Shown here: piece by piece, positions 1 through 61,573 of the stretch
Layout: each line of letters begins with the position of its first letter
Numbering within the stretch: the stretch's first letter is position 1
Source: a virus
Length of the DNA stretch: 61,573 nt
IMG/VR virus record: IMGVR_UViG_3300036791_000517
Coordinates: 1 to 61,573 of that record
Strand: one strand, 5' to 3'
Notes under the pieces: model-generated
What the model was told of the DNA's origin: nothing
The model's database searches: none
Seen by the model: the letters and a program-made list of their open reading frames with translations, nothing else
Made by a program: the position numbers and the translations under genes

Positions 1-127
1 TGCTGAGCCGCTTGGCCGGTGCGTCGTATTTCATCACTAACGCGACCGAGCCAGGGGTGCTGGGTGCGCCCAATATGATGGATCATCACAACCCGGTTCG
101 CGTCTATGGCGAAATGGCAAACACCTA
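1..127. repeat. Terminal overlap, left copy
   Basis: These bases are identical to 61447-61573. A repeat of exactly 127 bases at both ends is what a de Bruijn assembler using k=127 leaves when it closes a circular contig, so it is most likely an assembly overlap and not a biological terminal repeat. It lies inside the reading frame of the giant virion protein. Confidence 0.93.
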
Positions 128-1631
128 CCGCCTGATCAATCCTTTCATGATGGCGCTGCGCGGCGCTCTCGACGCGGGCAAGGCGTTCATCGGGCGCACG
201 GGGGGATTGACCGACTACGCACCGATCTTCGACAAGGCTATCGGCAAGCAGCGCAACGCGCCGCAGCTTTCGGATTTTGTCCATCAGGCGTCTGAGCTCG
301 GTCTGTTCGAGACGACGGCCAGCGTCGAATATCAGCGGGCGCTCTACGGCATATCGACCAGCCTCTTGCAACGTGCCACCGATTGGGCGACCAATGTTTT
401 CATGGCGGCCAACGCCGCTGTCGAGAACATGAACCGCTTCGTCACGGGCATCACGGCGTACAATCTTGAGATCAAGAAACTCCAGCGTGAGAAGCAGGGC
501 GATCCTGAGAATTGGCACCAGCAGGCGGTCGATTACGCCATCGACGTCATGTACAAATCTGCCGGTGACTATCGCAACTGGAACAAGCCGTCGCTGTTCA
601 ATAAAGGGCCGGTGTTACGACTGGCCAGTCAGTACAAGCTCTACCCGCAGCGCGTCATTGCGAGTTTCATCGAATCGGCGGTCGGTACGTTCAAGGGCGA
701 GACCAAGGAAGCGCGGATGGAACATTTCCGCCGTCTTGCCGGATTGACAGGGGTTACGATCGGCGCGGCGGGCGTGCTGGGTCTGCCGACTGAAATTCTC
801 AAGGCACCGCTCAACGCGCTGTATCTGGCGGGCGTTACGAACTACACGGCGGACGACGCCGAGAACAAGTTCCGTCAACTGATGGCGACACATTTCGGAC
901 CGATCGGTCAGGTCATCAGTGACGGCGTGTCTCGCCTCGGACCGGTCGATATCGGCGGCCGGGTAGGTCTCAGCAACACGCTGTTCTTCAGCTCACCGAC
1001 ATCGCGCAAACCGCGTGACATCATGGGCGCAGCGGTCGGCGTGATCTTTGGTTCGGGCGGCAACATGATGCAGGACACCATCAAGGGTGTTCAGTTCATG
1101 GTGCAGGGCCTGCAGGCGATGAACGATGGCGCCTACGCTGAGGGTCGACAGCTTCTACTGAAGGGCGCACGCTGGACGGTGAACGTTCGTGCGTTGGCCG
1201 ATTCGCTGGATGCCGCCACCTCCGGCGAGGCGACGGTAACGCCGAGCGGCCGGGTGATCAGACCGCCAATGAGCACGCAGGAACGCATCATCCGTGCCAC
1301 TGGCTTCCAGCCGACCAGCGCCACGATGCAGCGTGAGCACCACGATCTGATCAAGGGCATGGCCGACCGCTACACCGCCGAGCGCACCCGTCTGGTGCAG
1401 GAATGGGCGGGGGCGACGTCGGCCGAGCGGATGATGATTCAGAAGCGCATCGACGCGTTCAATCGCCAGTATCCGCTAGAGACCCAGCGCATCACGCGTG
1501 ATGTCCTGCTCAAGGCTGTCGGGGTGCGGGCCAAGGGACAGAAGCAGCCGCAGGAAGAGATGGGCTTGCCATTGAGCAAACAAACGCGTCCATTCCTGCG
1601 TGAAGAGCCAGCCTACGGCGTGCCGCGGTAA
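1..1631 (+). CDS. C-terminal part of the giant internal virion protein (continues from 54231-61573)
   Basis: The frame is open from the first base (first full codon at 3) to TAA at 1629-1631, and is the same frame as the gene starting at 54231 once the 127-base overlap is merged. The complete protein is 2,948 residues. This part is mostly helical, with a hydrophobic glycine/alanine-rich stretch (about 759-835) that could insert in a membrane. The end resembles the large-polyvalent-protein associated domains (LPD38-like) found at the C-termini of giant phage proteins; that assignment is from memory. Internal virion proteins of podoviruses are ejected with the DNA and help it cross the cell envelope, which is the likely role. 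An ORF caller starting at TTG 12 would report a false 539-residue gene. Confidence 0.88.
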   Translation, partial: LSRLAGASYFITNATEPGVLGAPNMMDHHNPVRVYGEMANTYRLINPFMMALRGALDAGKAFIGRTGGLTDYAPIFDKAIGKQRNAPQLSDFVHQASELGLFETTASVEYQRALYGISTSLLQRATDWATNVFMAANAAVENMNRFVTGITAYNLEIKKLQREKQGDPENWHQQAVDYAIDVMYKSAGDYRNWNKPSLFNKGPVLRLASQYKLYPQRVIASFIESAVGTFKGETKEARMEHFRRLAGLTGVTIGAAGVLGLPTEILKAPLNALYLAGVTNYTADDAENKFRQLMATHFGPIGQVISDGVSRLGPVDIGGRVGLSNTLFFSSPTSRKPRDIMGAAVGVIFGSGGNMMQDTIKGVQFMVQGLQAMNDGAYAEGRQLLLKGARWTVNVRALADSLDAATSGEATVTPSGRVIRPPMSTQERIIRATGFQPTSATMQREHHDLIKGMADRYTAERTRLVQEWAGATSAERMMIQKRIDAFNRQYPLETQRITRDVLLKAVGVRAKGQKQPQEEMGLPLSKQTRPFLREEPAYGVPR

Positions 1632-1642
1632 CCCCGGGAGTT
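1630..1642 (+). promoter_or_regulatory. AACCYCNGRGGTT-type palindrome carrying the ribosome binding site of the next gene
   Basis: AACCCCGGGAGTT straddles the stop codon of the giant virion gene. Its right arm (GGGAG) is the Shine-Dalgarno sequence for the ATG at 1647. It is one of about eleven related 13-bp palindromes in the genome. Confidence 0.55.
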
Positions 1643-1646
1643 AGAC

Positions 1647-2855
1647 ATGGCGACGTGGAGGGGAAACGAGATTCCACCGAGACCGCAGATCGAGCAGCCA
1701 AGGTCGCCTGATCTGCTGCCGGAAGATTTCGATCCGTTCCCTGATGCCGAGCCCGACTACAATCCAAAGCCCGGCCAGAAGCATTACGATCCGAGGAATC
1801 AGATGGCGAGAAGATACGCCGATGGCGGTGAGGTGGCACCGGCACCGCCAACCGACTGGGATGCCATCAGGACAGGAGTTACCCAGCGTTTTCCACGGTT
1901 GCAGGACGCGCTGAGCGGCACGCAGCTGCAGTGGGGCGATCCGGCTAAGAGCGGCGGCAATCAGCTAGAATCGTATCCGGCGGACGAAAGCGACAATCCA
2001 AACCCTGGTCAGCGCACCATCGAGGTCTACAAGGGCTCGCTGCAGGGCGATCGGTTGGTCAATGCGGTTGCCGGTGATCTCCTGCATCACCTGGGTAGCG
2101 TTGATCGCGTTACAGGTCAGCCGGTCGATCCGACATGGCACGGCATGAAGCAGGCATTCATCGATACACTCACGCCGCAGCAAATGAAGGTTGATCTGCA
2201 AGCCTACAAGCAGGATCAGGCACAAGGTGAAACGCGGACGATCGACGACTGGATGCAGAACAGTCGCAGCGACGCCTATCTGCGGGGTTACCTGACACCC
2301 GATGAAAACAACGAGTGGAAGGATGTCTACACGCCGAATCAAAAACAAATGCTGGATGGCATGCGGCAATACCTCAAGAGCTATCGGCGGGGCGGCATTG
2401 CGCAGCGCTACGCGGCCGGTGGTCCTGTGGTACGCCCTGAACCTGAAGACGTCGATGTCGACGATCCTTATTCGGCACGTCGCGGCCCGTACCGCCCGCA
2501 GGAAGGGGAAACGATGCTCCATCGCGGGCCAGACGAATACCTGCCGGGCAATACCCCCTACCAGAAAGGCATGGAGGACTGGCCGAAGTCAGACACCTAT
2601 GAGGAAGTCGACCCGCAATGGATGCGACCTGATCCAGAGCCGGAGCCTGAGCCCGAGCCTGAACCGCCGCCCGAGCGCACCGACGACAAGATCAGCCGGT
2701 TGATGGACAATCCCGAACACGGCTCGTGGCATGAGGATGGGAAATTTCAAATCTACACGCCGAACCCCAGCATGTTTGCCAACGTCGATCCGCGGGACTT
2801 CGTGAAGTTCTTCGACAAGTATCACCCGGCGGATCACAAACTGAACCTGCCATAG
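1647..2855 (+). CDS. Conserved phage protein of unknown function, 402 aa, probable virion component
   Basis: No function recognised. A Pro/Asp-rich N-terminus is followed by a globular core (about residues 65-250) that includes an AGDLLHHLG segment. The C-terminal third has a Glu-Pro repeat (2634-2664). Two copies of a short Tyr-Ala-x-Gly-Gly-x-Val motif (RRYADGGEV and QRYAAGGPV) flank the core. The same motif recurs in many of this phage's virion-region proteins. The gene follows the giant virion protein by 15 bases with a good ribosome binding site, so it is probably co-expressed with the late genes. Confidence 0.8.
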   Translation: MATWRGNEIPPRPQIEQPRSPDLLPEDFDPFPDAEPDYNPKPGQKHYDPRNQMARRYADGGEVAPAPPTDWDAIRTGVTQRFPRLQDALSGTQLQWGDPAKSGGNQLESYPADESDNPNPGQRTIEVYKGSLQGDRLVNAVAGDLLHHLGSVDRVTGQPVDPTWHGMKQAFIDTLTPQQMKVDLQAYKQDQAQGETRTIDDWMQNSRSDAYLRGYLTPDENNEWKDVYTPNQKQMLDGMRQYLKSYRRGGIAQRYAAGGPVVRPEPEDVDVDDPYSARRGPYRPQEGETMLHRGPDEYLPGNTPYQKGMEDWPKSDTYEEVDPQWMRPDPEPEPEPEPEPPPERTDDKISRLMDNPEHGSWHEDGKFQIYTPNPSMFANVDPRDFVKFFDKYHPADHKLNLP

Positions 2856-2860
2856 GAGGC

Positions 2861-2875
2861 TTGACATGAAGTCAA
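2861..2875. promoter_or_regulatory. Operator-like palindrome over a start codon
   Basis: TTGACATGAAGTCAA is one mismatch from the TTGACA-N3-TGTCAA consensus found throughout this genome. The ATG at 2866 is its centre. Confidence 0.5.
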
Positions 2876-3012
2876 CCAAGAAAACTAGCAAGTTAGAATC
2901 GACCAAGCCATTGCCTGCTGTTGGTTCACAGCCAGATCTCAGCGCTAAGATCGGTGGTGTCGGCAACGAACCGCAGATCGAGAACTGGAAAAAGGGCAAG
3001 GGGGGTAAGTGA
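2866..3012 (+). CDS. Small basic protein, 48 aa, unknown function
   Basis: ATG 2866 follows GGAGG at about 6 bases. The product is lysine-rich at both ends (starts MKSTKKTSKLE, ends KKGKGGK) and has no recognised domain. Its TGA overlaps the ATG of the next gene by one base, suggesting translational coupling. It is under 60 residues and easily missed. The start codon lies inside an operator-like palindrome. Confidence 0.6.
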   Translation: MKSTKKTSKLESTKPLPAVGSQPDLSAKIGGVGNEPQIENWKKGKGGK

Positions 3013-3623
3013 TGGCTGGTGGCGACGACATCGACTGGTGGATGAAAAAAATGAGCGGTATTCTTGCCGATCCTAAATCCATCAAAACGATGAAACCCGG
3101 TGAAAGTTGGGTCGCCCCGAATGCGCCGGGAGATCCTCGGTTCATTAACGACGCCGAAGCAGTTCGCCCGCGCGGCATTGCGCTTCACGCCAAAGGAGGA
3201 AAGGTCATGCCCAAAATGACAAAGGAGGAGTTCGAAAACTCTCCGCTCGACATTGAAAAAAAGGGCGTGAAGGAAGGGTCGCGCGAAGACGAAGCGCTCG
3301 ACCGCAAGCAGATGGCGGCGGCGACCAAAGGCAAGGGCATCGTCAAGATGGCCAGCGGCGGCGTCCCCGCTGCAGCAGTCGATCCACGGACGCAGCTGTC
3401 AGCTGGCTACTGGGATCGCGTCCGTCGCCAAGCTGCTGTCGATCGGGCGGCTCAACCAGATACCAGGATGCTCGATCAGCGTACCCTGCAACAGAACCAG
3501 TATCTCGCTCCACCGGGTCCGTCGGGCGTTACCCCGGCTGCGGGAGCCATACCGGCTTACAACAAGGGCGGCATGGTCAAGCACGGATCGTCCACTCACG
3601 TCTCCTGCAAAGCGAAAGGATAG
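3012..3623 (+). CDS. Gly-Gly motif protein, 203 aa, unknown function
   Basis: ATG 3012 overlaps the preceding TGA; a GTG at 3009 is an alternative start. No enzyme domain is visible. The N-terminal half begins MAGGDDIDWWMKK and is followed by a charged middle. Three copies of the Gly-Gly motif occur: LHAKGGKVM, VKMASGGVP and YNKGGMVKH. A Pro/Ala-rich segment precedes the C-terminus. The context (between giant virion genes and the membrane protein at 3888) suggests a late, possibly virion-associated protein. Confidence 0.72.
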   Translation: MAGGDDIDWWMKKMSGILADPKSIKTMKPGESWVAPNAPGDPRFINDAEAVRPRGIALHAKGGKVMPKMTKEEFENSPLDIEKKGVKEGSREDEALDRKQMAAATKGKGIVKMASGGVPAAAVDPRTQLSAGYWDRVRRQAAVDRAAQPDTRMLDQRTLQQNQYLAPPGPSGVTPAAGAIPAYNKGGMVKHGSSTHVSCKAKG

Positions 3624-3626
3624 ATC

Positions 3627-3836
3627 ATGGCAAAAGGAAAACTCCCTCCGTTCATCGGCCGTGGCGCCAAGGCACCGCCACCGCCACCGCGACGTCGCGC
3701 TCCACCCGCCATGGCTGAAGGGTCACCGGCCGAGGAAGCGCTCGATCGTCAGCAGGACATGGGCGGCGGTGCGCCTGGGTTCCGCAAAGGTGGCCGGGTT
3801 TCGGCACCGTTTCCCAAGGGCAAGACAGTACGGTGA
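3627..3836 (+). CDS. Small proline-rich basic protein, 69 aa
   Basis: It follows the previous gene by 3 bases with a GAAAGGA ribosome binding site. It has a proline run at about residues 17-24, an acidic patch (AEEALDRQQDM) that resembles one in the preceding protein (DEALDRKQM), and a C-terminal GFRKGGRVS motif. The shared segments suggest the two proteins are related or bind the same partner. Function unknown. Confidence 0.65.
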   Translation: MAKGKLPPFIGRGAKAPPPPPRRRAPPAMAEGSPAEEALDRQQDMGGGAPGFRKGGRVSAPFPKGKTVR

Positions 3837-3887
3837 AGGTTCAGTCGGGAGTATCGGTGCACACTTTTTTCCGAAAAGGAGCGAGCT

Positions 3888-4067
3888 ATGTCGGTACTCC
3901 TGACGATCCTCATCATCATCGTCGTTCTCGCGCTTGTCATGTGGGCGATCTACTATGTTCCATTGCCGCCCGGCTCGCCGACATGGCTTAAAAATTTCCT
4001 CTATATTTTGGTTCTGATTGTCGCCATTATAGTGATCGTCTATCACACTGGTGCGCTGCGCTACTAA
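3888..4067 (+). CDS. Two-helix membrane protein, 59 aa, holin candidate
   Basis: ATG 3888 follows AAAAGGAGCGAGCT, a strong ribosome binding site. Two hydrophobic helices (about residues 3-24 and 37-51) flank a short Pro-Pro-Gly turn. Size and topology match small two-helix phage membrane proteins, including class II holins, and the gene sits at the late end of the rightward operon where lysis genes often lie. No endolysin is recognised next to it, so holin is an inference; any small inner-membrane protein is possible. The gene is below the usual ORF length cutoff. Confidence 0.65.
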   Translation: MSVLLTILIIIVVLALVMWAIYYVPLPPGSPTWLKNFLYILVLIVAIIVIVYHTGALRY

Positions 4068-4080
4068 CAGGAGAACGGCC

Positions 4081-4272
4081 ATGCCGACAACCGGTCCGCG
4101 TACCCCGCTGCGTCCTCCTGCCAAACCGCCTGCTGATAGCGGTCCCAATCCCTACGCCAAACCGGCCAACCATAAAGGTCCGCACCGCTCCGATCCGGAT
4201 TACGGGCATACCACCAACGCGACGACCTACTGGCAGGGCAAGCTCGAATCCGACCGTAAGCCTCGCCGATGA
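4081..4272 (+). CDS. Small proline-rich protein, 63 aa
   Basis: ATG 4081 is chosen over an upstream alternative start because AGGAG lies 6-7 bases before it. It is proline- and asparagine-rich, low in hydrophobic residues and probably disordered. Its TGA overlaps the ATG of the beta-helix gene (ATGA), so the two are probably translated together. Function unknown; a small structural or chaperone role for the following spike-like protein is possible. Confidence 0.62.
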   Translation: MPTTGPRTPLRPPAKPPADSGPNPYAKPANHKGPHRSDPDYGHTTNATTYWQGKLESDRKPRR

Positions 4273-5429
4273 CCCCACCGTACAAACTTTTAGACCAGGC
4301 GACTGGTGAGGAAATCTTCGCCGACATGGACACCGCACCTGGCCAATACATCGAGGTGTGGAGCGGACCTTCTCCTTCGAGCCCGATCGCGCGTATCAGT
4401 CCGGGTGCCTTGCTGCGCCCCGGTGACCCGCCCGTCGAGCCGCCTATCGAGCCACCGATCGATCCGCCGGTCGAACCGCCCATCGACCCTATCCCTCCAA
4501 CTCCCGGAGACGACGGCATGGACTCAGTCACCAACGAGACCGAGCTGCGCGACGCCCTGCAGACCTATGCCAACGAAGCCCGTGTCGGCAGCTGCGGCAG
4601 CAAGACGCCGGTCATCATGACCAAACCGATCGTCATTAAACAGCAGAGCTGCGACGGCTTCCCGTGGGGTGTCAATGGCAATTTCCTGCGCGTGCTGTGG
4701 CAGGGCCCGGCTGGTCAGGATATGATCACCTACCAAGGCGTCAACGGCGTGCAGAACCGCGGACTGTTCATCGAGAAGCTGTGCATGGACGGCAACGGTT
4801 GGGGCGGCTCTCCGGGAGGCAGCTGCCTTAAAATCTATGCGCCCGACGGCGATCCCGGATCGATCTACAAATTCACCCTGCGTGACATCTTCACCAACTA
4901 CGCCAGCCACGGCGTCCACCTCGCAGGCGCCGTGTTCGAGGGCCTGATGGAAAACATCCACGCCGAGAACCATACCGGTGATGGCATCTACATGGAGCAT
5001 CTCGGGCTCGATGGCATGGCGCCGTGGTCGATCGTCAGCAACGTCATGATCGTGCATCCCAACGCCAGCCGAAACTTCGGCGCGGGCATGCGGCAGGTCT
5101 ACAGCGTGAACTCGATCCTTGGCAGCTACGTGTTGAACGCTGCCGGTGGCATTGTCGGCCCCGACGGCATTCGCGCCGTCATGCTGTCGAACGGCGAGAA
5201 TACCGGCGAGCAGCTGTTCGTGCTGAGCAGCAACGGCTACGGCTCGATCACCCAAGCCAACGAGGGTTCGACCGATGGCAACACGCGTTGCCGCAAGTAC
5301 GAGGGTGGCCAGTGGGTCGACGTCGGCAAGCCGATGCTCTACGGCACCAATAACGTCGAGCAGCACGACGAGGCCAACCACATGAGCTACTACGGCGACG
5401 GCTCACAGTCGCCACGGTGGATGAAGTAA
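4269..5429 (+). CDS. Beta-helix spike-like protein, 386 aa, possible tailspike or depolymerase
   Basis: A short N-terminal domain (about 1-55) is joined by a linker of repeated Pro-(V/I)-(E/D)-Pro-Pro units (about 56-78) to a C-terminal domain (about 90-386). That domain has the Gly/Asn/Asp-rich beta-strand pattern of right-handed parallel beta-helix proteins (for example HLAGAVFEGLMENIHAENHT). Such folds are typical of tailspikes that bind or cleave surface polysaccharide. No catalytic residues can be assigned by eye. It is translationally coupled to the 63-aa gene upstream. Receptor binding is an inference from fold and context. Confidence 0.68.
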   Translation: MTPPYKLLDQATGEEIFADMDTAPGQYIEVWSGPSPSSPIARISPGALLRPGDPPVEPPIEPPIDPPVEPPIDPIPPTPGDDGMDSVTNETELRDALQTYANEARVGSCGSKTPVIMTKPIVIKQQSCDGFPWGVNGNFLRVLWQGPAGQDMITYQGVNGVQNRGLFIEKLCMDGNGWGGSPGGSCLKIYAPDGDPGSIYKFTLRDIFTNYASHGVHLAGAVFEGLMENIHAENHTGDGIYMEHLGLDGMAPWSIVSNVMIVHPNASRNFGAGMRQVYSVNSILGSYVLNAAGGIVGPDGIRAVMLSNGENTGEQLFVLSSNGYGSITQANEGSTDGNTRCRKYEGGQWVDVGKPMLYGTNNVEQHDEANHMSYYGDGSQSPRWMK

Positions 5430-5459
5430 GCGTTAACCCAAGCCCCTACAGGAGATTTC

Positions 5460-6089
5460 ATGCAGCCGTTCCTTGCCTACATCACGCCTCTCGCCACGGG
5501 CGGCGAGCCGACCCATCCGATCGCCCCCGGCGGCCCGCCGCCCTATCCCGCCCATCCCATCGCCCCCGGCGGCCCGCCGCCCGGCCCGAGCCAAGGCCCC
5601 GGCTTCCCGACCCATCCCATCGTGCTGCCGATCCCGCCCGACTGCATCGCGCCCGGCGTGCCGTCGCACCCGATCTACATTCCGGTCGAACCGGCCCACC
5701 CGATCTACATCCCGCCCGAGGCCATCGGCCCCGGCGTGCCGACCCATCCCATCGTGCTGCCACCGCCGGTCCCCGGCCATCCCATCGTGATCCCGCCCGA
5801 AGTGTGGCCGCCCGAGATGGTCAATAAGCCGACCCACCCCATCGTCCTGCCGCCGCTCGAAGTGTGGCCGCCCGGTCCCGGCATCGACGCGCCAGCCCAT
5901 CCCATCGTGCTACCGCCGCCCAACCAGCCGCCCACCCTGCCGCCGGTCGGCAGCGTGCCGGTCGGTACCGTGCTGGTCCTCGTCAAGACAAACGAAGGCT
6001 TGAAGTGGGCGACGCAGGTGGTTGCTGGCCCGCCCTACACTCCCCCGTCCGGTGGCAGCGTACCGACGCCGGTCGCGCCTAGGCGGTAG
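5460..6089 (+). CDS. His-Pro-Ile repeat protein, 209 aa
   Basis: An extended low-complexity protein with nine HPI units, each in a (T/A/S/G)-H-P-I-(A/V/Y) context and spaced by proline/glycine linkers. A short ordered tail (about residues 160-209) contains VGTVLVLVKTNEGLKW. Proline spacing predicts a stiff polyproline-II rod, and the regularly placed histidines could bind metal or respond to pH. It follows the beta-helix gene by 30 bases, so a stalk or fibre role on the virion is plausible but unproven. Confidence 0.72.
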   Translation: MQPFLAYITPLATGGEPTHPIAPGGPPPYPAHPIAPGGPPPGPSQGPGFPTHPIVLPIPPDCIAPGVPSHPIYIPVEPAHPIYIPPEAIGPGVPTHPIVLPPPVPGHPIVIPPEVWPPEMVNKPTHPIVLPPLEVWPPGPGIDAPAHPIVLPPPNQPPTLPPVGSVPVGTVLVLVKTNEGLKWATQVVAGPPYTPPSGGSVPTPVAPRR

Positions 6090-6094
6090 GACGG

Positions 6095-6103
6095 TGATAT
6101 AAT
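6095..6103 (+). promoter_or_regulatory. Possible extended -10 promoter element
   Basis: TGATATAAT matches the extended -10 consensus TGNTATAAT exactly. No convincing -35 box lies upstream. It could drive the short genes from 6136 to 7065. The same 9-mer recurs at 30199-30207. Confidence 0.4.
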
Positions 6104-6129
6104 CCCCCGCCGAGGCGCCTCGGCGGGGG
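6104..6129. terminator. Perfect 26-bp GC palindrome, possible terminator
   Basis: Bases 6104-6116 are the exact reverse complement of 6117-6129. It directly follows the HPI-repeat gene. No T-run follows on the + strand; on the minus strand it is followed by ATTATA. It may end late transcription or protect the 3' end. A transcript from the -10 element at 6095 would begin inside it. Confidence 0.45.
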
Positions 6130-6135
6130 GTGCCT

Positions 6136-6345
6136 ATGCGCAGACTGCTACTGGCATTGCTGTTGAATGGCTGCGCCGACGAGTATCCAACCCTTAAGTT
6201 CGAACCGCGCTTGGTCGAGTGTCCGCATCGCATTAAATGCCACGTCGTCGAATGGCAGATTGGGCCAACTTTCATGGCCCATGTCGGCGGCACTCACATA
6301 GATTGCCGCTGCATTAGCGAGGTGTCTGATGCCAAAAATTCTTGA
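6136..6345 (+). CDS. Small predicted lipoprotein, 69 aa
   Basis: ATG 6136 begins MRRLLLALLLNGCADE: two arginines, a short hydrophobic stretch, then a lipobox-like L-N-G-C with Cys13 as the lipidation site. Four more cysteines (two CxxxxC/CxC-like pairs) suggest an oxidised periplasmic domain. Candidates are an outer spanin subunit, or a superinfection-exclusion lipoprotein like those of other phages; no inner-spanin partner is recognised. It overlaps the next gene by 17 bases. GTG 6130 is an alternative start. Confidence 0.6.
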   Translation: MRRLLLALLLNGCADEYPTLKFEPRLVECPHRIKCHVVEWQIGPTFMAHVGGTHIDCRCISEVSDAKNS

Positions 6346-6532
6346 ACGGCTGGTCAGTCAGCTGAAAGCGAAAGGCAAACCGGAGAGCAGTGCCTACGCC
6401 ATCGCGACGAAGGCTCAGCAGCGCGCTGGCAATCTCAAGCCAGGCACGCAAGAGCTTACCAAGCAGGGTGCGACACGACAGGCGATGGGAGCCGAAGGGC
6501 GGGCTAAGGCTCGCGCGGCGAGAAATAAATGA
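6329..6532 (+). CDS. Conserved small basic phage protein, 67 aa
   Basis: The pattern LERLVSQLKAKGKPESSAYAIATKAQQ, then GTQELTKQG and a C-terminal RAKARAARNK tail, is a layout I have seen in many phage hypothetical proteins, and no function is known to me. It is strongly basic. Its TGA overlaps the ATG of the HNH gene (ATGA), so the two are coupled. Confidence 0.7.
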   Translation: MPKILERLVSQLKAKGKPESSAYAIATKAQQRAGNLKPGTQELTKQGATRQAMGAEGRAKARAARNK

Positions 6533-6774
6533 GCGCTCCATCAGGCCGGGTCTACTCCGCTTACGATGTCGCCTACGAGCATCGTCCGGCCGAAAAACTC
6601 AAGCACGCCGAACGGGTCAAGGCCCATCGTCACATGGTTGCTCGCTACGGCAAAGCGGCATTGGCAGGCAAGGATGTCGATCATATCGTAGCGCTGCAAG
6701 GCGGCGGGTCGAACGCTCCGAGCAACTGGCGGCTGCGCTCGATCAGCGCCAACCGCGCTGATAAAACCTATTAG
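6529..6774 (+). CDS. HNH endonuclease-like protein, 81 aa
   Basis: The C-terminal half carries a short HNH (His-Me finger) motif: DVDHIVALQGGGSNAPSNW, then N..K near the end (NRADKTY). Small phage HNH proteins of this kind nick DNA and often assist terminase in packaging. Here the gene is far from the terminase genes, though both lie in late-type surroundings. It is translationally coupled to the 67-aa gene before it. Nuclease activity is inferred from the motif only. Confidence 0.72.
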   Translation: MSAPSGRVYSAYDVAYEHRPAEKLKHAERVKAHRHMVARYGKAALAGKDVDHIVALQGGGSNAPSNWRLRSISANRADKTY

Positions 6775-6783
6775 GAGTCAACC

Positions 6784-7065
6784 ATGGCAGACGACAATGT
6801 CATGTCGCTGGGTGCCGCTCGCGCAACGGCAGCGGGTGACAATCGTCTATGGTCGCCTGTGGAATGCCTTGAAGAAGCTGTTCGTGATGTGAAGTCCGGG
6901 CGTATCACTGCCGACAAGGTGGTTGTAATATTTCTGAACACTGGCACCGAGGACGATCCCGATTTCAACGTCGACTATTACGTTGCTAAAACCAAAGCGT
7001 CGCAGATCCTGGCCGCTCTGGAATGTGTTAAGTCTAAAATTCTGGCTGAGATGGGATACCCCTAG
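6784..7065 (+). CDS. Conserved hypothetical phage protein, 93 aa
   Basis: ATG 6784 has a GGAG site 6 bases upstream. An alpha/beta pattern is visible: a helix ECLEEAVRDVKSG, a strand KVVVIFLNT, an acidic loop, and a long C-terminal helix QILAALECVKSKI. It is the last gene of the rightward block and ends in a short tail-to-tail overlap with the first leftward gene. Function unknown. Confidence 0.72.
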   Translation: MADDNVMSLGAARATAAGDNRLWSPVECLEEAVRDVKSGRITADKVVVIFLNTGTEDDPDFNVDYYVAKTKASQILAALECVKSKILAEMGYP

Positions 7066-7247
7066 CGGCCTTCAATGGCTGTCACCAGCTCCTCCTCATT
7101 CAGCAGATCGATCAGGCGATGCAGGAACACAACGTCGTCGCCCGTACATAGCTCATCGTCGCCAGTACGCACGATAGCCCAACGGATTGGAACATCGTCG
7201 CTGCGCCATCGACAGCGTTCGACGCGGTAGGGATAGTCGTAGGCCAT
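7062..7247 (-). CDS. Small acidic protein, 61 aa, unknown function
   Basis: ATG 7247 has AGGAGAACACC upstream. Aromatic-rich N-terminus (MAYDYPYRVERCRW) and acidic helical C-terminus. It is the last gene of the leftward block, 14 bases after the primase-helicase gene, and converges on the gene at 6784 with a 4-base overlap. Function unknown. Confidence 0.65.
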   Translation of the reverse strand: MAYDYPYRVERCRWRSDDVPIRWAIVRTGDDELCTGDDVVFLHRLIDLLNEEELVTAIEGR

Positions 7248-7261
7248 GGTGTTCTCCTGTT

Positions 7262-10255
7262 TCAGTCGAGACTTTTGAACCGTTCATTGGCGGGCAGGCT
7301 GAGGTCGAACTGCAGGACGTGCTCCATCTGGGCAGGATGATCGACGATCAACCCGGCGGTGAGTGAGCGCCGGAAACCCGGCTTGACGCAGCGGCCGTTC
7401 TTGATCAGCACGCGGATCGCGCGATGCGGGTTGATGTCGGCGTTCTCCGGCAGGCGCAGCCATTTTTTATACTTGGCATAGCTCACCAGCAGATAGTCGC
7501 TGGCGACACGGGCGACCCATTCATTGGCGGCCGGAAACGGATTGTAGACCACCTGAGCGCGGCGTCCGTGGCCCTGCACCGGCAGCGCGTGGTCGGGTTT
7601 GTAGGCGACAGAGTTCTTGTGCTTGTTCAGGAACTCGGCAATGCGATCGGCCTGAACGTCGGGATCGTCGGCGTTGGTCGACATATCGTCGAGCGTGACA
7701 CGCTGCTTGTTGACCAGCGAGATTATAAACTTCTCCATTGACACCATGTCAAAGTCGAACAGGCCGAGCGACTTGGCAATGCTGGCGCCGACCAGCAGGC
7801 AGGATGCCCCGGCTTCCCAGAACCGCTCGCGCTCCGTCAGGTTCAAGTTGCGGTGCAGTTCTCTCGCCTTGTCGATGACGAACTGGCGAATGCTCTCGTG
7901 GTGCTTGCCCAGTACCTCGGCGTAGGCCAGACCGGCGACGCCGTAGTGATGGTACTGCAGCTGGTCTCTGGTCTTGGCGACCAGATCAGGCTGCAGGTTG
8001 ATGCGGCGCAGGGTGTCCGGTATCTCGATCTCCAGAATTCGAGCGCCCTGCGCATCAGTATCGGCACGCTGCGCCGCATCGCGCAGCGAGTCGTTGGCCG
8101 CTGCAACCAGCATGGTGCGCGACGTCGATATCTCCCGTTCCTGCGCCGCACGATTGAGCCGACCGACTTCACTGCCTGCTGTCGCCTGCAGGATCAGCCT
8201 TGCCAATTTCCGTTGCTCGCTCGGATCGGTGCTCAGCTCGTCGAAGTAACTCGGCAGGTTATTCAGGCGGTTCAGGCGGCTGATGATGAAGTTGGCCGTC
8301 GACTGCGTGACCTTGCCTTTCTTGCCGTAGTACACGCTGAGACTGGTCTCAAGCGCCGCCGATTTGCCCTTGCCACTACCCGACGACGTGGCAAATACGA
8401 CGATGCCATCGACCGGCGTGAACATCACCAGCGGGGCAGCGAACGCCGTTGCGATAATAACCTCCATCTCGACCAACCCCTTGCCGATGAACAGGCTGGC
8501 GTATTCTTTCCACTTGGCAAGATCGCCGCGCGGCGTGGCGAACTCTTCAATGTGGTGTGAGGTGGATCGTACGCCATCCTTGCTGAACATCCGGCCGCCG
8601 AAAGCAAACCCTTCGATCTCGCCTTTCGGCATCACCCAGCCGAGCCGCGGCATGTCGCGCACCTGCATTCGCTCACGGACTTGCTCGATCCACGACACCA
8701 TGAATTTTTTCACCGTTGTTGTTTTTTCCGGATGCCAGAAGAGGCCGCGCTCGAAGCACTGCGTGCCGAATGTCTGCATGACGTTGATCGAACCAGCCGA
8801 AACACTGAAGGCGTTTTCGTCATCAGCTTGCTTGCCCGAAGGGATGCAAAATTGGACCTGCCCTTTGCCCTCGGCACTATCGACATATTCCATGTTGTAA
8901 ATCGGCGACGAGAACACCGGCTCGGCGTCGAGTGCGCCGACGATGTAACCATCGTCGCGACGCCTGAACCCGATGGGTAAGGCGATCGGTACAATCTTCG
9001 ACGTTGACATTGTGTCAAGCGCCGACACTGAACCGGTGTGGCCGTTGACGTAGGTTAGCGATGGGGCATCGCCGCCGCGCAGGCCACGCTGGGCGTAGTA
9101 AATCGGCGAATGGCCTTGATGATTGAAAGTGCACCGGGCGCAGATTGCCGCCGCCTCCGAACTAGCAGCCGCTATGGTAGCGCAGGCGGGCCAACCCTGC
9201 GGCTGAGCGGTGTCGAACTTATCGTCGGTCAGCCCGCTGTCGTACCGAACATCGTCTTTCGAAAGCGCATGGAAATAATCTCGACCGTCTTGGATGTAAT
9301 GACAGAGCTTGGCGAACTCGAACCACAGGGGTTCGCGATCTCCGTCACCGCCGCGAGCTTCACTGTCCGCAACAACTGGACAAGCTCCTCGGAGGAGGTC
9401 GACAGAGGTGCACACACGAGAAGCTGCCAGACTGGTAAGGGCTCGCTCATGTTCTGCTCCATGGATGGCGGGACGTGGTGGCAGGATCGCCGGGTCGAAG
9501 GCTGCGGTGTAGGTCGTGCGGGCAACCCCGGGGGTTAGCGGGAAGCGCGCCAGTGCCGCCGTCAGCGCAGCGAGCGGCATCTCGCTGCCGAAATTTAAAA
9601 CCCTACATTCTAAAGGGTTATTCGGATCTTTGCGATTGAAGCTGGTCGGCAGGCGCAGCAGGGTTGCCGGGTTGCGACTGACACCGACGTCGAACTTGAG
9701 ACCATGCGCCTGTGCGGCGGCGATCAGACGGTTGGCAAGGTCTTGCCAAAGTGCTGGTACAATAACCTGATCGAGAACGATGTAGGCGTGCAGCCCACGC
9801 CCGGTGCTGACCAAGGGCCCGAGCCGCAGCCCGGTGTCGTCCAAAAACGGCAGCAGGGCGGCTAAAGCGGCCGCCTGAGAGGGATAGCCGGTCGGCTTGA
9901 CATCTAGGTCAAGAACCAGCGACCGCATCCAGCGGGCAAATTTACGGCCTCTGGACGCGACCCGGTGGTTGCCCTTCATCGTCTCGTACTGCGACTGAGC
10001 CGAGAGGCAGAAAAAAATTTCAGCGTCTATGCGATTAAGAAACGCCACGAACGACTGCAGGAAGCCGAACTCAACCATGCTGGCGTAGGCCCGCCCGCCG
10101 CCTTTATAGGTGACGGTGCCGTTGCCGCCGAAAGCATGGATGTTCACAAAACTGTCGGCCGGATCAGTTAAACTCCACGGGACAACGCAGCCTAGGAACT
10201 GCGCCAGCGGGGCGGCATTGCCCGTGCCGCCCCCGAACGGTGTCGTGCTCTCCAT
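7262..10255 (-). CDS. Primase-helicase (AEP primase plus D5/DUF927-type ATPase), 997 aa
   Basis: The N-terminal third resembles archaeo-eukaryotic primases: a catalytic Asp pair in LVLDLDV (about residue 116), the STGRGLHAYIVLD segment (about 150) and RLPTSFNRK (about 203). The C-terminal half has a Walker A motif GSGKGKS (about 627-633) and Walker B YFDEL (about 671), in the order of DUF927/D5-like phage replicative helicases. It should prime and unwind DNA for the polymerase at 16475. ATG 10255 follows AGGAGG at 9 bases; GTG 10258 at 6 bases is equally possible. Two perfect TTGACA-N3-TGTCAA palindromes lie inside the gene (7738-7752 and 9004-9018). Confidence 0.86.
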   Translation of the reverse strand: MESTTPFGGGTGNAAPLAQFLGCVVPWSLTDPADSFVNIHAFGGNGTVTYKGGGRAYASMVEFGFLQSFVAFLNRIDAEIFFCLSAQSQYETMKGNHRVASRGRKFARWMRSLVLDLDVKPTGYPSQAAALAALLPFLDDTGLRLGPLVSTGRGLHAYIVLDQVIVPALWQDLANRLIAAAQAHGLKFDVGVSRNPATLLRLPTSFNRKDPNNPLECRVLNFGSEMPLAALTAALARFPLTPGVARTTYTAAFDPAILPPRPAIHGAEHERALTSLAASRVCTSVDLLRGACPVVADSEARGGDGDREPLWFEFAKLCHYIQDGRDYFHALSKDDVRYDSGLTDDKFDTAQPQGWPACATIAAASSEAAAICARCTFNHQGHSPIYYAQRGLRGGDAPSLTYVNGHTGSVSALDTMSTSKIVPIALPIGFRRRDDGYIVGALDAEPVFSSPIYNMEYVDSAEGKGQVQFCIPSGKQADDENAFSVSAGSINVMQTFGTQCFERGLFWHPEKTTTVKKFMVSWIEQVRERMQVRDMPRLGWVMPKGEIEGFAFGGRMFSKDGVRSTSHHIEEFATPRGDLAKWKEYASLFIGKGLVEMEVIIATAFAAPLVMFTPVDGIVVFATSSGSGKGKSAALETSLSVYYGKKGKVTQSTANFIISRLNRLNNLPSYFDELSTDPSEQRKLARLILQATAGSEVGRLNRAAQEREISTSRTMLVAAANDSLRDAAQRADTDAQGARILEIEIPDTLRRINLQPDLVAKTRDQLQYHHYGVAGLAYAEVLGKHHESIRQFVIDKARELHRNLNLTERERFWEAGASCLLVGASIAKSLGLFDFDMVSMEKFIISLVNKQRVTLDDMSTNADDPDVQADRIAEFLNKHKNSVAYKPDHALPVQGHGRRAQVVYNPFPAANEWVARVASDYLLVSYAKYKKWLRLPENADINPHRAIRVLIKNGRCVKPGFRRSLTAGLIVDHPAQMEHVLQFDLSLPANERFKSLD

Positions 10256-10272
10256 CACGACGGCCCTCCTTG

Positions 10273-11514
10273 TTAGGTGGCGGACGACCCCCCGGACGGC
10301 TTCAGCAACTGGTCGATCCGGCCCTGCAGATCGCCCGGCTCTTCGCCATCTTCATCGTCGGTTTCAGGTTCCTGCTCGGCCGCCTGCACCGTGACCTGGG
10401 GCTGACCACCGTTCGGCGTGACCGGCGCGCTGCGCTTGCGCCGCGGCTTGGGTTGCTGAGCAGCAGCCAGTTCCGCCTTGAGGCGAGCAATCTCCTGCTG
10501 CTCGGCGGTCATGGGTTGCTCACGCACCATAGCGCGAGCCTTCTCCAGGTTTTCCTCGGTGATCTGCACGCCGATTTGCGCACCGCCGAAAGCGCCAGCC
10601 GAGACGCCCGTTGCCGGTGCTTGAGCAGCCGGTGGCGGGGTTGCACTGAAGGCAGTCGCTGGCGACGGCGCAATTGGTTGGGCACGTAGCGGATGAACGT
10701 TAGTCGGCGTCGGTTGCTCGACAGGCTGATCGGGATCGCCGGTCACTTCGGTCGCTTCCTCGTTCAGGATGCGGTCGACCAATTCGTTGTCCTGCAGAGC
10801 GATCACCTCCTGCGCCTCGTGATCGTTCAACACGCGGGTCGGCGTGAAGATGATCTTGGGAAAGGCCGCCTCGGTATCGAACGACAGCTGCATGACGATG
10901 CCGTAATAGCGGTAGCCCTGCATGTGCAACTGGGTTTCGAGCTCGGACAGCGCGTTGAAAGCCGACGGCGGCAGGCGTAGCAGCATCGGCCCGCCATAGC
11001 GTTCGTTTTTCAGGTCGAGCGCCGGGACGACAGCGGTGCGCTTGTTGTCGGAGCATGCCTTGCCCTTGCGCCCATCATCCATAGTGCGCGAGCCGAAGGC
11101 GTCCCATCGGCAGCCTCTACAGGTCTCGTTTTGTTTTTTCGGCGCAGCCGGGTCAGGCTTCAGCCCATTGGTCGACCAGCAGTCCGGTTGCTTGAAGCTG
11201 TCGTCCTTGAATTTCTCGATGTAATAGGTCTTGCTGATTGCACTGGCCGACTTCACGATCACCACGTCGATCGTCGGGATGGCAAACTTCTGGCCGTTGG
11301 GCATCTGCCCGAGCAGCTGTTCGGTGGTGCCGCGATGGCGAATGCCCCACGTCTTGCCTTTGAAATTGATGCTGGCAAACGACGGCTTGATGCCAGCCGC
11401 AAGAGAACGCGGATCGGCCTTGGACGTTTCGACGACCGGCGATTGCTGGCCAAGATTGGCGATCAGCTGGGCGAGACTACGGTTACCTTGGTTGGGTGTC
11501 GGCAATTGGCTCAT
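10273..11514 (-). CDS. Candidate single-stranded DNA-binding protein, 413 aa
   Basis: The central region (about 45-240) mixes beta-strand segments with a cysteine group (C...CxxC...C in CWSTNG, ETCRGCRW and GKACSD) that could bind zinc. The C-terminal third is low-complexity and ends in an acidic region (about residues 375-400), as in many phage SSBs whose acidic tails recruit replication partners. The position between the primase-helicase and the recombination nucleases supports SSB, but no family signature is certain. ATG 11514 (AAGGA at 6 bases) is preferred over the in-frame ATG at 11520. Confidence 0.6.
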   Translation of the reverse strand: MSQLPTPNQGNRSLAQLIANLGQQSPVVETSKADPRSLAAGIKPSFASINFKGKTWGIRHRGTTEQLLGQMPNGQKFAIPTIDVVIVKSASAISKTYYIEKFKDDSFKQPDCWSTNGLKPDPAAPKKQNETCRGCRWDAFGSRTMDDGRKGKACSDNKRTAVVPALDLKNERYGGPMLLRLPPSAFNALSELETQLHMQGYRYYGIVMQLSFDTEAAFPKIIFTPTRVLNDHEAQEVIALQDNELVDRILNEEATEVTGDPDQPVEQPTPTNVHPLRAQPIAPSPATAFSATPPPAAQAPATGVSAGAFGGAQIGVQITEENLEKARAMVREQPMTAEQQEIARLKAELAAAQQPKPRRKRSAPVTPNGGQPQVTVQAAEQEPETDDEDGEEPGDLQGRIDQLLKPSGGSSAT

Positions 11515-11516
11515 GA

Positions 11517-11963
11517 TCATTCCTTCTCGTTGGGTTGGCGAACACCGATACGAACAAAAGTCGATGCATGAATGCCGGGCGGCGGCTCGCCATCATGCTC
11601 GGCGATGTACTCGAACACGGCGTTGGCGTTAGCCCGCCAGTCGACCATGTCGAAATTTTCGGTGGTCGTGATGAAGGATCGGAAAGCAGCGCCGTCGCGG
11701 ATGACCGCGCTCGGCTTGGTTATCTGGTAGGCGGTGCCACCCGGCGTTGACACGCTGTCAGCCTTAATCTCCTGTAGATGCTGCAGCAGCTTGCCGCCGA
11801 TCTCGTCGAGCAATTTGGTGAACGGTTTCAGTTCAGCTTCGTGCTGTTTTTCGAGAGCGCGTTTGCGATCCCGCAACGCCACGAACTGACTGACTAACCA
11901 ATTGAGATCGAACGACGGTCGGCTCGCCGGATTTGCTCCGGGAGTTGGCATACTACTATCCAT
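11517..11963 (-). CDS. Conserved phage replication-region protein, 148 aa
   Basis: A coiled-coil-like N-terminal helix (about 20-65, RDRKRALEKQHEAELKPF) precedes a small alpha/beta C-terminal domain ending in STFVRIGVRQP. I associate this layout with small proteins beside SSBs in phage recombination operons, without a known activity. It overlaps the start region of the candidate SSB, so the two are probably translated together. AGGAGA precedes ATG 11963. Confidence 0.68.
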   Translation of the reverse strand: MDSSMPTPGANPASRPSFDLNWLVSQFVALRDRKRALEKQHEAELKPFTKLLDEIGGKLLQHLQEIKADSVSTPGGTAYQITKPSAVIRDGAAFRSFITTTENFDMVDWRANANAVFEYIAEHDGEPPPGIHASTFVRIGVRQPNEKE

Positions 11964-11988
11964 TTGATCTTCTCCTGTTACGACGACG

Positions 11989-13539
11989 TTAATCCCATGA
12001 CGCGTCTTCCAGCAAGCTCAAGAAGCTATCCTGCTGCAGGAGACGCTTGGTGAGCAGGTTATAGACCTGCTTCTCGATGGGCGTACTCGACAGATGGGCA
12101 AACAGTTGACGTCTCGCTTGCCCGACCCGGCGAATGCGCGCGTTGCCTTGATCGTATGTTTCGGCGCTGAGGGAAGGCCCGAACCACACGACCGTGTCAG
12201 CCGCCGTGAGGGTCACTCCGTGGCTGATGCACTTCGGGAACGCCACCAATGGTGCACGGTCATCGGTGTTTTGGAAAGCGTTGAATATCCTCGTGCGTTC
12301 TTTCGGCGAAACTGATCCTTGGATCATGTGCGGCATGTGAAGCTGCGCCTCCTTTCCTTTTTTCGCCGCATGTTTCATCAGATATCGATGGACACCATTC
12401 AGTGCATGGAGATAGCTCACAAACACAATGGTCTTGCCTTGCGCCGCGTCGATGATGTCGGCCAGCGCCTGCAAACGAGCGCCGCCGTCCAACTCATGAA
12501 TGTTGTGCTTGCTGTCGTAGAGCCAGCCGGTCGAGACCTGCAACAGCTTCGACATGACGACACCGGCATTGAGCGCCGTCACCTCGCCCTTGTCGACCAT
12601 CGCCATGGCGTATTTACGCAGTTCGTCGTAGATGCGCTTCTGTTCCTTGCCCAAGGCGGTCTCGATAGGGGGTGGCACGTAGGCTTCGGGCAACTCCATG
12701 ATGTCGTCGAGCGTGTAACGCACGGCGGGCTGGAAGTAGTTGAACGCCTTGTCGACGGCACCCGGCTTGTTGACCCACTTCCATTCGTTGAGGCGGTACA
12801 TCAGCTCTTCACGCAAATGGCTGAAATATTTAGGCACGCGATGCGGCGTGATGATCCTGATCTGGTTCCAGATGTCGGTGACGTAATTCGGCATGGGACT
12901 TCCTGTCATGCCCCACACGGTCGTCATGCGCTCAGCCACCTTGGTGGCGATGCGTGTGCGTATGGTGTTGTTGCGATAGACCGCCAGCTCGTCGAGGCAC
13001 AGCACGTCGATGTCGCGGCGCTTCAGCACTTCCTTGTGGATGACTTTCAGGCCGTCATGATTGACGATGTAGATGTCAACCTTGTCATCGGCCAATTTCT
13101 TGTGACGCTGTTCGGCGGTGCCGTAGAGCACCGTCCAGCGCAAGTGTGGTGTCGCTTTCAGCACTTCGGCCGCCCAGGTGAAGGTCATCGTGCTGATCGG
13201 GCAGACGACTAGCATCTTGTGCGCCAGCCCGAGTTTCTTGAGATAGTCGAAGCTCCAGAGAGCGCAACGCGTCTTGCCGGTGCCCATCGAGTTCAGAACA
13301 TAACTCCGGGGATTCTCCGTCATGCTCTCGACGGTGCGGATCTGAATGTCGAACGGCTTGCCGCCGCAGAAGTCGTAAGTCGAACGCAGCGACGAGGGGA
13401 CGTCGATGCCGAGGGACCGCAGCGGGATGGTATAGCGTGGTGTGTGGTCAAGGTGCACGCAGCCGTCCGACGAGGGGGCGTCGGGGAAGAGGGCGCGCAC
13501 CTCGGCGGTGGCTTGGACTTTAAGAGTTCCAACCAACAT
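11989..13539 (-). CDS. SNF2-family DEAD-like helicase, 516 aa
   Basis: Two RecA-like domains are visible. The first has Walker A GTGKT (about 86-90), DELA as motif II (about 183-186) and a TGSPMPN motif III. The second has KTIVFVSYLHAL and the QGNARIRRVGQ motif VI. This is the SNF2/Rad54-like arrangement common in phage replication modules, where the protein translocates on DNA during recombination-dependent replication. ATG 13539 is chosen; a TTG at 13548 is possible. It overlaps the VRR-NUC nuclease gene by 20 bases, suggesting they act together. Confidence 0.85.
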   Translation of the reverse strand: MLVGTLKVQATAEVRALFPDAPSSDGCVHLDHTPRYTIPLRSLGIDVPSSLRSTYDFCGGKPFDIQIRTVESMTENPRSYVLNSMGTGKTRCALWSFDYLKKLGLAHKMLVVCPISTMTFTWAAEVLKATPHLRWTVLYGTAEQRHKKLADDKVDIYIVNHDGLKVIHKEVLKRRDIDVLCLDELAVYRNNTIRTRIATKVAERMTTVWGMTGSPMPNYVTDIWNQIRIITPHRVPKYFSHLREELMYRLNEWKWVNKPGAVDKAFNYFQPAVRYTLDDIMELPEAYVPPPIETALGKEQKRIYDELRKYAMAMVDKGEVTALNAGVVMSKLLQVSTGWLYDSKHNIHELDGGARLQALADIIDAAQGKTIVFVSYLHALNGVHRYLMKHAAKKGKEAQLHMPHMIQGSVSPKERTRIFNAFQNTDDRAPLVAFPKCISHGVTLTAADTVVWFGPSLSAETYDQGNARIRRVGQARRQLFAHLSSTPIEKQVYNLLTKRLLQQDSFLSLLEDASWD

Positions 13540-13852
13540 GACGGTCAACCCAGCGCTTGAAGGCGTTCAACCCTTCGTCGTTGCTGATGATAAACACTGT
13601 GCCGCCGGAGCGCAGGATGTTCCGACAGGTGTTGCGCTGCAGAAGTGTCAGCCATTCGTTGGGTGCCTTGGTCTCGATCGCCACGAACCAGCCGAACAGG
13701 CAGATGGTGTAGTCGAGGACGTTGCGCCTGCCGAAGCCTTTAGGGACGAACATTGAATGGTACAACTCTAGACCCATCGTGTCAAGTTGTTTTGACAATA
13801 TGTCAAGGTAATTAGAAACTTTTCTTTTAACATAATATTCAGGACCATGCAT
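13520..13852 (-). CDS. VRR-NUC family nuclease, 110 aa
   Basis: A stand-alone PD-(D/E)XK nuclease of the VRR-NUC type: Asp47 in RNVLDYTI, Glu60-x-Lys62 in FVAIETKAP and Gln72 in LLQRNTCRNIL, followed by the GGTVFII strand. ATG 13852 (MHGPEYYVKR) is the first in-frame start of the real domain; longer versions run into the frame of a neighbouring gene. In other phages this nuclease sits beside an SNF2 helicase, as here, and may process branched DNA. A perfect TTGACA-N3-TGTCAA palindrome (13792-13806) lies in its coding sequence. Confidence 0.78.
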   Translation of the reverse strand: MHGPEYYVKRKVSNYLDILSKQLDTMGLELYHSMFVPKGFGRRNVLDYTICLFGWFVAIETKAPNEWLTLLQRNTCRNILRSGGTVFIISNDEGLNAFKRWVDRHVGWNS

Positions 13853-13889
13853 TAGATCGACCCTTTGAAAAATTTGTGGGTTGGCGGTT

Positions 13890-14105
13890 TCAAGTTTTTC
13901 CCTCTTGACATTCCAGCTGATCGATGAACTTGTAGAGCGCGTCGTCGCCAAGGCAGGTCCACGCGGTGTCGCTGTAGGCATGCACCGCGAATGCCATTTT
14001 GGCATGGTCGAGATCCTGAGCCAGAGCGCAGCATTGGGGCCACAGGATTTCCATGTCGATCGCACGCTGTCTGGCGTGCCACCAATTGGTGACCCACCCA
14101 AGCAC
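13890..14105 (-). CDS. Conserved small phage protein, 71 aa, GTG start
   Basis: The segment WHARQRAIDMEILWP, followed by HAKMAFAVHAYSDTAW and KFIDQL, is a pattern I have seen in small helical proteins of podovirus replication regions; function unknown. GTG 14105 overlaps the TAG of the gene before it (TAGTG), which supports coupled translation from that start. A longer 95-residue version would run into the upstream gene and looks less likely. Confidence 0.65.
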   Translation of the reverse strand: MLGWVTNWWHARQRAIDMEILWPQCCALAQDLDHAKMAFAVHAYSDTAWTCLGDDALYKFIDQLECQEGKT

Positions 14106-14710
14106 TACGTTGCCACCCGTGTCGCCAGCACCGCCCGCTCGACTTCGGTGAGGTCCCAGTGAGCGACGACCAGCCACAGATCGGCCTTGCCGATACGGCG
14201 CAGCAGGTAAGGATCACGCGGCGGGATCGGCTGCCATTCGGCTTCCCACAAAACATGGTAGTTGGCCAGCCCGCGCTTAGGCCGCAGGTGGACCGGGATG
14301 AGCGGCAACTGAGCCTTGTGATTTGACCAGCAGACGCGGCTCTTACGGTCCCAGCCCCACGGGAAGCTGTCAGCCGGGAAGCGGAAGCTGGCGTTGGCAA
14401 AATGCAACGAGTTCGACTTGGTACGCCAGTTGTCGGTCGATCGCATCGTAGCGCTACCATTGATGCGGCGCTTAAGGAAGCACGCCTTGGCGGTCGCTCC
14501 GGCGAGGGCGAGCTTGGGCAGGCTGGCTTCGTTCAACCCAGCAGCGACCACGCTCTCCAACGCCTTGATGACGAGCTTGCCCTTGGCGAGCAGCTGGTAG
14601 GCGCGCTGGCACTCCCAGTCGATCGGCGACGAATAGTTGGCGTGCTCCTTGTACTTGCGATAAAGCGTTTCAGCTTCGGCACGGTCAAGATAGATCTTCT
14701 CGGTGTCCAT
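14105..14710 (-). CDS. Hypothetical phage protein, 201 aa
   Basis: ATG 14710 has CGGAGAATA upstream. A helical, charged N-terminal half (about 1-75) is followed by a Trp/Pro-rich half with SFPWGWDRKSRVCW and ANYHVLWEAEWQPIPP. No recognised family. It sits between the zinc-ribbon gene and the small gene at 13890 in a tightly packed replication operon, so a DNA-metabolism role is likely but unassigned. Confidence 0.72.
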   Translation of the reverse strand: MDTEKIYLDRAEAETLYRKYKEHANYSSPIDWECQRAYQLLAKGKLVIKALESVVAAGLNEASLPKLALAGATAKACFLKRRINGSATMRSTDNWRTKSNSLHFANASFRFPADSFPWGWDRKSRVCWSNHKAQLPLIPVHLRPKRGLANYHVLWEAEWQPIPPRDPYLLRRIGKADLWLVVAHWDLTEVERAVLATRVAT

Positions 14711-14714
14711 GAGC

Positions 14715-14897
14715 TTATTCTCCGTTCGGTTCTTGGTCCCACCAATAGGTGTGGCATTCGATGCAGCGGAACTGGGTCAGTTCCTCGGGATCGGCGGGCG
14801 ACTGGTAGGTGCGCCATTGCGCGGTGCGCTGTTTGCACATCGGACACTCGAACTCGGCCGGTGCCCAGTCGTTCAGGAAGTAATCGCTATTTGCCAC
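14715..14897 (-). CDS. Zinc-ribbon protein, 60 aa, GTG start
   Basis: Two CxxC pairs (Cys18/Cys21 and Cys45/Cys48, in FECPMCKQ and RCIECHTYW) form a probable zinc ribbon. GTG 14897 is chosen because GGGAGG lies 5 bases upstream; the longer 97-residue version has no ribosome binding site and overlaps the exonuclease coding sequence. Small zinc ribbons in phage replication operons can bind nucleic acid or partner enzymes; no specific role is visible. Confidence 0.65.
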   Translation of the reverse strand: MANSDYFLNDWAPAEFECPMCKQRTAQWRTYQSPADPEELTQFRCIECHTYWWDQEPNGE

Positions 14898-14910
14898 GGC
14901 GTCCTCCCCA

Positions 14911-15645
14911 TCAGTAACCTTTTCCCCAATACTGGCACGAGGCGACGGCGCAGTGTTTTTTGCAGAGTCCCGATGGTCGCGGCGGGAACTGATTGGTGTC
15001 GAAGGCATGTTGAAAGCCTCCTACGAGATCGTCGATTTGCTCGATAAAGCCGCGCGCCAGTTCCTGCCGGGTGACGGTGAAGTCGGTCGCCACACCGTCG
15101 TAGAGATAGACATATTTGCTCTTGATAGTCTGTAGATCGGGGAAGTGCAGGAAAGCCAGCAGTGCTGTCAGCTTGAGCTGAAAGTTGGTTGGCAACAGGT
15201 CATATTTGGGATCGCGCTCGCTGCCGGTTTTCCAGTCAACACTCAGTCCGAAGGCGCCATCCATCACCAGCAGATCGGCCTGTGCCCGGCACCACACTTT
15301 GCGCTTTTTCGAGAAGTAGGCACACGGCAACAGATTGCGCGTGCAGGCCATGCGATGCTCGACCAGCACGACGCCGCCCGGCTTGATCATGGTGGTCGTC
15401 CAGTCAGCGAAGCGCTCGTATTCCTTGGGCAGTGGTGTGCCGTCGCGGATGTAGTCGGCCATCACCTTATGCACCTTAAACCCCTCACGCATCTTGGGGT
15501 TCTCGGGTTCCTTGATATCCTTCAGCACGTCGTAGTGATGATATTTGCGGGCGCAGTTGGTGAACTTGTCGAGCGCCGAAAAACTCCAGGCCCGCTGTTC
15601 GATGACCGGTCGGCCATGAATGTCAGTGCGGTTGAGCGTGTCCAT
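14911..15645 (-). CDS. RecB/Cas4-like PD-(D/E)XK exonuclease with four-cysteine cluster, 244 aa
   Basis: The nuclease core reads Asp124 (AQADLLVMD), Asp137-x-Lys139 (SVDWKTGS) and Gln156 (NFQLKL), the RecB-family order. Cys31, followed near the C-terminus by Cys228, Cys232 and Cys237, matches the split Cys plus triple-Cys layout that binds a 4Fe-4S cluster in Cas4 and AddB. ATG 15645 has GGGAGA 5 bases upstream; longer starts run into the next gene. It probably resects DNA ends for recombination together with the candidate SSB and the SNF2 helicase. Confidence 0.82.
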   Translation of the reverse strand: MDTLNRTDIHGRPVIEQRAWSFSALDKFTNCARKYHHYDVLKDIKEPENPKMREGFKVHKVMADYIRDGTPLPKEYERFADWTTTMIKPGGVVLVEHRMACTRNLLPCAYFSKKRKVWCRAQADLLVMDGAFGLSVDWKTGSERDPKYDLLPTNFQLKLTALLAFLHFPDLQTIKSKYVYLYDGVATDFTVTRQELARGFIEQIDDLVGGFQHAFDTNQFPPRPSGLCKKHCAVASCQYWGKGY

Positions 15646-15862
15646 TACGATCTCCCATGAAGCGACGAATGCACTGCTTGATGTCGCGCTTCTGGTTTTG
15701 TAGCACGCGTCCCCGCAATCCTGATACCGTGATGATGATCCGGCCGGTCGGCACATGGCGCCACTTGAGATGCGCCTTGCCGGTCCAACCTATCGGTTCG
15801 AGATCGAACTCTGATGCGAGTTTTGCCAACTCACGCTGAGCCTTCAGCGAATGTCGTGCCAT
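15623..15862 (-). CDS. Small basic protein, 79 aa, HicA-like fold possible
   Basis: Pattern: a helix MARHSLKAQRELAKLASEF, a strand-turn-strand AHLKWRHVPTGRIIITVSG, and a basic C-terminal helix VLQNQKRDIKQCIRRFMG. This resembles compact double-stranded-RNA-binding folds of HicA-type proteins, but the assignment is tentative. The gene overlaps the exonuclease start by 23 bases. Its ribosome binding site (GGAGG) lies inside a 13-bp palindrome (15865-15877), and a strong promoter lies about 45-70 bases upstream. Confidence 0.68.
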   Translation of the reverse strand: MARHSLKAQRELAKLASEFDLEPIGWTGKAHLKWRHVPTGRIIITVSGLRGRVLQNQKRDIKQCIRRFMGDRNGHAQPH

Positions 15863-15864
15863 GC

Positions 15865-15877
15865 AACCTCCGAGGTT
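15865..15877 (-). promoter_or_regulatory. Perfect palindrome AACCTCCGAGGTT carrying a ribosome binding site
   Basis: On the minus strand the right arm supplies GGAGG, 4 bases before ATG 15862. It belongs to the AACCYCNGRGGTT family in this genome. Confidence 0.55.
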
Positions 15878-15905
15878 AAGGGGGGTGAGATGTCAATCTC
15901 ACCCC

Positions 15906-15934
15906 ATTATGCTCTCTTTTTGACATAATGTCAA
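15906..15934 (-). promoter_or_regulatory. Sigma70-type leftward promoter with operator over its -35 box
   Basis: On the minus strand TTGACA (15934-15929), a 17-base spacer and CATAAT (15911-15906) form a near-consensus promoter. The -35 box is one arm of the perfect palindrome TTGACATAATGTCAA (15920-15934), so a protein bound there would block RNA polymerase. It should drive the genes from 15862 leftward (exonuclease, nuclease, helicase, SSB candidate, primase). Confidence 0.75.
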
Positions 15935-15943
15935 GAAGAAAAT

Positions 15944-16342
15944 TTACGATTTACGCGGTTTCACGTTCTTACTGGCGTAGACCAGCGCGGTCGCCGCCTT
16001 AACGGCGAACATGCAGGCCGTCTCGGCATGGGTGATGGCGACCGCCGAATGACGCGCCGCCTCATCGATTGCATGCCACACCGTGGAGGCTGGAACATCC
16101 TCCGGCATGCCGTCCTGCGGCAGCATCGGTTTCTTTTGGTCGCGCAATTTCTCGCAGGTCGTGATGAACGCGGCCGCCAGCAGATGAAGCTGACCGACTT
16201 GCATAAGCCTATCGGGGTTGAACCCGGCACGTACCTGACGCAGTGCAGTGTCGCTCACATCGACCATCAGATTGACCGTGCGTGACGCGGTCGGATCAGC
16301 GGCTTGCTGTTCCAGTTCTTCTTCCGTCAACATCGTTGGCAT
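15944..16342 (-). CDS. Acb2/Tad1-like small helical protein, 132 aa, possible anti-CBASS sponge
   Basis: The core (about 34-122) reads RQVRAGFNP, then LLAAAFITTCEKL, then AARHSAVAITHAETACMFA and VKAATAL. The last part fits the S-R-E-x-(S/A)-x-A-x-T-x-x-E-x-A-x-M-(W/F)-A-x-K-A helix of Acb2/Tad1-hairpin proteins, some of which sequester the cyclic nucleotide signals of CBASS and Thoeris immunity. Ligand binding here is inference; the wider family is common in phages and mostly uncharacterised. ATG 16342 has AAAGGA 7 bases upstream; ATG 16366 is in frame but lies in the terminator. The gene sits alone between the polymerase terminator and the promoter at 15906. Confidence 0.65.
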   Translation of the reverse strand: MPTMLTEEELEQQAADPTASRTVNLMVDVSDTALRQVRAGFNPDRLMQVGQLHLLAAAFITTCEKLRDQKKPMLPQDGMPEDVPASTVWHAIDEAARHSAVAITHAETACMFAVKAATALVYASKNVKPRKS

Positions 16343-16366
16343 GTCATGTTCCTTTCGTTTCGACAT

Positions 16367-16404
16367 AAAAAAAGGCCGCCCGGTGAGTTGGAACCGGACG
16401 GCCT
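16367..16404 (-). terminator. Intrinsic terminator after the DNA polymerase gene
   Basis: On the minus strand a GC-rich hairpin (6-bp and 5-bp stems separated by one mismatch, 8-base loop) is followed by seven T residues. It lies about 70 bases downstream of the polymerase stop codon. Confidence 0.85.
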
Positions 16405-16474
16405 ATTGATGGACCCTTAAACAGGAGAGAAAGGGCCACCCCCTCTAACGCAGCGTACATAGGCAAACTATGTG

Positions 16475-18370
16475 TCATTTACAATCGCCATAGCGCTGGC
16501 CCACGCCAACGTCACAGGCTAGCGGCAGGTTGGCCAGCCAGCTGGGTGGCCGGTTCATCTCCAATTCAGCCCAGATTTTCGCCGGTTCTACCTGGCTGAC
16601 AGGCACATGGTAGACCAGCTCGTCGTGCGCCGAATGGACCAGCCGAGCGCCTAAACTTTCCATCGGCACACGCAATCGGACCGCCGCCATCATGACGATA
16701 CAACGCGACAGATGCTGGCAAATCGTCTCCAGCAGAGAAGCGCCATAGGTCTTGCGGGTCTTGCGACCGTCACGGAAGAACCAGCCATTGAGTTCATAGT
16801 TGTAAGTTAGATCGGGGAAATAAATCGGCAACCCGGTCGGGCCGACCATCAGGTTCTTGTAGAACGTCACGCATTTTTTGGTCAACCCCTCGCCCTCGCC
16901 GATTTCCGGCAGGTCGGCCATCATCGACAGGATGCGGTCGAGCTCGCGCCAGGTACCGACAATGCGCTGCATGCGGGCGCGATAGGTGGTGACGGTGTCG
17001 ATCGCTGACTGATCGCTCAACACCACGGGCGTCTCAGTGTTGCGACTGTTCAGCCACACCGTGCGCTGGAATTTAAGCCAACCGCTGGCGTAGCCCAACT
17101 GCAGGATGCCGGTCTTACCGACGAAGCGTTCCGGCTTGTTGTCTTTGGTGATCGGACGACCGAACACCAAACTGGCGAAGGCCGCATAAACATCTTCGCC
17201 GCGCCGGAACTGCTCGACCAATTCCGTCTCGCCGCAGAACTCGGCAGCGACCCGTGCCTCGATCTGCTTGGCGTCAACCACCAGCAGGACGTAGCCGTCG
17301 TCAGCATAGATCGCCTGACGCAACTCCGATTCGCGCCCGAGGTTCTGCACGTTGAGATCCCAACCGCCGCCGAAGCGATGGGTGTGCGCCGCGCCGATGA
17401 TCACCGGCATGGGTAGACGGCAACGACCGTTGGGAAACTCCAGCTCGGCGATCTTGATAAAGCGTCTGCTGCGGGTTTCTTCGATGGTCGATTTGATTTC
17501 GAGCCGCGCCTCGACCACGCTTCGAACGACAAGGTTGGGATGTTCGAGCAGATCGATGAACTCCTGATCGCTCTTGGCGAAGGCGTAGGTCTGCTCCTGG
17601 GTGCGCGGCGAGGTTTTCATCGGCGGCTCGACTGCGAGCCTGCGCAGCACGTCGGCCAGCTTCTGGTTGCTCATCAGATCGCCCTTGGTGACGCCGAGCT
17701 GTTCGACCTGCGCCAGTGCCGCCGCTTTCTCTCTTAACACGGTGTCAAGGTGGCTGTGCAGCAGCACCTCGTCGACCTTGAGCACCGGCTCGGTCGTGCA
17801 GCGCGTGACCATGTCATGCAGCATCAGTTCGTCAGGCGGGACCAGCTGAAGCAGACGACGATAAATCTCGCGGCATAGCCAGGTATCGTGCAGGCAGTAT
17901 TCGACTTCGCGCTGCCACAGGTCACAGGCGATGATGTCGGCACGCGTCATGCCCTTCACTTCCTTGACCAGCGTGCCCTTGGCGGGCAGGCCGAAGTGAG
18001 CGGCGACGTCCTCAAGCCTGTGCGAGGGCAGGAGCGGGCCGAGCATGGTGCGCGACAGGGCGATGGTGTCGACGATGAAATCGGGGATGAAGTCGAAGCG
18101 CCATGCCATCACTGCCATGTCGAACTGAGCGTTGTGGCTGATCATGGCAATCTGCTTGCCCCAGCGTTGCTGGAATTTAAGCGACGCGATGAAGGTGGGG
18201 ATTTCCGGCCCGTCGATCAGCATTGGCGGATCGACAAGGTTAGCCACGCCAAGGCAGATCGCCTCGAAGCGCGGGTCAAGGATATACTCGGCCGGTGAGA
18301 TTTTCTTGAGCGAGTATTCCTGGGTGTAGAACGATTCATAATCGCAGAATAGCGCGATGACTGGGTCCAT
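16475..18370 (-). CDS. Family A DNA polymerase with 3'-5' exonuclease, 631 aa
   Basis: Exonuclease motifs: Asp10-x-Glu12 (FCDYESF), Asn80-x-x-Phe-Asp84 (SHNAQFD) and Tyr158-x-x-x-Asp162. Polymerase motif A is VVDAKQIEAR (Asp366, Glu371), motif B GKTGILQLGYASG (Lys419, Tyr427) and motif C HDE (582-584). All catalytic residues are present, so it should be an active, proofreading replicase. Length is close to T7-type polymerases. ATG 18370 is preferred to the TTG at 18385. It has its own upstream and downstream terminators, so it is separated transcriptionally from its neighbours. A near-match operator palindrome (17734-17748) lies within it. Confidence 0.92.
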   Translation of the reverse strand: MDPVIALFCDYESFYTQEYSLKKISPAEYILDPRFEAICLGVANLVDPPMLIDGPEIPTFIASLKFQQRWGKQIAMISHNAQFDMAVMAWRFDFIPDFIVDTIALSRTMLGPLLPSHRLEDVAAHFGLPAKGTLVKEVKGMTRADIIACDLWQREVEYCLHDTWLCREIYRRLLQLVPPDELMLHDMVTRCTTEPVLKVDEVLLHSHLDTVLREKAAALAQVEQLGVTKGDLMSNQKLADVLRRLAVEPPMKTSPRTQEQTYAFAKSDQEFIDLLEHPNLVVRSVVEARLEIKSTIEETRSRRFIKIAELEFPNGRCRLPMPVIIGAAHTHRFGGGWDLNVQNLGRESELRQAIYADDGYVLLVVDAKQIEARVAAEFCGETELVEQFRRGEDVYAAFASLVFGRPITKDNKPERFVGKTGILQLGYASGWLKFQRTVWLNSRNTETPVVLSDQSAIDTVTTYRARMQRIVGTWRELDRILSMMADLPEIGEGEGLTKKCVTFYKNLMVGPTGLPIYFPDLTYNYELNGWFFRDGRKTRKTYGASLLETICQHLSRCIVMMAAVRLRVPMESLGARLVHSAHDELVYHVPVSQVEPAKIWAELEMNRPPSWLANLPLACDVGVGQRYGDCK

Positions 18371-18383
18371 ATTGCACCTGGAC

Positions 18384-18414
18384 AAAAAAGGGGGCTGCCC
18401 GGTAAGGCAGCCCC
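18384..18414 (-). terminator. Intrinsic terminator upstream of the polymerase gene
   Basis: On the minus strand a perfect 9-bp stem (GGGGCTGCC/GGCAGCCCC) with a 6-base loop is followed by a six-T run. It ends the small-gene transcript from 18604 just before the polymerase start. Confidence 0.85.
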
Positions 18415-18430
18415 GAGGTTAAATCAAAAT

Positions 18431-18604
18431 TCAACTGATGTCTTTGAGGTAGCGCAGCAGATCTTCCTTGCAGTCAGTCACTGCTACGCCATTGCCGTAG
18501 CGATCGCTGATGTTAACAGCGACCGATTTTACGTAGGTTTCCCACGCATCGGTGAGCGCTTCGATGCGCTTATAAAGTTCGTTGTACTCTTGTCTGGTTA
18601 ACAT
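18431..18604 (-). CDS. Small protein, 57 aa, start codon inside an operator palindrome
   Basis: ATG 18604 to TGA 18431. The N-terminus is helical (LTRQEYNELYKRIEAL) and the rest is acidic with no recognised domain. The start codon is the centre of TTGACATCATGTTAA, so a protein bound to the palindrome would cover it. No ribosome binding site is obvious. It is followed by a strong terminator. The ORF is below the usual length cutoff but has coding character similar to its neighbours. Confidence 0.55.
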   Translation of the reverse strand: MLTRQEYNELYKRIEALTDAWETYVKSVAVNISDRYGNGVAVTDCKEDLLRYLKDIS

Positions 18605-18612
18605 GATGTCAA
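18598..18612. promoter_or_regulatory. Operator-like palindrome over a start codon
   Basis: TTAACATGATGTCAA (one mismatch to TTGACA-N3-TGTCAA) spans the ATG of the 57-aa gene and lies between it and the upstream gene. Confidence 0.55.
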
Positions 18613-18833
18613 TGCCTCATCTGCTCGATGGTAATCGAATGGATGTCGTACGGTCCCGAGCAACCCCTGCCGGGTTTGCCGTAGACCGCTTGACCCTGCG
18701 TCAACTGCTGAAAGCTGTCGCGCATGGCGAGGTCGAAAGCGTACACAAAGTCAGCCTCGACGACGCCCTTGGTCGTCCATGTCTGGCCGCCAGCACCGCT
18801 GCCCTTGATGGTGTAGTGGTAAGTTTTAACCAT
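18609..18833 (-). CDS. Hypothetical protein, 74 aa
   Basis: ATG 18833 overlaps the end of the preceding gene (ATGGTTAA) and has GGGGGA upstream; the longer 96-residue version lacks these signals. An N-terminal beta-strand (KTYHYTIKG) is followed by GGQTWTTKGVVEADF and a helix LAMRDSFQQLTQG. The layout suggests a small single-domain protein. Function unknown. Confidence 0.65.
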   Translation of the reverse strand: MVKTYHYTIKGSGAGGQTWTTKGVVEADFVYAFDLAMRDSFQQLTQGQAVYGKPGRGCSGPYDIHSITIEQMRH

Positions 18834-19038
18834 CGTGTCCCCCAGTAACATCATCCGTAAAATAATTGTGCAGCCACCATTGGAAGATGTGATTCTCATA
18901 ACGCTGACGGACAGGGTACCCGGCCTTGCGTAGCAGCGCGGCTATCTCATTCAAGGTCTCTGATGTCCATTCTTTACCGTCGAGCAGACTTTGAATGTTC
19001 GCAATCAGATCAGTCAGTTGATTCATTCGATCGATCAT
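18826..19038 (-). CDS. Hypothetical protein, 70 aa
   Basis: ATG 19038 has AGGGAG 6 bases upstream. Two helices (LTDLIANIQSLLDG and ETLNEIAALLRKAG) are followed by an aromatic segment, HIFQWWLHNYF. No family recognised. Its stop codon overlaps the start of the 74-aa gene, so the pair is co-translated. Confidence 0.65.
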   Translation of the reverse strand: MIDRMNQLTDLIANIQSLLDGKEWTSETLNEIAALLRKAGYPVRQRYENHIFQWWLHNYFTDDVTGGHDG

Positions 19039-19050
19039 AGTGATCTCCCT

Positions 19051-19242
19051 TCATGATGCTGGTACCGGGCGCCAAACGCTGATGATCTCTTCGTTACGAA
19101 CGCGCAGCGGCGCATCGCCGGTTGGCGTCGGGATCATCCCAATGACACCCCACGAATGCACTTCTTCTATGATCAGCAGCAGGCCATTGGCCCAATGCTC
19201 ACCAGTGTTAAGGCGAATAACGTCGCCGATCTGTGGCTTCAT
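19051..19242 (-). CDS. Hypothetical protein, 63 aa
   Basis: ATG 19242 overlaps the TGA of the upstream ORF (ATGA) and has GAGGG upstream. Mostly beta: PQIGDVIRLNTGEHW, GLLLIIEEVHSWGVIG and NEEIISVWRPVP, suggesting a small SH3-like barrel. Function unknown. Confidence 0.65.
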   Translation of the reverse strand: MKPQIGDVIRLNTGEHWANGLLLIIEEVHSWGVIGMIPTPTGDAPLRVRNEEIISVWRPVPAS

Positions 19243-19466
19243 GGTCTGCCCTCGCGTCGCTTAACCTCTGGGGTTGGTGCCATCTGATTGATCTCCCCGA
19301 TGCTGAGCGGCTTGCGCCATTGGATTGAATGCCGCTCAAATTCTTTGATCAGCTTCTCGTTCGTGCCAAGCACGCGCGTGTAGTGATAGCAAAGCGTCTG
19401 CAGGTGACGCCGTGTCTTGCGGTCCCAACGGGACACTTCCACCAGTGGCTGAACCGCCAATGACAA
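19239..19466 (-). CDS. C-terminal half of a protein split by an in-frame TGA (or separate 75-aa ORF)
   Basis: This frame is open from just after the TGA of the 43-aa ORF at 19500. The 11 residues between that TGA and the first usable start, TTG 19466, read TVYAGGRPLWH, which looks like coding sequence. Nothing like a normal start with a well-placed ribosome binding site exists. The most economical reading is one 129-residue protein interrupted by TGA at 19502-19500, through mutation, sequence error or readthrough. A contact-rich helix LQTLCYHYTRVLG and a basic tail follow. Function unknown. Confidence 0.5.
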   Translation of the reverse strand: MSLAVQPLVEVSRWDRKTRRHLQTLCYHYTRVLGTNEKLIKEFERHSIQWRKPLSIGEINQMAPTPEVKRREGRP

Positions 19467-19499
19467 ATGCCATAGCGGCCGCCCTCCGGCGTAAACGGT

Positions 19500-19631
19500 T
19501 CATTCCATGCCGATGTTGACCGTCAGCACAGCGCTAACATCATGCTCCATGAACCAGCTGTGTCCGGTCAGTATATGCTTCTCCGGATCGAACACCGGGT
19601 GAGCCAGGGCGAAAATCGCTTGTTTGTGCAT
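19500..19631 (-). CDS. N-terminal half of the same TGA-split protein, 43 aa
   Basis: ATG 19631 is preceded by AGGAG at 8 bases, with a perfect operator palindrome 17 bases upstream. It reads MHKQAIFALAHPVFDPEKH, continues in a similar style and ends in VNIGME before TGA. The reading frame continues, still coding-like, for another 86 codons (see 19239-19466). On its own it would be a peptide with no recognised function. Confidence 0.55.
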   Translation of the reverse strand: MHKQAIFALAHPVFDPEKHILTGHSWFMEHDVSAVLTVNIGME

Positions 19632-19647
19632 TTTACTTTCTCCTCTC

Positions 19648-19662
19648 TTGACATGATGTCAA
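19648..19662. promoter_or_regulatory. Perfect operator palindrome TTGACATGATGTCAA
   Basis: It lies directly upstream of the ribosome binding site of the gene at 19631 and overlaps the stop codon of the 453-aa gene. It matches TTGACA-N3-TGTCAA exactly. Confidence 0.7.
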
Positions 19663-21020
19663 CTTTGCTCGCTGCGTTTGACGACGTAGTCGTGGTGGAC
19701 CCAGCCGAGTGATGGATCACCCCGGACGTGCTCGTGGATCAGTCGCGAGTACGCCATGCACTTACCGCACAGGCGGTAACCTTCCTCGTAGTCGTAGGTC
19801 CAGTCATGCTCGTCGGGCCTGCACCAAGCCTTGGGCAGGTCAGGCATGTAGGTGCGCCAGTGCGAGCGCACCGGGTGAGCCTTGTGCTTGCGTGATGTAT
19901 TGCGCAGGTAACGCTCGATGTACGGCACCGGCTTGGTCTTAGGCAGGCGCAAGGTCACCCGATGATAGTCGAGCGCCTTCACCTTGCCCGTCAGTCCGGT
20001 GCGCACCTGATGCATGGGCTGGACATAGTTGGTCCTGACCGGCACCTCGTTCAGCATGGCCAGCACGGTGACGATCCAGCGCATCATGCCGGTGAACTCG
20101 GTGGTCTCGGTTATAATCAAGTCAGCGATTACATCACCGGCATTGCGTCGATCACCGACGATCGCCGCGATGATCCCGCGCATGCGTCCGGTGCCGAGAG
20201 CGCCATGACGCAGGAGATACTGCGGCAGGCGCAGGCTCTTCATGTCGTCGAGCGTGTCGATCACCGTGCTCTTGCCTTTCTCAGAGTAGCCCCACAGCGA
20301 CGCCGCACCGAGCGTTGCCATCACATGGCTATCGGCACGCTCAGGCAGCATCGGCACGCAGCCTTTATCTCTGCCCTCCGTCATGGTGAAGACATGCTCG
20401 CGGGTCGAGAAGAAATAGCAGATGGTCGTGCCGATCAAACCGTAGTTGCCGTGCGTCTCGCAGATCATCTCGATCACGGCCTCGGTGTCGCTCAGACGCC
20501 GGATCAAACAACCCAGCCGGTTGGCTACATCGTCATATTTGAACTTGCTGTCATCCATGTTGTGGAGGGCGCGCATGGTCCGCACTTTGGTCAGCAAGTC
20601 GAACTCGATCCACGTCGTCTCGTACGGCATGGTGGCGAACTGCACGCGGTAGAGCAGCTTCTCCGGCTTGCAGGTCGAGCTCACCTCGGTGGCGTAGCGC
20701 ACGAACTCGTTGTCGAGCACGAAGCGCTGCGCCTGACGCATGTCATGCCGGTAGGATTGTAGAAGCGGCTCGATCTTTTTCGCATCATGTGCCTTCAGCC
20801 AGAGCCGCTTAGGCAGCGTGTAGGTCGCGGCGACGAACTGGTCGGCCAGTGATGTCTCTTCTCGCAGTGCCTGCTCAGCCATTGCTTGGGCGCGCGGGTT
20901 GCCCGACAGCAACGCCTCGGCGAAATCCATGGCGGGCGACTTGCCGCCAGTCACGCTGGGTATCTCACCCGGCTGCCATTGAATAGTGCCTGACTTGATC
21001 GTCTTTGGTGGTTTAGACAT
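19659..21020 (-). CDS. Conserved phage protein, 453 aa, early gene with strong promoter
   Basis: ATG 21020 has GAGGAGGAAGTC upstream and a perfect-consensus promoter 18-46 bases before it. The protein is mostly helical in the N-terminal third (about 35-130), mixed alpha/beta in the middle (about 130-330, including GNYGLIGTTICYFF), and ends with a CGKC pair near residue 421 that may form half a zinc site. I do not recognise the family. Size, position and the best promoter in the leftward block suggest an important early protein. Confidence 0.78.
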   Translation of the reverse strand: MSKPPKTIKSGTIQWQPGEIPSVTGGKSPAMDFAEALLSGNPRAQAMAEQALREETSLADQFVAATYTLPKRLWLKAHDAKKIEPLLQSYRHDMRQAQRFVLDNEFVRYATEVSSTCKPEKLLYRVQFATMPYETTWIEFDLLTKVRTMRALHNMDDSKFKYDDVANRLGCLIRRLSDTEAVIEMICETHGNYGLIGTTICYFFSTREHVFTMTEGRDKGCVPMLPERADSHVMATLGAASLWGYSEKGKSTVIDTLDDMKSLRLPQYLLRHGALGTGRMRGIIAAIVGDRRNAGDVIADLIITETTEFTGMMRWIVTVLAMLNEVPVRTNYVQPMHQVRTGLTGKVKALDYHRVTLRLPKTKPVPYIERYLRNTSRKHKAHPVRSHWRTYMPDLPKAWCRPDEHDWTYDYEEGYRLCGKCMAYSRLIHEHVRGDPSLGWVHHDYVVKRSEQS

Positions 21021-21037
21021 GACTTCCTCCTCATGGA

Positions 21038-21066
21038 ATTATACTTCCCCCTTGACACCATGTCAA
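21038..21066 (-). promoter_or_regulatory. Perfect-consensus sigma70 promoter with embedded operator
   Basis: On the minus strand TTGACA (21066-21061), exactly 17 bases, then TATAAT (21043-21038): both hexamers match consensus. The -35 box is one arm of the perfect palindrome TTGACACCATGTCAA (21052-21066). It drives the 453-aa gene. Such a strong promoter with a built-in operator is typical of repressed or switch-controlled early transcription. Confidence 0.85.
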
Positions 21067-21080
21067 GAGGGAAGTCTCGG

Positions 21081-21170
21081 TTATTTCTTGCCGAACGTGC
21101 GGACCAACACCACGGCAAAGATCGTACAGCAGATGAGAAACAATGCGATCAGCCAGCACAGGCAGATCAT
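21081..21170 (-). CDS. Membrane peptide, 29 aa
   Basis: ATG 21170 overlaps the TGA of the HTH gene (ATGA). One hydrophobic helix with three cysteines (LCWLIALFLICCTIFAVV) is followed by a short basic tail RTFGKK, which would put the C-terminus in the cytoplasm by the positive-inside rule. Function unknown. Very short, so confidence is limited. Confidence 0.45.
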   Translation of the reverse strand: MICLCWLIALFLICCTIFAVVLVRTFGKK

Positions 21171-21472
21171 TTCTTGCCGTTTCTCATTTTCGCCCACACG
21201 CGCTGATAGCCGATGGCCCGTCCGGCTGCTTCGAGCGTGGCGTTCTGCGGTCGTCGGGTCTTACCCTCGAACCACTGCTTGACGGTACCGGCTGATGGCC
21301 CGCCTTGCTCTTCGACTTCCTTGTAATCGGCACGAGCAAGGTTACGTTTGCCGAAATGGTCCTGCATGATGGTGCGGATCGCGTCTATTGCAGGATCTTT
21401 ATTTACAAAAACGTACGCCTGATAAATTCTCATTGTACCTTTTGGCGTGCGCTCTGTTGGCCGTTTACTCAT
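21167..21472 (-). CDS. Helix-turn-helix DNA-binding protein (Xre-like), 101 aa
   Basis: The C-terminal half reads EEQGGPSAGTVKQWFEGKTR, then RPQ..TLEAAGRAIGY, the usual spacing of an Xre-type helix-turn-helix with recognition helix about 59-72. It probably regulates phage transcription and is one of two candidates to bind the TTGACA-N3-TGTCAA sites. ATG 21472 has GGAGG 5 bases upstream and overlaps the TAA of the HNH gene (TAATG); ATG 21484 lies inside that gene and is less likely. Confidence 0.75.
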   Translation of the reverse strand: MSKRPTERTPKGTMRIYQAYVFVNKDPAIDAIRTIMQDHFGKRNLARADYKEVEEQGGPSAGTVKQWFEGKTRRPQNATLEAAGRAIGYQRVWAKMRNGKK

Positions 21473-21879
21473 TATTTCCTCCATCGCACGCGGTTATTAG
21501 CTGCGATTTTTGCTTTCGCCTCTGCTGTATGTTTCAGCCCAATATGACCAGCTGATCTCACTGATCTCGCAACAGGATTGCGCTTGTACATATCGTTCAC
21601 GTTCATAGTCTGGGTTCCTTTGTAGAGATGTTTCGGATCGACGCACCATTCATGGTCACACGTATGCAATACGAGATCGCGCTTCATGCTTGCTGGTGTG
21701 CGAGGGATTGGCGCTATGTTAAGATGATAGGAAAGTCGTGACGGTTTCCACGGCTCGCCTTCATACATGATTTGCTTGCGACCTTTGGTGCACGGACCAG
21801 CCATTTTTCGATGGCCAATCTTTTTCTTAAAAATCGCAAGGCATTTGCCGACTCGAACAGTAGGCCGGGGAAACTTCAC
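21472..21879 (-). CDS. HNH homing-type endonuclease, 135 aa, GTG start
   Basis: The HNH core reads LHTCDHEWCVDPKHLYKGT, followed by N.NDMYKRN, the classic layout of phage free-standing HNH endonucleases. A C-terminal basic tail (HTAEAKAKIAANNRVRWRK) resembles NUMOD-type DNA-binding helices. GTG 21879 has AAGGA 6 bases upstream and overlaps the preceding TGA (GTGA). Such genes are often mobile and inserted between unrelated genes, here directly beside the Xre-like regulator. Confidence 0.8.
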   Translation of the reverse strand: MKFPRPTVRVGKCLAIFKKKIGHRKMAGPCTKGRKQIMYEGEPWKPSRLSYHLNIAPIPRTPASMKRDLVLHTCDHEWCVDPKHLYKGTQTMNVNDMYKRNPVARSVRSAGHIGLKHTAEAKAKIAANNRVRWRK

Positions 21880-22262
21880 TTGGCATCCTTAGACGGCACC
21901 AGCCGCCACAGATTGCCTGGGCCACCGAGCACCTTTGGTCCTTTCTTGATCAGACCACGAGCGACTGCGTTGTTGATGTAGTGGCTATAACTCGTCTGAG
22001 CGAGACCGAGCTTGCCGATGATCTCGCGCGCCTGACCGCCGGTTATCTCAGTCAAATTGTGGTTGTGCATGTAATCGATCAACAACTCATGCGCCCGACC
22101 TGACTTGGGATGGCGCGGCTGGTTCGGTTGCTTCGGTTTCGTCCCGTTCAGCGGGTTAGTGCCTGCCACCGGCAGGACATTGAGATCGCGCGCCAAGCCT
22201 GCCAGAGCATGCATGACAGTCGCCAGGTTTTTGTCGTCCACTAGGAATTCGATGCGGAACAC
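21876..22262 (-). CDS. Winged-helix-like protein, 128 aa, GTG start
   Basis: The C-terminal part (about 55-120) reads HELLIDYMHNHNLTEITGGQ, AREIIGKLGLAQTSYSHYIN and NAVARGLIKKG, a helix-turn-helix with wing as in winged-helix DNA-binding domains. The N-terminal strand-helix (MFRIEFLVDDKNLATVMHAL) may form a separate subdomain. GTG 22262 follows AAGGAG at 6 bases. A second possible transcription regulator of the leftward block. Confidence 0.65.
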   Translation of the reverse strand: MFRIEFLVDDKNLATVMHALAGLARDLNVLPVAGTNPLNGTKPKQPNQPRHPKSGRAHELLIDYMHNHNLTEITGGQAREIIGKLGLAQTSYSHYINNAVARGLIKKGPKVLGGPGNLWRLVPSKDAK

Positions 22263-22289
22263 GGTTATCTCCTTGGTTTGCGTTACAGG

Positions 22290-22379
22290 TCATTCATCGT
22301 CGAGCCAATACATCGCTGCCCTCACAATCACACAGAGCGCGATGAAGAACAGCAATGCATAGACATCTTGGTCATCCAC
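22290..22379 (-). CDS. Single-span membrane peptide, 29 aa, GTG start
   Basis: GTG 22379 follows GGAGG at about 9 bases. It has an acidic N-terminus, one hydrophobic helix (YALLFFIALCVIVRAAMYW) and an acidic C-terminus. It fills the gap between two well-defined genes. Function unknown; very short. Confidence 0.42.
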   Translation of the reverse strand: MDDQDVYALLFFIALCVIVRAAMYWLDDE

Positions 22380-22384
22380 GAATG

Positions 22385-23014
22385 TCAGCCTCCATAGTTA
22401 GAGAGAAGTTCCTTGTCGAACAACGCAATCGCCAGCTGGGTCGTTTCATCGACCATCCAGCTGAACGTTTTATAAGTTGGTTCGACCCAGTACGGCATGA
22501 GCCTGGCGCCACGCAGGTACTGCTCCATGCCAGGCGCCACATCCTCAAGATGATTGGCATCGAAACCGAGCCACCACAGGCCGTGCGGGCAGTCGTCGTG
22601 GCACAGCGTGTGCACACGAATCCATTCGGACCAGCCGACAAAGGTCGACGTGTCGCCCTTGCGATCCTCGCGCAAGTGCCGGGCCGAGTCGCCTTGCGGC
22701 CACACCAGACTCTCGGTCAGCCACTTCTCGCGGATCAAGCGGTAACGGATCCATTCATCCTCGGCCAACGGATGACAGTAGGCGGCGTAGGTCAGACCGC
22801 CATGCACGGTGACGTCGACCTCTTTGTAATCCTTGCCTGCCAGCGGATGGTTGGGGTTGAGCCCGACATAACCGCACCAGCTACCTATTGGACCACGCCG
22901 GATCGTGCAGCGTGCGCCAGTTGTTTCCTCGACCCAGATCGCCCGGTCGGGTTCGTCATCCCAGGGACCGCTCGGCCAACCCGCGCGGTCAACGATGTTG
23001 TCGAATGTATCCAT
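22385..23014 (-). CDS. Conserved phage protein of unknown function, 209 aa
   Basis: Segments RRGPIGSWCGYVGLNPNHPL, VHGGLTYAAYC and LWWLGFDANHLEDVAPG match a protein I have seen repeatedly in unrelated phages and some bacteria, always without a known activity. The conserved His, Cys and Asp residues could form a metal or catalytic site. ATG 23014 overlaps the TGA of the upstream gene by one base. Confidence 0.8.
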   Translation of the reverse strand: MDTFDNIVDRAGWPSGPWDDEPDRAIWVEETTGARCTIRRGPIGSWCGYVGLNPNHPLAGKDYKEVDVTVHGGLTYAAYCHPLAEDEWIRYRLIREKWLTESLVWPQGDSARHLREDRKGDTSTFVGWSEWIRVHTLCHDDCPHGLWWLGFDANHLEDVAPGMEQYLRGARLMPYWVEPTYKTFSWMVDETTQLAIALFDKELLSNYGG

Positions 23015-23532
23015 CAGTGTTCGGTTGGTTTATCGACCGCCATACGGCCGGTGATGAACGAATCCTTCGCCCTATTGTCGAGGATGTGTGGTGCAGCAAG
23101 CTTGCGGGTCTTGGGATCGATCAGGCAGATCGCCATGATCTGCTCGCTGCCGTGGATAACACTGAACATCACAGCTTCCTTGCGATCGGGATGTTCGGAA
23201 ATGCCTTCCTCTGCAGGACGACCTTTGGTGTAGTCATCGACACTTTTCCGGTCGTCACTTATCAGTGTCCAGATCTCGCTGATAAAAATGACACCAGCAA
23301 CGGCGTCGACATTTCTGGCCAGAGATTTCTGCAGACCGGCGACGACGTCTTTCGATTCGATCGAACCGAAATCAGCAACGCCCACTGGCATGACTTCACC
23401 GCCGTAACCACACACCAGCAGCATTGGCGAATGCTGATCGCCGGAACTGACAATCTTCTGCGCGCCGTCAATCAGCTTAGGCAGCAGCTTGTCCAGCCAT
23501 TTGCGGAAATCAAACCCTATTGGCTCATGCAT
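23014..23532 (-). CDS. Conserved hypothetical protein, 172 aa
   Basis: ATG 23532 has AAGGAG upstream and an operator palindrome 11 bases upstream. An alpha/beta protein with MLLVCGYGGEVMPVGV, GVIFISEIWTL and SEHPDRKEAVMFSV segments; the S-x-H-P-x-R-x-E element looks conserved. Function unknown. It is the first gene after a terminator, so it opens a new leftward unit under operator control. Confidence 0.75.
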   Translation of the reverse strand: MHEPIGFDFRKWLDKLLPKLIDGAQKIVSSGDQHSPMLLVCGYGGEVMPVGVADFGSIESKDVVAGLQKSLARNVDAVAGVIFISEIWTLISDDRKSVDDYTKGRPAEEGISEHPDRKEAVMFSVIHGSEQIMAICLIDPKTRKLAAPHILDNRAKDSFITGRMAVDKPTEH

Positions 23533-23542
23533 TTTAATCTCC

Positions 23543-23557
23543 TTGATATAATGTCAA
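23543..23557. promoter_or_regulatory. Operator palindrome TTGATATAATGTCAA
   Basis: One mismatch to TTGACA-N3-TGTCAA, between a terminator and the ribosome binding site of the gene starting at 23532. Read on the + strand it also contains TGATATAAT. Confidence 0.6.
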
Positions 23558-23560
23558 GAG

Positions 23561-23591
23561 AAAAGTCCCCCGGCGACACCGCCGCCGGGGG
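23561..23591 (-). terminator. Intrinsic terminator
   Basis: On the minus strand a perfect 9-bp GC stem (CCCCCGGCG/CGCCGGGGG) with a 7-base loop is followed by ACTTTTC. It ends the transcript of the gene at 23600. Confidence 0.7.
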
Positions 23592-23599
23592 TCGTCATG

Positions 23600-24103
23600 C
23601 TAATCCGCCTCGACTTCCTCGCGGAGTGGCGGCGTCTTCTCGGCCTCAACGATCGCCTTGTTGAGAACCTTCATGCCTGCAATGACCTTGCGCACGCCCT
23701 TGTCCTTGCGGACCTTGCGGTGCTTGGTCATCTGCACGCCACGCTCGATCCAACTGAGCTGGACCAAGCTGCCATCGGGCAGCTTGATGGCATCGGCGGC
23801 ATAGGGACCGTCCGACCATTTCACCAACGTGACCTTGAAGGTCTTGTTGTGCCACGCCAGCAGCTGCTTGCGAGGCACTCGACCGTTGTAGGGCTGGCCG
23901 ATCCAGTCCGTAGGACCGAAAATGTCACCCTTGCGAATGAATTGCAGGTTTTCAACCTGCATCTCGCTGCCCGAGCGGACGCAGCGGATGCTGCCATTCT
24001 CGTCGAGCAGGACAGCGTGGTGCTGATAGTCGCCGCGGGTCAGGACTTCCCCGACCCTAGCCTTTTCGATCTTTTGTCCAATGGACAAGCTATAGAGGCA
24101 CAT
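23600..24103 (-). CDS. Hypothetical protein, 167 aa, paralogue of the protein at 26438
   Basis: It starts MCLYSLSIG and has a central beta-rich domain. It shares KLPDGSLVQLSWIERGVQM with the protein at 26438 (TFPDGQRAHLSWLMAGTRV), and both end in a charged tail after a G-(M/V)-x-K-V segment. Each gene has TTGACATGATGTTAA just upstream of its ribosome binding site (24117-24131 here), so gene and control site were duplicated together. Function unknown. Confidence 0.75.
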   Translation of the reverse strand: MCLYSLSIGQKIEKARVGEVLTRGDYQHHAVLLDENGSIRCVRSGSEMQVENLQFIRKGDIFGPTDWIGQPYNGRVPRKQLLAWHNKTFKVTLVKWSDGPYAADAIKLPDGSLVQLSWIERGVQMTKHRKVRKDKGVRKVIAGMKVLNKAIVEAEKTPPLREEVEAD

Positions 24104-24116
24104 GATAACTTTCTCC

Positions 24117-24131
24117 TTGACATGATGTTAA
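24117..24131. promoter_or_regulatory. Operator palindrome TTGACATGATGTTAA
   Basis: One mismatch to the consensus, 13 bases upstream of ATG 24103 and touching its AGGAG ribosome binding site. Bases 24132-24233 hold nothing else I can identify. Confidence 0.6.
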
Positions 24132-24233
24132 CGCTCTACAGATCGGCCACGATTACGTGTCCGTACGCTACGCCACGCTACGCATCGGCCGCATAGATCC
24201 TTCGCAAATGCTCAGGATGACGATCACGGATCG

Positions 24234-24530
24234 TCAATCCATGCGGCAGATTTCCCAGGTGTTGTCGGGTTGCAGCACCATCACCCAGGCTGATGGGAAC
24301 AGCATGATGATCTCGTTGCGGAACATCATGATGCTCAGCGCCTTCATGGGTGGGTCGCCGGGATAGCTCAGGATCTCGGTATCAGGATCGAAGGTGAAGC
24401 CTTCGAACGGTTGCCATCCGGCGATGTAGCGCGCATTGAACTGCTCGCGCGCACCGCGCTCGTCGCTCTCGTCGAGAAAGCCGGGGATCAAACCCCAGTC
24501 TTCCGGATCGCCGCCGATCATGACAATCAT
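24234..24530 (-). CDS. Hypothetical acidic protein, 98 aa
   Basis: ATG 24530 overlaps the TGA of the upstream gene (ATGA). Aromatic and acidic N-terminal half (GGDPEDWGLIPGFLDESDER), then a beta-rich half (ALSIMMFRNEIIMLFPSAWV, LQPDNTWEICRMD). No family recognised. Part of a run of tightly coupled small genes. Confidence 0.68.
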   Translation of the reverse strand: MIVMIGGDPEDWGLIPGFLDESDERGAREQFNARYIAGWQPFEGFTFDPDTEILSYPGDPPMKALSIMMFRNEIIMLFPSAWVMVLQPDNTWEICRMD

Positions 24531-24754
24531 CGGACATTCTCCCGACGTGCGGCGATGCCGAAATAGCGCAGGTGCTTGACCACAAGCGGCCCCTGATCGT
24601 CCGGCACCTCGAACTCCAAGTCGCGTAGCGGGTTACCGATCAGCAGTGTGCCAGAGGTCAGCACCTCGCCGTGACATTCCTTGATGATGCGTTGAACTTG
24701 AACATCGGTATCGTCACCGGCATGACCGGCAAACTTTATCGCGTATCGCAACAT
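24527..24754 (-). CDS. Hypothetical protein, 75 aa
   Basis: ATG 24754 is preceded by GGAGG inside the 13-bp palindrome at 24759-24771, which fixes the start; the longer ORF version has no such signal. A beta-alpha-beta pattern: LRYAIKFAG, DVQVQRIIKECHGEVL and GPLVVKHLRYFGIA. Function unknown. Confidence 0.68.
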   Translation of the reverse strand: MLRYAIKFAGHAGDDTDVQVQRIIKECHGEVLTSGTLLIGNPLRDLEFEVPDDQGPLVVKHLRYFGIAARRENVR

Positions 24755-24758
24755 GATT

Positions 24759-24771
24759 AACCTCCGGGGTT
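24759..24771 (-). promoter_or_regulatory. Palindrome AACCTCCGGGGTT carrying a ribosome binding site
   Basis: On the minus strand AACCCCGGAGGTT supplies GGAGG for ATG 24754, 4 bases after the palindrome. Member of the AACCYCNGRGGTT family. Confidence 0.55.
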
Positions 24772-24774
24772 TTG

Positions 24775-24969
24775 CTAGCTCAGTTTTGTGTAGGCTTGCA
24801 CGATGCAAATCTTGTCATCCCAGCTTGTGCCATCGTGCTTGCCCTTGGTGTCGACGTTGACGTCAAACATGCTGCGAGTGAGCGAACTCACCTCGCCGAC
24901 GACGACGTCGAGGTCGCCGAAGCGCGCTTGCGTTTCCTGCAAGCGAATGATTAGGTTGCTGATTTTCAT
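24775..24969 (-). CDS. Hypothetical protein, 64 aa
   Basis: ATG 24969 has AGGA upstream. A short amphipathic helix (ISNLIIRLQETQARFG) leads into DLDVVVGEV and a C-terminal strand KICIVQAYTK. This start-helix-then-GD pattern occurs in many small phage proteins without known function. Confidence 0.68.
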   Translation of the reverse strand: MKISNLIIRLQETQARFGDLDVVVGEVSSLTRSMFDVNVDTKGKHDGTSWDDKICIVQAYTKLS

Positions 24970-24981
24970 GGCTCAGTCCTT

Positions 24982-25200
24982 TCAGCCTGCCGTCTTGACG
25001 AACTTGCCATTCGATTGCTGGGTGTATTCCTGCCCGCGACCGGTGCCGAGACTGGCACGGGTCTGCTTGAAGCACCGCTCGCAGAGCGTTGCCCAATGAC
25101 CGTCACGCGTGACGCGTGCGTCGTACAGTTTGCCTTTGATTTGCGCGACGCAGTTGTTGCATCGTGTATCTCCCGTCCACATCTTAGCAATCGCTTTCAT
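24982..25200 (-). CDS. Two-CxxC zinc-binding protein, 72 aa
   Basis: Cys pairs in RCNNCVAQ and LCERCFKQ probably bind one zinc ion, with a beta-hairpin (GKLYDARVTRDGHWATL) between them. ATG 25200 has GGGAGAG upstream. A small treble-clef or zinc-ribbon fold that may bind nucleic acid; no family assigned. Confidence 0.7.
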   Translation of the reverse strand: MKAIAKMWTGDTRCNNCVAQIKGKLYDARVTRDGHWATLCERCFKQTRASLGTGRGQEYTQQSNGKFVKTAG

Positions 25201-25212
25201 ATCGCTCTCCCG

Positions 25213-25440
25213 TTAAGTGAGAAGTTTTACAACGTGGTACGCAAACAATACGATGTTGAGAAACAACACCGCATAACACAGCAGCACGACGCGCAGGCTG
25301 CCCAACCAGCCGCGCGGCGGTCGCAGATATGCCTCGATCATCAGACCGGCAGAGATCAGGTTGATTGCCGCCGATAGGCCCGTCGAACTGACCGGCAAAA
25401 CGGGCCAGTTCATCGGTGCCTTCTGATTTTGCGACGCCAT
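25213..25440 (-). CDS. Two-helix membrane protein, 75 aa
   Basis: ATG 25440 starts MASQNQKAPMNWP. Two hydrophobic helices follow (about 18-35 and 46-68), separated by YLRPPRGW, and the protein ends in KLLT. The longer ORF version adds an Arg/His-rich tract that belongs to another frame. It overlaps the membrane peptide gene at 25410 by 31 bases. Holin-like topology, but it lies in the early block, so a host-modifying role is as likely. Confidence 0.6.
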   Translation of the reverse strand: MASQNQKAPMNWPVLPVSSTGLSAAINLISAGLMIEAYLRPPRGWLGSLRVVLLCYAVLFLNIVLFAYHVVKLLT

Positions 25441-25538
25441 CGGCGATAGATCACCCACGCGCTCCACCACGGCAGCACGAGGAGGGTGGCGATTGCCGTG
25501 GCGACGAGGGTTGCCGTCCATAGCAGGATGTTTTTCAT
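25410..25538 (-). CDS. Membrane peptide with basic tail, 42 aa
   Basis: ATG 25538 starts MKNILLWTATLVATAIATLL, a single hydrophobic helix, followed by a strongly basic C-terminus (YRRWRRKIRRHR) that should lie in the cytoplasm. It overlaps the next membrane protein gene in another frame. Function unknown; below the usual length cutoff. Confidence 0.5.
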   Translation of the reverse strand: MKNILLWTATLVATAIATLLVLPWWSAWVIYRRWRRKIRRHR

Positions 25539-25544
25539 CACAGG

Positions 25545-25772
25545 TCACGCCGGTTTGTCGGCGTTGCGCAGCTCCTTGTAGTGCGCCAGTTTGCGCTGAT
25601 GAAGCGCCAGCTGCGCGGCCGCGACAGCGTTCGCCAGTTCGACCATGATGCGCTGCTCGGGTGAGCCGACCGCAAACCGCAAGACGAGCCTGCTGGCACG
25701 CAGGCCGAGATGGTGCATCTCGCTCGACGCTCCGCGGTAGTATTTGACAACGGCTTTGCTGATATCATCCAT
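25545..25772 (-). CDS. Hypothetical helical protein, 75 aa
   Basis: ATG 25772 follows AGGAGAACGAC. Almost entirely helical, with alternating charged and hydrophobic residues (VVKYYRGASSEMHHLGLRA, ELANAVAAAQLALHQRKLAH), so it may form a coiled coil or helical bundle. Function unknown. Confidence 0.66.
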   Translation of the reverse strand: MDDISKAVVKYYRGASSEMHHLGLRASRLVLRFAVGSPEQRIMVELANAVAAAQLALHQRKLAHYKELRNADKPA

Positions 25773-25781
25773 GTCGTTCTC

Positions 25782-26063
25782 CTAGCGGCATTCCCACTGG
25801 TCCTTGGCCTTGCCCTCGGCCGTGGTTTGCCATTGCATGTTGGTTACGCTGTCGGGCCCGCCCTTGCAGAGCGGGATGATGTGGTCGCGGACATAGCCCG
25901 GGCACGGACCCGTCGACCGGTCGGCCGACGGGCAGGGATGAAGCTGCTGAAACAGCAGCGCGACGTTGCGGTCGCGGGCTTCGACCCACTGGGTCCGGCC
26001 ATCCTCACAGAGGGTGACCGAACACAGCAGGACGATGACGATGGCAATGAGCCAGCGCATCAT
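25782..26063 (-). CDS. Exported HNH-type endonuclease-like protein, 93 aa
   Basis: An N-terminal signal peptide (MMRWLIAIVIVLLCSVTLC) precedes a compact His-Me finger domain: PCPGYVRDHIIPLCKGGPDS, then NMQWQT..EAKAKD-type sequence (NMQWQTTAEGKAKDQWE). This family of small secreted HNH proteins occurs in phages and proteobacteria. Four cysteines may form disulfides. Export suggests action on DNA outside the cytoplasm, perhaps against incoming competitor DNA; that is inference. Starts at 26063 or 26060; both ATGs overlap the upstream TGA. Confidence 0.75.
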   Translation of the reverse strand: MMRWLIAIVIVLLCSVTLCEDGRTQWVEARDRNVALLFQQLHPCPSADRSTGPCPGYVRDHIIPLCKGGPDSVTNMQWQTTAEGKAKDQWECR

Positions 26064-26257
26064 TTGAGATCAGTTTGTTGGAGCGCGAACTCGACCATCT
26101 GGCGGACGGTCGCGTCGAATGATCTGATCTCCTGACGCAACCCGACGATCTGCCGCACAAGCTCGATCATGATGCGATCGGTGATGTCGGGCTCGGTCAG
26201 TTGATCGTGAGTGTCAAGCTTGTCGATGCGTTTGAGTTCGTTGTCCAAGTCAGCCAT
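26060..26257 (-). CDS. Helical protein, 65 aa, probable coiled coil
   Basis: ATG 26257 has AGGAG upstream and an operator palindrome 22 bases upstream. Heptad-like pattern in IMIELVRQIVGLRQEIRSFD and ATVRQMVEFALQQ. Its stop overlaps the start of the exported HNH gene, so the two are co-translated. A possible partner or regulator of that protein; function unknown. Confidence 0.65.
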   Translation of the reverse strand: MADLDNELKRIDKLDTHDQLTEPDITDRIMIELVRQIVGLRQEIRSFDATVRQMVEFALQQTDLK

Positions 26258-26278
26258 GGCAGTTCTCCTGTTTCTCTC

Positions 26279-26293
26279 TTGACATAATGTCAG
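26279..26293. promoter_or_regulatory. Operator palindrome TTGACATAATGTCAG
   Basis: One mismatch to TTGACA-N3-TGTCAA, upstream of the 26257 gene. Bases 26294-26437 hold two GC-rich inverted repeats (around 26369-26388 and 26398-26424) and no gene that I can support. Confidence 0.55.
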
Positions 26294-26437
26294 GGGAAAC
26301 GGGGAAGCCCTAACGTCATCCGCCGAGGATCATCGGCATAGACGGCTACTTGAGCTCCCCCATCCCCCGGCCAGCGGGAGAGATTGCTGGCCGGTTCTGC
26401 CGGAGATGTAGGTTCAGTCCGGCAGAAGCTGCTTAGT

Positions 26438-26968
26438 TTAGACGATCACGAGACGACGGCGTGCCGTCTCGGGCTGTGACGTGCCCGGCTGCGGCTCCTC
26501 GACCGGCTCCGGAGGTGTCGGGGCCGGTTCCTTGACCGGCTCGGGCACCGGCATCGGCGTCGGCTCGGTGGCGATGCCTTCCTCGATTGCCATCGCGACC
26601 TTGTTCATGCCCGGCAGACCGGTGATCACCGGCATGCCGAGACGGACACGAGTGCCTGCCATGAGCCACGACAGGTGGGCACGCTGGCCATCAGGGAAGG
26701 TGATCACCTCGTGATGGAGGCGAACCTTGAGGTTGGTCGCTCCGTTCCAGCGCTGGACCAGAGGGCCGCTGCGCACCCAGCGATGGTCGACCGTCACCTT
26801 GTCGATGACGATCTCCACCTGCGGTCGACGGATGCAGACCAAGCGGTCGTCGACCGACGGATCGGCCGGGTAGAGCCCCTTGAGCGAGTAGTTGGGGATC
26901 TGCCTGACGACCAGATCCTCGTGCGCGGTTGCCAGTCGATGGGCAACATAGATTGAACCTTCACACAT
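26438..26968 (-). CDS. Hypothetical protein, 176 aa, paralogue of the protein at 23600
   Basis: ATG 26968 has AGAGG upstream, just after an operator palindrome (26981-26995). The beta-rich core shares the FPDG..-LSW..G segment with the 23600 protein. It adds a Pro/Glu-rich tail (PTPMPVPEPVKEPAPTPPEP) and ends in a basic RRRLVIV. Function unknown. The two paralogues share both their start (Met-Cys) and their upstream control site. Confidence 0.75.
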   Translation of the reverse strand: MCEGSIYVAHRLATAHEDLVVRQIPNYSLKGLYPADPSVDDRLVCIRRPQVEIVIDKVTVDHRWVRSGPLVQRWNGATNLKVRLHHEVITFPDGQRAHLSWLMAGTRVRLGMPVITGLPGMNKVAMAIEEGIATEPTPMPVPEPVKEPAPTPPEPVEEPQPGTSQPETARRRLVIV

Positions 26969-26980
26969 GATGTTTACCTC

Positions 26981-26995
26981 TTGACATGATGTTAA
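26981..26995. promoter_or_regulatory. Operator palindrome TTGACATGATGTTAA
   Basis: Same 15-mer as at 24117 and 28817, 12 bases upstream of ATG 26968. Bases 27000-27107 hold inverted repeats (for example 27079-27104) but no gene. Confidence 0.6.
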
Positions 26996-27107
26996 GCGAC
27001 ATGACGGCAAACCGTGTCGAACGTCATCACGGATGTCATCCCGTTGGACGGCTGATAGACACGGCTTGCCACGACCTGCCGTCGTCTTTCTTACGGCAGG
27101 AAGTCTC

Positions 27108-27935
27108 TCACGCTACCTCGTCGACCGGATCGTCTTTGGTCGGCACGGACGTGGTGATTTTAGGTTTCTTACTTGACTTGGCCTTGGTGGTGTCCGGCTT
27201 GGCTGCTTTCAGTTTCTTCTTGCCTTTGGGCGGCTGCGGCTGCGCCCGCATCTTGGTGGTGCCGCCCAAGGTGGCGACGCGCTGTTCTAGAAGCTCGCAG
27301 GCCTCGTAGACGTCGTGGTAGTTGTGACCCTCGTTGAACTTGATCAGCAGGGCCCGCAAGCTCCACAGCCGGTTGGCCAGCGTCTCGTCCGACTGCTTGC
27401 GTTTGTGCGGCTCCTTGCCCTGCATAGCGCGCTTGATCTGGGGCTCGCTCAGTTCTTTGGTCGGGGCGTCGTTCTGGGCCCGGGCGAATGCCAGATAAAG
27501 CTCCCACGCCCGGCCCTTGATCTTGCCGTCGGCACGCCAGCCCTTCATATGCTCGCGCGCCGTGTTGAGCATGGCCGGGCCGTCGATCGCCGGGTTGCGG
27601 CCGAGCACGATGAAGTGCTTGAGCTCGCTGGCGCGCTGCTTGAACTGCTGGGTGTTGCCGTAGTCCTCGTCGCCATAGTCGCCCATCTCCTCGCCCGAGC
27701 CGCCCGAGATCTCGCCCCACGCCCGGGTATTGTCGGCCGGTTCGAGCAAGCCCTCCTTGGCTTTCTGGCAAACATACTCGGCCGCCTTCATGCGCGCCGT
27801 CTTGCCCTTGCCCTCGGTGCGGCCAAGCTCGCGCAGATGGGCAAAGATGGCATCGCGTTCGGGATTGGTGTTTGATCCAGGCGTCGGCTGGTCGGTGGTG
27901 CTGTTTGACACGATGTCAACTTTAGGTTCGCTCAT
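27108..27935 (-). CDS. Hypothetical charged protein, 275 aa
   Basis: An acidic/polar N-terminus (1-70), a Gly-Asp-rich loop (GEEMGDYGDEDYG), a helical core (about 95-225) and a Lys/Pro-rich C-terminal tail (about 230-275) that is likely disordered and could bind nucleic acid. A perfect palindrome TTGACACGATGTCAA (27905-27919) encodes residues 6-10 (VDIVS), just inside the start. Function unknown. Confidence 0.72.
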   Translation of the reverse strand: MSEPKVDIVSNSTTDQPTPGSNTNPERDAIFAHLRELGRTEGKGKTARMKAAEYVCQKAKEGLLEPADNTRAWGEISGGSGEEMGDYGDEDYGNTQQFKQRASELKHFIVLGRNPAIDGPAMLNTAREHMKGWRADGKIKGRAWELYLAFARAQNDAPTKELSEPQIKRAMQGKEPHKRKQSDETLANRLWSLRALLIKFNEGHNYHDVYEACELLEQRVATLGGTTKMRAQPQPPKGKKKLKAAKPDTTKAKSSKKPKITTSVPTKDDPVDEVA

Positions 27936-28048
27936 GGTTCACTCCTGTTGTGGCTCGCGACGGTACAGGTCATTTTTGGTCCGGCCCGCGAGCCAGCAGC
28001 CAGACACGACTGAACCCCGCACGCCCATGATGGGGTGCGGGGTCTTTG

Positions 28049-28249
28049 TCATCTCCTCATGCCTATACCCATGTTGCGGGCGTTGCGGTCGGCACGGCGT
28101 GCCGCGCTTGACACGCTGTCCAGCTCACGGTGCAGCCATACGATCTCGTCGATCAGCAGCAGCACCGTGCGCCTGAGGTTCTCGGTGGTCGGGCCATCCT
28201 TCTCGATGATGCGCACCATCGATTGGAGCGGTCGGATATCGCGTGGCAT
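28049..28249 (-). CDS. Hypothetical helical protein, 66 aa
   Basis: ATG 28249 overlaps the TGA of the upstream gene by one base. Helical (QSMVRIIEKDGPTTENLRRT, VLLLIDEIVWLHRELD) with a basic C-terminus. Last gene of the four-gene unit that begins with the ribbon-helix-helix gene. A hairpin with an ACCCCGCAC stem (about 28014-28043) lies just downstream. Confidence 0.66.
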   Translation of the reverse strand: MPRDIRPLQSMVRIIEKDGPTTENLRRTVLLLIDEIVWLHRELDSVSSAARRADRNARNMGIGMRR

Positions 28250-28461
28250 CAGTGCACCTCCGTGTCGTCGACCTCACCCTTGAGCCGCCAACGAATGCGC
28301 AGGCGTTCGTCGATCGGCGCGTCGAACAGGCTGACCAGCGCCGCCTCGATGGTCGGCTGCACCATCCCGGCAAGGCTGTTGCCGGGCCGGATGACGTTGG
28401 TGATGTCGTGCGCGTCCAACGGCGTCTCGAAACAGACGCCGATCACCAGGTGCATCTTCAT
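28249..28461 (-). CDS. Hypothetical protein, 70 aa
   Basis: ATG 28461 overlaps the TGA of the ribbon-helix-helix gene (ATGA). An alpha/beta protein: MHLVIGVCFETPL, then PTIEAALVSLFDAPIDERL and IRWRLKGEV. No family recognised. Coupled to the regulator gene before it and the helical gene after it. Confidence 0.66.
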   Translation of the reverse strand: MKMHLVIGVCFETPLDAHDITNVIRPGNSLAGMVQPTIEAALVSLFDAPIDERLRIRWRLKGEVDDTEVH

Positions 28462-28823
28462 GCGTCACCTTCGACCTTGCCGTTGGCCAGCGGCAGACGG
28501 TGAGCATCGCGCAGCCGCTGCACGTCGGGGTCGATCCTTCGGCTGGGCTCAGGACAGGTGATCTTGATGCGGGCTAGCGGCTGGTTGGTTACAACGAGCT
28601 GCTCACGCTTGCGGTAACGCTCGTGCAAGGCACGCTCGCGGCGCTTGCGCTCGCGCGCATCGGCAAAGGCCGCCGCTTCGAGGATGGAGCGCACCTCGAC
28701 CAGATCGTCGTGCGCCGCACGATGCAGGGCACGGCCAACCCACCATGACAGGGGGATGCCGCGCAGTTCGGCCGCGCGCACCATTGATGGGCTGACGGTT
28801 ACTCGTATGTTCTTTCTTGACAT
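28458..28823 (-). CDS. Ribbon-helix-helix (Arc/CopG-like) protein, 121 aa, candidate phage repressor
   Basis: The N-terminal 40 residues fit a ribbon-helix-helix fold: strand NIRVTVS (about 5-11), helix PSMVRAAELRG (12-22), turn, helix LSWWVGRALHRAAHDD (25-40). RHH dimers read short palindromes. A basic helix (ADARERKRRERALHERYRKR) and a Pro-rich tail follow. The real start is ATG 28823 (MSRKNIRV), which lies inside the operator palindrome TTGACATGATGTTAA at 28817-28831; longer versions read through that site. This arrangement predicts autoregulation and makes it the first candidate to bind the dispersed TTGACA-N3-TGTCAA sites. Confidence 0.7.
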   Translation of the reverse strand: MSRKNIRVTVSPSMVRAAELRGIPLSWWVGRALHRAAHDDLVEVRSILEAAAFADARERKRRERALHERYRKREQLVVTNQPLARIKITCPEPSRRIDPDVQRLRDAHRLPLANGKVEGDA

Positions 28824-28831
28824 GATGTTAA
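28817..28831. promoter_or_regulatory. Operator palindrome over the ribbon-helix-helix start codon
   Basis: TTGACATGATGTTAA covers ATG 28823-28821. If the product binds this site it would shut off its own expression. Confidence 0.65.
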
Positions 28832-28837
28832 TCCTTT

Positions 28838-28993
28838 CTATTGACAGGCAGTGGGCTGGCCGTACTTGCCGGGGCTGCCCCGGCATAGATCGGCATCGTC
28901 AGCGATGGTGCCGCCGGGAGTGCTAAAAGCCAACCACATAAGAGCAGCCGTGATGATTGCTGCCCAGATCGTCCAACGGATTTCCTCGGCCAT
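28838..28993 (-). CDS. Membrane-anchored small protein, 51 aa
   Basis: ATG 28993 overlaps the upstream TGA (TGATG). One N-terminal transmembrane helix (IRWTIWAAIITAALMWLAF) leads to a short exported domain with two cysteines. Function unknown. Confidence 0.58.
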   Translation of the reverse strand: MAEEIRWTIWAAIITAALMWLAFSTPGGTIADDADLCRGSPGKYGQPTACQ

Positions 28994-29199
28994 CACAGCA
29001 CCCGCACGACAACACCGTCCTTGACCTCGCAGCGGGCATACCACTTGTGGGGCGACGGATAGTGCGGACCCTCGACGTAGATGGTGCCATCGCTTGGTGT
29101 CGTGCCAATACCGGCCGGTTGATAGTAGGTCACCCGCTCGCCAGCCTTGACGGCAACGACGAGATCCTTCTTCGATTTGAAATCACGCGTGGTGTACAT
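28993..29199 (-). CDS. Hypothetical small beta protein, 68 aa
   Basis: ATG 29199 has CAGGAGA upstream; the 81-residue version starts before the operator and is less likely. Mostly beta: DLVVAVKAGERVTYYQ, GTIYVEGPHYPSPHKWYARC and DGVVVRVL. This DGTIY..GPHYP.PHKWYA layout suggests a small barrel. Function unknown. Confidence 0.67.
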   Translation of the reverse strand: MYTTRDFKSKKDLVVAVKAGERVTYYQPAGIGTTPSDGTIYVEGPHYPSPHKWYARCEVKDGVVVRVL

Positions 29200-29223
29200 C
29201 GATCGTCTCCTGTGGTTGTAGTG

Positions 29224-29238
29224 TTGATATGATGTCAA
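29224..29238. promoter_or_regulatory. Operator palindrome TTGATATGATGTCAA
   Basis: One mismatch to consensus, 25 bases upstream of ATG 29199, overlapping the stop codon of the upstream gene. Confidence 0.58.
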
Positions 29239-29447
29239 CGTGCCGTTGTGTTGCCCCTGTTGAGCGTGCTGGTCGGACTGAGCTTCAGCTTGAGCTTGGC
29301 GAGCTCGCCGTCGATGCGGTCGACCGCCTCGGCAAGATTGAGCAGACCATCCTGCCAGGCGGCAACGTGCATCCTGATGTCGGCCATGATCGACAGTGTG
29401 GATGACGCGGCAGGTTTGTGCTTGGTGGTGTCTGATGGGTTTTTCAT
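29235..29447 (-). CDS. Hypothetical helical protein, 70 aa
   Basis: ATG 29447 has AAGGAG 8 bases upstream. A Lys/Thr-rich N-terminus precedes a long amphipathic helix (ADIRMHVAAWQDGLLNLAEA, VDRIDGELAKLKLK). Function unknown. An operator palindrome lies 64 bases upstream. Confidence 0.64.
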   Translation of the reverse strand: MKNPSDTTKHKPAASSTLSIMADIRMHVAAWQDGLLNLAEAVDRIDGELAKLKLKLSPTSTLNRGNTTAR

Positions 29448-29510
29448 TTGACAGTCTCCTTCACTTAACGAGATTGCTGCTCTTTCGATGGTGAGCAGCT
29501 TACCATTTTC

Positions 29511-29525
29511 CTGACATAATGTCAA
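29511..29525. promoter_or_regulatory. Operator palindrome CTGACATAATGTCAA
   Basis: One mismatch to consensus. On the minus strand TTGACA could serve as a -35 box (17 bases to a weak TAAGCT). The AACTCCCGGGGTT palindrome lies 13 bases away at 29539-29551. Bases 29552-29687 hold no gene I can support. Confidence 0.58.
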
Positions 29526-29538
29526 GAGGAAAGTTCTT

Positions 29539-29551
29539 AACTCCCGGGGTT
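29539..29551. promoter_or_regulatory. AACCYCNGRGGTT-family palindrome
   Basis: AACTCCCGGGGTT, in an intergenic region and not next to a start codon, so here it is not a ribosome binding site. Confidence 0.45.
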
Positions 29552-29687
29552 ACGCGTAGTTTCTTTTAGTAACCACAATGATCGTGTGGTCTTTACGGCA
29601 AGGTTAAGTCCAGCAGAAAGTTTTGTCTGGACGTATTAGATGTGCAACGAGCGGCTATCGTGCCTGCGACGCGCGCAACAGGTCACA

Positions 29688-29924
29688 TCAGCACCGCTTC
29701 CATACGATATCGCTACCGGCAGGCAAGTGCGTTTTCGGCGTGGGGATTACTTCGTATCCCAGCCGGTCGATCTCTTCCTCGGCGTAACCACGCGAAGGAA
29801 AAGAGCGGCGTAGCCACGCAATGTCGCCGGTTGGCGTACAGATGAAAATGTACCAGCGACCGTAACGACGACGGCAGGTTGCGTAAGCTTGCGGCGTATA
29901 CGGCCTTCCGGGGACGTAAGTCAT
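29688..29924 (-). CDS. Hypothetical small basic protein, 78 aa
   Basis: ATG 29924 is preceded by AAAGG at 9 bases; ATG 29933 is an alternative. Aromatic and basic N-terminal half (RPYTPQAYATCRRRYGRWYI), then GDIAWLRRSFPSRGYAEEEI and a Pro-rich end. First leftward gene beside the AT-rich island. Function unknown. Confidence 0.62.
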   Translation of the reverse strand: MTYVPGRPYTPQAYATCRRRYGRWYIFICTPTGDIAWLRRSFPSRGYAEEEIDRLGYEVIPTPKTHLPAGSDIVWKRC

Positions 29925-30022
29925 GCGCACCATCCTTTGTTAGAGAACACACCAAAACCATGTGGTGCGTATAAATTAGCAAATTGTTGAACAATTTCAT
30001 AAGGTTATTATTTTCCATTTGA

Positions 30023-30295
30023 ACACCTACTCGGGCAGAAATATGTCGCAACCACAAAATTTAACCGACTTTCCATTAAACACGGCCCGTACCTATCATC
30101 ATGCAACTCACTTTTTATGTGCTAGACAGTAGGTGTTAGAAAGTAGGTGTATTGGTGTATACGAAATTACCATTAAACCCCAATAAGCTCTAAGTGCCTG
30201 ATATAATGTGACTATTAGACTCTCACAATATAACTGAATAAGCACCTAGGTGTGAGTATACGCACCAGAACAATACACCCACTAACACACCCACT
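30023..30295. repeat. Five ACACCYACT iterons
   Basis: Copies at 30023-30031 (+), 30128-30136 (-), 30142-30150 (-), 30275-30283 (+) and 30287-30295 (+). The two inverted copies start 14 bases apart and the last two start 12 bases apart, close to one helical turn. An initiator protein could bind them co-operatively. Confidence 0.6.
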
Positions 30296-30362
30296 GTTGG
30301 TTTTGCCCGGTGTGTTGCCCGTTTTGCCGTCTTTTATGTACAAAAGAAACTTTTCATTAAAC

Positions 30363-30387
30363 GTACATTAGAAACATTCTAATGTAC
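30363..30387. repeat. Perfect inverted repeat, 11-bp arms with 3-base loop
   Basis: GTACATTAGAA at 30363-30373 pairs with TTCTAATGTAC at 30377-30387. AT-rich, at the right edge of the island, next to an operator palindrome. Confidence 0.7.
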
Positions 30388-30400
30388 ACCGGTTTGGCCA

Positions 30401-30433
30401 TTGACACGATGTCAAGTCGTAACCCCTGGGGTT
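30401..30433. promoter_or_regulatory. Adjacent copies of both palindrome families
   Basis: A perfect TTGACACGATGTCAA (30401-30415) is followed after 5 bases by a perfect AACCCCTGGGGTT (30421-30433). No start codon is nearby, so neither serves a ribosome binding site. This is the cleanest pairing of the two motifs. Bases 30434-30542 hold nothing else recognisable. Confidence 0.62.
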
Positions 30434-30542
30434 AAGGCTTACCTCTGTACATTGCCCTCGACGCGCCGCCCGCTGCCATCCGTGCCCTCGACGCGCATTA
30501 CACGTCACATTTGCCGCGGCCGCGACGCGCGGACACGACGAA

Positions 30543-30607
30543 ACCCCGCGCTCGCGCGCGGGGTGGAGGCGGACACGACGAAACCCCGCAGCGCAAGCTG
30601 CGGGGTT
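30543..30607 (-). terminator. Tandem duplicated terminators
   Basis: Two hairpins: 30543-30564 (9-bp stem, 4-base loop) and 30582-30607 (11-bp stem, GCAA loop). Each is flanked by the same GGACACGACGAAACCCCGC block (30531 and 30571), so the unit was duplicated 40 bases apart. On the minus strand each hairpin is followed by TTTCG. They end leftward transcription of the gene at 30649 before the origin-like island. Confidence 0.72.
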
Positions 30608-30648
30608 CGCACCAACGTGACAGGGATTTCTCTGTGCCACGTAGCTTC

Positions 30649-31392
30649 CTAGTTAGTCGGCTGGGTTGGCGTGCCGTTGCTCGCGGCGAGCTTCGCCTTC
30701 AACAACGCGATTTCATCGGCGCGTGACAGTCCGGTGGATGCGGCCGACACATCGCACGACTCCTTCAACGCCTTGACCGCATCTTGCACGGCCATCAATG
30801 CTAGCCGCTGGCGCGGGTTCGCATTGGCCTGGGCCATCGCGAGCGGGTCGTTCTTCTCGATCCGCTTGTCACTGACAACGCCTTCCCAACGCGTGGCCAG
30901 CGACTTGAGCGGGTTGTCGTCGGTCTTTGGCGTGGGCGTCAGGATGGCAGCCCATTCCTCCGCTGTCGGCTCCTTCTCTTTGTGCTCTTCCATTAGCTTG
31001 CGCAGTTTGGCGCCGCGCGAGTTGAACGGCCCTTTCGTCTTCTCGATCACGTCATCCGCGTATTGCGTCATATCGTAGGCCTTCCAGAAGCCCGCCTCAA
31101 TGAACGCGCCGAACCCGGAAATCCATGACTTGATCGATGATTCGGCCAGCGGATCGCGATGGCCGTTTGATGCGTCACGAAACGCAGTGTTGAACGCAGT
31201 GAAAAGTTTCGCGCCATCCGGCATGGCGTTCGCCTTCGCCTCCTTCGCCCGAAACCCGCACGCATAGCTGAATGTGGCGAAACGCGTGAAGACCGCCACA
31301 TCCGTGAGATTGCCGCTGCCGATTTCCATGGCCATTTTGACCATATCGGCTTCAGTCTTCAACGCCTTCGCAGTGTAGTTGCTGATATCCAT
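30649..31392 (-). CDS. Hypothetical protein, 247 aa, beside the origin-like island
   Basis: ATG 31392 has AAGGAG upstream and a perfect operator palindrome 23 bases upstream. Largely helical (ALKTEADMVKMAMEIGSG, SSIKSWISGFGAFIEAGFW, MAVQDAVKALKESCD), with a charged middle (about 120-150). No family recognised. It has its own operator and tandem terminators, so it is expressed as a single unit. Its place next to the iterons makes a replication-initiator role worth testing; there is no motif evidence for it. Confidence 0.72.
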   Translation of the reverse strand: MDISNYTAKALKTEADMVKMAMEIGSGNLTDVAVFTRFATFSYACGFRAKEAKANAMPDGAKLFTAFNTAFRDASNGHRDPLAESSIKSWISGFGAFIEAGFWKAYDMTQYADDVIEKTKGPFNSRGAKLRKLMEEHKEKEPTAEEWAAILTPTPKTDDNPLKSLATRWEGVVSDKRIEKNDPLAMAQANANPRQRLALMAVQDAVKALKESCDVSAASTGLSRADEIALLKAKLAASNGTPTQPTN

Positions 31393-31414
31393 GATTACGT
31401 CTCCTTTGGTTGGC

Positions 31415-31429
31415 TTGACATCGTGTCAA
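31415..31429. promoter_or_regulatory. Perfect operator palindrome TTGACATCGTGTCAA
   Basis: It lies 23 bases upstream of ATG 31392. AGGGAAGCTTTCCCT, a second inverted repeat (31432-31446), follows within 3 bases. Confidence 0.68.
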
Positions 31430-31489
31430 GAGGGAAGCTTTCCCTACCCTATGTCAAACGTAATCGGATGCAAAATGGGAAGTGTTCTG

Positions 31490-31504
31490 TTGACACGATG
31501 TCAA
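31490..31504. promoter_or_regulatory. Perfect operator palindrome TTGACACGATGTCAA
   Basis: Identical to the copies at 30401 and 27905. It lies in the 280-base region between divergent genes (31393-31672), 115 bases upstream of the rightward promoter at 31605. Confidence 0.66.
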
Positions 31505-31604
31505 GCGGCCCGAAGCCACGGGCCAGATGGACAGGGGTGGGGGGCCACGCCGGGCGTTTTAGGGGCTTCAAAAATCTGCGTCCCCCAAAATCAAATCTTC
31601 CCTC

Positions 31605-31633
31605 TTGACAAACCCCCGAGGTTAAGCTATATT
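31605..31633 (+). promoter_or_regulatory. Strong rightward sigma70 promoter
   Basis: TTGACA (31605-31610), 17-base spacer, TATATT (31628-31633). The spacer contains AACCCCCGAGGTT (31611-31623), a member of the second palindrome family, so a protein bound there would sit between the promoter boxes. It drives the gene at 31673. Confidence 0.8.
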
Positions 31634-31672
31634 GTCTCATGAAGCTTTGGCAACAGACACAAGGAGCGCATA

Positions 31673-32146
31673 GTGGCGTACGACATCCAGCTCAAGTCAG
31701 ACCCTTCTCCGCTGCCGATCAAACCGGCGGTGCTGATCCTCATCCACAAGCGCAAGAAAAAAGTTTACGTCGCCTACACCACCAATGCGCGGGGCCGCGC
31801 CGCCGTGCTCGCCTCGATGATCCGTCATCGCGCGGTGACCGAGCGCCAGCATCTGCGCGATCTGCCCGAGGGCGACGTCAAGGACTTCGTCGTGCTGGCC
31901 AGCCGCATCGATCTTGCGCCGCGTGACGCCGACCGGGCGGTGCGGCGCATTCAGAATGGTTTGCTGCGCGACGGCTACACGTTGTTCGGCGGGCCGCGTT
32001 CGGCCTTGCCGCTGGTCGTCCTCAATGGTCGCCGGATGTCGATTACCCAGGCTATGGCCGAGGCCAAGACCAAGGCCGGTTACCAGACCGTCTATCGCCG
32101 CATCAAGCGCGGCTGGCCGGTCCGTCAGGCGCTCGACTTAGACTAA
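31673..32146 (+). CDS. GIY-YIG-like protein with C-terminal helix-turn-helix, 157 aa, GTG start
   Basis: GTG 31673 follows AAGGAG at 7 bases. The N-terminal part (about 18-50: VLILIHKRKKKVYVAYTTNA then RGRAAVLASMI) resembles a GIY-YIG nuclease start, but the Gly-Ile-Tyr and Tyr-Ile-Gly triplets are degenerate. The C-terminus (about 118-155: SITQAMAEAKTKAGYQTVY then RRIKRGWPVRQAL) looks like the small DNA-binding helices attached to homing endonucleases. It may be a decayed or non-nuclease relative, now perhaps DNA-binding. Transcribed alone from the strong promoter at 31605. Confidence 0.6.
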   Translation: MAYDIQLKSDPSPLPIKPAVLILIHKRKKKVYVAYTTNARGRAAVLASMIRHRAVTERQHLRDLPEGDVKDFVVLASRIDLAPRDADRAVRRIQNGLLRDGYTLFGGPRSALPLVVLNGRRMSITQAMAEAKTKAGYQTVYRRIKRGWPVRQALDLD

Positions 32147-32160
32147 GCTCATTGCGGGTT

Positions 32161-32176
32161 TGCCCGCTCTCGGGCA
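32161..32176 (+). terminator. Short hairpin after the GIY-YIG-like gene
   Basis: TGCCCG and CGGGCA (6-bp stem, 4-base loop), with no T-run. Weak or rho-dependent termination at best. Confidence 0.3.
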
Positions 32177-32208
32177 CACTACTGATCCCTCAACAACAGG
32201 AGATCGCC

Positions 32209-32529
32209 ATGCCGACCGAAGCTGAACAGGCCCAGGCGCTGTACGCCGAGCTCAAGCCGCTCGCCACCGCCGACGCCCGCGAGTATGTTACGGCGCGCAC
32301 CCCGGCCGAGCTGCAGGTCGAGATGACGGCGCTGATCGATGCCGACTTCCCGCCGCCCGCGCCGCTTGCAGACGCCGCCAAGCCTGCCCTGCCGCCGCCT
32401 TATGCGGTCAGCCAGATGGCCGCCCAGCTGGCTGCCGCCGAGGCGGGCACCGCCAAGATCGACGAAGTCAAATCGGACTTTGCACCGCCTGCTCCGCCCC
32501 CGCCACCGGCTCCAGCTCCGACTTCATAG
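32209..32529 (+). CDS. Hypothetical Ala/Pro-rich protein, 106 aa
   Basis: ATG 32209 has AACAGGAGATCGCC upstream. A helical N-terminal half (EAEQAQALYAELKPLATADA, ELQVEMTALIDADF) is followed by Pro-rich linkers and a second helix (SQMAAQLAAAEAGTAKIDEV). It ends in a proline run (APPAPPPPPAPAPTS). It converges with the leftward gene at 32524. Function unknown; low-complexity style resembles the virion-region proteins. Confidence 0.62.
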   Translation: MPTEAEQAQALYAELKPLATADAREYVTARTPAELQVEMTALIDADFPPPAPLADAAKPALPPPYAVSQMAAQLAAAEAGTAKIDEVKSDFAPPAPPPPPAPAPTS

Positions 32530-32661
32530 CGTTCTGACATTCCGGTTGTGCCATAGGCAGACCAGGCTGGCATAGGCGAGACGCCATTGGCCCGCGCGCG
32601 CCCGCTGCACGGCAAACTTGAGGTCGATCAACCAGATCCGGCGCTTCAATTTGGTGCTCAT
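32524..32661 (-). CDS. Small basic protein downstream of terminase, 45 aa
   Basis: ATG 32661 has GAGG upstream, 8 bases after the terminase large subunit stop. Basic and Trp-containing (STKLKRRIWLIDLKFAVQRA). It ends 6 bases into the convergent gene. Function unknown; its position suggests co-expression with terminase. Below the usual length cutoff. Confidence 0.5.
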   Translation of the reverse strand: MSTKLKRRIWLIDLKFAVQRARAGQWRLAYASLVCLWHNRNVRTL

Positions 32662-32669
32662 AGCTAACC

Positions 32670-34112
32670 TCACGTCCAACCCGCTGCCGACGGCCGGATG
32701 TCGCGCCTGACCCGGCCTTCCATCGTGCGCGCCCGCGTGATCTTGCGGGCGACCGCCGCCGCCGTGCCGCCCGACGCGCCCATGCAGAGATACTGGTGAG
32801 CATCGGCGACGTGGCTCCATTGGTTCTTTTCGGGCACCGGCTGGGCCTCGCCGATCTGATTGTATTTGAAGCGGTAGGCGCCGTTGAGCGCCACCGTCAA
32901 TTTCGGACATAAAATTCTATTCACCAGCATCGCCGCGGTGCCGCCGCGCGTCTCGGTCATGAAGCGCTCGACCGCGTTGAGCCGCGGTGCCAGCCGGTTC
33001 GACGGCGCCGCCATCGCCATGAAACCGTACGACGTGATGACGTCGTGGCTCGTCAGCTCGTCGTAGCTGCCCTTGGCCATGCCGGACGGGTCGAAAACGA
33101 TGCACACCGGGCAACCGACATAGCGCCGTCCACTCACCACCTGGCGCAGCCGCGGCAGCTGCAGGCGCAGGCCGATATCGTCGGCCGCTACCTCCTCGTG
33201 CACCAGCAGACGCGACGTGCTGTCGAGCTGGCCGAGCACCGCCCACGGGTCGCGCCCGAGATCCAGACCAATCAGAAGCGGCGCACCGGGGATCACCAAC
33301 AGCTCGTCGCGGCAGTGGAACGCCGTGAAGAACATCCCGCTGTACACCGCCGCACCCGACGGGTCGGGGCCGAATTCGGCCATCACGTAGCGCTTGACCC
33401 ACGCCGGGTTGGTGCTGGTCGACAGCCGCTGATAATAGCGCCGCCCCGCCGCCAGCCGCTCGGGGTGATCGAGCGGCAGCTTGAGCGTGTCGGCGGTCTG
33501 CAGCAACCAGTTGAGGTTTTCCGCCTCCGGCGACAACCCCGAGGGCTGCACGAAGATCTGCCACTCGGGCGGCGGGTTGCTGACGCAGGCGTGCCACGCC
33601 GTCAGCTCGGTCGGCATGTTCGAATCGAGCACCATGCCAAACCATGTCGGCGCCGCCGGGAAGCGGCCACACCGACCGGCGATGGCGATCATCAGGTCGT
33701 AGTCGATCTCGATCGCCTCCGAGACGAACGCCCCGGTCAGGTTCATCGACAGGATGCGCTTCTGATCCTCCGGCGTTTCCAGCGGCAGCAGGATCCATTC
33801 GCTCACCACGTCGCCGAACTTGAACCATACCGTGCTTTCGGAAACCTTCCAGTCGGCGATCGGGCCGAACCACTGAATGATGTCTTTCAACACGGTGTTT
33901 TTCAGTTGACTGAGGGTTTGCCGCAGCAAGGCCCAGCGGGTGCGCCGCACACCATCGCTGCCCGCTGCCTGCTCGCAGCTGCGGCGCAGCAGTTCGAACA
34001 GCAGGGTGGTCGTCTTGGCGCTGCCCAGCGGACCCAGGATCATGCGATAGAAGGCATCCGACAGCATCAGCTGCGCGCCGGTCGGCGGCGGTTCAAACGT
34101 GATGTCGATCAT
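32670..34112 (-). CDS. terL: Terminase large subunit, 480 aa
   Basis: The ATPase domain has Walker A GPLGSAKTT (27-35, with Ala for the usual Gly) and a Walker B/catalytic segment AFVSEAIEID (Glu132). The RNase H-fold nuclease has the three expected acidic residues: Asp284 (LIGLDLGRD), Asp341 (IVFDPSG) and Asp437 (HVADAHQY). It packages phage DNA into the prohead through the portal. It overlaps the small subunit gene by 4 bases; its ribosome binding site lies in the palindrome 34118-34130. Unusually it points away from the portal gene. Confidence 0.92.
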   Translation of the reverse strand: MIDITFEPPPTGAQLMLSDAFYRMILGPLGSAKTTTLLFELLRRSCEQAAGSDGVRRTRWALLRQTLSQLKNTVLKDIIQWFGPIADWKVSESTVWFKFGDVVSEWILLPLETPEDQKRILSMNLTGAFVSEAIEIDYDLMIAIAGRCGRFPAAPTWFGMVLDSNMPTELTAWHACVSNPPPEWQIFVQPSGLSPEAENLNWLLQTADTLKLPLDHPERLAAGRRYYQRLSTSTNPAWVKRYVMAEFGPDPSGAAVYSGMFFTAFHCRDELLVIPGAPLLIGLDLGRDPWAVLGQLDSTSRLLVHEEVAADDIGLRLQLPRLRQVVSGRRYVGCPVCIVFDPSGMAKGSYDELTSHDVITSYGFMAMAAPSNRLAPRLNAVERFMTETRGGTAAMLVNRILCPKLTVALNGAYRFKYNQIGEAQPVPEKNQWSHVADAHQYLCMGASGGTAAAVARKITRARTMEGRVRRDIRPSAAGWT

Positions 34113-34594
34113 TCGACAACCTCGGGGGTTACGTCGATCGCTCGGGAACTGTCACTCGACGTCTCCTTGTCGAACGACAGCTTGCGGTCGCCGATCACGA
34201 TGTTGATCTGGACCCGGCCGCTGCCGTCGTCGCGCACGAGCGCCGTCTCGCCGAGCTGGCCGAGCTTGGCGAGGAACTGCAGACCAGCGACGCGCGCCGC
34301 ACCCGGTACCTGCTTGTCGCGAATCAGGTCGACCGTCTCGACCAGCAGTTCCTCGATCATCGCCGCCGCCTTGACCGAGACGCGCTCGCGCAGCGTCTGC
34401 CGGGTCGAGGCGCTCCACAGCTGCGCCTCCTCGACGAGATGGACCTGAAAGATGGGATTTTCCTTGATCCGTTCGAACTGCTCGCTGCTCACCTGGGCTC
34501 CTTGCAGGACCACTTCCAGGGGCCGGATGTCACGCGCGATCTCGCGCGCGATACGTGCCAGATCGACTTCGCTGAGCTCGCGTTGGGTTGGCAT
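34109..34594 (-). CDS. terS: Terminase small subunit, 161 aa
   Basis: Directly upstream of terL with a 4-base overlap. Helical N-terminal half (LSEVDLARIAREIARDIR, VSSEQFERIKENPIF), then ASTRQTLRERVSVKAAAMIE, AARVAGLQFLAKLGQLG and a C-terminal beta segment RVQINIVIGDRKL. This helical-plus-beta layout and the gene order fit podoviral small terminases that recognise phage DNA and load TerL. Identity rests mainly on position and architecture. Confidence 0.78.
   Translation of the reverse strand: MPTQRELSEVDLARIAREIARDIRPLEVVLQGAQVSSEQFERIKENPIFQVHLVEEAQLWSASTRQTLRERVSVKAAAMIEELLVETVDLIRDKQVPGAARVAGLQFLAKLGQLGETALVRDDGSGRVQINIVIGDRKLSFDKETSSDSSRAIDVTPEVVE
34118..34130 (-). promoter_or_regulatory. 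AACCTCGGGGGTT palindrome carrying the terL ribosome binding site
   Basis: On the minus strand AACCCCCGAGGTT ends 5 bases before ATG 34112, and GAGG is the ribosome binding site. It lies within the end of the terS coding sequence. Confidence 0.52.
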
Positions 34595-34603
34595 GGCCGC
34601 TCC

Positions 34604-34632
34604 TTGTAGGGTTATTACATAAAAGCTACTAT
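34604..34632 (+). promoter_or_regulatory. Possible rightward late promoter
   Basis: TTGTAG, 17-base spacer, TACTAT, in the 75-base gap between the divergent terminase and portal genes. Both boxes are weak, so this is a guess from position. Confidence 0.3.
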
Positions 34633-34669
34633 GGACTGGATCTATTGGTAAGTTCGTCCGGGGGCGCGC

Positions 34670-36868
34670 GTGGCATCCTTCGATCCATCACCTGCTCCGA
34701 CGATGCCCCTGCAACAGCGCTTTCCGGTGTCGCTCGGCGTCATGACCAATGCCGACATCGACGCCCAGCAGGCCGAGCAGGACAAGATCCAACAGGACGC
34801 CCAGAACCTCGCCAGCCAACATCCCTATCAGGGTTTGCTCGGTTTCATCCGCAATGAATGGGACATCATGCGGCGTCACCGCGACACCGTGGTCGGCTGG
34901 TCGGAGCGCCTGCTGTCGGCGATGCGCGCCTTCAATGGTGTCTATGATCCGCAGAAACTGGCCGAGATCAAGAAGTTCGGCGGCAGCGAGGTTTATGCCC
35001 GGCTGATCGCCGCCAAGTGCCGCGGGGCGTCCTCGCTGTTGCGCGACGTCTATCTGGGGGCCGACCGGGCGTGGGGACTCGAGCCGGAAGCCGACCCGCC
35101 GGTCCCCCAGTCGGTTCAGCAGGCGATCTACACGCTGATCCAGAGCGAGCTGCAGCAGGCGGCGTCGATCGGCATGCAGATCACGCCTGATCAGATCCGC
35201 GAGCGGCTGTGGGGCATGATGGCCAAGGCGCGCACCTCGGCCAAGAAAATGATCGAGGATCAGGCGAGGCTGGCCGAAGACAAGCTCGACGAGCTGTTGA
35301 CCGAAGGCAATTTCTACGGCGCGCTGGCCGACGTCATCGTCGACATCCCGTTATTCCCCTACGGCGTGCTCAAGGGTCCAACGGTGCGCATGGTGTTCGA
35401 GGTCGACTGGTCGACCGGACGCCCACTGATGCGGCGCAAACCTAAATTATGGTGGGAGCGCATCTCGCCGTTCGACGTCTACTGGACACCGGGTGCGGCC
35501 GACATCGAGGACGCGTCGATCATCGAGCGCACGCGTTTCACCCGGACCGATCTCAACGATCTTCTGGACGTCGAGGGCTACGACAAGGCGGCGATCCGCG
35601 CGGTGCTCGACAATTACGGGCGCGGCGGTTTGTCGATGGACTGGGACCTCGCCGAGGGACCGCGCGCGCTCTTGGAAAGCCGCGAGGATCCGTGGTTCAA
35701 CCGCAGCCGCATGATTTCCTGCCTGCAATATACCGGCAACGTGCAGGGCCGCATGCTGATCGAGCACGGCTTCAGCGAGGCCGACATTCCCGATCCGATC
35801 CGCGACTACGCCATCGAGGCGTGGATGGTCGGCCCCTATTTGATCAAGGTTCAACTCGGTGTATCGCCGCGCCGCCGCCATAAATACTACGTCACGAGCT
35901 GGGAGAAGGTGCCGGGGACGCCGGTCGGCAACGCCATTCCCGATCAGATTTCCGACCTGCAGGAGGTTTGCAATGCCTCTATACGGGCCTTGGTCAACAA
36001 CCTCTCGATCGCGTCGGGACCGCAGGTCGTGGTCAACGATGATCGTCTGGCTGGCCTTGAGACGGGAGAAGATCTCTACCCGTGGAAACGCTGGCACGTC
36101 ACCAACCCTCTGCTCACCAGCTCGACCGAGAAGCCGGTCGAGTTCTTCCAGCCGCAATCCAACGCCGATCAGCTGTTAGGCGTCTTCAAACAAATTTACG
36201 ACTTGTCGGACGATGTCTCGGCCATCCCGAAATATCTCTCCGGCAATTCGCCGGGCGGCGGTGCCGGGCGAACGGCGAGCGGTCTGGCCATGCTGATGGG
36301 TAACGCCAGTAAGATCCTCCAGACGGTGTGCGCCAATATCGATCGTGACATCATGTCACCGGCCCTCACCAACCTGATGGACCTCGTGCTGCTGACCGAT
36401 ACCAGCAACCTCCTGCAGGGCACCGAGACGGTCACGCCGAAGGGCGTCGCCGTCGCCATGCAGCGCGAGACCATGCGGACCCGCCAGCTCGAATTCCTGC
36501 AGCTCACCGGCAACCCGATCGACATGACGATCATGGGACCGAAGGGCCGGGCGGCGGTGCTGCGTTCGGTGTCGACGACGATCGGCCTGCCCGGTGAAGA
36601 GATCGTGCCGTCCGATGACGAGCTGCAGCAGCAGCAGGCGCAGGCACAGGCCAACGCTCAGGCTGCGGGGGCCGCTGGACACGTGCAGGCTCCCGGAGGT
36701 AGTCCAGGTGGCCCGGGTGGCGGACCGCCCCCAGCGGGCCCCGGCGGACCGCCAGGAGGCCCTGCAGCGGCGGGCAACCCCCGGCAGATGCCAGCGCCGG
36801 GTGGCGACAGCATGCAGGCGCAGGCGCCGCGCACCGCGACGTTCCTTCAACGGCCAAAAGGCAGGTAA
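34670..36868 (+). CDS. Portal protein, 732 aa, GTG start
   Basis: GTG 34670 follows GGGGG at about 5 bases; in-frame ATGs lie at 34703 and 34742. Size, position before the scaffold and capsid genes, and the long alpha/beta body with a helical DDVSAIPKYLSGNSPGGGAG region and Gln/Pro/Gly-rich C-terminal tail (about 645-732) fit podoviral portal/head-tail connectors. It forms the dodecameric ring through which terminase pumps DNA. A near-operator palindrome GTGACATCATGTCAC lies at 36345-36359. Confidence 0.86.
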   Translation: MASFDPSPAPTMPLQQRFPVSLGVMTNADIDAQQAEQDKIQQDAQNLASQHPYQGLLGFIRNEWDIMRRHRDTVVGWSERLLSAMRAFNGVYDPQKLAEIKKFGGSEVYARLIAAKCRGASSLLRDVYLGADRAWGLEPEADPPVPQSVQQAIYTLIQSELQQAASIGMQITPDQIRERLWGMMAKARTSAKKMIEDQARLAEDKLDELLTEGNFYGALADVIVDIPLFPYGVLKGPTVRMVFEVDWSTGRPLMRRKPKLWWERISPFDVYWTPGAADIEDASIIERTRFTRTDLNDLLDVEGYDKAAIRAVLDNYGRGGLSMDWDLAEGPRALLESREDPWFNRSRMISCLQYTGNVQGRMLIEHGFSEADIPDPIRDYAIEAWMVGPYLIKVQLGVSPRRRHKYYVTSWEKVPGTPVGNAIPDQISDLQEVCNASIRALVNNLSIASGPQVVVNDDRLAGLETGEDLYPWKRWHVTNPLLTSSTEKPVEFFQPQSNADQLLGVFKQIYDLSDDVSAIPKYLSGNSPGGGAGRTASGLAMLMGNASKILQTVCANIDRDIMSPALTNLMDLVLLTDTSNLLQGTETVTPKGVAVAMQRETMRTRQLEFLQLTGNPIDMTIMGPKGRAAVLRSVSTTIGLPGEEIVPSDDELQQQQAQAQANAQAAGAAGHVQAPGGSPGGPGGGPPPAGPGGPPGGPAAAGNPRQMPAPGGDSMQAQAPRTATFLQRPKGR

Positions 36869-36879
36869 AGGAGAATAAA

Positions 36880-37221
36880 ATGGCAAAATTCGGCAGCGTC
36901 AAAGACGCATCGTGGGGTAGGCTCGGCGGCACCACGCCGATGCATTCGGCCGAAGGGACCGGCACCCAGAAGCCCGGCCAGAGCGCGCAGGAAGGGTCGA
37001 GCGCAATCGGCAGCAGCCAGGACGTGCAGGCCGGTCCATCGAGCGCCGGGTTTTATTCGAGCGGCGCGACCAACAAGGATTATGCCGGGACGCAGGAAGC
37101 GGGCGTGACGGCGATGACCAAGAAGGGCGGCAATGCCAAGTTCGCCGAGGGCGGCAAGACGCCGATGTGCGGCAACACCGGATCGCGCCCGGCGCAGGCG
37201 GGCCGCTCGGGCGTCGGCTGA
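36880..37221 (+). CDS. Gly/Ser-rich small protein, 113 aa, probable virion component
   Basis: ATG 36880 has AAAGGAG upstream. Low-complexity, glycine-, serine- and threonine-rich, with KKGGNAKFAEGGKTPM near the C-terminus, a form of the Gly-Gly motif seen across this phage's structural region. Its TGA overlaps the next ATG. Function unknown. Confidence 0.68.
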   Translation: MAKFGSVKDASWGRLGGTTPMHSAEGTGTQKPGQSAQEGSSAIGSSQDVQAGPSSAGFYSSGATNKDYAGTQEAGVTAMTKKGGNAKFAEGGKTPMCGNTGSRPAQAGRSGVG

Positions 37222-37487
37222 TGGCGCTCAACAAATCCGGCATGCCGCCGATGCAGCGGCCGATCGCCCGGGCGTTGATCCCGGGGGGTGCAGGCACCGT
37301 CGAGCCGAAGAAACCTAAGCCCCTGAACCTTGGCAGCCTCCCGGCGCTCAAGCCGGGCGGCAAGGTGATCTCGTCGTTCAACTACGGCGGCTCGTCGATC
37401 CTGTCGAAGGGGCTGTCGACGGGCAGGATGCCGAAGATCCCCCGGATACCAATGCCGGGCGCGCCGCGCACGCGAGGGCCGATTTGA
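37221..37487 (+). CDS. Small proline-rich basic protein, 88 aa
   Basis: ATG 37221 overlaps the preceding TGA, and its own TGA overlaps ATG 37487. Rich in Pro, Gly, Lys and Arg, with ALKPGGKVISSFNYGG. Probably disordered and virion-associated; function unknown. Confidence 0.65.
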   Translation: MALNKSGMPPMQRPIARALIPGGAGTVEPKKPKPLNLGSLPALKPGGKVISSFNYGGSSILSKGLSTGRMPKIPRIPMPGAPRTRGPI

Positions 37488-37744
37488 TGAGGAAGACACC
37501 GCTGCCAAAGTTCGGCCCGCCCAAGATCAATCCGGGAAGCGGTCGTCTCGTCACCCACATCGGCAAAGGCGGCAGCCAGGAGCTGCTGCCTCACCGCGAT
37601 GCGATGAACCAGCTGACCAAGGGTGATCCGTGGCAGCGCTCGGTCGGAAACTATGCCAAGCTGACGCCGTCAGGTGCCACCGTACCGTCGTATCAGGACA
37701 TCATTGACATGGCGTCAATGGGAGCTTCGGCCCGGCCGAAATGA
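37487..37744 (+). CDS. Small basic protein, 85 aa
   Basis: ATG 37487 overlaps the upstream TGA. Basic N-terminus (MRKTPLPKFGPPKINPG), then a short structured region (ELLPHRDAMNQLTKGDPWQR) and a C-terminal helix. The coding sequence includes TTGACATGGCGTCAA (37704-37718), one mismatch to the operator consensus. Function unknown. Confidence 0.65.
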   Translation: MRKTPLPKFGPPKINPGSGRLVTHIGKGGSQELLPHRDAMNQLTKGDPWQRSVGNYAKLTPSGATVPSYQDIIDMASMGASARPK

Positions 37745-37747
37745 TCG

Positions 37748-38017
37748 ATGGCCAGCAATCCCCTTACCGAACTGGCATTGGCTGCTGCCAACCTGAAAGC
37801 GGTAAGTCCGAGTTATTTTAACGATTTGTTGAGTGCTTTGCGGACCTACGAAGTGCAGGCGATCGCTGAAATTTTAGCCAGCGACGAGCCGCCCGATCTG
37901 TTCCGCGCCCAAGGTAAAGTGAAAACTGTCCAGCAGATCAGGAAGCACTTGATCGAGTGCACCGAGCTGCGCGAGACCTACCAGAGGAGAGAGGCCAATG
38001 GCCGACCCGTCGCCTAA
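37748..38017 (+). CDS. Conserved hypothetical protein, 89 aa, before the scaffold gene
   Basis: Helical throughout (LTELALAAANLKAVSPSYF, LLSALRTYEVQAIAEILASD, TVQQIRKHLIECTELRETY). Similar short helical proteins sit between portal and scaffold genes in other podoviruses. It overlaps the scaffold gene by 20 bases. A head-assembly role is likely but unproven. Confidence 0.7.
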   Translation: MASNPLTELALAAANLKAVSPSYFNDLLSALRTYEVQAIAEILASDEPPDLFRAQGKVKTVQQIRKHLIECTELRETYQRREANGRPVA

Positions 38018-39095
38018 CGCGCCGCCCAGTGACGGCGTTGATCCCAACGTCAGGATGCCGCCCAATGTCATGGCCGCGAGCCGCCTTGCCATGGAGGCGC
38101 ACAATCGAGCCTATCCCAACGGTCAAGGCAGCAACGGCGTGACGCCGCCAACCAACGGCGAAGTTGTGCCGCCGAACGGCGCGCCCGCCGACGAGTTGCC
38201 GGAGATCAATGCCGACGGCACGCCGAACTGGGAGAACCGCTTTCGGGCGCTCAAGGGACGTTACGATTCCGATCAACGGCGGGCCCGCGAGTCGATGGAG
38301 CAGTACGAGCAGCGCATGCGCGAGGTGCAGGCTCAGCTCAGTCAGGCATCGCGTCCGCCTCTGCCGGGCATGCAGCCGCCGCCGCGCATGGTGTCGGAGA
38401 AGGAGGTTGAGGATTACGGCGCTGATCTGATCGACGTCGTCAAGCGCGCCGCGCAGGAGGCGATGCTGCCTATGCTGGCGCCACTGGCCACCGAGATCGG
38501 TCACGTCAAGGCGCGCATCGAGACAACTGAGGGGGAGACTGGTCGTCAGTTCCTGTCACGCATGCATGGCAACATGGATGCGACGGTGCCGGGTTGGCAG
38601 CAGCTCAATGAGGATCCGAATTTTATTGCTTGGACAAAGCGGAGCGACGTATATTCTGGTCTTAACCGGCAGGAACTTCTCCAGAAGGCGTGGTACGCAG
38701 GCGATAGCAACCGTGTCGCGGCCTTCTTCAACGGGTTCCTTGCAGAGGAGGCTGCCACTGACCCGGCAGCGGCTCAGGCCCGCCAGCAGGCCAATGGAGC
38801 TGGGTACGTCGGACACGCCACCGCGCCTGCTCCTGCGGCCCAGCAACAAGCCCCTCGCGTCACCCTAGAGTCGCTGGCGGCTCCCGGCAGGGCCCGAGCG
38901 GCTGCGATGGCACCCGCAGGCAAACCGACTTGGACTGCCGAAGGCATCTCTACGTTTTACATGGACATCGCCAACGGCAAGTTCCGAGGACGGGACGCTG
39001 AGCGCATCGCGACGGAGGCCGACCTGATGGCCGCCCAGCGCGAGGGACGCATTGTCATCAACCCCCGCACGGCGACGCAGATCGGCGGCAGTTGA
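37998..39095 (+). CDS. Scaffolding protein, 365 aa
   Basis: It lies immediately upstream of the major capsid gene. The Pro/Asn-rich N-terminus is followed by a highly charged coiled-coil-like segment (about 75-120: RFRALKGRYDSDQRRARESM), a helical middle and an Ala-rich C-terminal part ending in NPRTATQIGGS. This acidic-helical layout and position are typical of scaffolds that guide capsid assembly and then leave. An inverted repeat (39091-39108) covers its stop codon. Confidence 0.8.
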   Translation: MADPSPNAPPSDGVDPNVRMPPNVMAASRLAMEAHNRAYPNGQGSNGVTPPTNGEVVPPNGAPADELPEINADGTPNWENRFRALKGRYDSDQRRARESMEQYEQRMREVQAQLSQASRPPLPGMQPPPRMVSEKEVEDYGADLIDVVKRAAQEAMLPMLAPLATEIGHVKARIETTEGETGRQFLSRMHGNMDATVPGWQQLNEDPNFIAWTKRSDVYSGLNRQELLQKAWYAGDSNRVAAFFNGFLAEEAATDPAAAQARQQANGAGYVGHATAPAPAAQQQAPRVTLESLAAPGRARAAAMAPAGKPTWTAEGISTFYMDIANGKFRGRDAERIATEADLMAAQREGRIVINPRTATQIGGS

Positions 39096-39108
39096 CTTTT
39101 AAGTCAAC
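39091..39108. promoter_or_regulatory. Inverted repeat over the scaffold stop codon
   Basis: GTTGACTT and AAGTCAAC are separated by TT. It resembles the operator half-sites (TTGAC/GTCAA) with different spacing. It lies between scaffold and capsid and could tune their ratio. Confidence 0.4.
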
Positions 39109-39138
39109 GGGCTCCGGCACTCGCCGCAGGAGCCTCTC

Positions 39139-40146
39139 ATGGCCGTTTATCCTCTCGCTAGTTCCGGTACTACCCCGGCAATTTTCCCTACTGGATCGTT
39201 GCCCGCGGCACCGGCCTATTCGCATACCGTCATCCCGGAGATCTGGTCCGGTAAGCTGCTGGAGAAGTTTTACGCCAGCACCGTGCTCGCCGCGATCAGC
39301 AACACCGCCTACGAAGGCGAGATCAAAAACCAAGGCGATACGGTGCATATCCGCACCAAGCCGACGATCACGATCAACGATTACCTCGCTGATGGCGGTA
39401 TCGTGGTGGAGCGTCCGAGCTCTAACATCATCGACCTGCTGATCAACAACGGTAAGTATTTCGCCACCATCCTCGACGATGTGATGGAGGTGCAGTCCGA
39501 CATCAATCTGCTCGGCATCTGGTCGGACGATGCTGCGCAGCAGATGAAGATCAAGATCGATACCATGGTGCTGCTCGGCATTCTCGGTCAAGCCAACGCG
39601 GCTAACCAAGGTGCCACCGCCGGTAAGATTTCTGCCAATATCAATCTCGGCGCGACCGGCACGCCGATCGCGATGTCGACCTTGACCGGTACGCCTGCGT
39701 CGTCGGTCTCGGTGCTCGATGTGTTATTGCGCATGGGCCAGACGCTCGACGAGCAGAACATCCCCGAAGAGGGACGCTGGGCGGTCATCCCGTCGTGGGC
39801 CTCGACCAAGATCAAGCAGTCGGAACTGCGTCAGGCATATTTGTCGGGCGACTCCGTGTCGATGCTGCGCAACGGTCGTCTGGGCGTCGTCGATCGCTTT
39901 ACGATCTACGTCTCCAACCTCCTGCCCAAGGGTGCGATCGTCGGTCCGCCAGCGTTGGCGGCCGGTGAATGGGTGATGTACGCCGGGCACCCGCATGGTC
40001 TGACGTTCGCCAGTCAGGTGTCGAAAGTCGAAACGCTGCGTTCCGAATTCACCTTCGGCCAGATCCTGCGTGGTTTGCAGGTGTTCGGTTACAAGGTGGT
40101 CGACGGTACCGCGATCACTCAGGCAGTCGTCACGCCGTCTCCGTAA
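39139..40146 (+). CDS. Major capsid protein, 335 aa
   Basis: ATG 39139 follows AGGAGCCTCTC. Features fit an HK97-fold coat protein: N-terminal arm, a long helical/extended region with SNTAYEGEIKNQGDTVHIRT, the DVLLRMGQTLDEQNIPEEGR spine-helix-like segment followed by WAVIPSWASTKIKQS, and a beta-rich C-terminus. It follows the scaffold and precedes fibre and tail genes, and its length is usual for the family. An operator-like palindrome (40168-40182) lies just downstream. Confidence 0.85.
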   Translation: MAVYPLASSGTTPAIFPTGSLPAAPAYSHTVIPEIWSGKLLEKFYASTVLAAISNTAYEGEIKNQGDTVHIRTKPTITINDYLADGGIVVERPSSNIIDLLINNGKYFATILDDVMEVQSDINLLGIWSDDAAQQMKIKIDTMVLLGILGQANAANQGATAGKISANINLGATGTPIAMSTLTGTPASSVSVLDVLLRMGQTLDEQNIPEEGRWAVIPSWASTKIKQSELRQAYLSGDSVSMLRNGRLGVVDRFTIYVSNLLPKGAIVGPPALAAGEWVMYAGHPHGLTFASQVSKVETLRSEFTFGQILRGLQVFGYKVVDGTAITQAVVTPSP

Positions 40147-40167
40147 CCTTTGAAGCTCGGGGCGGCC

Positions 40168-40182
40168 TTGACATAGTGTCAG
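40168..40182. promoter_or_regulatory. Operator palindrome TTGACATAGTGTCAG
   Basis: One mismatch to consensus, between the capsid gene and the first fibre gene. It is the clearest copy in the late operon outside a coding sequence. Confidence 0.55.
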
Positions 40183-40210
40183 GGTCGCCACTTCTTCACG
40201 GAGTTTCTAG

Positions 40211-42082
40211 ATGACGACCATCGACGCGCCTGTTGCGCCGTCCAATGCTCAGCCGGGTGATCTCTGGCGGGACACGACCACGGGTCGTGTCTTTGCGCGT
40301 GTCATTGCGAACGGCGTTGCGGTCTGGGTTGAGCAGCCAACGATGGTTCACCCGACGGTCAGTCAGTCGATCCAGCGAATGCTGGCACCGGCTGAATTGG
40401 TTGCCAGCGCCACTCCGACTTGCACGACGTCGGCCACGCCGCCGCTCAATCCTAAGGCGTGCGATTTGTGGTTCGAATCCGACTCTGGCTTTCTTTTCAT
40501 TTACTACGACGATGGCAACAGCAAACAGTGGGTGGTGACCAATCCCGGTAAGGGCGGCAATCTCGGGCCGCCCGGCCCGCCCGGCATGAATTGGACGGGA
40601 CCATGGTCCAACATCAATCAATATAGCGATGATGATGGTGTCGAGTATCAGGGTTCAAGCTATATCGCGCTCAAATCCAATATTGCTGTCACACCCGGTT
40701 CTGATCCGGCAACGTGGGATCTGTTCGCGCAGGAAGGCGCTGCTGGTGTTATCCAGACGGTTACTGCGGGGAGTGGACTGACAGGAGGCGGGTCTGCCGC
40801 GACTGTCGCGCTGGCCGTCGATACGACGGTTATTGCGCCGCTCGCTAACCCGCATTTTACTGGTGATCCACAGGCGCCGACGCCCGCAACCACTGACAAC
40901 GATACGTCACTTGCGACGACGGCGTTCGTTCGGTCGGCGATCTCAACTTACTCGCCACCGCCCAATCTGTCGGGCTACGCGCCGCTCGCCAGTCCAGCCT
41001 TCACGGGCGTTCCGACGGCACCCAACGCGGCACAGAACACCGATACTGTTCAACTTGCGACGTGTCACTTCGTCAACGTTGAGCTGGGTGGCCAGTTGCA
41101 GTTCTATGCGCCGCTCGCTAGCCCGGCGCTCACCGGTACGCCGACTGTGCCGACGCCTGCGCCCGGCGACAACACCACGAAAATCCCGACGACGGCGTTC
41201 GTGGCGGCGGCCATCGCGGCGTTGCCAGCGCCGCCGACGGCGCTGCCGCCTAATGGTCCTGCGGGTGGCGCCCTGAACGGCAGTTACCCCAATCCCGGTC
41301 TCGCGCCCAGCTCGACCAATGGTCAGGTGATGACCACGGTTGCGGGCGTTGCGGCGTGGGCAGCACCGGGCGGCGGCGGCAGCGCCAGCATTACGGTGTC
41401 GGACACCGCGCCTGCGTCACCGACGGCGGGTGCGCTGTGGTGGAAGTCCGACATTGGCCAGCTGTTTTTGTACTACAACGACGGCAACAGCTCGCAGTGG
41501 GTGCCTGCTGCGCCTGCACCTTCGGTTCAGCAGACGACGTGGCGTATGCTGTCGCGGCAGGTGGTGTCGAGTGCAGTGGCGCAAGTCGATATCACCAACA
41601 TTCCGAGCGACATTAATGAACTGTCGTTCCACGTCGGCAACGCCGTTCCTGCGACTAACGATGTTGGCTTTCGCATAGAGGCGTTCAACGCAGCAGGGGC
41701 CATCGATGCGGGCTCCAACTACGATAGCAATGGCGTGCTGTCGCAAAGTGCTCAGGCAGTTGGAGCAGCGCCTGTTGTGTCGGCGGTTGCCGGATACAGT
41801 GCGATAATCCCGAATTACAATGCTGCAGGTAACGGGATCGCTAGCGGGGCCAATGCCGGTATCAGCATCGACGGCAAAGTTTTAAATATCAAAAGCGCAG
41901 CGACGAACAAAATGGTGACATTCAGTTCCTATTATATAAACGGCGCTTCATCCGCGATGGTCAGCTTCGTTGGTGGGGGTCGGTGGGTCACCAGCACGGG
42001 GAGCATTCTCACGGGGCTGCGGTTCTTTTTCGGTGGTGCCAACATCGTCAGCGGCAGCTTCGAAGTGTGGGGGTCACCGTAA
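40211..42082 (+). CDS. Tail fibre protein A, 623 aa
   Basis: Modular fibre. Two copies of a (D/A)LW(F/W)-(E/K)SD-x-GxLF-(I/L)YY-(D/N)DGNS-(K/S)QWV unit (about 78-106 and 412-440). A collagen-like GPPGPPG linker (about 118). Three APLA-(S/N)-P-x-(F/L)-TG repeats ending in TTAFV or similar (about 210-340), a repeat known from phage side fibres. A C-terminal module (about 455-623) starts WRMLSRQVVSSAV and ends SFEVWGSP. The next two genes share that module, so it probably forms the tip or trimerisation domain. Confidence 0.82.
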   Translation: MTTIDAPVAPSNAQPGDLWRDTTTGRVFARVIANGVAVWVEQPTMVHPTVSQSIQRMLAPAELVASATPTCTTSATPPLNPKACDLWFESDSGFLFIYYDDGNSKQWVVTNPGKGGNLGPPGPPGMNWTGPWSNINQYSDDDGVEYQGSSYIALKSNIAVTPGSDPATWDLFAQEGAAGVIQTVTAGSGLTGGGSAATVALAVDTTVIAPLANPHFTGDPQAPTPATTDNDTSLATTAFVRSAISTYSPPPNLSGYAPLASPAFTGVPTAPNAAQNTDTVQLATCHFVNVELGGQLQFYAPLASPALTGTPTVPTPAPGDNTTKIPTTAFVAAAIAALPAPPTALPPNGPAGGALNGSYPNPGLAPSSTNGQVMTTVAGVAAWAAPGGGGSASITVSDTAPASPTAGALWWKSDIGQLFLYYNDGNSSQWVPAAPAPSVQQTTWRMLSRQVVSSAVAQVDITNIPSDINELSFHVGNAVPATNDVGFRIEAFNAAGAIDAGSNYDSNGVLSQSAQAVGAAPVVSAVAGYSAIIPNYNAAGNGIASGANAGISIDGKVLNIKSAATNKMVTFSSYYINGASSAMVSFVGGGRWVTSTGSILTGLRFFFGGANIVSGSFEVWGSP

Positions 42083-42900
42083 TGCTTGACTTCCCCAACT
42101 CACCGACCAACGGCCAGCTGTTCACGGGGGCGAACGGCGTCATCTATCAATGGAACGCGGCGGGCGGGCTGTGGCTCAACTACGGCGTCGGTATGAACAG
42201 CGCCATCGTCAGCCTTACGCCTCCGGCCAATCCGGTGGCCGGTCAGATGTGGTGGCGCTCCGACACCGGCCAAATGTTCATCTGGTACAACGACGGCAAC
42301 TCGACCCAGTGGGTGTCGGTCACCGCGCCGTCGGTGGTGACGCAGCCGCCCGTGACGTGGCGCATGCTGTCGCGTCAGGTTGTATCGAGCGCGGTGCCGC
42401 AAGTCGATTTCCCCAACATCCCGTCCGACATTAACGAGTTGATGTTTCGTGTCGGCAACGCGGTGCCAGTAAATAATGACGTGGGATTTTTCCTTCAGTA
42501 CTTCGATGGAACGGGAGCGATTGATGCAACTGCTGGTCACTACAGTGCGTCGGGTGTCCTCACTCAGGTATCGCAAGCAGTGGGGTCCAGTGCTCCAGCT
42601 TCTGCTGACAATGCCGGTACTGGAATACGCATGACTTACAACGCGGTTGGCAACGGAGTTTATAACGCTGTCGTCAGCGGCATTTCTGTTGATGGCAGTG
42701 TCATCAACATCAGGAACGCCACGCAGAACCGCCACATGATATTCAAGGGCATGTATCCTAACGGTGGCGGCACTTCCTACAACGTATTTGATGGCGGCGG
42801 TTTCTGGTTCAACAACGCGAGCATCATCTCGGGCGCTCGCTTCTTCTTCGGTAGCGGCAACATTGCCAGCGGCGCGTTCGAACTGTGGGGGAGCCCCTAG
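42082..42900 (+). CDS. Tail fibre protein B, 272 aa
   Basis: ATG 42082 overlaps the TAA of fibre A. The N-terminal module (LDFPNSPTNGQLF, then GVIYQWNAAGGLW) is followed by one LWW-like DTGQMFIWYNDGNSTQWV unit and the shared C-terminal module (WRMLSRQVVSSAVPQVDF to FELWGSP). It is a shorter paralogue of fibre A, probably from tandem duplication, and may form heteromers or an alternative receptor-binding tip. Confidence 0.8.
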   Translation: MLDFPNSPTNGQLFTGANGVIYQWNAAGGLWLNYGVGMNSAIVSLTPPANPVAGQMWWRSDTGQMFIWYNDGNSTQWVSVTAPSVVTQPPVTWRMLSRQVVSSAVPQVDFPNIPSDINELMFRVGNAVPVNNDVGFFLQYFDGTGAIDATAGHYSASGVLTQVSQAVGSSAPASADNAGTGIRMTYNAVGNGVYNAVVSGISVDGSVINIRNATQNRHMIFKGMYPNGGGTSYNVFDGGGFWFNNASIISGARFFFGSGNIASGAFELWGSP

Positions 42901-44409
42901 ATGGCCGCCCTCGACTTCCCCAACACCCCGACCGATCAGCAACTGTTCGCCGCGCCCAACGGCATCACCTACCAGTGGCAGGCCACGCCCGGTGTGTGGA
43001 TCGTCTACCAGGGCGGCGTGCAGACGGGTGATTTTTGCGCCACTGGAACATCGCTCGGCACCATCGGTAATTTCGTCGTCACCGGGCTTTCGGTCCTCAG
43101 TGGAAATTTGGGTTCTTGGTACAATCCAACGACCGGGCGTTACACGCCTCCGGCAGGGCGCTACCGGATTGATGCTGGATTTTATGCTGCAGCGGCGGGC
43201 GGCTCGACACTGATCGAAGTCAGCATTCGCAAGAACGGCGTAATCTTGCCGGGTACTCAGTTGGGGCAGACGACGCCCGGCGCGAACTTGGTTTCTACTG
43301 CGCAGGCTGCCGTGGCGGTCGATGCCAATGGCACCGACTATTTTGAGATGTGGGTGCGGTCGTATAATTTTTCGGCCACCAGCTCGCAGGTTTTCTTCGC
43401 GGCGTTTCCGATCCTCGGCGCGGTCGGGCCGCCGGGACCGGTCGGGCCAGCGTCGGCGGGTGATTTCACTGCGACTTTCCAGAGCGGCGGTGGCATTCCA
43501 ACGTCGGATACTACGCTCGTCCTGCCAACGGTGGCGACGGGAAATTCTGGAGGCTGGTATTCAAATTCGACCGGGCGCTTCACGCCGCCCGCCGGGCGCT
43601 TTTTCCTCTTTGCTGAGTACATGGCGACACAGACGGCTGGGTCGCATTGCAGTGTCAGCATCAGGAAGAACGGCGCGGCTATTCAGTACAATCGAGGCTC
43701 TGTCGCTGGAAACGGCTACTATGCGAACCCTTCAGTCCTCATCCAAGCTGACGCCAATGGCACCGACTGGTTCGACATGCAGATCAGTGCCAACGCCGGA
43801 GCGCAAGGATCGTGGTTCGTCTTTGGTGCCTTCCCCATCACCGGCATCCAAGGCATCCAAGGACCGCCGGGACCGGGCAATGCGTGGCGCATCCTGTCGC
43901 GTCAGACCCCGACTGCCGTGGGCTTCGTCGAGTTGCAGAACATCCCGAGCGATGTGAACGAACTGATGTGCAACGTCGATCTGATCCCGTCGTCCAACAC
44001 GGGCGGCCTGATGGCGCAGGTGTACGACAATGCTGGCGTGCTCGACACCGGGGCTCATTACGCATGGTCGAACTGGGTGTTCAGCAGCGCCGGGGCGGCT
44101 AATGCCGGTCCCGGCTCATCGAGCGGCACTTCGACAGGCTTCAACACAGGTTTCTCGTTGTCTTATGGTGCCGTTGGCAATCTTGCGAACTACGGCATCT
44201 CGGCCAATTTCAAGATCGCGAATATTCGTGCCAGCAAAGTCAAGCAGGTCAATTTCCAGATGACCCAAGTCGATGCCAGCAACACCATTACCTACAGCGG
44301 TGGCGGTGGCGGCCTGCGCAATGTGGCGACTTCGATCACCGGCCTACGGATGTTCTTCAATGGCATGAATATCGCCAGCGGCAGCTTCGAAGTATGGGGG
44401 TCACCGTAA
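42901..44409 (+). CDS. Tail fibre protein C, 502 aa
   Basis: It starts directly after the TAG of fibre B. It has the same N-terminal module (ALDFPNTPTDQQLF, GITYQWQATPGVW), then two repeats of a beta-sandwich unit (GRYTPPAGRYRIDAGF and GRFTPPAGRFFLFAEY, each followed by xxSIRKNG and DANGTD), which resembles C1q/TNF-like fibre domains. Then come a GIQGIQGPPGPG collagen-like linker and the shared C-terminal module ending SFEVWGSP. Third member of the fibre array. Confidence 0.8.
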   Translation: MAALDFPNTPTDQQLFAAPNGITYQWQATPGVWIVYQGGVQTGDFCATGTSLGTIGNFVVTGLSVLSGNLGSWYNPTTGRYTPPAGRYRIDAGFYAAAAGGSTLIEVSIRKNGVILPGTQLGQTTPGANLVSTAQAAVAVDANGTDYFEMWVRSYNFSATSSQVFFAAFPILGAVGPPGPVGPASAGDFTATFQSGGGIPTSDTTLVLPTVATGNSGGWYSNSTGRFTPPAGRFFLFAEYMATQTAGSHCSVSIRKNGAAIQYNRGSVAGNGYYANPSVLIQADANGTDWFDMQISANAGAQGSWFVFGAFPITGIQGIQGPPGPGNAWRILSRQTPTAVGFVELQNIPSDVNELMCNVDLIPSSNTGGLMAQVYDNAGVLDTGAHYAWSNWVFSSAGAANAGPGSSSGTSTGFNTGFSLSYGAVGNLANYGISANFKIANIRASKVKQVNFQMTQVDASNTITYSGGGGGLRNVATSITGLRMFFNGMNIASGSFEVWGSP

Positions 44410-44888
44410 TGGCTCTAGCCGAAATGGACTTCCCTGCTGGTCCGCTCGTTGGGCAGCACTTCACCAATGCCTACGGCACGGTCTATCTGTGGGACGGCGA
44501 GAAGTGGACGATCGACGCCGAGCCGTTGCTGGTCGTGCAAGTGCCGCTCAATTTCGACATCCTCTCGCAGATCCGCGTGTTGCTGCAGGACACTGACAAT
44601 ACGATCGGGCAGTACCGCTACACCGACGCCGAGCTGATCGCCAATATCAACATGGGCTTGTTGGAGATGTATCGAATCCGGCCCGACATTTTCCTCCAGC
44701 TCAATTTTCAAATACCGCTTGTCACGACCGATCTCAGCGTGCCATGGCCGCTCGAACCGCAATACGCACCGTCGATCGTTTACTACGCTGTCGGCATGGC
44801 GCAGATGCGTGATGACGAGGCGACGCAGGATGCTCGGGCATCGAGTTTCCTGGGCAAGTTCACGTCCATGCTGATCGCTGCTGCTTAA
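44409..44888 (+). CDS. Head-tail adaptor-like protein with fibre-type N-terminal tag, 159 aa
   Basis: ATG 44409 overlaps the TAA of fibre C. The first 30 residues (MDFPAGPLVGQHFTNAYGTV then YLWDGEKW) repeat the N-terminal module of fibres B and C. The rest (about 42-159: ILSQIRVLLQDTDNTIGQYR, YTDAELIANINMGLLEMYRI) looks like a head-tail adaptor that forms a ring between portal and tail. The shared tag suggests recombination from the fibre genes or a common docking element. Confidence 0.72.
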   Translation: MALAEMDFPAGPLVGQHFTNAYGTVYLWDGEKWTIDAEPLLVVQVPLNFDILSQIRVLLQDTDNTIGQYRYTDAELIANINMGLLEMYRIRPDIFLQLNFQIPLVTTDLSVPWPLEPQYAPSIVYYAVGMAQMRDDEATQDARASSFLGKFTSMLIAAA

Positions 44889-44899
44889 CCCCGGAGGTT
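44887..44899 (+). promoter_or_regulatory. AACCCCGGAGGTT palindrome carrying a ribosome binding site
   Basis: It starts within the TAA of the adaptor gene. GGAGG is the ribosome binding site of ATG 44903. Same sequence as the copy at 53181. Confidence 0.55.
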
Positions 44900-44902
44900 G
44901 TC

Positions 44903-45523
44903 ATGGCTTCCGTTTTCGATCGTATCTTCGCCGATGTTCGCAAAGACTTGCCGAGCGTGGCTGACGCGGTGCTGCGACAGGAGCTGTTCCGGGTGATGGA
45001 CGACTTCACCCAGCACACCAACATCTGGCAGGAGACGCTGACGGTCAACATCCTGCCCGACATTGCCAGCTACGTTTTACCGGCGACGACGGCCGGTCAG
45101 ATCAATCGTCTGATGTTTGTTTACGATGTAACTCAGCCGGTCATGAGTTGGCCAATGGGCGGCATTATGATGCGCGTGCCTGGGGTGATGGTGCTGCCGC
45201 GGACGCTGGGCAATTCGGCGACATGGGGTGCCATCGTTGCCAAGCGAACCAGCGATGTCGATGCTACGACGCTCTATCCGGTGGTCGACGATTGGATCCC
45301 CGACAAATACGCCGACACGGTGGGACGCGGGGTCCTCGCCCGGCTGATGGTCGAGCCACAGAAACCCTATTCCAACCCGATGCTCGCCCAGGCCAACCAG
45401 AAGGCGTACATCTCCGGTCGGTCGATGGCGCGTGCCAACGATGGTCACGCCAACGTGTTCAACGCTCAGAACTGGGCGTATCCGCAGAGCTTTGCGACTG
45501 TCACGCGCAAACCATGGACTTGA
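44903..45523 (+). CDS. Tail-tubular-A-like protein, 206 aa
   Basis: Sequence style and position (after the adaptor, before the nozzle) fit the gatekeeper-type tail tube protein of podoviruses. Helical start (FDRIFADVRKDLPSVADAVL), then beta segments (WQETLTVNILPDIASYVLPA), and a C-terminal helix region LARLMVEPQKPYSNPMLAQA. It would link adaptor and nozzle rings. Family assignment is by gene order plus pattern. Confidence 0.68.
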   Translation: MASVFDRIFADVRKDLPSVADAVLRQELFRVMDDFTQHTNIWQETLTVNILPDIASYVLPATTAGQINRLMFVYDVTQPVMSWPMGGIMMRVPGVMVLPRTLGNSATWGAIVAKRTSDVDATTLYPVVDDWIPDKYADTVGRGVLARLMVEPQKPYSNPMLAQANQKAYISGRSMARANDGHANVFNAQNWAYPQSFATVTRKPWT

Positions 45524-45526
45524 GCG

Positions 45527-46240
45527 ATGTTCACGATCAAACATCTTTTCCATTCACCTAAAGGCGACGGCACCGATTCGTCACTTGTTCGGCCGTCGAA
45601 TTGGAACGACACGCATGACGTCGAAGCGTCGGTCGACGGCGTCGTGATCGGCCGGGCGGTAGGTGCTGGTCCGGGATCGATGACCGAACTGCCGATCACG
45701 TCGATAATTCCGCCCGGGTTCGTGACGTTGTTTGCGGGCGCGGCCGCGCCGACGGGCTGGCTTCTGTGCAACGCTCAAATTGTCAGTCAGCTCACTTACC
45801 CTGCGCTCTATGCGGTGATCCTCGGTACTTACAATTTGGGTGGTGAAACATCGCAGCAGTTTCGTGTGCCTGATCTGCGTGGTCGCGCGCCTTTTGGCCC
45901 CGATGCGGGCACCGGGCGTATTACGGCGTACATTCCCAATGCCAGCACACCGGGCAGCGGCGGTGGTCAGCAGCAGAATCAGCCGCGAGTTTACGGCACC
46001 GTCGATGTCAGCGTTTCCGGCAGTGTATCGGGTACGACCGGTGGACCGTCTGGGCCATTCCAGAGTGTGCCAAATGGCGCTGATGTCGGTGTCGCGACGT
46101 CGGGTCATACCCACGCTTGGAGCGAAGTCAATATTACGTTTAGCGGTTCTGGCGGCATTCGCAACGATGGCAATAACGTGACAGATGCGATGTCGAATTT
46201 GCCGCCGCTGATCATCATGAATTACATCATTAAAACCTGA
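45527..46240 (+). CDS. Tail collar domain protein, 237 aa
   Basis: A phage tail collar domain is clear: AAPTGWLLCNAQIVSQLTYP, ALYAVILGTYNLGG, FRVPDLRGRAPFGPD, and the usual ending NLPPLIIMNYIIKT. The N-terminus (about 1-60: LVRPSNWNDTHDVEASVDG) resembles short-fibre shafts. Such proteins form part of fibres or host-contact structures. It follows the tail-tubular-A-like gene by 3 bases. Confidence 0.85.
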   Translation: MFTIKHLFHSPKGDGTDSSLVRPSNWNDTHDVEASVDGVVIGRAVGAGPGSMTELPITSIIPPGFVTLFAGAAAPTGWLLCNAQIVSQLTYPALYAVILGTYNLGGETSQQFRVPDLRGRAPFGPDAGTGRITAYIPNASTPGSGGGQQQNQPRVYGTVDVSVSGSVSGTTGGPSGPFQSVPNGADVGVATSGHTHAWSEVNITFSGSGGIRNDGNNVTDAMSNLPPLIIMNYIIKT

Positions 46241-46244
46241 GGTC

Positions 46245-46259
46245 TTGATATGGTGTCAA
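46245..46259. promoter_or_regulatory. Operator palindrome over a start codon
   Basis: TTGATATGGTGTCAA (one mismatch) has ATG 46250 at its centre, like the copies at 2861, 18598 and 28817. Confidence 0.52.
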
Positions 46260-46534
46260 AAAAGAATTCTCCAATAACTGACGTGACGGACGCCGAGGAT
46301 GTGCCGGTTGTTGTGTCTCCGGTTGTGTCTGAGAAAACCCGGCTTGAGATGGAAGCTGGTCGTGCCGCTGCTCAGGAGAATGCGGCCAAAATGGCGCAAG
46401 CCGAGGCGGCGCGCCTCGCCGATGAAAAGGCCAAGCTGACCGCTGAAGCCGAGGAAAAGCAAAAACAGGCTGACGATAAACTTCGCGCCGTCGAGGAAGC
46501 CGAAGCGGCGCACCGGGCAAAAGCGGGAGCCTGA
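46250..46534 (+). CDS. Coiled-coil protein, 94 aa
   Basis: ATG 46250 has GAGG upstream and lies inside an operator-like palindrome. Residues about 28-92 form a continuous Ala/Glu/Lys-rich heptad helix (for example AAKMAQAEAARLADEKAKL). It may be a small virion rod, spacer or assembly factor between the collar protein and the nozzle. Function unknown. Confidence 0.68.
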   Translation: MVSKKNSPITDVTDAEDVPVVVSPVVSEKTRLEMEAGRAAAQENAAKMAQAEAARLADEKAKLTAEAEEKQKQADDKLRAVEEAEAAHRAKAGA

Positions 46535-46536
46535 TC

Positions 46537-48612
46537 ATGCCGGTCATCAAGCTCGAACAGTTTGGTGGACAGATCCCGATGCTTGATGCGCGGCTGCTGC
46601 CGCCGCAAAATTCTGTCTATTGCGAGAACGCCTTTCTGCAACCCGGTAGGCTCGAACCGCTGGCCGCCGATATTCCGATCCATACGCTGGCCGATCCGAA
46701 CGCGCGCTACGCTTTTCGGATCCCTATCTCAAGTCCGTCAATCGACAACATGCTCGACAGCTATTGGCTAGAGTTCGATGTCGTCAGCACGTTCGTGGTG
46801 CGCTCGCCAATCACGGATGAAGCCAACGGCGGAAGTTTTTATTTTGCCAATGGGCAGATGACCCCGGGCTACACAACGAAAAATCGTATCGCTAATGGCG
46901 GTCCTATTTCGCCGCCAGTTTTAAGTTCTCTGGTTGGCAGTACGACGGGCGGCATGCTTCCAGCAGCCACTCAATATTTTTATGTCGTTACGGCAGTGAA
47001 CGGAAACGGCGAGACGTTGAAGTCTAATGAGCTGTCGACGACGACTGGTACGGGGGCCACAAACAGTGTCACGGTCAACTGGGCGGCCGTTACTGGTGCG
47101 ATTGGTTATAAGGTCTATCGTGGCACCACTGCGGGTACTGAGAATGTCCATTACAGCCCCGTTGGTACCAGCACGACTTTTATCGATACAGGGGCAGCGT
47201 CGACAGCAGGTGCTCCGCCGGTCAACGAATCGACAAACCCTAACTTGATATTGGGCATTCCCCGGCCCGAAGTGGCCCCGACTGTCGTGCCGACCGACAC
47301 GACAACCGCGCCGACTGAATCGCGAGCTTACGTCTATACATGGGTGTCAGCTGATGGCGAGGAAGGCCAGCCGAGCCCGCCAACGATCGCGTTAGGATCG
47401 GCTTCCGCTGGCATTTGGAATCTTACGATGACGCCGCCGACGGTGACCGATACGGCCAACCGTACTCTGACAACGCTGCGCATCTATCGCACGGAGACCG
47501 GCACGGACGGCACTGTCGCATTTTTCTTTGTCGCCGAGCTGCCAATCACGACGACGACGTTCGCTGACAACATCCCAAGCACCACCGTCGTTAATAGCGG
47601 CATACTGGCCAGCGAGGATTGGGCGGCTCCACCGACCGATCTTGTAGGTCTGGTGTCGATGCCGAACGGCATGGTGGCGGGTTGGCGCAACAACGAGGTG
47701 TGGTTTTGCGAGCCTTACCGGCCGCATGCATGGCCGGTCAAATATATGGTCGGCGTCGAGAGCCCGGTCGTTGGCCTGGGCACGATCGATCAGAACCTGA
47801 TGATCTTGACAGACGGTCAACCCTACGTCGCGACCGGCGTGCATCCTTCGGTGATGGCTCTGCGCAAGGTCCAGCCGCTCGAACCGTGCACTTCTTCCGG
47901 TTCGATTGTCAGCTCGCCCAACGGCGTGCTTTACACCTCGAACAACGGCTTGATCATGATTGGCCCGGCTGGTGGTCAGAATTTAACATTTAACACGATC
48001 CGTAAGGATGAATGGTCACAGTTGTTGAACCTGCGCACCGTTCGCGCGTCGTTTTTCATGAACGGCTACTATGCTTACTCCAGCGCGATCGATGGCGTTT
48101 TTCAGGACGACACTTTCGAGGTAGCGGACGCTTTTCAGGTGCCGGATTACACCGGCACGTTGGTGGGTGCGTATATTGCTGGTGATCCGCATCTCGGTTT
48201 CATGACCCTGACTTGCGACACGCCGACCTACAATGTGTTGACCGATCTGTGGACCGGCGAGACGATGGTCATTCGCAATGGCCAGGTGTTTCACGTCGAT
48301 CGTCGGCAGCACAATCCGCGTCAAAGCTATCGCTGGCAGTCGAAAATTTTCCAGTTGAAATTCAAAGACAATCTGGCGGCAGCGAAGATTTTTTATGATC
48401 TGCCACCGGGACTGCCGATCACCGGCAGTCAGCTGTTCAAACTCTATACCGATGAGAAGCTCAGATACACTCGGGCAATCCCGCCGTCCGGTCAGCAGTT
48501 TCGTCTGCCGTCCGGTTACAAAGCGGACTTTGCCCAGATCGAACTGTCGGGTCAGCTGATGATCTACAATGTGCAGGTCGCAACATCGGCCCGTGAATTG
48601 CGAGAAGTGTGA
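46537..48612 (+). CDS. Tail-tubular-B-like nozzle protein with an Ig/FN3-like insert, 691 aa
   Basis: It begins LEQFGGQIPMLDARLLPPQ, a typical start of podoviral nozzle proteins (N-terminal GG-P-x-x-x-x-LLPP). An inserted fibronectin-like segment (about 130-230: TQYFYVVTAVNGNGETLKSN, then GYKVYRGTTAG) is followed by a beta-propeller-like body with LVGLVSMPNGMVAGWRNNEV and SSPNGVLYTSNNGLIMIGP. It forms the tail tip through which DNA exits. Its TGA overlaps the next ATG. Confidence 0.8.
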   Translation: MPVIKLEQFGGQIPMLDARLLPPQNSVYCENAFLQPGRLEPLAADIPIHTLADPNARYAFRIPISSPSIDNMLDSYWLEFDVVSTFVVRSPITDEANGGSFYFANGQMTPGYTTKNRIANGGPISPPVLSSLVGSTTGGMLPAATQYFYVVTAVNGNGETLKSNELSTTTGTGATNSVTVNWAAVTGAIGYKVYRGTTAGTENVHYSPVGTSTTFIDTGAASTAGAPPVNESTNPNLILGIPRPEVAPTVVPTDTTTAPTESRAYVYTWVSADGEEGQPSPPTIALGSASAGIWNLTMTPPTVTDTANRTLTTLRIYRTETGTDGTVAFFFVAELPITTTTFADNIPSTTVVNSGILASEDWAAPPTDLVGLVSMPNGMVAGWRNNEVWFCEPYRPHAWPVKYMVGVESPVVGLGTIDQNLMILTDGQPYVATGVHPSVMALRKVQPLEPCTSSGSIVSSPNGVLYTSNNGLIMIGPAGGQNLTFNTIRKDEWSQLLNLRTVRASFFMNGYYAYSSAIDGVFQDDTFEVADAFQVPDYTGTLVGAYIAGDPHLGFMTLTCDTPTYNVLTDLWTGETMVIRNGQVFHVDRRQHNPRQSYRWQSKIFQLKFKDNLAAAKIFYDLPPGLPITGSQLFKLYTDEKLRYTRAIPPSGQQFRLPSGYKADFAQIELSGQLMIYNVQVATSARELREV

Positions 48613-48806
48613 TGGCTATAACTTTTCCGACGGTTCCTTCTCCCAGCGATACGCCACAATCGCTTTATCAATCTATCGACGCGCTTAAGCAAACCGTCGA
48701 AATCATGAGCGGCAATTTGCCGGGTAAGCAGACGACACCGAAAACCGACGCGGCGTTCGCCAATGCAGTGGCGATTTCGAAAGTGACAAAAGCGAACCAT
48801 CCCTAG
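48612..48806 (+). CDS. Small protein after the nozzle gene, 64 aa
   Basis: ATG 48612 overlaps the nozzle TGA. Sequence TFPTVPSPSDTPQSLYQSID, then ALKQTVEIMSG, is like small proteins found next to nozzle genes in other podoviruses, function unknown. Followed after 9 bases by the internal virion protein gene. Confidence 0.66.
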   Translation: MAITFPTVPSPSDTPQSLYQSIDALKQTVEIMSGNLPGKQTTPKTDAAFANAVAISKVTKANHP

Positions 48807-48815
48807 GAGACGACG

Positions 48816-50306
48816 ATGGCAAACACCGGTCCGCTCGATCTCGATATGTACATCCGGGGTGTGACCAATCAGGCGTATCAGAATTGGGCCGATCAGCAGC
48901 AGCAGATGGACTGGGCGAAGTCGCAGTTTGCGCAGAATGCGGGAACGGCTGGCACGGTGACCGGCCGGGCACTCGATACCAGCAAGGCGATGAGCGACGC
49001 GGCTATGTCGGATCGTGCGCTCTATGAGGGCACCTACGTTCCGGCGATGCAGCAGCAGATGGATTTCGCCCGCGGTTATGCTTCGCCGGAGCGCATCGCG
49101 GCGGCACAGGGGGCGGCGGGCGCGACGTCACAAATATCGTCACAAGCAGCAGCTGATGCGGCAAAGCGAACCTTGGGGAGCTATGATATCGATCCGTCGG
49201 CCGGGCGCTTTGCCGGGCTCGATGCCGGTTTGCAAGCTAAAGCTGCAGCCGATGCTACTGCTCAGGAAACCACGGCAGGTCGCCAGACTGAGCAGCTGGG
49301 GCAGCAGTATCTTGCCAACGCCATCGCGACCGGCGCGGTGCTGCCCGGTCAGGTCGTGAACGAGGCGGGTGCGGGCATGGCGGCAGGCAATCAGGCGGTC
49401 AATACCGGTCTCGCGACAACGGCGTCGGGCGCGGCGACAATGGGCACGCCGATGCAGTGGAACCAATTGGGAATGAGCGCCTACAATCAGTGGCCGGTCG
49501 CCGCCAACATGCAGACGAGCGCTGGCTTGACGGCCAATGAGCAACAGATCCAACGGGAACAGCTGGCGAACCAGAGTTCGAGCGGCATCGGCGCAGCGAT
49601 CGGCGGCATCGGCGGTCTGCTGGGTGGCGTCGGCAAGTTGGCCGGTGGCGTGGGTGGCACGGGTGGCTGGGGAAGTATCTTCGGCGCTGGCACCGGGGGC
49701 GGCAGCGGTGGCGCTGGCGGTGGCATTTCGAACGTGTCGCCGGGCGGCTACACGACGGCCCAAGCCATGGGTCCGGGCATGGCGGGTGGTGCTGGCATAT
49801 ATGGCGAGGAAGGCGGCATGGTTCCGGCGATGGCGGGTGGCGGCTTCCTCGGTGACATCCTTGGTACCGTAGGCGAGGTCGCGGGATCGTTTATCCCCAT
49901 TCCTGTCGTTGGACCGATGATCGGCAAGGCGGCGGGTAACGCTATAGGGGACGCCGTTACTGGTGACAGCAGTCAAATTGGCAGCGACGTTGCAAGTGAC
50001 ATGAGCTTCGGCCTTGCGGCGCGCGGCGGTTCAATTGACAAAGTGTCAAACAGCGTTCCGCCGTCGGCGTCGCCCAGTCGCGGCGCAAAGGTCGACGATG
50101 TACATGCGCTTTTGAACGAAGGCGAGTTCGTCGTGCCCAAGGATGTCGCCAGCTGGTATGGTGAGAAATATCTTCAGGGCTTGATCGAAAAAGCCCACCG
50201 CGAAATGGCGGGTCCAAAAGCTGAACCGGAGCAGGCACCGATGCCGCAGGCGATGGCGATGTCGCCGCCAGCGTTCATGTCGGCCGGTGCGAGGGGGGCA
50301 GCATGA
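48816..50306 (+). CDS. Internal virion protein, Gly/Ala-rich, 496 aa
   Basis: ATG 48816 has AGGAGACGACG upstream. A helical Gln/Ala-rich N-terminal half (QNWADQQQQMDWAKSQFAQN, QQQMDFARGYASPERIAAAQ) leads into a long glycine-rich region (about 255-360) with membrane-like stretches (GIGAAIGGIGGLLGGVGKLA, IPIPVVGPMIGKAAGNAIG). A conserved LLNEGEFVVPKDVASWYGEK element near residue 430 is common in podoviral internal proteins. Two Gly-Gly motifs occur (EEGGMVPAM, LAARGGSID). Likely ejected with DNA. A perfect operator palindrome lies at 50035-50049. Confidence 0.75.
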   Translation: MANTGPLDLDMYIRGVTNQAYQNWADQQQQMDWAKSQFAQNAGTAGTVTGRALDTSKAMSDAAMSDRALYEGTYVPAMQQQMDFARGYASPERIAAAQGAAGATSQISSQAAADAAKRTLGSYDIDPSAGRFAGLDAGLQAKAAADATAQETTAGRQTEQLGQQYLANAIATGAVLPGQVVNEAGAGMAAGNQAVNTGLATTASGAATMGTPMQWNQLGMSAYNQWPVAANMQTSAGLTANEQQIQREQLANQSSSGIGAAIGGIGGLLGGVGKLAGGVGGTGGWGSIFGAGTGGGSGGAGGGISNVSPGGYTTAQAMGPGMAGGAGIYGEEGGMVPAMAGGGFLGDILGTVGEVAGSFIPIPVVGPMIGKAAGNAIGDAVTGDSSQIGSDVASDMSFGLAARGGSIDKVSNSVPPSASPSRGAKVDDVHALLNEGEFVVPKDVASWYGEKYLQGLIEKAHREMAGPKAEPEQAPMPQAMAMSPPAFMSAGARGAA

Positions 50307-53026
50307 CGCTCAGAAACGAGATCTTCGAGGGACTGGGTGCGGCACAAGCCGCTCAGAACCTCGTTAGCAATCCGCACAACGACTACTACGAGGCGTTGGC
50401 TAATCGGGCGCGTCAGCTTAACCAGCAGGATGCTGAAGATCGCGCTCAAATGAAAAAGAACCGAGAGGCGGCGCAAGCGGGCGGCATTCCGCCCAACGTG
50501 CCGACGGTTGCCGTACCGACGGCGGCTTCGACGGCGACACCTGGTGCGCCACCGCCGCCAGCGATCCGTGCGCCGACAACGGCGCCGCCACCGCCGTCGC
50601 CAATAGCCGCTTCATCGATGCCGCCGACAACCGATCAGGGGACCGCCATAGGGGGTATGCAGCACGGTGGTGCTATTCGCGTCGATGCACCGATGATGTA
50701 CCGGCGCGGCGGCGACGTCGTGCAAGGCGATCGTCAACCTGTCCCGCTCGTCAGAAGGCCGTCGGCAAACGACGACGATGAAGATCAACCGCGTGGCGTT
50801 GTCATGCCGTCGCCTCCGGTTGAGTTTTACCAGCGCAACGACCCGACGCGGAATTCGCCTTTCGGCTATACCTCCGATCCGAACTACGGTCAGCGGCCTG
50901 ACATACGGCAACGGTGGGACGACAGCTCGCATCCGGGCGGCGTTGCCTATCGGCGCGGCGGCAACGTTCAGAGGTTTGAACGCGGCGGTTCGTCCGAGCG
51001 GGGGTATGACGGCACGTCGGATGATAATCAGTCGCCGTTGCCCTTGGCACCGGGTCTGCGCACGCCGCCTTATTCACCGCAGGTTGCGCTTCAGACGACG
51101 GTCCCGGGCAATACGACGGATCCGACGGATCCCGGTGGCGAGGTCGATCCGAGCGATCCCGATGTGATCACCAAGCAGATGCTGGATCTTGCGGGCGGGA
51201 CGGCGGCGCAACGGATCAATCGTGTCGTTGGCGAACCTTGGGGCGTGCTCGGTCCGACGTCCGAATGGCGGGCCGAAGGCGATAAATACCGTGCCGAGCA
51301 GCAAGAAAAGGGACGCCAGCAGGATACGCGCGAAGCGCGTGCGCTGGAAACTTCAGCGCCGACTGTTGCACCGACGTCGAAATTCGAACGAGCCGCGTCG
51401 GCGGTCAATCGTTTCGTCAGTCCGGAAGGGTCGCTGGGCGAGTACGAGCGCAACCAGAAAGAGCTGAAGCGTCTACGTGATCTGAACAGCACGAGCATTT
51501 TTGCGCCCAGCGATCCCGCTGAGGAGCGTCAGCGCCAGGAAGCGGCTGATGCGTTGGCGCGTGAGCGAGGGGCACGCAATAAGATCGATGTCAGCGGCGC
51601 CACAAAATCGATCGACGACTATGTCGACTGGCGCAATCGTACGTTGGATGCGGCCGATCGGGCGACGCGGCCGAGTGGACCGACCGGTCAGACGATAGCG
51701 CAAGCGCCGCCGCCGGGCGCAGGGGCAGCGCAGTCGCCGACTATGGCGCCGAAGCCTGATCAAGCCCTAAACCCTGCGCCGCCATGGCTGCAGGACGCTT
51801 CTAGCATCCCGCCCGAAGCCTTGATGCAGCCGCCGCCTGTCGGTGCGGGGGCTGGTACAGCGGCGGGACCGGGAGAACAGCAAGCGGCGCGAGATCAGCA
51901 GCAACCAACGGGACCGGTACGTGTTGCTCCTAATTCGCAGCCGCCGACAACCCAGCCACCGCCGACAACGCAGCCGCCGACAACCCAGCCACCGCCGACA
52001 ACGCAGCCACCGCCGACAACGCAGCCACCGCCGACAACGCAGCCGCCGGCGACAACCCAGCCGCCGCCGACAACCCAGCCGCCACCGCGTGCCGTGCAAA
52101 CGGGCGCGCCGCCCGTGCCAGCGCCGCCGCCCGGCTCGATGAGTGATCCTCGCCGGGCAGCGGCGTACGATCCGACAGTAGATTACAACGACCCGACACG
52201 CCGCCGTACCAACGACGAGCTGGCTCAGGTGTTGGTCGGTGCTGGGACTCAGGCACAGGCGCGGCCCAACGGCCAGCCACCGCCAGTTGGCGATCAGGCC
52301 GTGAGCCGTGTCGTTGGGCAGGCTTACGTCAACCGCTACAGCAATGGCGGTCAGTTCGAGCCGGGTGAGGCGATCCTGCGCGGTATGCTGAGCGATTATA
52401 AAACGCTGCTGTCGCAAGGTCGTGTCGAGCAGGCCAATAAGATGGCCTACGGCCTGGTTCAGTATGCCAACCTCGAAGCGGCCAGCCATGCCCATGTCGC
52501 TGCCGACAAGGTGAAGGCTGGCGATTTCCATGGGGCGTTGCGCGAGATCGCAGCTGCGGCAACTTGGTTGCCCGACGGTATGACGCACAAGGTTGGCCCA
52601 GACGGTCGATCGCTCATCACGAGCGATCCACGGACCGACAAGGTGACGGCGGTCACGCCGGTCGATGGCCGCTGGCTGTTGGCGGCAATCGGTGGCTTCA
52701 CCAACGGCGATCTGTTGTGGCAGACGTTGGGAGCGGCCGCGGCGCAGCTCAAGGGATCGCCCGATCGAGGCGCTGAGGGTCGCGAGCTCAACAATGCGAT
52801 CCGTCGCAACACGCTGCTCCTGCAGGATCAACGGTTGCGGCGCGGCCTCGCTACGGGTCGTGGCGGTGGCTTGCCGCTGAGCGACGCCGAGAGGCGGGCG
52901 CGCGAGATTGTCGCCCGTAGTCAACCGGGAGGCGGAGACAGGTCGACCGCCGACGGATCGACGAGATCCCAAGGCGGCGGTGAAGGCAGCGTCGATGAAC
53001 CGCCTCCACCGCCTGACGAGAGCTAG
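50303..53026 (+). CDS. Proline-rich internal virion protein, 907 aa
   Basis: ATG 50303 overlaps the previous stop (ATGA). A helical start and long disordered Pro/Ala/Thr regions with several Gly-Gly motifs (MYRRGGDVV, YRRGGNVQRFERGG, RYSNGGQF), a charged middle (about 330-430), a PPPTTQ repeat tract (about 546-600) and a folded C-terminal domain (about 670-860: AILRGMLSDYKTLLSQGRVE, QANKMAYGLVQYANLEA). Probably a virion protein stored or ejected with the genome. Function unknown. Confidence 0.75.
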   Translation: MTLRNEIFEGLGAAQAAQNLVSNPHNDYYEALANRARQLNQQDAEDRAQMKKNREAAQAGGIPPNVPTVAVPTAASTATPGAPPPPAIRAPTTAPPPPSPIAASSMPPTTDQGTAIGGMQHGGAIRVDAPMMYRRGGDVVQGDRQPVPLVRRPSANDDDEDQPRGVVMPSPPVEFYQRNDPTRNSPFGYTSDPNYGQRPDIRQRWDDSSHPGGVAYRRGGNVQRFERGGSSERGYDGTSDDNQSPLPLAPGLRTPPYSPQVALQTTVPGNTTDPTDPGGEVDPSDPDVITKQMLDLAGGTAAQRINRVVGEPWGVLGPTSEWRAEGDKYRAEQQEKGRQQDTREARALETSAPTVAPTSKFERAASAVNRFVSPEGSLGEYERNQKELKRLRDLNSTSIFAPSDPAEERQRQEAADALARERGARNKIDVSGATKSIDDYVDWRNRTLDAADRATRPSGPTGQTIAQAPPPGAGAAQSPTMAPKPDQALNPAPPWLQDASSIPPEALMQPPPVGAGAGTAAGPGEQQAARDQQQPTGPVRVAPNSQPPTTQPPPTTQPPTTQPPPTTQPPPTTQPPPTTQPPATTQPPPTTQPPPRAVQTGAPPVPAPPPGSMSDPRRAAAYDPTVDYNDPTRRRTNDELAQVLVGAGTQAQARPNGQPPPVGDQAVSRVVGQAYVNRYSNGGQFEPGEAILRGMLSDYKTLLSQGRVEQANKMAYGLVQYANLEAASHAHVAADKVKAGDFHGALREIAAAATWLPDGMTHKVGPDGRSLITSDPRTDKVTAVTPVDGRWLLAAIGGFTNGDLLWQTLGAAAAQLKGSPDRGAEGRELNNAIRRNTLLLQDQRLRRGLATGRGGGLPLSDAERRAREIVARSQPGGGDRSTADGSTRSQGGGEGSVDEPPPPPDES
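51938..52088 (+). repeat. Coding tandem repeat, Gln-Pro-Pro-(Pro)-Thr-Thr units
   Basis: About nine 15- or 18-base units (core CAGCCACCGCCGACAACG) encode QPP(P)TT repeats. The units vary slightly and mix two lengths, as expected from slippage or recombination. The opposite strand shows long ORFs here that are composition artefacts. Confidence 0.85.
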
Positions 53027-53028
53027 CT

Positions 53029-54231
53029 ATGGCTGATACGGCGTTCGACCCTGGCGCTCCGCCGATGCTGTACGGCAATCAGCCGCCGCCGCTTGCCGAA
53101 CCGCCACCTGTTGAGCAAGCGCAAGCGCCGCCGTCGCGCGCTATCAATCCTAATTGGTATCCGCCGCTTCCGCGGGAGCCAACCCCGGAGGTTAGCCAGC
53201 CGCCAGCGCAGGGCGATCAGCCAACGCCAACGCATGAACCGCCGCCCTTGCCGACGAAGGAACCGCCCCCGGCCGTTCAGCAGCCAGACTTCGACGAGCA
53301 ACAGGAAGAGCTGGCTCGTAAAGCTCAGGAAGATCAAATGTACAATGGCACCGTGTTGGATACGACGGGTAAGCCGTTGCGCCCGCCAAAGCCAGTGACG
53401 GTCGATGACTATGCGAACAAGCGCGACGACATCAAGGAACTGCAAACGCTCATTCCGACTTTGCCGCCCAAGAGCCAGCCGTACTACATCAAACAAATGC
53501 AGGTGATGCGGCGCGAGCTCAATAATCAGGTCGATCAAGAGAATAAAAAAGCGTTGAAGGATTATCACGCCAAGCTGAGTGCCGACCTGCAGCCGACCAA
53601 GGTTCCGTATCAGAGCCCTAAGGTGCGCGCCGATCAAGCTGCCGTTCTAAAAGGTCCGGGTGACGAACTGCTGGCGCAGTCGCAGCAAGAGCAGGCCGCG
53701 ACAGACCCCAAAGAATCGTTTGACGCGCGCTACAATTTTACAGTGTCGCCTCTGAACACGATGGCAGGTCCGAAGAAAGTCGGGCCGGACGGCAATCCGA
53801 CGGCGGATTATGGACAGCTCTACCAAGCCGCAACCAACATTGCTTTGACGAACCAGCACATCCAGCCGGATCAGGTGATGCGCTACGTCATGATGGCGGG
53901 CTCGCCAGTTGTCACTTTGGACAAGGATAAGCACGTCGTTCCGACCATCAACGGCACTGGCATAAACGGTCGCAAGGGTGCGGCGGGTACCAATTACGAG
54001 GTTATCGGTCGCGATCCGCGTGACTATCACCTGTTGCGATTTGCCGACGGCACGACGTTGAGCGTCGACCCGATCAGCAAGGCGGCGCTCGAACGGGCGC
54101 GCGTTGAAGGCTATAAGGCAGGAAAGAAGTTCTTTGTTGACGAAGCGGCCAAGAAAGCGGAGGCCGAAAAGCCGGGCTTGGTCGAACGCGCCTATCGCAC
54201 CATCTGGCCTGCCATACCGAAGAGTGAATAA
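53029..54231 (+). CDS. Internal virion protein, 400 aa
   Basis: ATG 53029 starts 2 bases after the previous stop. Pro/Gln-rich N-terminal third, a charged helical middle (about 120-190: QPYYIKQMQVMRRELNNQVD) and a C-terminal folded part (about 230-385) with RKGAAGTNYEVIGRDPRDYH and LLRFADGTTLSVDP. Position in the internal-protein series suggests a virion role. Its TAA overlaps the ATG of the giant gene (TAATG). It contains AACCCCGGAGGTT at 53181-53193, in coding sequence. Confidence 0.72.
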   Translation: MADTAFDPGAPPMLYGNQPPPLAEPPPVEQAQAPPSRAINPNWYPPLPREPTPEVSQPPAQGDQPTPTHEPPPLPTKEPPPAVQQPDFDEQQEELARKAQEDQMYNGTVLDTTGKPLRPPKPVTVDDYANKRDDIKELQTLIPTLPPKSQPYYIKQMQVMRRELNNQVDQENKKALKDYHAKLSADLQPTKVPYQSPKVRADQAAVLKGPGDELLAQSQQEQAATDPKESFDARYNFTVSPLNTMAGPKKVGPDGNPTADYGQLYQAATNIALTNQHIQPDQVMRYVMMAGSPVVTLDKDKHVVPTINGTGINGRKGAAGTNYEVIGRDPRDYHLLRFADGTTLSVDPISKAALERARVEGYKAGKKFFVDEAAKKAEAEKPGLVERAYRTIWPAIPKSE

Positions 54232-57200
54232 TGGCAACTATTTTCACTGACCCCTCGTTCCTGACAGGCGTCAGGGACACGACGGCGGAGGATAAGCCGG
54301 ATACCGAACACCGGACATGGGGCGAACTGGGCGGTGACATTTTGTCAAAAGTCGCCGAACCGGCGGTTGGCGCGATACGCGCCGGTACGACGGCGTTGCG
54401 CGGGACGGGTCTGTTTCCGGAGACGACGAAGGCCGCCGACGAAGAGGTTGCTGACTGGCAGAAGGGCCTGAAGGAAGGTCTGTCGCCTCGTCAAAAGGCA
54501 ATCGATACTGCGTCGTATTTTCCAGAGTACGGCCAGCGCAGTGCATGGCCTGACATCGGCTCCAAGCTGTTGAGCGACGCTGCCGGATTTGCCGTTCCGG
54601 TCACAGCGGCGGCTCTTACAGGTGCGGGTGGCGCAGCGTTGGCAACGCGCGCCGGGCTGGGCATCGGCGCTGCGGCGACCACGGGTGCTGCGGCGACTGG
54701 TCTGGAGTTCGGTTTGCAGACTTTGGGCGAGACGCTGGCGCAACAGCGCGACTACGCCATGAAGACGTCGCTTGTTGAACTGCAGGCGTCACCGGTTTTT
54801 CAGAAGGCATGGCGCGAATTCGACGGCGATGAGAAGGCGGCTAGAGAGAAATTCTATCAGGACACCAAGGACGTTACCGGCGCGGTGATTAATGCTGCCG
54901 CCAGCGGTATGAGCTATGCCGCTATCGGTCGGCTGTTTCCTGCCGCCCAGCAGGATGCGGCGAATTTCGTCACCCGCCTGTTGACCGGCCGCACCGGCGG
55001 TGTTCTCAAGCGTGGCCTGCAAGGTGGGGCCGAGACAGGAACGGCCGGTGCGACGATGGCCGCGACCGGCGCCTACACGCAGCAGCAGCAGTTGGTCAAT
55101 GCGGGTCTGCAGCCCAACGTCGATCCGCATGTCATGGCGCAACGCACGGAGGAAGGCGCGCTCAGCATGCTGCCGCTGACGGCTTTGCATTTGCCCGGTC
55201 GAAAGGAAGCAGAACCACCGCCGCCCCCCGGCAAAGAGAAGCCGCCCGAGCCTGACAGCGAACTCAAGACGGTACTGTCCGGTCAGCTGGCGGTAGACAC
55301 CGGGCCGCCGCCCATCCCGGGTGGGCCTGAGGCACCGCACATGCCGCCGGGGCCGCAAGCGCCACAGCCCCGGGGCTATCAGGATTATGTCGATCGCAAC
55401 GCGCCGAAGGCGCCGCGTCGGCCGCCGCCGCGACCGGGCGTTCAGGAGGAATATGGCGATCAACTGCCGCCTCAACCCGAACCGCCTCCGGGTGCACCGC
55501 CGCCAGCTCCCGGTGCTGGACCACCTCCGCCGACACCCCCCGATGTCGGACCGCCGCCTTCTCCTCCAGCAGCTGAGCCATCGCCACTGCCGTCACCGCC
55601 TCCAGATGTAGCTGTGCCTCAACCGCCGCCCGGGCCAGCACCGGGCGTGCGTCGCGCTTGGTTGGAAAGGCAGCTTCAGACCGAAGCCGATCCTCGTCGT
55701 CGCGCTTGGCTGGAAGATCAGCTAAAACGCGAACCTCCTGCAGCTGGTCTTCCCCCAGAATCCCCCACTGCAGGACCGGCGCGCCCGGCTCCTCCGCCTT
55801 CCTTAGAGCCGGGCGTTGCCGGAGCGCCGTTCGAAGGCGGCCCCTATCTGCCGGGTCAGCCCGAGCGACCTTTACCGGGGTACCAACAGTACGCCGATCG
55901 CAACCGGCCTATCCCGCCGCGCTTCCAGCGTCGACTGGGCCGTCCCGGCGTTGAGGAGGAGTACGGTGATCAGCTGCCGCCTCAAGGCGCTGGTGAACCG
56001 TCTGCTGAATATCAAGCAGCGCTGGCACGGCGTGAAACACCCGAGCAGATGAAGGCGCGCGTCGCCGCTGCGGATGAGGCAGAGGCGGCTGCAACGCGGG
56101 CTAGGATAGCTGAGGGGAACGCTCGGACGAGGGCTCGCCTAGAAGCTGGCGACATCGAGAGAGTGAGGCAGGATCACGCTGCTGCTATGGCAAAACTGGC
56201 TGAACCAGCGGTGCGGGAAGTATCGCCAGAAACGCCAGTTACGCCGGGTACCATTCGAGTAACTGAGGCACCCCATGCGCGCACCGAGGCACCTCAAGTA
56301 ACCGAGGGTGCCGGTGGGACATCTGAAGCGGTTTCTCGACAGCAGGCGGAAGGGTTTGCCAGACTGGCCCACGAAAGGGCAGAGAAGGCTCAGGCAGAGC
56401 GCGACGCCGCGGTGGCTACCCTGCAGGAGGCTAGGGCGCCGCAACGCACTGGCAAGCAAAAAACCGGCCTTGAGCGGGCCCTTGAGACGGCCATCAAGGT
56501 CTACAAAGCGGGCGACCCGTCGCTCGAAGGATGGGCAGCGCTGCGTCGGCAGGCGATGAATGTCGAGCATCTCCGCCGCGAGGCCGGGCTCGCTCCCAAG
56601 GGTTATCTCAAACAGATCGGCGAGCGGCCGGGCGGACCTGAGCCAGCGGTATCGGCTGAGCTCGAAGGCAGGTTCGGCCAGCCCCGTGAAGTGCCGACCA
56701 TGCAGGGCGAGCTGTTGACGGCGGCCGAGAAGCAGTTCGTCGACCGGCTTGCCAAATTCCATGAAGAGATGCGGACGCCGTCGGACATAAGGGCGACGGC
56801 GGGACTGGAAGGCATGAGAGGGGTCGGCGCTACAGCAGAACGTAAGCCGCTGTCACGGCGAGACAGAATTCTTCGTAGCCAGTTGTTCCGGCGCGAAGCC
56901 CAGCGGCTCGATGCTGAACGCATTGCCAACGGCAAGGAACCGATATTCGTCAAGGCGCTGCCGCGCGTCGAACCACCGCTGAGGGGAATAGAACCGGTCG
57001 TGGCGAGGTTCAATGATTTGGCTGCTCAACTTCGCCCGCACCGTGCACTTCCGCCTAATGAATTTTTGAAAGTTAAAGCGGTGCGCGATGCACTTGAGGA
57101 GATGAGCAACATCCAATCGAAACAACCGTTGCTTACGCCGGAATGGGTTCGTCAAAAACTTCTAAAGGCTGATGAACGGTCAACTGCAATTGCGAAGTGG

Positions 57201-60200
57201 CGCGACCGATTAGCCGTCGAGAACGAACCATACATGCAGGCACGCGCGGCTGCGGGCAAACGCCTCTACGAGGCCGGTCCGGTGAGTGAGAGCACGGCGG
57301 CTGGGCAGAGGATCGAGCCCGGTACGTTCCAACATGAAGGTGAAACCATATCGCACGCCGAATTTGAACGGCGACAAGCAAACCTGCGGAAACAGCGTGC
57401 CCCCGGTACGCCCACAGCTCGTTTGATGGAGCAGGAAACGACCGCACAGCAGGAGGCGGCGAAGCGCCCGATGGGACAAGAGCGCTCGGTTGCACTGGTT
57501 CAGGAGAAACTAGCGCAGGAAATGGCGGCGGGTGCAGAGCGGCGTGAGTTTCGCGGCGACTTGCCGACGGCAGAGGAAGTCGCCAAAGCAGCCCAGGAAT
57601 TTTGGGCCGGTCAGCAGAGGCGTGCCAAGCAGACGACGCGAACTCAAACCACTCGGGCAAAACAATCGGCAGCGCGTGACGAGGCCATCAAGTTCACCAT
57701 CGACAGCGTGCTGGAGAAATATCTCGGCAAAGGTCTCAACGGCCTGCCTGAATTGCTCGACCCCTTGCAGGGGGTCAGCCATAAACCGGAACGGCCCAAG
57801 GAGCTGGTCACCAAACCAAAAGAGCGTGGCGCTGCGAGCTTCCGCGAACGGGAGGCAGATCGAAAACTAGAGGAAGAATATCGGGCTCGCTACACATTCT
57901 GGCGAGGCCAGTTGTATGAGCAGAGCAAGGCGGCGCGTGAACTGCTGCTGCCTATCATCGACGACATTATTTTTCTGGCAAAACACAACATAGAAAAACA
58001 GAAGGCACTGACAGCGCCGCGTGGCGGTTCGATCGTTTGGGATCTGCCTAGCGCTGAGAGGCTTCCCGATGGACGTCTACGCTACAAGATCGGCAAGACC
58101 GGAGAGGTGGCTGATCACTTCAACATGCTCGCCGACATGATGAACGCGCGTGAGGCCATCAAGCTCAGCATGGAAGCGGTTCCCGATGTTGGAGCGTTCG
58201 AAATCGGTGCGACCAAGACCACCGCTATTCCGGCGGCAACCATCGAACGCTATGGGCGCCGGACCAATAATTGGCTGGCGCGACTAGCCGACGACTGGCG
58301 CAACTATCACGCGGGAGATTTAGAGGCGATCAATGAACGACGTCGGGCGCACCGTGAGCAAGTTGAGGAGGAGAAGAGGGGTGTACAAGCGAAAGCGCCT
58401 GAAGGTGACGAGGAAGAAGGACTAACCAAGGACCTTCCGTCGCAGGAACTGACGCCGGAAGAAGCGCTGATCGAGAAGCAAGCGGCCGCTGGTCTCACTG
58501 AGCCGACAACCGAGGCGGCGCGTCGACAGCAGGCGAGGACGATACGAAAGGACTGGGCTCAGCTCATTGCCGATCGGGAGCGGTCGAAGAAGGGCAAGAA
58601 AATCGCGGGGTTGCGCAAAGCACTGCCACCGGAATTTTTTGCTAACGCACCTGAAAAACCTGCTGACTGGCCGACGGGAGTGCCATGGCCGCCCCGTCGC
58701 GAGTTGAGCGCTGAAGAATTCGCTGCTGCCAAGCAACGCCTCGAAGCATCGCAAGCCCGTGGTCAGCGGCTTACTGAGGCAGAGCTTGAACGTAAATTAG
58801 CGGATATCGAGGTGCACACCGTAGAAACAAGCCGCTTAGTCGGTGGTGAAGATCCTCGCAGTCTCGATCAGAAAATCGAGGATCTGAAGAACAATCGCCG
58901 TAACCGACCGATCGATGGGCCGCCACCTGAGACGGCACAGGAGCATGTCGCCGAAGTCAATGACGCGCGCGACGCGCTGGCGACCGACGACCCCCAGCAT
59001 CCGCTGATCAGCGATCCCGAACCGGCCAGCGCCTCGCTCGACCGGGCCAAGGAACTGATCATTGCAGGCGAGGCGGCCGATGTGTCGCCGTTCATCACCC
59101 CGGCGTTCCTTGACAAATTGTCAAAGGTCAATGACGGCGTGCAAGTCCTGCATGCGCCGGTCGAAGTGGTCGGTCGCGATGGCGAGGGTCAAGCCTTCTA
59201 CCAGCCCAACCACGACCGCATCGTGCTCAGCAACAACGTGTCGAGCGGCGACTACGTCAAGAACGTCGTGCACGAGCACGTCCATGCGGCGACCGAGAAC
59301 CTGCTGCATACCGACCCCGAGTTCAACGCCGAAGTCGAAGACTTGCGCCAGCGTGCCGAGCGTCATGCCGAGCGGGCTGGCGTCACCAACGAGCGCCTGC
59401 TCTACGGCCTGCGCGACCCGCATGAATTCCTGGCGGAGGCGTCGTCCAATCCGGAGTTCCGTGCCCTGCTGCAGCGGGCATCGGCGCCCGGTACGGGCGT
59501 CATTCAAGGCGTCAAGAATGTTTTGAACGGGCTCTATCGCACGGTGCGCGATGCGTGGCGCCGCTTGATGGGCAACGAGAAGGATGCCGACACCGCGCTC
59601 GACGTGTTGTTCCGCGACACCTCGACGGTGCTGGGCCGCACCGACAAGCTTTTAGCCAAGACGATGGATCGGCTGGCGATGGAAGGCAGGCCCGGTGCGA
59701 TCTCCGACGTCGCCGGGCGGCGCTACGGTCCGGTGCGCGATGCTGCCACCAAAGTGCTAACCAAGGCGCGTGACATGGCGGCCGGTAAAGGCAGTTTCGA
59801 TACGAGCATGTCGCTCCATACGACGCGCGATCTTGCCCATCGCGGCTCGCCCGAGTTCAGGAAACTCGTCGAGCCGATCACGCGAGTGATGGCTAAGATT
59901 GCCACCGAGCGGCAACGTCTCATCCGAGAGGAAGATCAACCTTATCTGTACAGCACGGCGAAGTGGTTCCGGGCGCTCAGCCGGGATGCCCAACGGGCCG
60001 TCAAGAAATTCCTCTATGATGAGACGATGCACGGCGCTTACGCCGACAAGTCGCTGACTGATGCCAAAAACAACCACGTCAATCTCAGTGCGCTGAGCGA
60101 TGCCCAGGTTGTCCGGAATCATCCGGAGATGCAGAAGCGCTTTGATGAGCTGGCAAAAATCAAGGGCTTCGTCGAGCATCGTGAGTTGCTGCATGAATTT

Positions 60201-61573
60201 TACGCCAAGCGCGAGAAGGAGATCCGCCACGAGGTAACCAAGGCATTGGTCGAGCATCTCGGTCTGCTGCCCAAGAATGCTGACACGCCAGCGCTGAAAA
60301 ATGCCGCGATGGAGCTGATCCAGAAGCACATCCTGGGTGAACCGCTCAACAACGTTGAGAAGGCGCGGCTCGAAGCGATCAAGAACGAGGCGGGGCGCGC
60401 CAACTATCGTGATCTGATTGGCCGCATCCGGCGCACGCCCGAGCTGAAGATGCTGGCCGGGCCGTACATCCCGCTGACGCGGCACGGCAACTGGGCGATC
60501 CTCGGCAATTTCAAGATGCCCGAAGGCGGCAACAACGGCGAGCGCACGGTCGGTTCGATTGATCGCGTAACCAAGCAACCGATCGACGACGGCGTGCGCA
60601 TGTTCGACACGCGGGAAGCTGCTGCGGATTTCGAGAAGCGCATGTTCGACAAATTCGGTGTCGCTCAGATCGGCGGCGGCGAATGGTTCATCGACCGGCG
60701 CACCGGCAAGCGGGCGCGCGAGTACACCGAAGATCAACTGCATGAACTGCAGGACAAGGACCCCGATCTGCGCAACCGCCTGCTCAAAGCCAAGGAGATC
60801 GAGCCCGGTCTGGTGGCCGAGGGACCGGACGTCTACGAGAAGAAATACTGGGTGAAGATGCAGCCCAAGCTGCTGGAGTTCCACGAGAACCAGAGTGAAG
60901 CCAATGCCAGCGCGGCGGCGTGGCGCGCCAAGCACGGCGACGACATCGACGTCTCCAATGCCGAGCCGGTACAGCGCGGCAGCGGCAAGGAGAATGAGAA
61001 ATACGCCAGCGCGCAGATGCAGAAGCTGATCGATCGTGCCGAGACCATGGACTCGTACCGCGATCTCAACGACGACCAGCAGGCCGCGCTCAAGGCTGGG
61101 CTCACCCTGCAGGCCGCCAAGCTCAGCCTGCGCCGCGGCGTGCGTCAGGGGTTCAAGCCGCGCGAGTATGTGGCCGGTGCCGACCCGGAAGATCTGATGC
61201 GCAACATGGAGGCGTATTCCGGGCAGACATCGGGCTATCTCGCCAACACGAAGTTCTACGTCGAGAAAAACAAGACGCGTGCCGATCTCGACAAGTACAT
61301 GCACGACACTCGCTACCAGCAAAATCAGATCAGCACGGTGCACGCCCGGGCACGCAACGAACTCTATCAAAGGATGGACGAGCCGACCGAAAGCAACGTC
61401 GACACGCCGTGGGATCGGGCGACCAACATTCTGCTCAAGGGATCGATGCTGAGCCGCTTGGCCGGTGCGTCGTATTTCATCACTAACGCGACCGAGCCAG
61501 GGGTGCTGGGTGCGCCCAATATGATGGATCATCACAACCCGGTTCGCGTCTATGGCGAAATGGCAAACACCTA
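54231..61573 (+). CDS. Giant internal virion / polyvalent protein, 2,948 aa in full (continues at 1-1631)
   Basis: I followed this frame from ATG 54231 to the window end and found no stop. Layout: membrane-active-looking N-terminal region (about 110-165); two Pro-rich stretches (about 330-470 and 500-590); an internal duplicate (382-415 and 550-585); long charged coiled-coil regions (about 600-1500); a zinc-metallopeptidase motif HEHVH at 1681-1685, with a DPHEFLAEA segment about 45 residues later offering a third ligand; then a large helical region with an LPD38-like end. HExxH domains occur in phage polyvalent proteins that are delivered with DNA. It probably enters the cell and may cleave a host or virion protein. 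No transglycosylase or vRNAP motif was seen. Confidence 0.86.
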   Translation, partial: MATIFTDPSFLTGVRDTTAEDKPDTEHRTWGELGGDILSKVAEPAVGAIRAGTTALRGTGLFPETTKAADEEVADWQKGLKEGLSPRQKAIDTASYFPEYGQRSAWPDIGSKLLSDAAGFAVPVTAAALTGAGGAALATRAGLGIGAAATTGAAATGLEFGLQTLGETLAQQRDYAMKTSLVELQASPVFQKAWREFDGDEKAAREKFYQDTKDVTGAVINAAASGMSYAAIGRLFPAAQQDAANFVTRLLTGRTGGVLKRGLQGGAETGTAGATMAATGAYTQQQQLVNAGLQPNVDPHVMAQRTEEGALSMLPLTALHLPGRKEAEPPPPPGKEKPPEPDSELKTVLSGQLAVDTGPPPIPGGPEAPHMPPGPQAPQPRGYQDYVDRNAPKAPRRPPPRPGVQEEYGDQLPPQPEPPPGAPPPAPGAGPPPPTPPDVGPPPSPPAAEPSPLPSPPPDVAVPQPPPGPAPGVRRAWLERQLQTEADPRRRAWLEDQLKREPPAAGLPPESPTAGPARPAPPPSLEPGVAGAPFEGGPYLPGQPERPLPGYQQYADRNRPIPPRFQRRLGRPGVEEEYGDQLPPQGAGEPSAEYQAALARRETPEQMKARVAAADEAEAAATRARIAEGNARTRARLEAGDIERVRQDHAAAMAKLAEPAVREVSPETPVTPGTIRVTEAPHARTEAPQVTEGAGGTSEAVSRQQAEGFARLAHERAEKAQAERDAAVATLQEARAPQRTGKQKTGLERALETAIKVYKAGDPSLEGWAALRRQAMNVEHLRREAGLAPKGYLKQIGERPGGPEPAVSAELEGRFGQPREVPTMQGELLTAAEKQFVDRLAKFHEEMRTPSDIRATAGLEGMRGVGATAERKPLSRRDRILRSQLFRREAQRLDAERIANGKEPIFVKALPRVEPPLRGIEPVVARFNDLAAQLRPHRALPPNEFLKVKAVRDALEEMSNIQSKQPLLTPEWVRQKLLKADERSTAIAKWRDRLAVENEPYMQARAAAGKRLYEAGPVSESTAAGQRIEPGTFQHEGETISHAEFERRQANLRKQRAPGTPTARLMEQETTAQQEAAKRPMGQERSVALVQEKLAQEMAAGAERREFRGDLPTAEEVAKAAQEFWAGQQRRAKQTTRTQTTRAKQSAARDEAIKFTIDSVLEKYLGKGLNGLPELLDPLQGVSHKPERPKELVTKPKERGAASFREREADRKLEEEYRARYTFWRGQLYEQSKAARELLLPIIDDIIFLAKHNIEKQKALTAPRGGSIVWDLPSAERLPDGRLRYKIGKTGEVADHFNMLADMMNAREAIKLSMEAVPDVGAFEIGATKTTAIPAATIERYGRRTNNWLARLADDWRNYHAGDLEAINERRRAHREQVEEEKRGVQAKAPEGDEEEGLTKDLPSQELTPEEALIEKQAAAGLTEPTTEAARRQQARTIRKDWAQLIADRERSKKGKKIAGLRKALPPEFFANAPEKPADWPTGVPWPPRRELSAEEFAAAKQRLEASQARGQRLTEAELERKLADIEVHTVETSRLVGGEDPRSLDQKIEDLKNNRRNRPIDGPPPETAQEHVAEVNDARDALATDDPQHPLISDPEPASASLDRAKELIIAGEAADVSPFITPAFLDKLSKVNDGVQVLHAPVEVVGRDGEGQAFYQPNHDRIVLSNNVSSGDYVKNVVHEHVHAATENLLHTDPEFNAEVEDLRQRAERHAERAGVTNERLLYGLRDPHEFLAEASSNPEFRALLQRASAPGTGVIQGVKNVLNGLYRTVRDAWRRLMGNEKDADTALDVLFRDTSTVLGRTDKLLAKTMDRLAMEGRPGAISDVAGRRYGPVRDAATKVLTKARDMAAGKGSFDTSMSLHTTRDLAHRGSPEFRKLVEPITRVMAKIATERQRLIREEDQPYLYSTAKWFRALSRDAQRAVKKFLYDETMHGAYADKSLTDAKNNHVNLSALSDAQVVRNHPEMQKRFDELAKIKGFVEHRELLHEFYAKREKEIRHEVTKALVEHLGLLPKNADTPALKNAAMELIQKHILGEPLNNVEKARLEAIKNEAGRANYRDLIGRIRRTPELKMLAGPYIPLTRHGNWAILGNFKMPEGGNNGERTVGSIDRVTKQPIDDGVRMFDTREAAADFEKRMFDKFGVAQIGGGEWFIDRRTGKRAREYTEDQLHELQDKDPDLRNRLLKAKEIEPGLVAEGPDVYEKKYWVKMQPKLLEFHENQSEANASAAAWRAKHGDDIDVSNAEPVQRGSGKENEKYASAQMQKLIDRAETMDSYRDLNDDQQAALKAGLTLQAAKLSLRRGVRQGFKPREYVAGADPEDLMRNMEAYSGQTSGYLANTKFYVEKNKTRADLDKYMHDTRYQQNQISTVHARARNELYQRMDEPTESNVDTPWDRATNILLKGSMLSRLAGASYFITNATEPGVLGAPNMMDHHNPVRVYGEMANT
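61447..61573. repeat. Terminal overlap, right copy
   Basis: Identical to bases 1-127. Removing it leaves a unit of 61,446 bases. Confidence 0.93.

Follow-up and report, generated by a model that had tools for sequence, protein, structure and literature searches.

A palindrome overlapping a putative phage promoter is one of many dispersed, lineage-specific dyads that may be sites of a phage-encoded regulator

Results

A palindrome on the −35 hexamer of a putative promoter

The DNA analyzed here (the window) is a viral stretch of 61,573 bases whose two ends have 127 bases in common, an overlap that we take to reflect a circular assembly. On its minus strand, positions 21066–21038 read TTGACATGGTGTCAAGGGGGAAGTATAAT, comprising a perfect −35 hexamer, a 17-bp spacer and a perfect −10 hexamer and matching the sigma70-type pattern (TTGACA, 16–18 bp, TATAAT). 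The ATG of a 453-aa open reading frame (ORF) is located at 21020, 17 bases past the −10 hexamer, with a Shine–Dalgarno (SD)-like GAGGAGG 5 bases ahead of it (Table 1). Given this ATG position, a transcript starting near 21031 would have a leader of about 11 nt. The ORF product has a weak match to AAA_29, below the cut-off. An earlier note on this DNA had described a perfect TTGACA-N17-TATAAT on the minus strand with its −35 hexamer as one arm of a perfect palindrome; both statements were confirmed, as TTGACA is the left arm of TTGACATGGTGTCAA. Beyond its arms, this palindrome pairs at 8 of 9 outer positions, the best extension among the 29 related sites described below.

The pair TTGACA and TATAAT separated by 15–19 bp occurs twice in the window and in none of 100 shuffles; with a spacing of 16–18 bp, it was seen once in 200 shuffled genomes. 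The second window copy, at 7752–7722, has a 19-bp spacer and lies within an ORF encoding a DUF927 domain. As the palindrome itself supplies TTGACA, the −35 match is no independent evidence for a promoter. A sigma70-type promoter at 21038–21066 is plausible from the sequence. No such promoter was seen upstream of the orthologs of the 453-aa gene in two related viral records, G002 and G003. In G002, an 11/12 version (TTGACA-N17-TATCAT) is embedded in a dyad that follows closely downstream of the local copy of the helix-turn-helix (HTH) gene, and the TATCAT overlaps a start codon. Promoter-like sequences matching at 11/12 positions were also observed in the divergent gaps of the window (31605–31633, plus strand) and of Rhizobium phage RHph_TM3_14A (locus L020, 17577, minus strand), in both cases with a dyad 121–122 bp upstream.

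Table 1 Coordinates of the dyads, the putative promoter and selected genes in the window. Dyad refers to TTGACA-N3-TGTCAA.
Feature	Position	Strand	Remark
Dyad, one mismatch	2861–2875		at start of ORF 2866–3012
Dyad, exact	7738–7752		inside DUF927 ORF; minus strand also TTGACA-N19-TATAAT
Dyad, exact	9004–9018		inside DUF927 ORF
Dyad, one mismatch	11747–11761		in ORF
Dyad, exact	13792–13806		in ORF 13520–13852
Dyad, exact	15920–15934		intergenic; minus strand TTGACA-N17-CATAAT
Dyad, one mismatch	17734–17748		in DNA polymerase ORF
Dyad, one mismatch	18598–18612		at start of ORF 18431–18604
Dyad, exact	19648–19662		16 bp before ORF 19500–19631
453-aa ORF	19659–21020	−	downstream of putative promoter; no confident family
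Putative sigma70-type promoter, TTGACA-N17-TATAAT	21038–21066	−	−35 is left arm of dyad
Extended palindrome around dyad 21052–21066	21043–21075		15-bp arms, one mismatch
Dyad, exact (palindrome of the earlier note)	21052–21066		perfect 6-N3-6
XRE/Cro-like HTH protein	21167–21472	−	own sequence reading; candidate local regulator
Dyad, one mismatch	23543–23557		10 bp before ORF 23014–23532
Dyad, one mismatch	24117–24131		13 bp before ORF 23600–24103
Dyad, one mismatch	26279–26293		21 bp before ORF 26060–26257
Dyad, one mismatch	26981–26995		12 bp before ORF 26438–26968
275-aa all-alpha early protein	27108–27935	−	no known family; best candidate dyad binder
Dyad, exact	27905–27919		in first codons of candidate binder gene
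Dyad, one mismatch	28108–28122		in ORF
Dyad, one mismatch	28817–28831		32 bp before ORF 28458–28784
Dyad, one mismatch	29224–29238		24 bp before ORF 28993–29199
Dyad, one mismatch	29511–29525		63 bp before ORF 29235–29447
Dyad, exact	30401–30415		intergenic
Dyad, exact	31415–31429		22 bp before ORF 30649–31392
Dyad, exact	31490–31504		in divergent early/late gap
Dyad, one mismatch	37704–37718		29 bp before ORF 37748–38017
Dyad, one mismatch	40168–40182		28 bp before ORF 40211–42082
Dyad, one mismatch	46245–46259		at start of ORF 46250–46534
Dyad, one mismatch	47806–47820		in late ORF
Dyad, exact	50035–50049		in late ORF
Dyad, one mismatch	54334–54348		no ORF called
Dyad, exact	59110–59124		no ORF called at its centre by own caller

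Copies of the dyad across the window

With at most one mismatch, TTGACA-N3-TGTCAA occurs at 29 sites in the window, 12 of which are exact, compared to means of 0.15 and 0.05, respectively, in 20 shuffled genomes. The leftward early region contains the majority, which are often located directly ahead of the SD and start of minus-strand genes. By our own simple caller, with which gene starts are approximate, 17 of the 29 dyads fall between genes, compared to 12% expected at random, and for 17 a start lies no more than 80 bp away, compared to 14%.

Coincidence with a promoter is rare. The dyad provides the −35 of an 11–12/12 promoter with 16–18-bp spacing at two of the 29 sites (21052 and 15920), and at one more site (7738), within an ORF, the spacer to a perfect −10 is 19 bp; the promoter is therefore an exceptional placement of a general element. 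Matches of at least 5/6 to the −10 hexamer accompany 5 of the 29 window sites (0.24 expected), at least two of these matches overlapping an ATG, and 1 of the 30 dyads of G002. Across the dyad-bearing phages, 7 of 37 promoters at the 11–12/12 level were located within 60 bp of a dyad (2.2 expected), with the half-site itself serving as the −35 in three of the seven. The view that the dyads serve mainly as promoters was rejected, as few have a −10 at the right spacing. That the palindrome is a protein-binding operator is well supported on sequence grounds. The operator role proposed in the earlier note is thus strengthened by the 29 copies, their closeness to gene starts and the family-wide counterparts described below, whereas its picture of a restraint on a single strong promoter is too narrow for an element that forms a promoter −35 so seldom.

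Lineage-specific dyads in related phages

The window DNA polymerase has 41% identity to that of RHph_TM3_14A; for the polymerase of Pseudomonas phage KPP25, the value is about 30%. The nearest cultured relatives grow on Rhizobium; the literature returned nothing on RHph_TM3_14A by name. A polymerase alignment detected 121 related stretches in viral contigs, and 80 of them were kept. Dyads were examined in 55 genomes or loci, consisting of the window, 46 full viral records, the complete Rhizobium phage, two partial Pseudomonas phages (KPP25 over 50,000 of 64,113 bases and Rollin over 49,282 of 61,282) and five loci of ~20 kb. Dispersed inverted repeats far above the level of shuffles were present around the polymerase genes of most relatives and in most whole records, at about 5 to 60 copies and with a sequence that differs by lineage; for 6-bp arms, the shuffle maxima were 1–3.

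The window dyad is common to G002 (30 dyads) and L033/L070. G001, with a polymerase identity of 62%, carries TTAACA-N3-TGTTAA (13 exact), and G004 and G005 carry TCACGCCC-N-GGGCGTGA (18 exact) and TTACGCCC-N-GGGCGTAA (9), respectively. The dyads of G003 and G006 are TCCTCGTACGAGGA and TCCCCGTACGGGGA, and those of G048 and its sister G050 contain CACTAC. GTTACC or TTACC dyads with N3–N6 centers occur in the Rhizobium phage and in many others, with up to 60 sites at one mismatch; RHph_TM3_14A itself has 15, of the form TTAC-N8-GTAA. The half-sites GGTAAC, AGTAAC, GGGCGTAA, TGTTAA and TGTCAA align as variants of one theme and, read outward from the center, look like drifted versions of GGTAAC.

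Weaker dyads were found in G022, G010, G045, G015 and a Bradyrhizobium locus, all five of which carry the candidate protein described below, each with 6–10 copies of TTACC-N5/6-GGTAA compared to about 0 in shuffles. No dyads, including TTACC-N5/6-GGTAA sites, were found in seven phages, namely G025, G028, G034, G039, G049 and the partial KPP25 and Rollin. In the polymerase tree, G025, G028, G034 and G039 are nested in dyad clades.

Placement of the dyads

Placement was counted in 35 phages with a usable motif, giving 1,047 sites at the set cut-off. By our own gene calls, 455 of these are intergenic, compared to a 9% background, and ~57% are not. The center lies within 60 bp of a start at 414 sites (9.5% background), and 149 of these are centered 10–14 nt ahead of the start. 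In 40 phages, sites were denser near early markers (0.52 per kb) than near late ones (0.28 per kb). When orthologs were paired between phages with different dyads, start dyads coincided in 461 pairs compared to 328 after permutation, and 0 of 200 permutations reached as high a count. Kept positions with a changed sequence are the mark that a regulator altering its site while keeping its targets would leave.

A candidate binding protein

Of 27 gene families, that of the early protein encoded at 27108–27935 (EVB41_028 in RHph_TM3_14A) has the strongest dyad association. Its members occur in 31 of the 32 near-complete phages with dyads and in none of the seven without, a count in which G034 is taken as dyad-less (its top score being G+C noise), the weak-dyad phages are taken as dyad-bearing, which their TTACC-N5/6-GGTAA sites support, and 16 partial or short records are left out. 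Among the records left out, G003 (weak homolog), G006, G016, G026, G038, G044 and G050 are without the protein by the search used, G031 has a fragment, and the protein is present in G012, G018, G042, G041, G043, G047, G008 and the Bradyrhizobium locus. All four dyad-less phages nested in dyad clades are without the family. An earlier contingency at a fixed cut-off, with G003 and G031 half-labelled, gave 34 records with candidate and dyad, 4 with the candidate only, 9 with the dyad only and 6 with neither.

No other family has a dyad at its start in all three of the window, G001 and G002. Overall, 11 of 38 candidate genes have a dyad at their own start, a weak excess over the 14.5% of all genes. 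The barely detectable homolog in G003 lies beside two exact dyads. The G029 candidate was missed by the profile search and found by BLAST clustering (25% identity over 191 aa); it falls outside the profile–profile test, which omitted large families. G048 and G050 have dyads, yet no homolog of the protein was detectable in either, which counts against the candidate. A second family, of 73–79-aa proteins (L020 28317–28538), was likewise limited to dyad phages, with members in 25 of 32 compared to 0 of 7 dyad-less ones, and is missing from the window.

No family in PHROG, Pfam or PDB-sequence searches covers the 27108–27935 protein, which gave scattered weak matches only. It has a pI of 9.3, and its AlphaFold model is of good confidence (pLDDT 83.7, pTM 0.66) and all helical with a low-confidence basic tail. 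Fold searches returned weak, mixed PDB matches, none at E ≤ 0.001, which is no evidence of a new fold, and two clear viral matches, one uncharacterized and one nameless. Neither profile nor fold searches recovered a recognized DNA-binding domain or fold relative. From its distribution, we lean slightly toward this protein being the dyad binder.

Alternative explanations

Our main reading, to which we assign a probability of about 50%, is that the dyads are the genome-wide sites of a phage-encoded dimeric regulator. Five other explanations were weighed. The XRE-type HTH protein could be a CI/Cro-like repressor that has the dyads as its operators and also controls the 21038 promoter. Its gene adjoins that promoter, and its homolog in G002 is 76% identical; that record shares the window dyad and has, shortly downstream of the gene, a promoter-like sequence carried by a dyad. 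Relatives of the protein were found in G002 and eight further loci. However, when 50 larger viral records and 12 others were searched, strong matches were limited to 6 and 2, respectively (weak matches in 3 and 1 more), although most records have dyads, and the protein was not found in G001 or RHph_TM3_14A with their 13 exact and 15 dyads. Counting the weak matches, the family is present in 9 and 3 records of the two sets, and most of the records without it have dyads; the HTH protein was rejected as too rare to be the general binder, and this explanation is unlikely. A viral-contig scan with the XRE-HTH protein alone found nothing. The protein could be a second, local regulator.

A second possibility is that the DUF927-domain protein (7262–10258) is the binder, with the dyads serving replication or another DNA transaction. 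When protein distance was compared to dyad similarity with core genes controlled, this protein had the best partial correlation (−0.41; 0 of 300 permutations), and the 27108–27935 candidate was second (−0.33; permutation 0.013). DUF927 also ranked first with either distance measure, the candidate being second with tree distances and ninth with bit-score distances. In scans along the proteins, which were too noisy to trust, single polymerase and terminase windows reached about −0.5, so that the covariation test does not identify the binder. All 32 near-complete dyad phages have DUF927, but so do 6 of the 7 dyad-less phages, and placement at gene starts is not predicted by replication; we regard its role as binder as improbable. 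The RHph_TM3_14A homolog of the window protein, which is encoded on the minus strand, is annotated as 'putative integrase' (L020 42239–45322), with no support from Pfam for the window copy.

The dyads might instead act as RNA hairpins at ribosome-binding sites, in translational control or mRNA processing. Many are at or on the SD, the right arm of the Rhizobium phage dyad (GAGGTAAC) is itself SD-like and the 21052–21066 site folds to −26.7 kcal/mol as RNA (z −3.7). However, arms are often only 5–6 bp, many dyads lie within genes and the mismatches of one-mismatch start-associated sites, read in the mRNA sense, run in the opposite direction, with 50 G-U compared to 80 A-C and 140 other. As G-U is not favored, the dyad looks like a DNA site. 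RNA hairpins were set aside as quite improbable, and the sites are very probably bound as DNA by a dimer.

Binding by CtrA (TTAA-N7-TTAA) or another host regulator would suit a family whose nearest cultured members infect Rhizobium, and TTAACA-N3-TGTTAA of G001 has that form. Among the dyads found, only G001 fits, as the window has TTGA-N7-TCAA and RHph_TM3_14A has TTAC-N8-GTAA. CtrA sites are moreover concentrated in particular regions in the available text of PMC9437464, whereas the dyads are dispersed, and a host regulator is very improbable. An ordinary strong promoter with a local operator, nothing more, would account for the perfect promoter and perfect palindrome at 21038–21066 but is refuted as a complete account by 28 further dyad copies and the family-wide pattern, and is scarcely credible.

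Discussion

Under the preferred reading of a phage-encoded regulator, a dimer would bind dyads near start codons, mostly of early genes, and block RNA polymerase; repression is the somewhat likelier mode compared to activation. Where a dyad overlaps a promoter, as at 21038–21066, it would be a classical operator, and its position on the −35 would allow either the dyad regulator or the adjacent HTH protein to switch off the promoter of the 453-aa gene. Elsewhere, a bound dyad would act as a stoperator-like roadblock to elongation. The 27108–27935 protein may be autoregulatory, acting at the dyad within the first codons of its gene. The site sequence would drift together with the regulator in each lineage, and each phage would therefore silence only its own kind.

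The regulator could act either in the lytic cycle, by turning off early genes, or in silencing a prophage. The scanned window proteins included no integrase, and the window holds no evidence of lysogeny. In a Bradyrhizobium sp. 139 draft (L113; contig C111), parts of a relative are split between two contigs, one with its early genes and the other with those for terminase and tape measure; among 19 matches, none was to an integrase on either contig.

Dispersed repressor sites in phage genomes are best known from actinobacterial phages. In the available portion of PMC6550527, the stoperators of cluster A mycobacteriophages (L5, Bxb1) are 20–30 short genome-wide sites, only some of them at promoters, that are served by the Rep repressor; they are 13–14 bp long, lack dyad symmetry, point in the direction of transcription and bind a monomer. 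Compared with that account, the present system would be alike in a motif that drifts between relatives with the repressor and in a site at the repressor gene itself, and is alike in having dispersed copies (29 in the window) that are mostly off promoters (2/29 at 11–12/12 promoters). In contrast, the window sites are symmetric dyads, the candidate has no profile match to a known family and the nearest cultured relatives grow on Rhizobium.

Cluster O mycobacteriophages (Corndog) are described in the available part of PMC4351075 as having a 17-bp dyad, TGTTCGG-N3-CCGAACA, in more than 30 copies, many intergenic and denser in one arm, for which a dimeric binder was proposed. Both systems have about 30 or more dispersed inverted repeats (29 in the window and 30 in G002), and the window dyad has the same N3 center. 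None of the dyads found here is TGTTCGG-N3-CCGAACA. In that same text, one sequence is common to five phages and the sites are not closely linked to starts, whereas the dyads here differ by lineage, are strongly associated with starts and co-occur with a candidate binder.

The start-associated sequences of cluster K are a repeated short element just upstream of starts with a proposed role in translation initiation (PMC3203893). Repeated short elements ahead of starts also occur here, strongly enriched at starts but with only 414 of 1,047 sites so placed; no dyad is described in the available part of that report, whereas the elements here are dyads and ~60% are not start-associated. In alphaproteobacterial phages, the excerpted text of PMC9437464 reports repeated TTAA-N7-TTAA sites for the host-encoded CtrA in particular regions; the window half-sites are TTGA/TCAA, and the spacing in G001 fits. 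By these analogies, we read the dyads as a stoperator-like network that is a member of neither the cluster A nor the cluster O type.

More tentatively, a large lineage of ~60-kb phages with cultured members on Rhizobium may use a new all-alpha DNA-binding protein to police its genome through ~5–60 symmetric stoperator sites, with sites and protein drifting jointly and fast (62% polymerase identity already corresponding to different sites), as an independent counterpart of the mycobacteriophage stoperators. If so, this separate lineage, with its symmetric sites, dozens of natural specificity variants and one co-occurring protein, would lend itself directly to studies of joint change in a DNA-binding protein and its dozens of sites, and would open a way into gene control in a phage group that is common but unstudied.

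Three further features of the window were observed. Gene calls are poor at 54232–59756, between ORFs 53029–54231 and 59757–61304, in a genome that is otherwise densely coding. Tandem repeats of 18/15 bp occupy 51908–52107 within ORF 50303–53026. A 140-aa protein encoded at 15944–16366 (minus strand) matches the Pfam Acb2/Tad1 hairpin domain above the cut-off (E = 6e-7), a domain found in anti-defense sponge proteins.

Follow-up and report, generated by a model that had tools for sequence, protein, structure and literature searches.

The window analysed here is a stretch of viral DNA of 61,573 nucleotides, whose first and last 127 bases are identical, so that base 1 corresponds to base 61447. 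It carries a giant gene that belongs to a virion operon, downstream of the phrog_511 and phrog_8003 genes, and that is divided between the two ends of the file:

46537..48612, + strand: internal virion protein, phrog_511 (E=1.8e-104; RHph_TM29 homologue 34.8% identical)
48816..50306, + strand: virion structural protein, phrog_8003 (E=6.4e-43)
50303..53026, + strand: 907-aa gene of the same operon, without family match; from its position, a possible second ejection protein
53029..54231, + strand: 400-aa gene whose stop overlaps the start of the giant gene; from its position, a possible ejection protein
54231..61573, + strand: giant gene, 5' portion, which encodes residues 1-2447 of 2948 and runs off the contig end
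61447..61573, no strand: 127-bp terminal overlap, the same as 1-127; a mark of assembly rather than a biological repeat
1..1631, + strand: giant gene, 3' portion, which encodes residues 2407-2948, read in frame from base 3 to the stop at 1629-1631

The 127-bp overlap is the sign of a circular assembly, and we infer from it that the phage contig is circular; its two pieces in the file result simply from the circle having been opened within the gene. The ORF at 54231-61571 joins that at 3-1631 in frame (2,406 + 542 = 2,948 residues), starting from the ATG at 54231, a start backed by a one-base overlap (TAATG) with the preceding gene's stop codon. The first-pass annotation had proposed that a gene of 2,948 residues leaves the window on the right and resumes on the left, and that the 539-aa product of standard ORF calling is a false piece of it. 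This holds throughout: the joined frame is continuous, with no internal stops against about 94 predicted from base composition, and the 539-aa piece is ORF 12-1631. The relative L009, 79% identical over the peptidase domain, possesses the same gene as one uninterrupted ORF of 2,876 aa. Both window pieces are collinear with it, their 41-residue overlap being placed correctly, and this collinearity supports the junction independently. A complete homologue, of 2,328 aa, exists in Rhizobium phage RHph_TM29 as well. Exact peptide patterns from the window pieces confirmed no close relatives, and the C-terminus of L009, used in the same way, matched L009 alone. A simple hydropathy scan of the window protein found no transmembrane segments. 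Circular contigs end at arbitrary points, and giant genes halved in this way may, in consequence, be undercounted.

Within the protein, the following features can be distinguished, all on the + strand:

55203..56030: low-complexity region rich in proline, about residues 325-600 (from composition)
59100..59447: zincin-like metallopeptidase core, about residues 1624-1739 (AlphaFold, alignments, fold comparison)
59271..59285: HEHVH, residues 1681-1685; two putative His ligands and the putative general-base Glu
59403-59405: Y1725, which accompanies E1732
59424..59426: E1732, the predicted third zinc ligand (alignment conservation)
384..1556: tail-700/PLxRFG domain NF032893, about residues 2534-2924 (E=1.4e-41)

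The HEHVH motif, already picked out in the first pass at this position, is the sole HExxH in the 2,948-aa protein. A protein of the same composition is expected to contain 0.078 such motifs by chance, and the motif alone is weak evidence. It lies, however, in the part best conserved with L009: residues 1571-1841 are 77% identical (dN 0.16), versus 37-42% (dN 0.6-0.8) for residues 1-1500. Together with the conservation of E1732 and the zincin core of the AlphaFold model, this indicates that the motif is more than chance. H1681, H1685 and E1732 are the predicted zinc ligands of the metallopeptidase, and E1682 its predicted base; a downstream Glu serving as third ligand after the HExxH is what is found in MPTase domains.

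How conservation is to be read depends on how the homologues were collected. The best 80 loci were gathered with an HE..H pattern; 61 remained after removal of near-duplicates, and 46 of these were complete at both ends (length being that of the longest frame with the motif, from its first ATG, GTG or TTG). Because of the pattern, conservation of HExxH, A and T among these loci is by construction. Alignment A2 comprises 60 of the 61 loci plus the window (L063 left out), and is excluded as evidence on the general-base Glu; A4 comprises 45 of the 46 complete loci (again without L063), and A5, 44 of the 46, two with fewer than 300 residues in front being omitted. The unbiased evidence comes from Y1725 and E1732, and from 15 proteins that tblastn retrieved with no pattern imposed. 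These were fetched from lists of 16, 264 (60 of them displayed) and 15 records, and four of them had served as seeds for alignment A1 as well. E1732 is conserved in 60 of 61 homologous domains (A2) and in all 16 copies collected without a motif requirement. The entire HExxH...E site, general-base Glu included, is likewise complete in 16/16 of the motif-blind copies, although degenerate copies may be under-sampled, since matches of low identity are often centred on the motif helix. Conservation of ligands is not in itself proof of peptidase activity.

In the AlphaFold model (pLDDT 83.3), the core runs in the order helix, three strands, HExxH helix, Glu helix, and so displays the N-terminal helix, three strands and two C-terminal helices of the MPTase core. 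Among solved structures, the nearest are the PhiM1 ejection protein (Z 8.0) and the C1 domain of the N4 virion RNA polymerase (vRNAP; Z 7.5), scores that are middling by the comparison tool's own note. Foldseek alone gave no significant match in the PDB (best E 0.15), and the A2 profile did not retrieve N4 vRNAP by sequence; a vRNAP PHROG matches the domain weakly (E=0.038). Pfam PF18818, MPTase-PolyVal, is sub-threshold (13.4 bits versus a cut-off of 27.5; E=0.083); it is one model for a family of zincin-like MPTases of polyvalent proteins that has 12 clades (PMC5512222).

A different label is attached to the homologous domain elsewhere, and it suggests a different function. Databases (phrog_342) and the PhiM1 paper (PMC11440229) describe it as 'endolysin'-like, and a 'lysozyme domain-containing protein' is the one weak PHROG match (E=0.083) of this kind, obtained with the At2 slice. 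It might, then, be an endolysin- or transglycosylase-like, or otherwise peptidoglycan-cutting, part of the ejectosome that breaches the cell wall, and a zinc peptidase could in principle cleave peptidoglycan cross-links. Against this stand the complete zincin site in sequence and predicted fold, retained in every motif-blind copy, the lack of matches to Pfam lysozyme or transglycosylase families in the domain region, and the separate lysozyme-like domain that PhiM1 carries in another ejection protein (PMC11440229). We regard breach of the wall as the least probable of the readings given here. To judge from its sequence, the 'endolysin' domain of KP34/PhiM1-type ejection proteins carries the full zinc-peptidase site; the label is correctable, and what a catalytic domain is for in ejectosomes of solved structure becomes directly testable.

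The C-terminus had been described as LPD38-like, and this description must be given up. The LPD38 model, PF18857, has no match in the window at E <= 10, and hhalign against eight true LPD38 regions returned probabilities of 0.1-0.4%. What is present is the tail-700/PLxRFG domain, at 142.8 bits versus a curated cut-off of 100; the match is partial (model positions 300-671 of 681), and the name-giving PLxRFG motif takes the degenerate form PVLRLA at residue 203 of the C-terminal piece. The AlphaFold model of this region is almost entirely helical (pLDDT 83.6). The same C-terminus is matched in giant proteins of PEp14, PBC5, Atu_ph08, Itty13 and others, and the last 542 residues have 26 matches at E <= 0.001 in the viral library, several of them named large polyvalent proteins. 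LPD39 (PF18858) does not match the window protein at E <= 10, and occurs in the C-terminal parts of 18 of 45 relatives. A PDB fold search with the same 542 residues gave, at best, a transporter (Z 6.0), which we take as chance; N4 vRNAP and PhiM1 were absent among the matches listed. Homology of the post-peptidase part to the C-terminal part of N4 vRNAP was rejected (hhalign probability 0.8%); homology to KP34-type proteins, at 30.6%, may exist. Reversed-sequence controls for these comparisons gave 0.1-0.2%.

In the front 1,570 residues, Pfam, PHROG and NCBIfam profiles named no second enzyme, and in the 2,447-aa piece neither Pfam nor PHROG matched a polymerase, T7-like RNA polymerase included. 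The MPTase is thus the only recognized enzymatic domain, whereas the RHph_TM29 homologue has an InPase as well. The length from HExxH to the C-terminus falls between 850 and 1360 aa in 43 of the 46 complete non-redundant relatives (CV 0.24); the length in front ranges from 32 to 2236 aa (CV 0.47). This near-constant spacing behind a variable front places the peptidase at the boundary between cargo and carrier. Front regions of relatives (n=44) include ART-PolyVal in three, Macro in one and GNAT in at least one. ART-PolyVal is also found behind the peptidase in 3 of 45, so cargo is not solely N-terminal.

The peptidase might instead work in trans, as an effector against the bacterium that, once injected, cuts host defence, restriction or envelope proteins. 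This is among the options proposed by Iyer et al. (PMC5512222), and the domain does weakly match the anti-restriction family phrog_7245 (E=2e-4) and has lethal-factor metallopeptidases as fold neighbours (Z up to 5.4). The domain is, however, near-fixed in place and present in ejection proteins of unrelated phage groups whose hosts differ widely. A function common to ejection accounts for this better than a target peculiar to one host would, and we consider action in trans unlikely.

The explanation that we favour, with about even confidence, is that this is a large polyvalent ejection protein of a ~61-kb podovirus, whose peptidase frees N-terminal cargo from a carrier. The protein would be packed in the head and enter the cell before the DNA or together with it. 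The conserved carrier would consist of the C-terminal ~1,300 residues (metallopeptidase, long stretch and helical tail-700/PLxRFG domain), and the variable cargo of the ~1,570 residues in front, including the proline-rich linker. The most likely job of the peptidase would be to cut its own protein, at or after ejection, to release that cargo. Packaging and injection are proposed from the virion-operon context and by analogy: in the Bcep22-like phage JC1, a giant DarB-like protein is present in purified virions (51 unique peptides; PMC9144972). The domain of PhiM1 is modelled in place in the mature virion (PMC11440229), and N4 vRNAP is packaged unprocessed, its MPTase region being required for encapsidation (PMC5512222); cleavage before packaging therefore looks unlikely. 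The same two observations could signify that the domain, folded in place, is a building element of the ejection complex as packed, with zinc for stability and not for catalysis. Structural zinc would not need the general-base Glu that all 16 motif-blind copies retain, and we think this quite improbable.

More tentatively, the shared domain could mark a proteolytic step by which many short-tailed phages eject their DNA. It would then be common to N4-like vRNAPs, KP34/PhiM1-type proteins, some crAss-like phage proteins and the giants of 60-kb podoviruses, at a nearly fixed distance of ~860-1,350 residues from the C-terminus, the carrier delivering, and the peptidase freeing, whatever cargo stands in front. 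The less ordinary features here are that near-fixed distance behind variable N-termini, and the zinc site in a domain labelled 'endolysin'.

The window protein belongs to the known class of polyvalent proteins (Iyer et al. 2017, PMC5512222). Like their MPTase members, it is giant and virion-linked, with HExxH, a downstream Glu and otherwise variable domains; it differs in having no LPD38, only a sub-threshold MPTase-PolyVal match and no recognized second enzyme. Given its nearest structures, the original description as an injected polyvalent effector was right in kind, in the zincin-like domain and the virion or ejection type, in a podovirus whose relatives also possess such giants, and wrong in LPD38. 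DarB-like giants of Bcep22/PEp14-type podoviruses (phrog_10089) share the C-terminus, and their gene likewise ends the virion module, but they are annotated as methylase, helicase or transglycosylase. Among five scanned, those of Atu_ph08 and PBC5 have neither HExxH nor HExxxH, that of Mwe-JY07 has one HExxH of unplaced relation, and two Vibrio phage proteins have HExxxH only. N4 gp50 C1 (9pnr/9pnt; PMC12633501) shares the HExxH fold (Z 7.5 and 6.0) and a large C-terminal part after it; the window protein has no RNA polymerase, and no relation between the two C-terminal parts is detectable. The PhiM1 tetrameric ejection protein gp48 (8vb2) and KP34-type internal core proteins have the same domain by profile (E=1.5e-18) and by fold (Z 8.0), with HExxH and the third Glu; they are less than half as long, and their domain is termed endolysin-like in print, unlike the zinc-peptidase assignment made here. 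RHph_TM29 EVB31_083, finally, differs in its InPase domain in front (E=6.3e-48) and is 23-25% identical to the window protein, but has the same order of MPTase followed by tail-700, and comparable operon neighbours.

A long gene interrupted by the contig junction had been proposed in the first-pass annotation, and this is borne out. From an ATG at 54231, which shares one base with the stop of the preceding gene, the open reading frame runs off the right end of the window, continues in frame from base 3, and stops at 1629–1631. It encodes 2,948 residues with no internal stops, where about 94 would be expected from composition. Bases 1–127 are identical to the last 127 of the window, which we take to be the mark of circular assembly, an arrangement that circular permutation of the genome would produce; JC1, a 61-kb Bcep22-like podovirus, has been described as circularly permuted and terminally redundant (PMC9144972). 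In the IMG/VR relative L009 the gene is a single unbroken frame (2,876 aa, counted from the first ATG), with which both window pieces are collinear, overlapping by 41 residues where expected. A homologue of 2,328 aa occurs in Rhizobium phage RHph_TM29. The following genes lie upstream:

Head–tail adaptor gene (phrog_332), same strand as the others upstream
Major head protein gene (phrog_267), same strand
Tail fibre genes, same strand
Internal virion protein gene (phrog_511), same strand
Virion structural protein gene (phrog_8003), same strand

JC1 encodes a giant DarB-like protein last in its virion module, and 51 unique peptides of this protein were recovered from purified virions (PMC9144972). 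Elsewhere, on the minus strand, the window carries a free-standing SNF2-type helicase gene (11989–13548) and replication-type genes for a family A DNA polymerase (16475–18385), a PD-(D/E)XK nuclease (14911–15756) and a DUF927 protein (7262–10258). In the related phage Atu_ph08 it is the giant protein itself that is annotated as an Snf2 helicase.

HEHVH is present at residues 1681–1685, as first reported, and is the protein's sole HExxH. By chance 0.078 would be expected from composition, and so the motif alone proves little; the Pfam match over it, to MPTase-PolyVal, is below threshold (E=0.083). The metallopeptidase interpretation is supported instead by the surrounding domain. Tblastn with the domain region and two homologues, HExxH not being required of matches, reached phages very different from one another: RHph_TM29, KP34-like phages (internal core proteins), N4-like phages, a Helicobacter prophage and crAss-like phages. 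Each of the 15 proteins taken from these matches carries HExxH where it matched; together they hold 16 copies of the domain, every one with a downstream Glu aligned to E1732, the predicted third zinc ligand. Of the 61 members of the domain alignment, 60 retain this Glu and 58 retain Y1725, two residues that were not part of the search pattern. One further locus (uncultured phage cr10_1, record 91846–99985) contains an unannotated 1,206-aa open frame with two zincin domain copies (HExxH at 568 and 809), no annotated gene lying beneath the match.

AlphaFold, given 61 sequences, predicts the zincin elements: a helix, three strands, the HExxH helix and the Glu helix (mean pLDDT 83.3). Foldseek alone found no significant match for this model in the PDB. 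When its candidates were re-aligned structurally and ranked by Z, the PhiM1 ejection protein came first (8vb2; Z 8.0, 157 residues, rmsd 4.2) and N4 vRNAP gp50 second (9pnr, residues 2126–2362; Z 7.5), above the lethal-factor metallopeptidases (Z up to 5.4). The family sequence profile matches three solved ejection proteins with HExxH aligned in each (23sg, E=1.7e-39; 9sfn, E=8.8e-27; 8vb2, E=1.5e-18); it did not recover N4 vRNAP.

The C-terminus had been called LPD38-like, and this part of the interpretation did not hold: LPD38 gives no match at E <= 10, and profile–profile comparison with eight LPD38 regions from relatives gives 0.1–0.4% probability. It is instead NCBIfam tail-700 (PLxRFG; 142.8 bits, cut-off 100), and also matches the C-termini of PHROGs, among them phrog_10089 ‘DarB-like antirestriction’. 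Tblastn with it matched 28 phage records. One peptidase domain is followed by differing C-terminal parts: among 45 peptidase-bearing relatives, tail-700 occurs in 28, LPD39 in 18 and LPD38 in 8. In Pseudomonas phage Itty13 (MW460249, 42–1934) a matching 630-aa piece begins only 42 bases inside the linear record, whose ends may thus interrupt the giant gene, as happens in the window. Two Vibrio phages (L092:6090–15170 and L093:3867–15158) encode giant proteins of the same C-terminal type with HExxxH in place of HExxH, a spacing variant mentioned by Iyer et al. for other polyvalent peptidases (PMC5512222).

Among 46 complete, non-redundant relatives, the length from HExxH to the C-terminus is 850–1360 aa in 43 (median 1125, CV 0.24; outliers L036, L050 and L063) and 1,268 in the window protein; the length in front varies from 32 to 2236 aa (CV 0.47; Levene p ~1e-5). 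Pfam cargo in 44 front regions comprises ART-PolyVal (3), Macro (1) and GNAT families (at least 1); the RHph_TM29 homologue has an InPase domain, and no Pfam cargo domain was found in front in the window protein or L009. In 3 of 45 relatives ART-PolyVal is located C-terminal to the peptidase. Against L009, residues 1571–1841 are 77% identical (dN 0.16), 1842–2100 59%, 2101–2447 68% and the C-terminal piece 54–56%; residues 1–1500 are only 37–42% identical (dN 0.6–0.8, with dS at or near saturation). Third-position G+C is 0.60–0.65 in the first 1,500 residues and higher, 0.74–0.81, in the remainder.

KP34-like and related ejection proteins (L004:4873–8592 of AltoGao, L103:2978–6676, L096, L098 and L101) have a complete HExxH...E zincin site in the homologous domain; they are labelled either internal core protein or ‘internal virion protein with endolysin domain’. 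AltoGao, the one scanned, has no lysozyme Pfam family, and its match to phrog_342 begins only at model position 179. Residues 268–528 of the PhiM1 protein were termed endolysin/exotransglycosidase-like (PMC11440229), and a term search of that paper's text returned no HExxH, metallo- or protease. Among the titles and opening lines of abstracts listed by searches of one open-access library, we found no link between KP34/PhiM1-type ejection proteins and zincin peptidases. An N4 preprint remarks on the HExxH of C1 (PMC12633501).

For MPTase domains of this sort, Iyer et al. suggested either a role in processing of the polyvalent protein itself or one in attack on proteins of the host (PMC5512222). 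By inference, cleavage ahead of packaging looks unlikely, since N4 vRNAP is, according to the same authors, packaged uncut (PMC5512222) and the homologous PhiM1 domain is modelled in place within the virion (PMC11440229). The boundary position of the peptidase favours release at or after ejection, when the cargo would be set free. The giant protein is another member of an already known kind.
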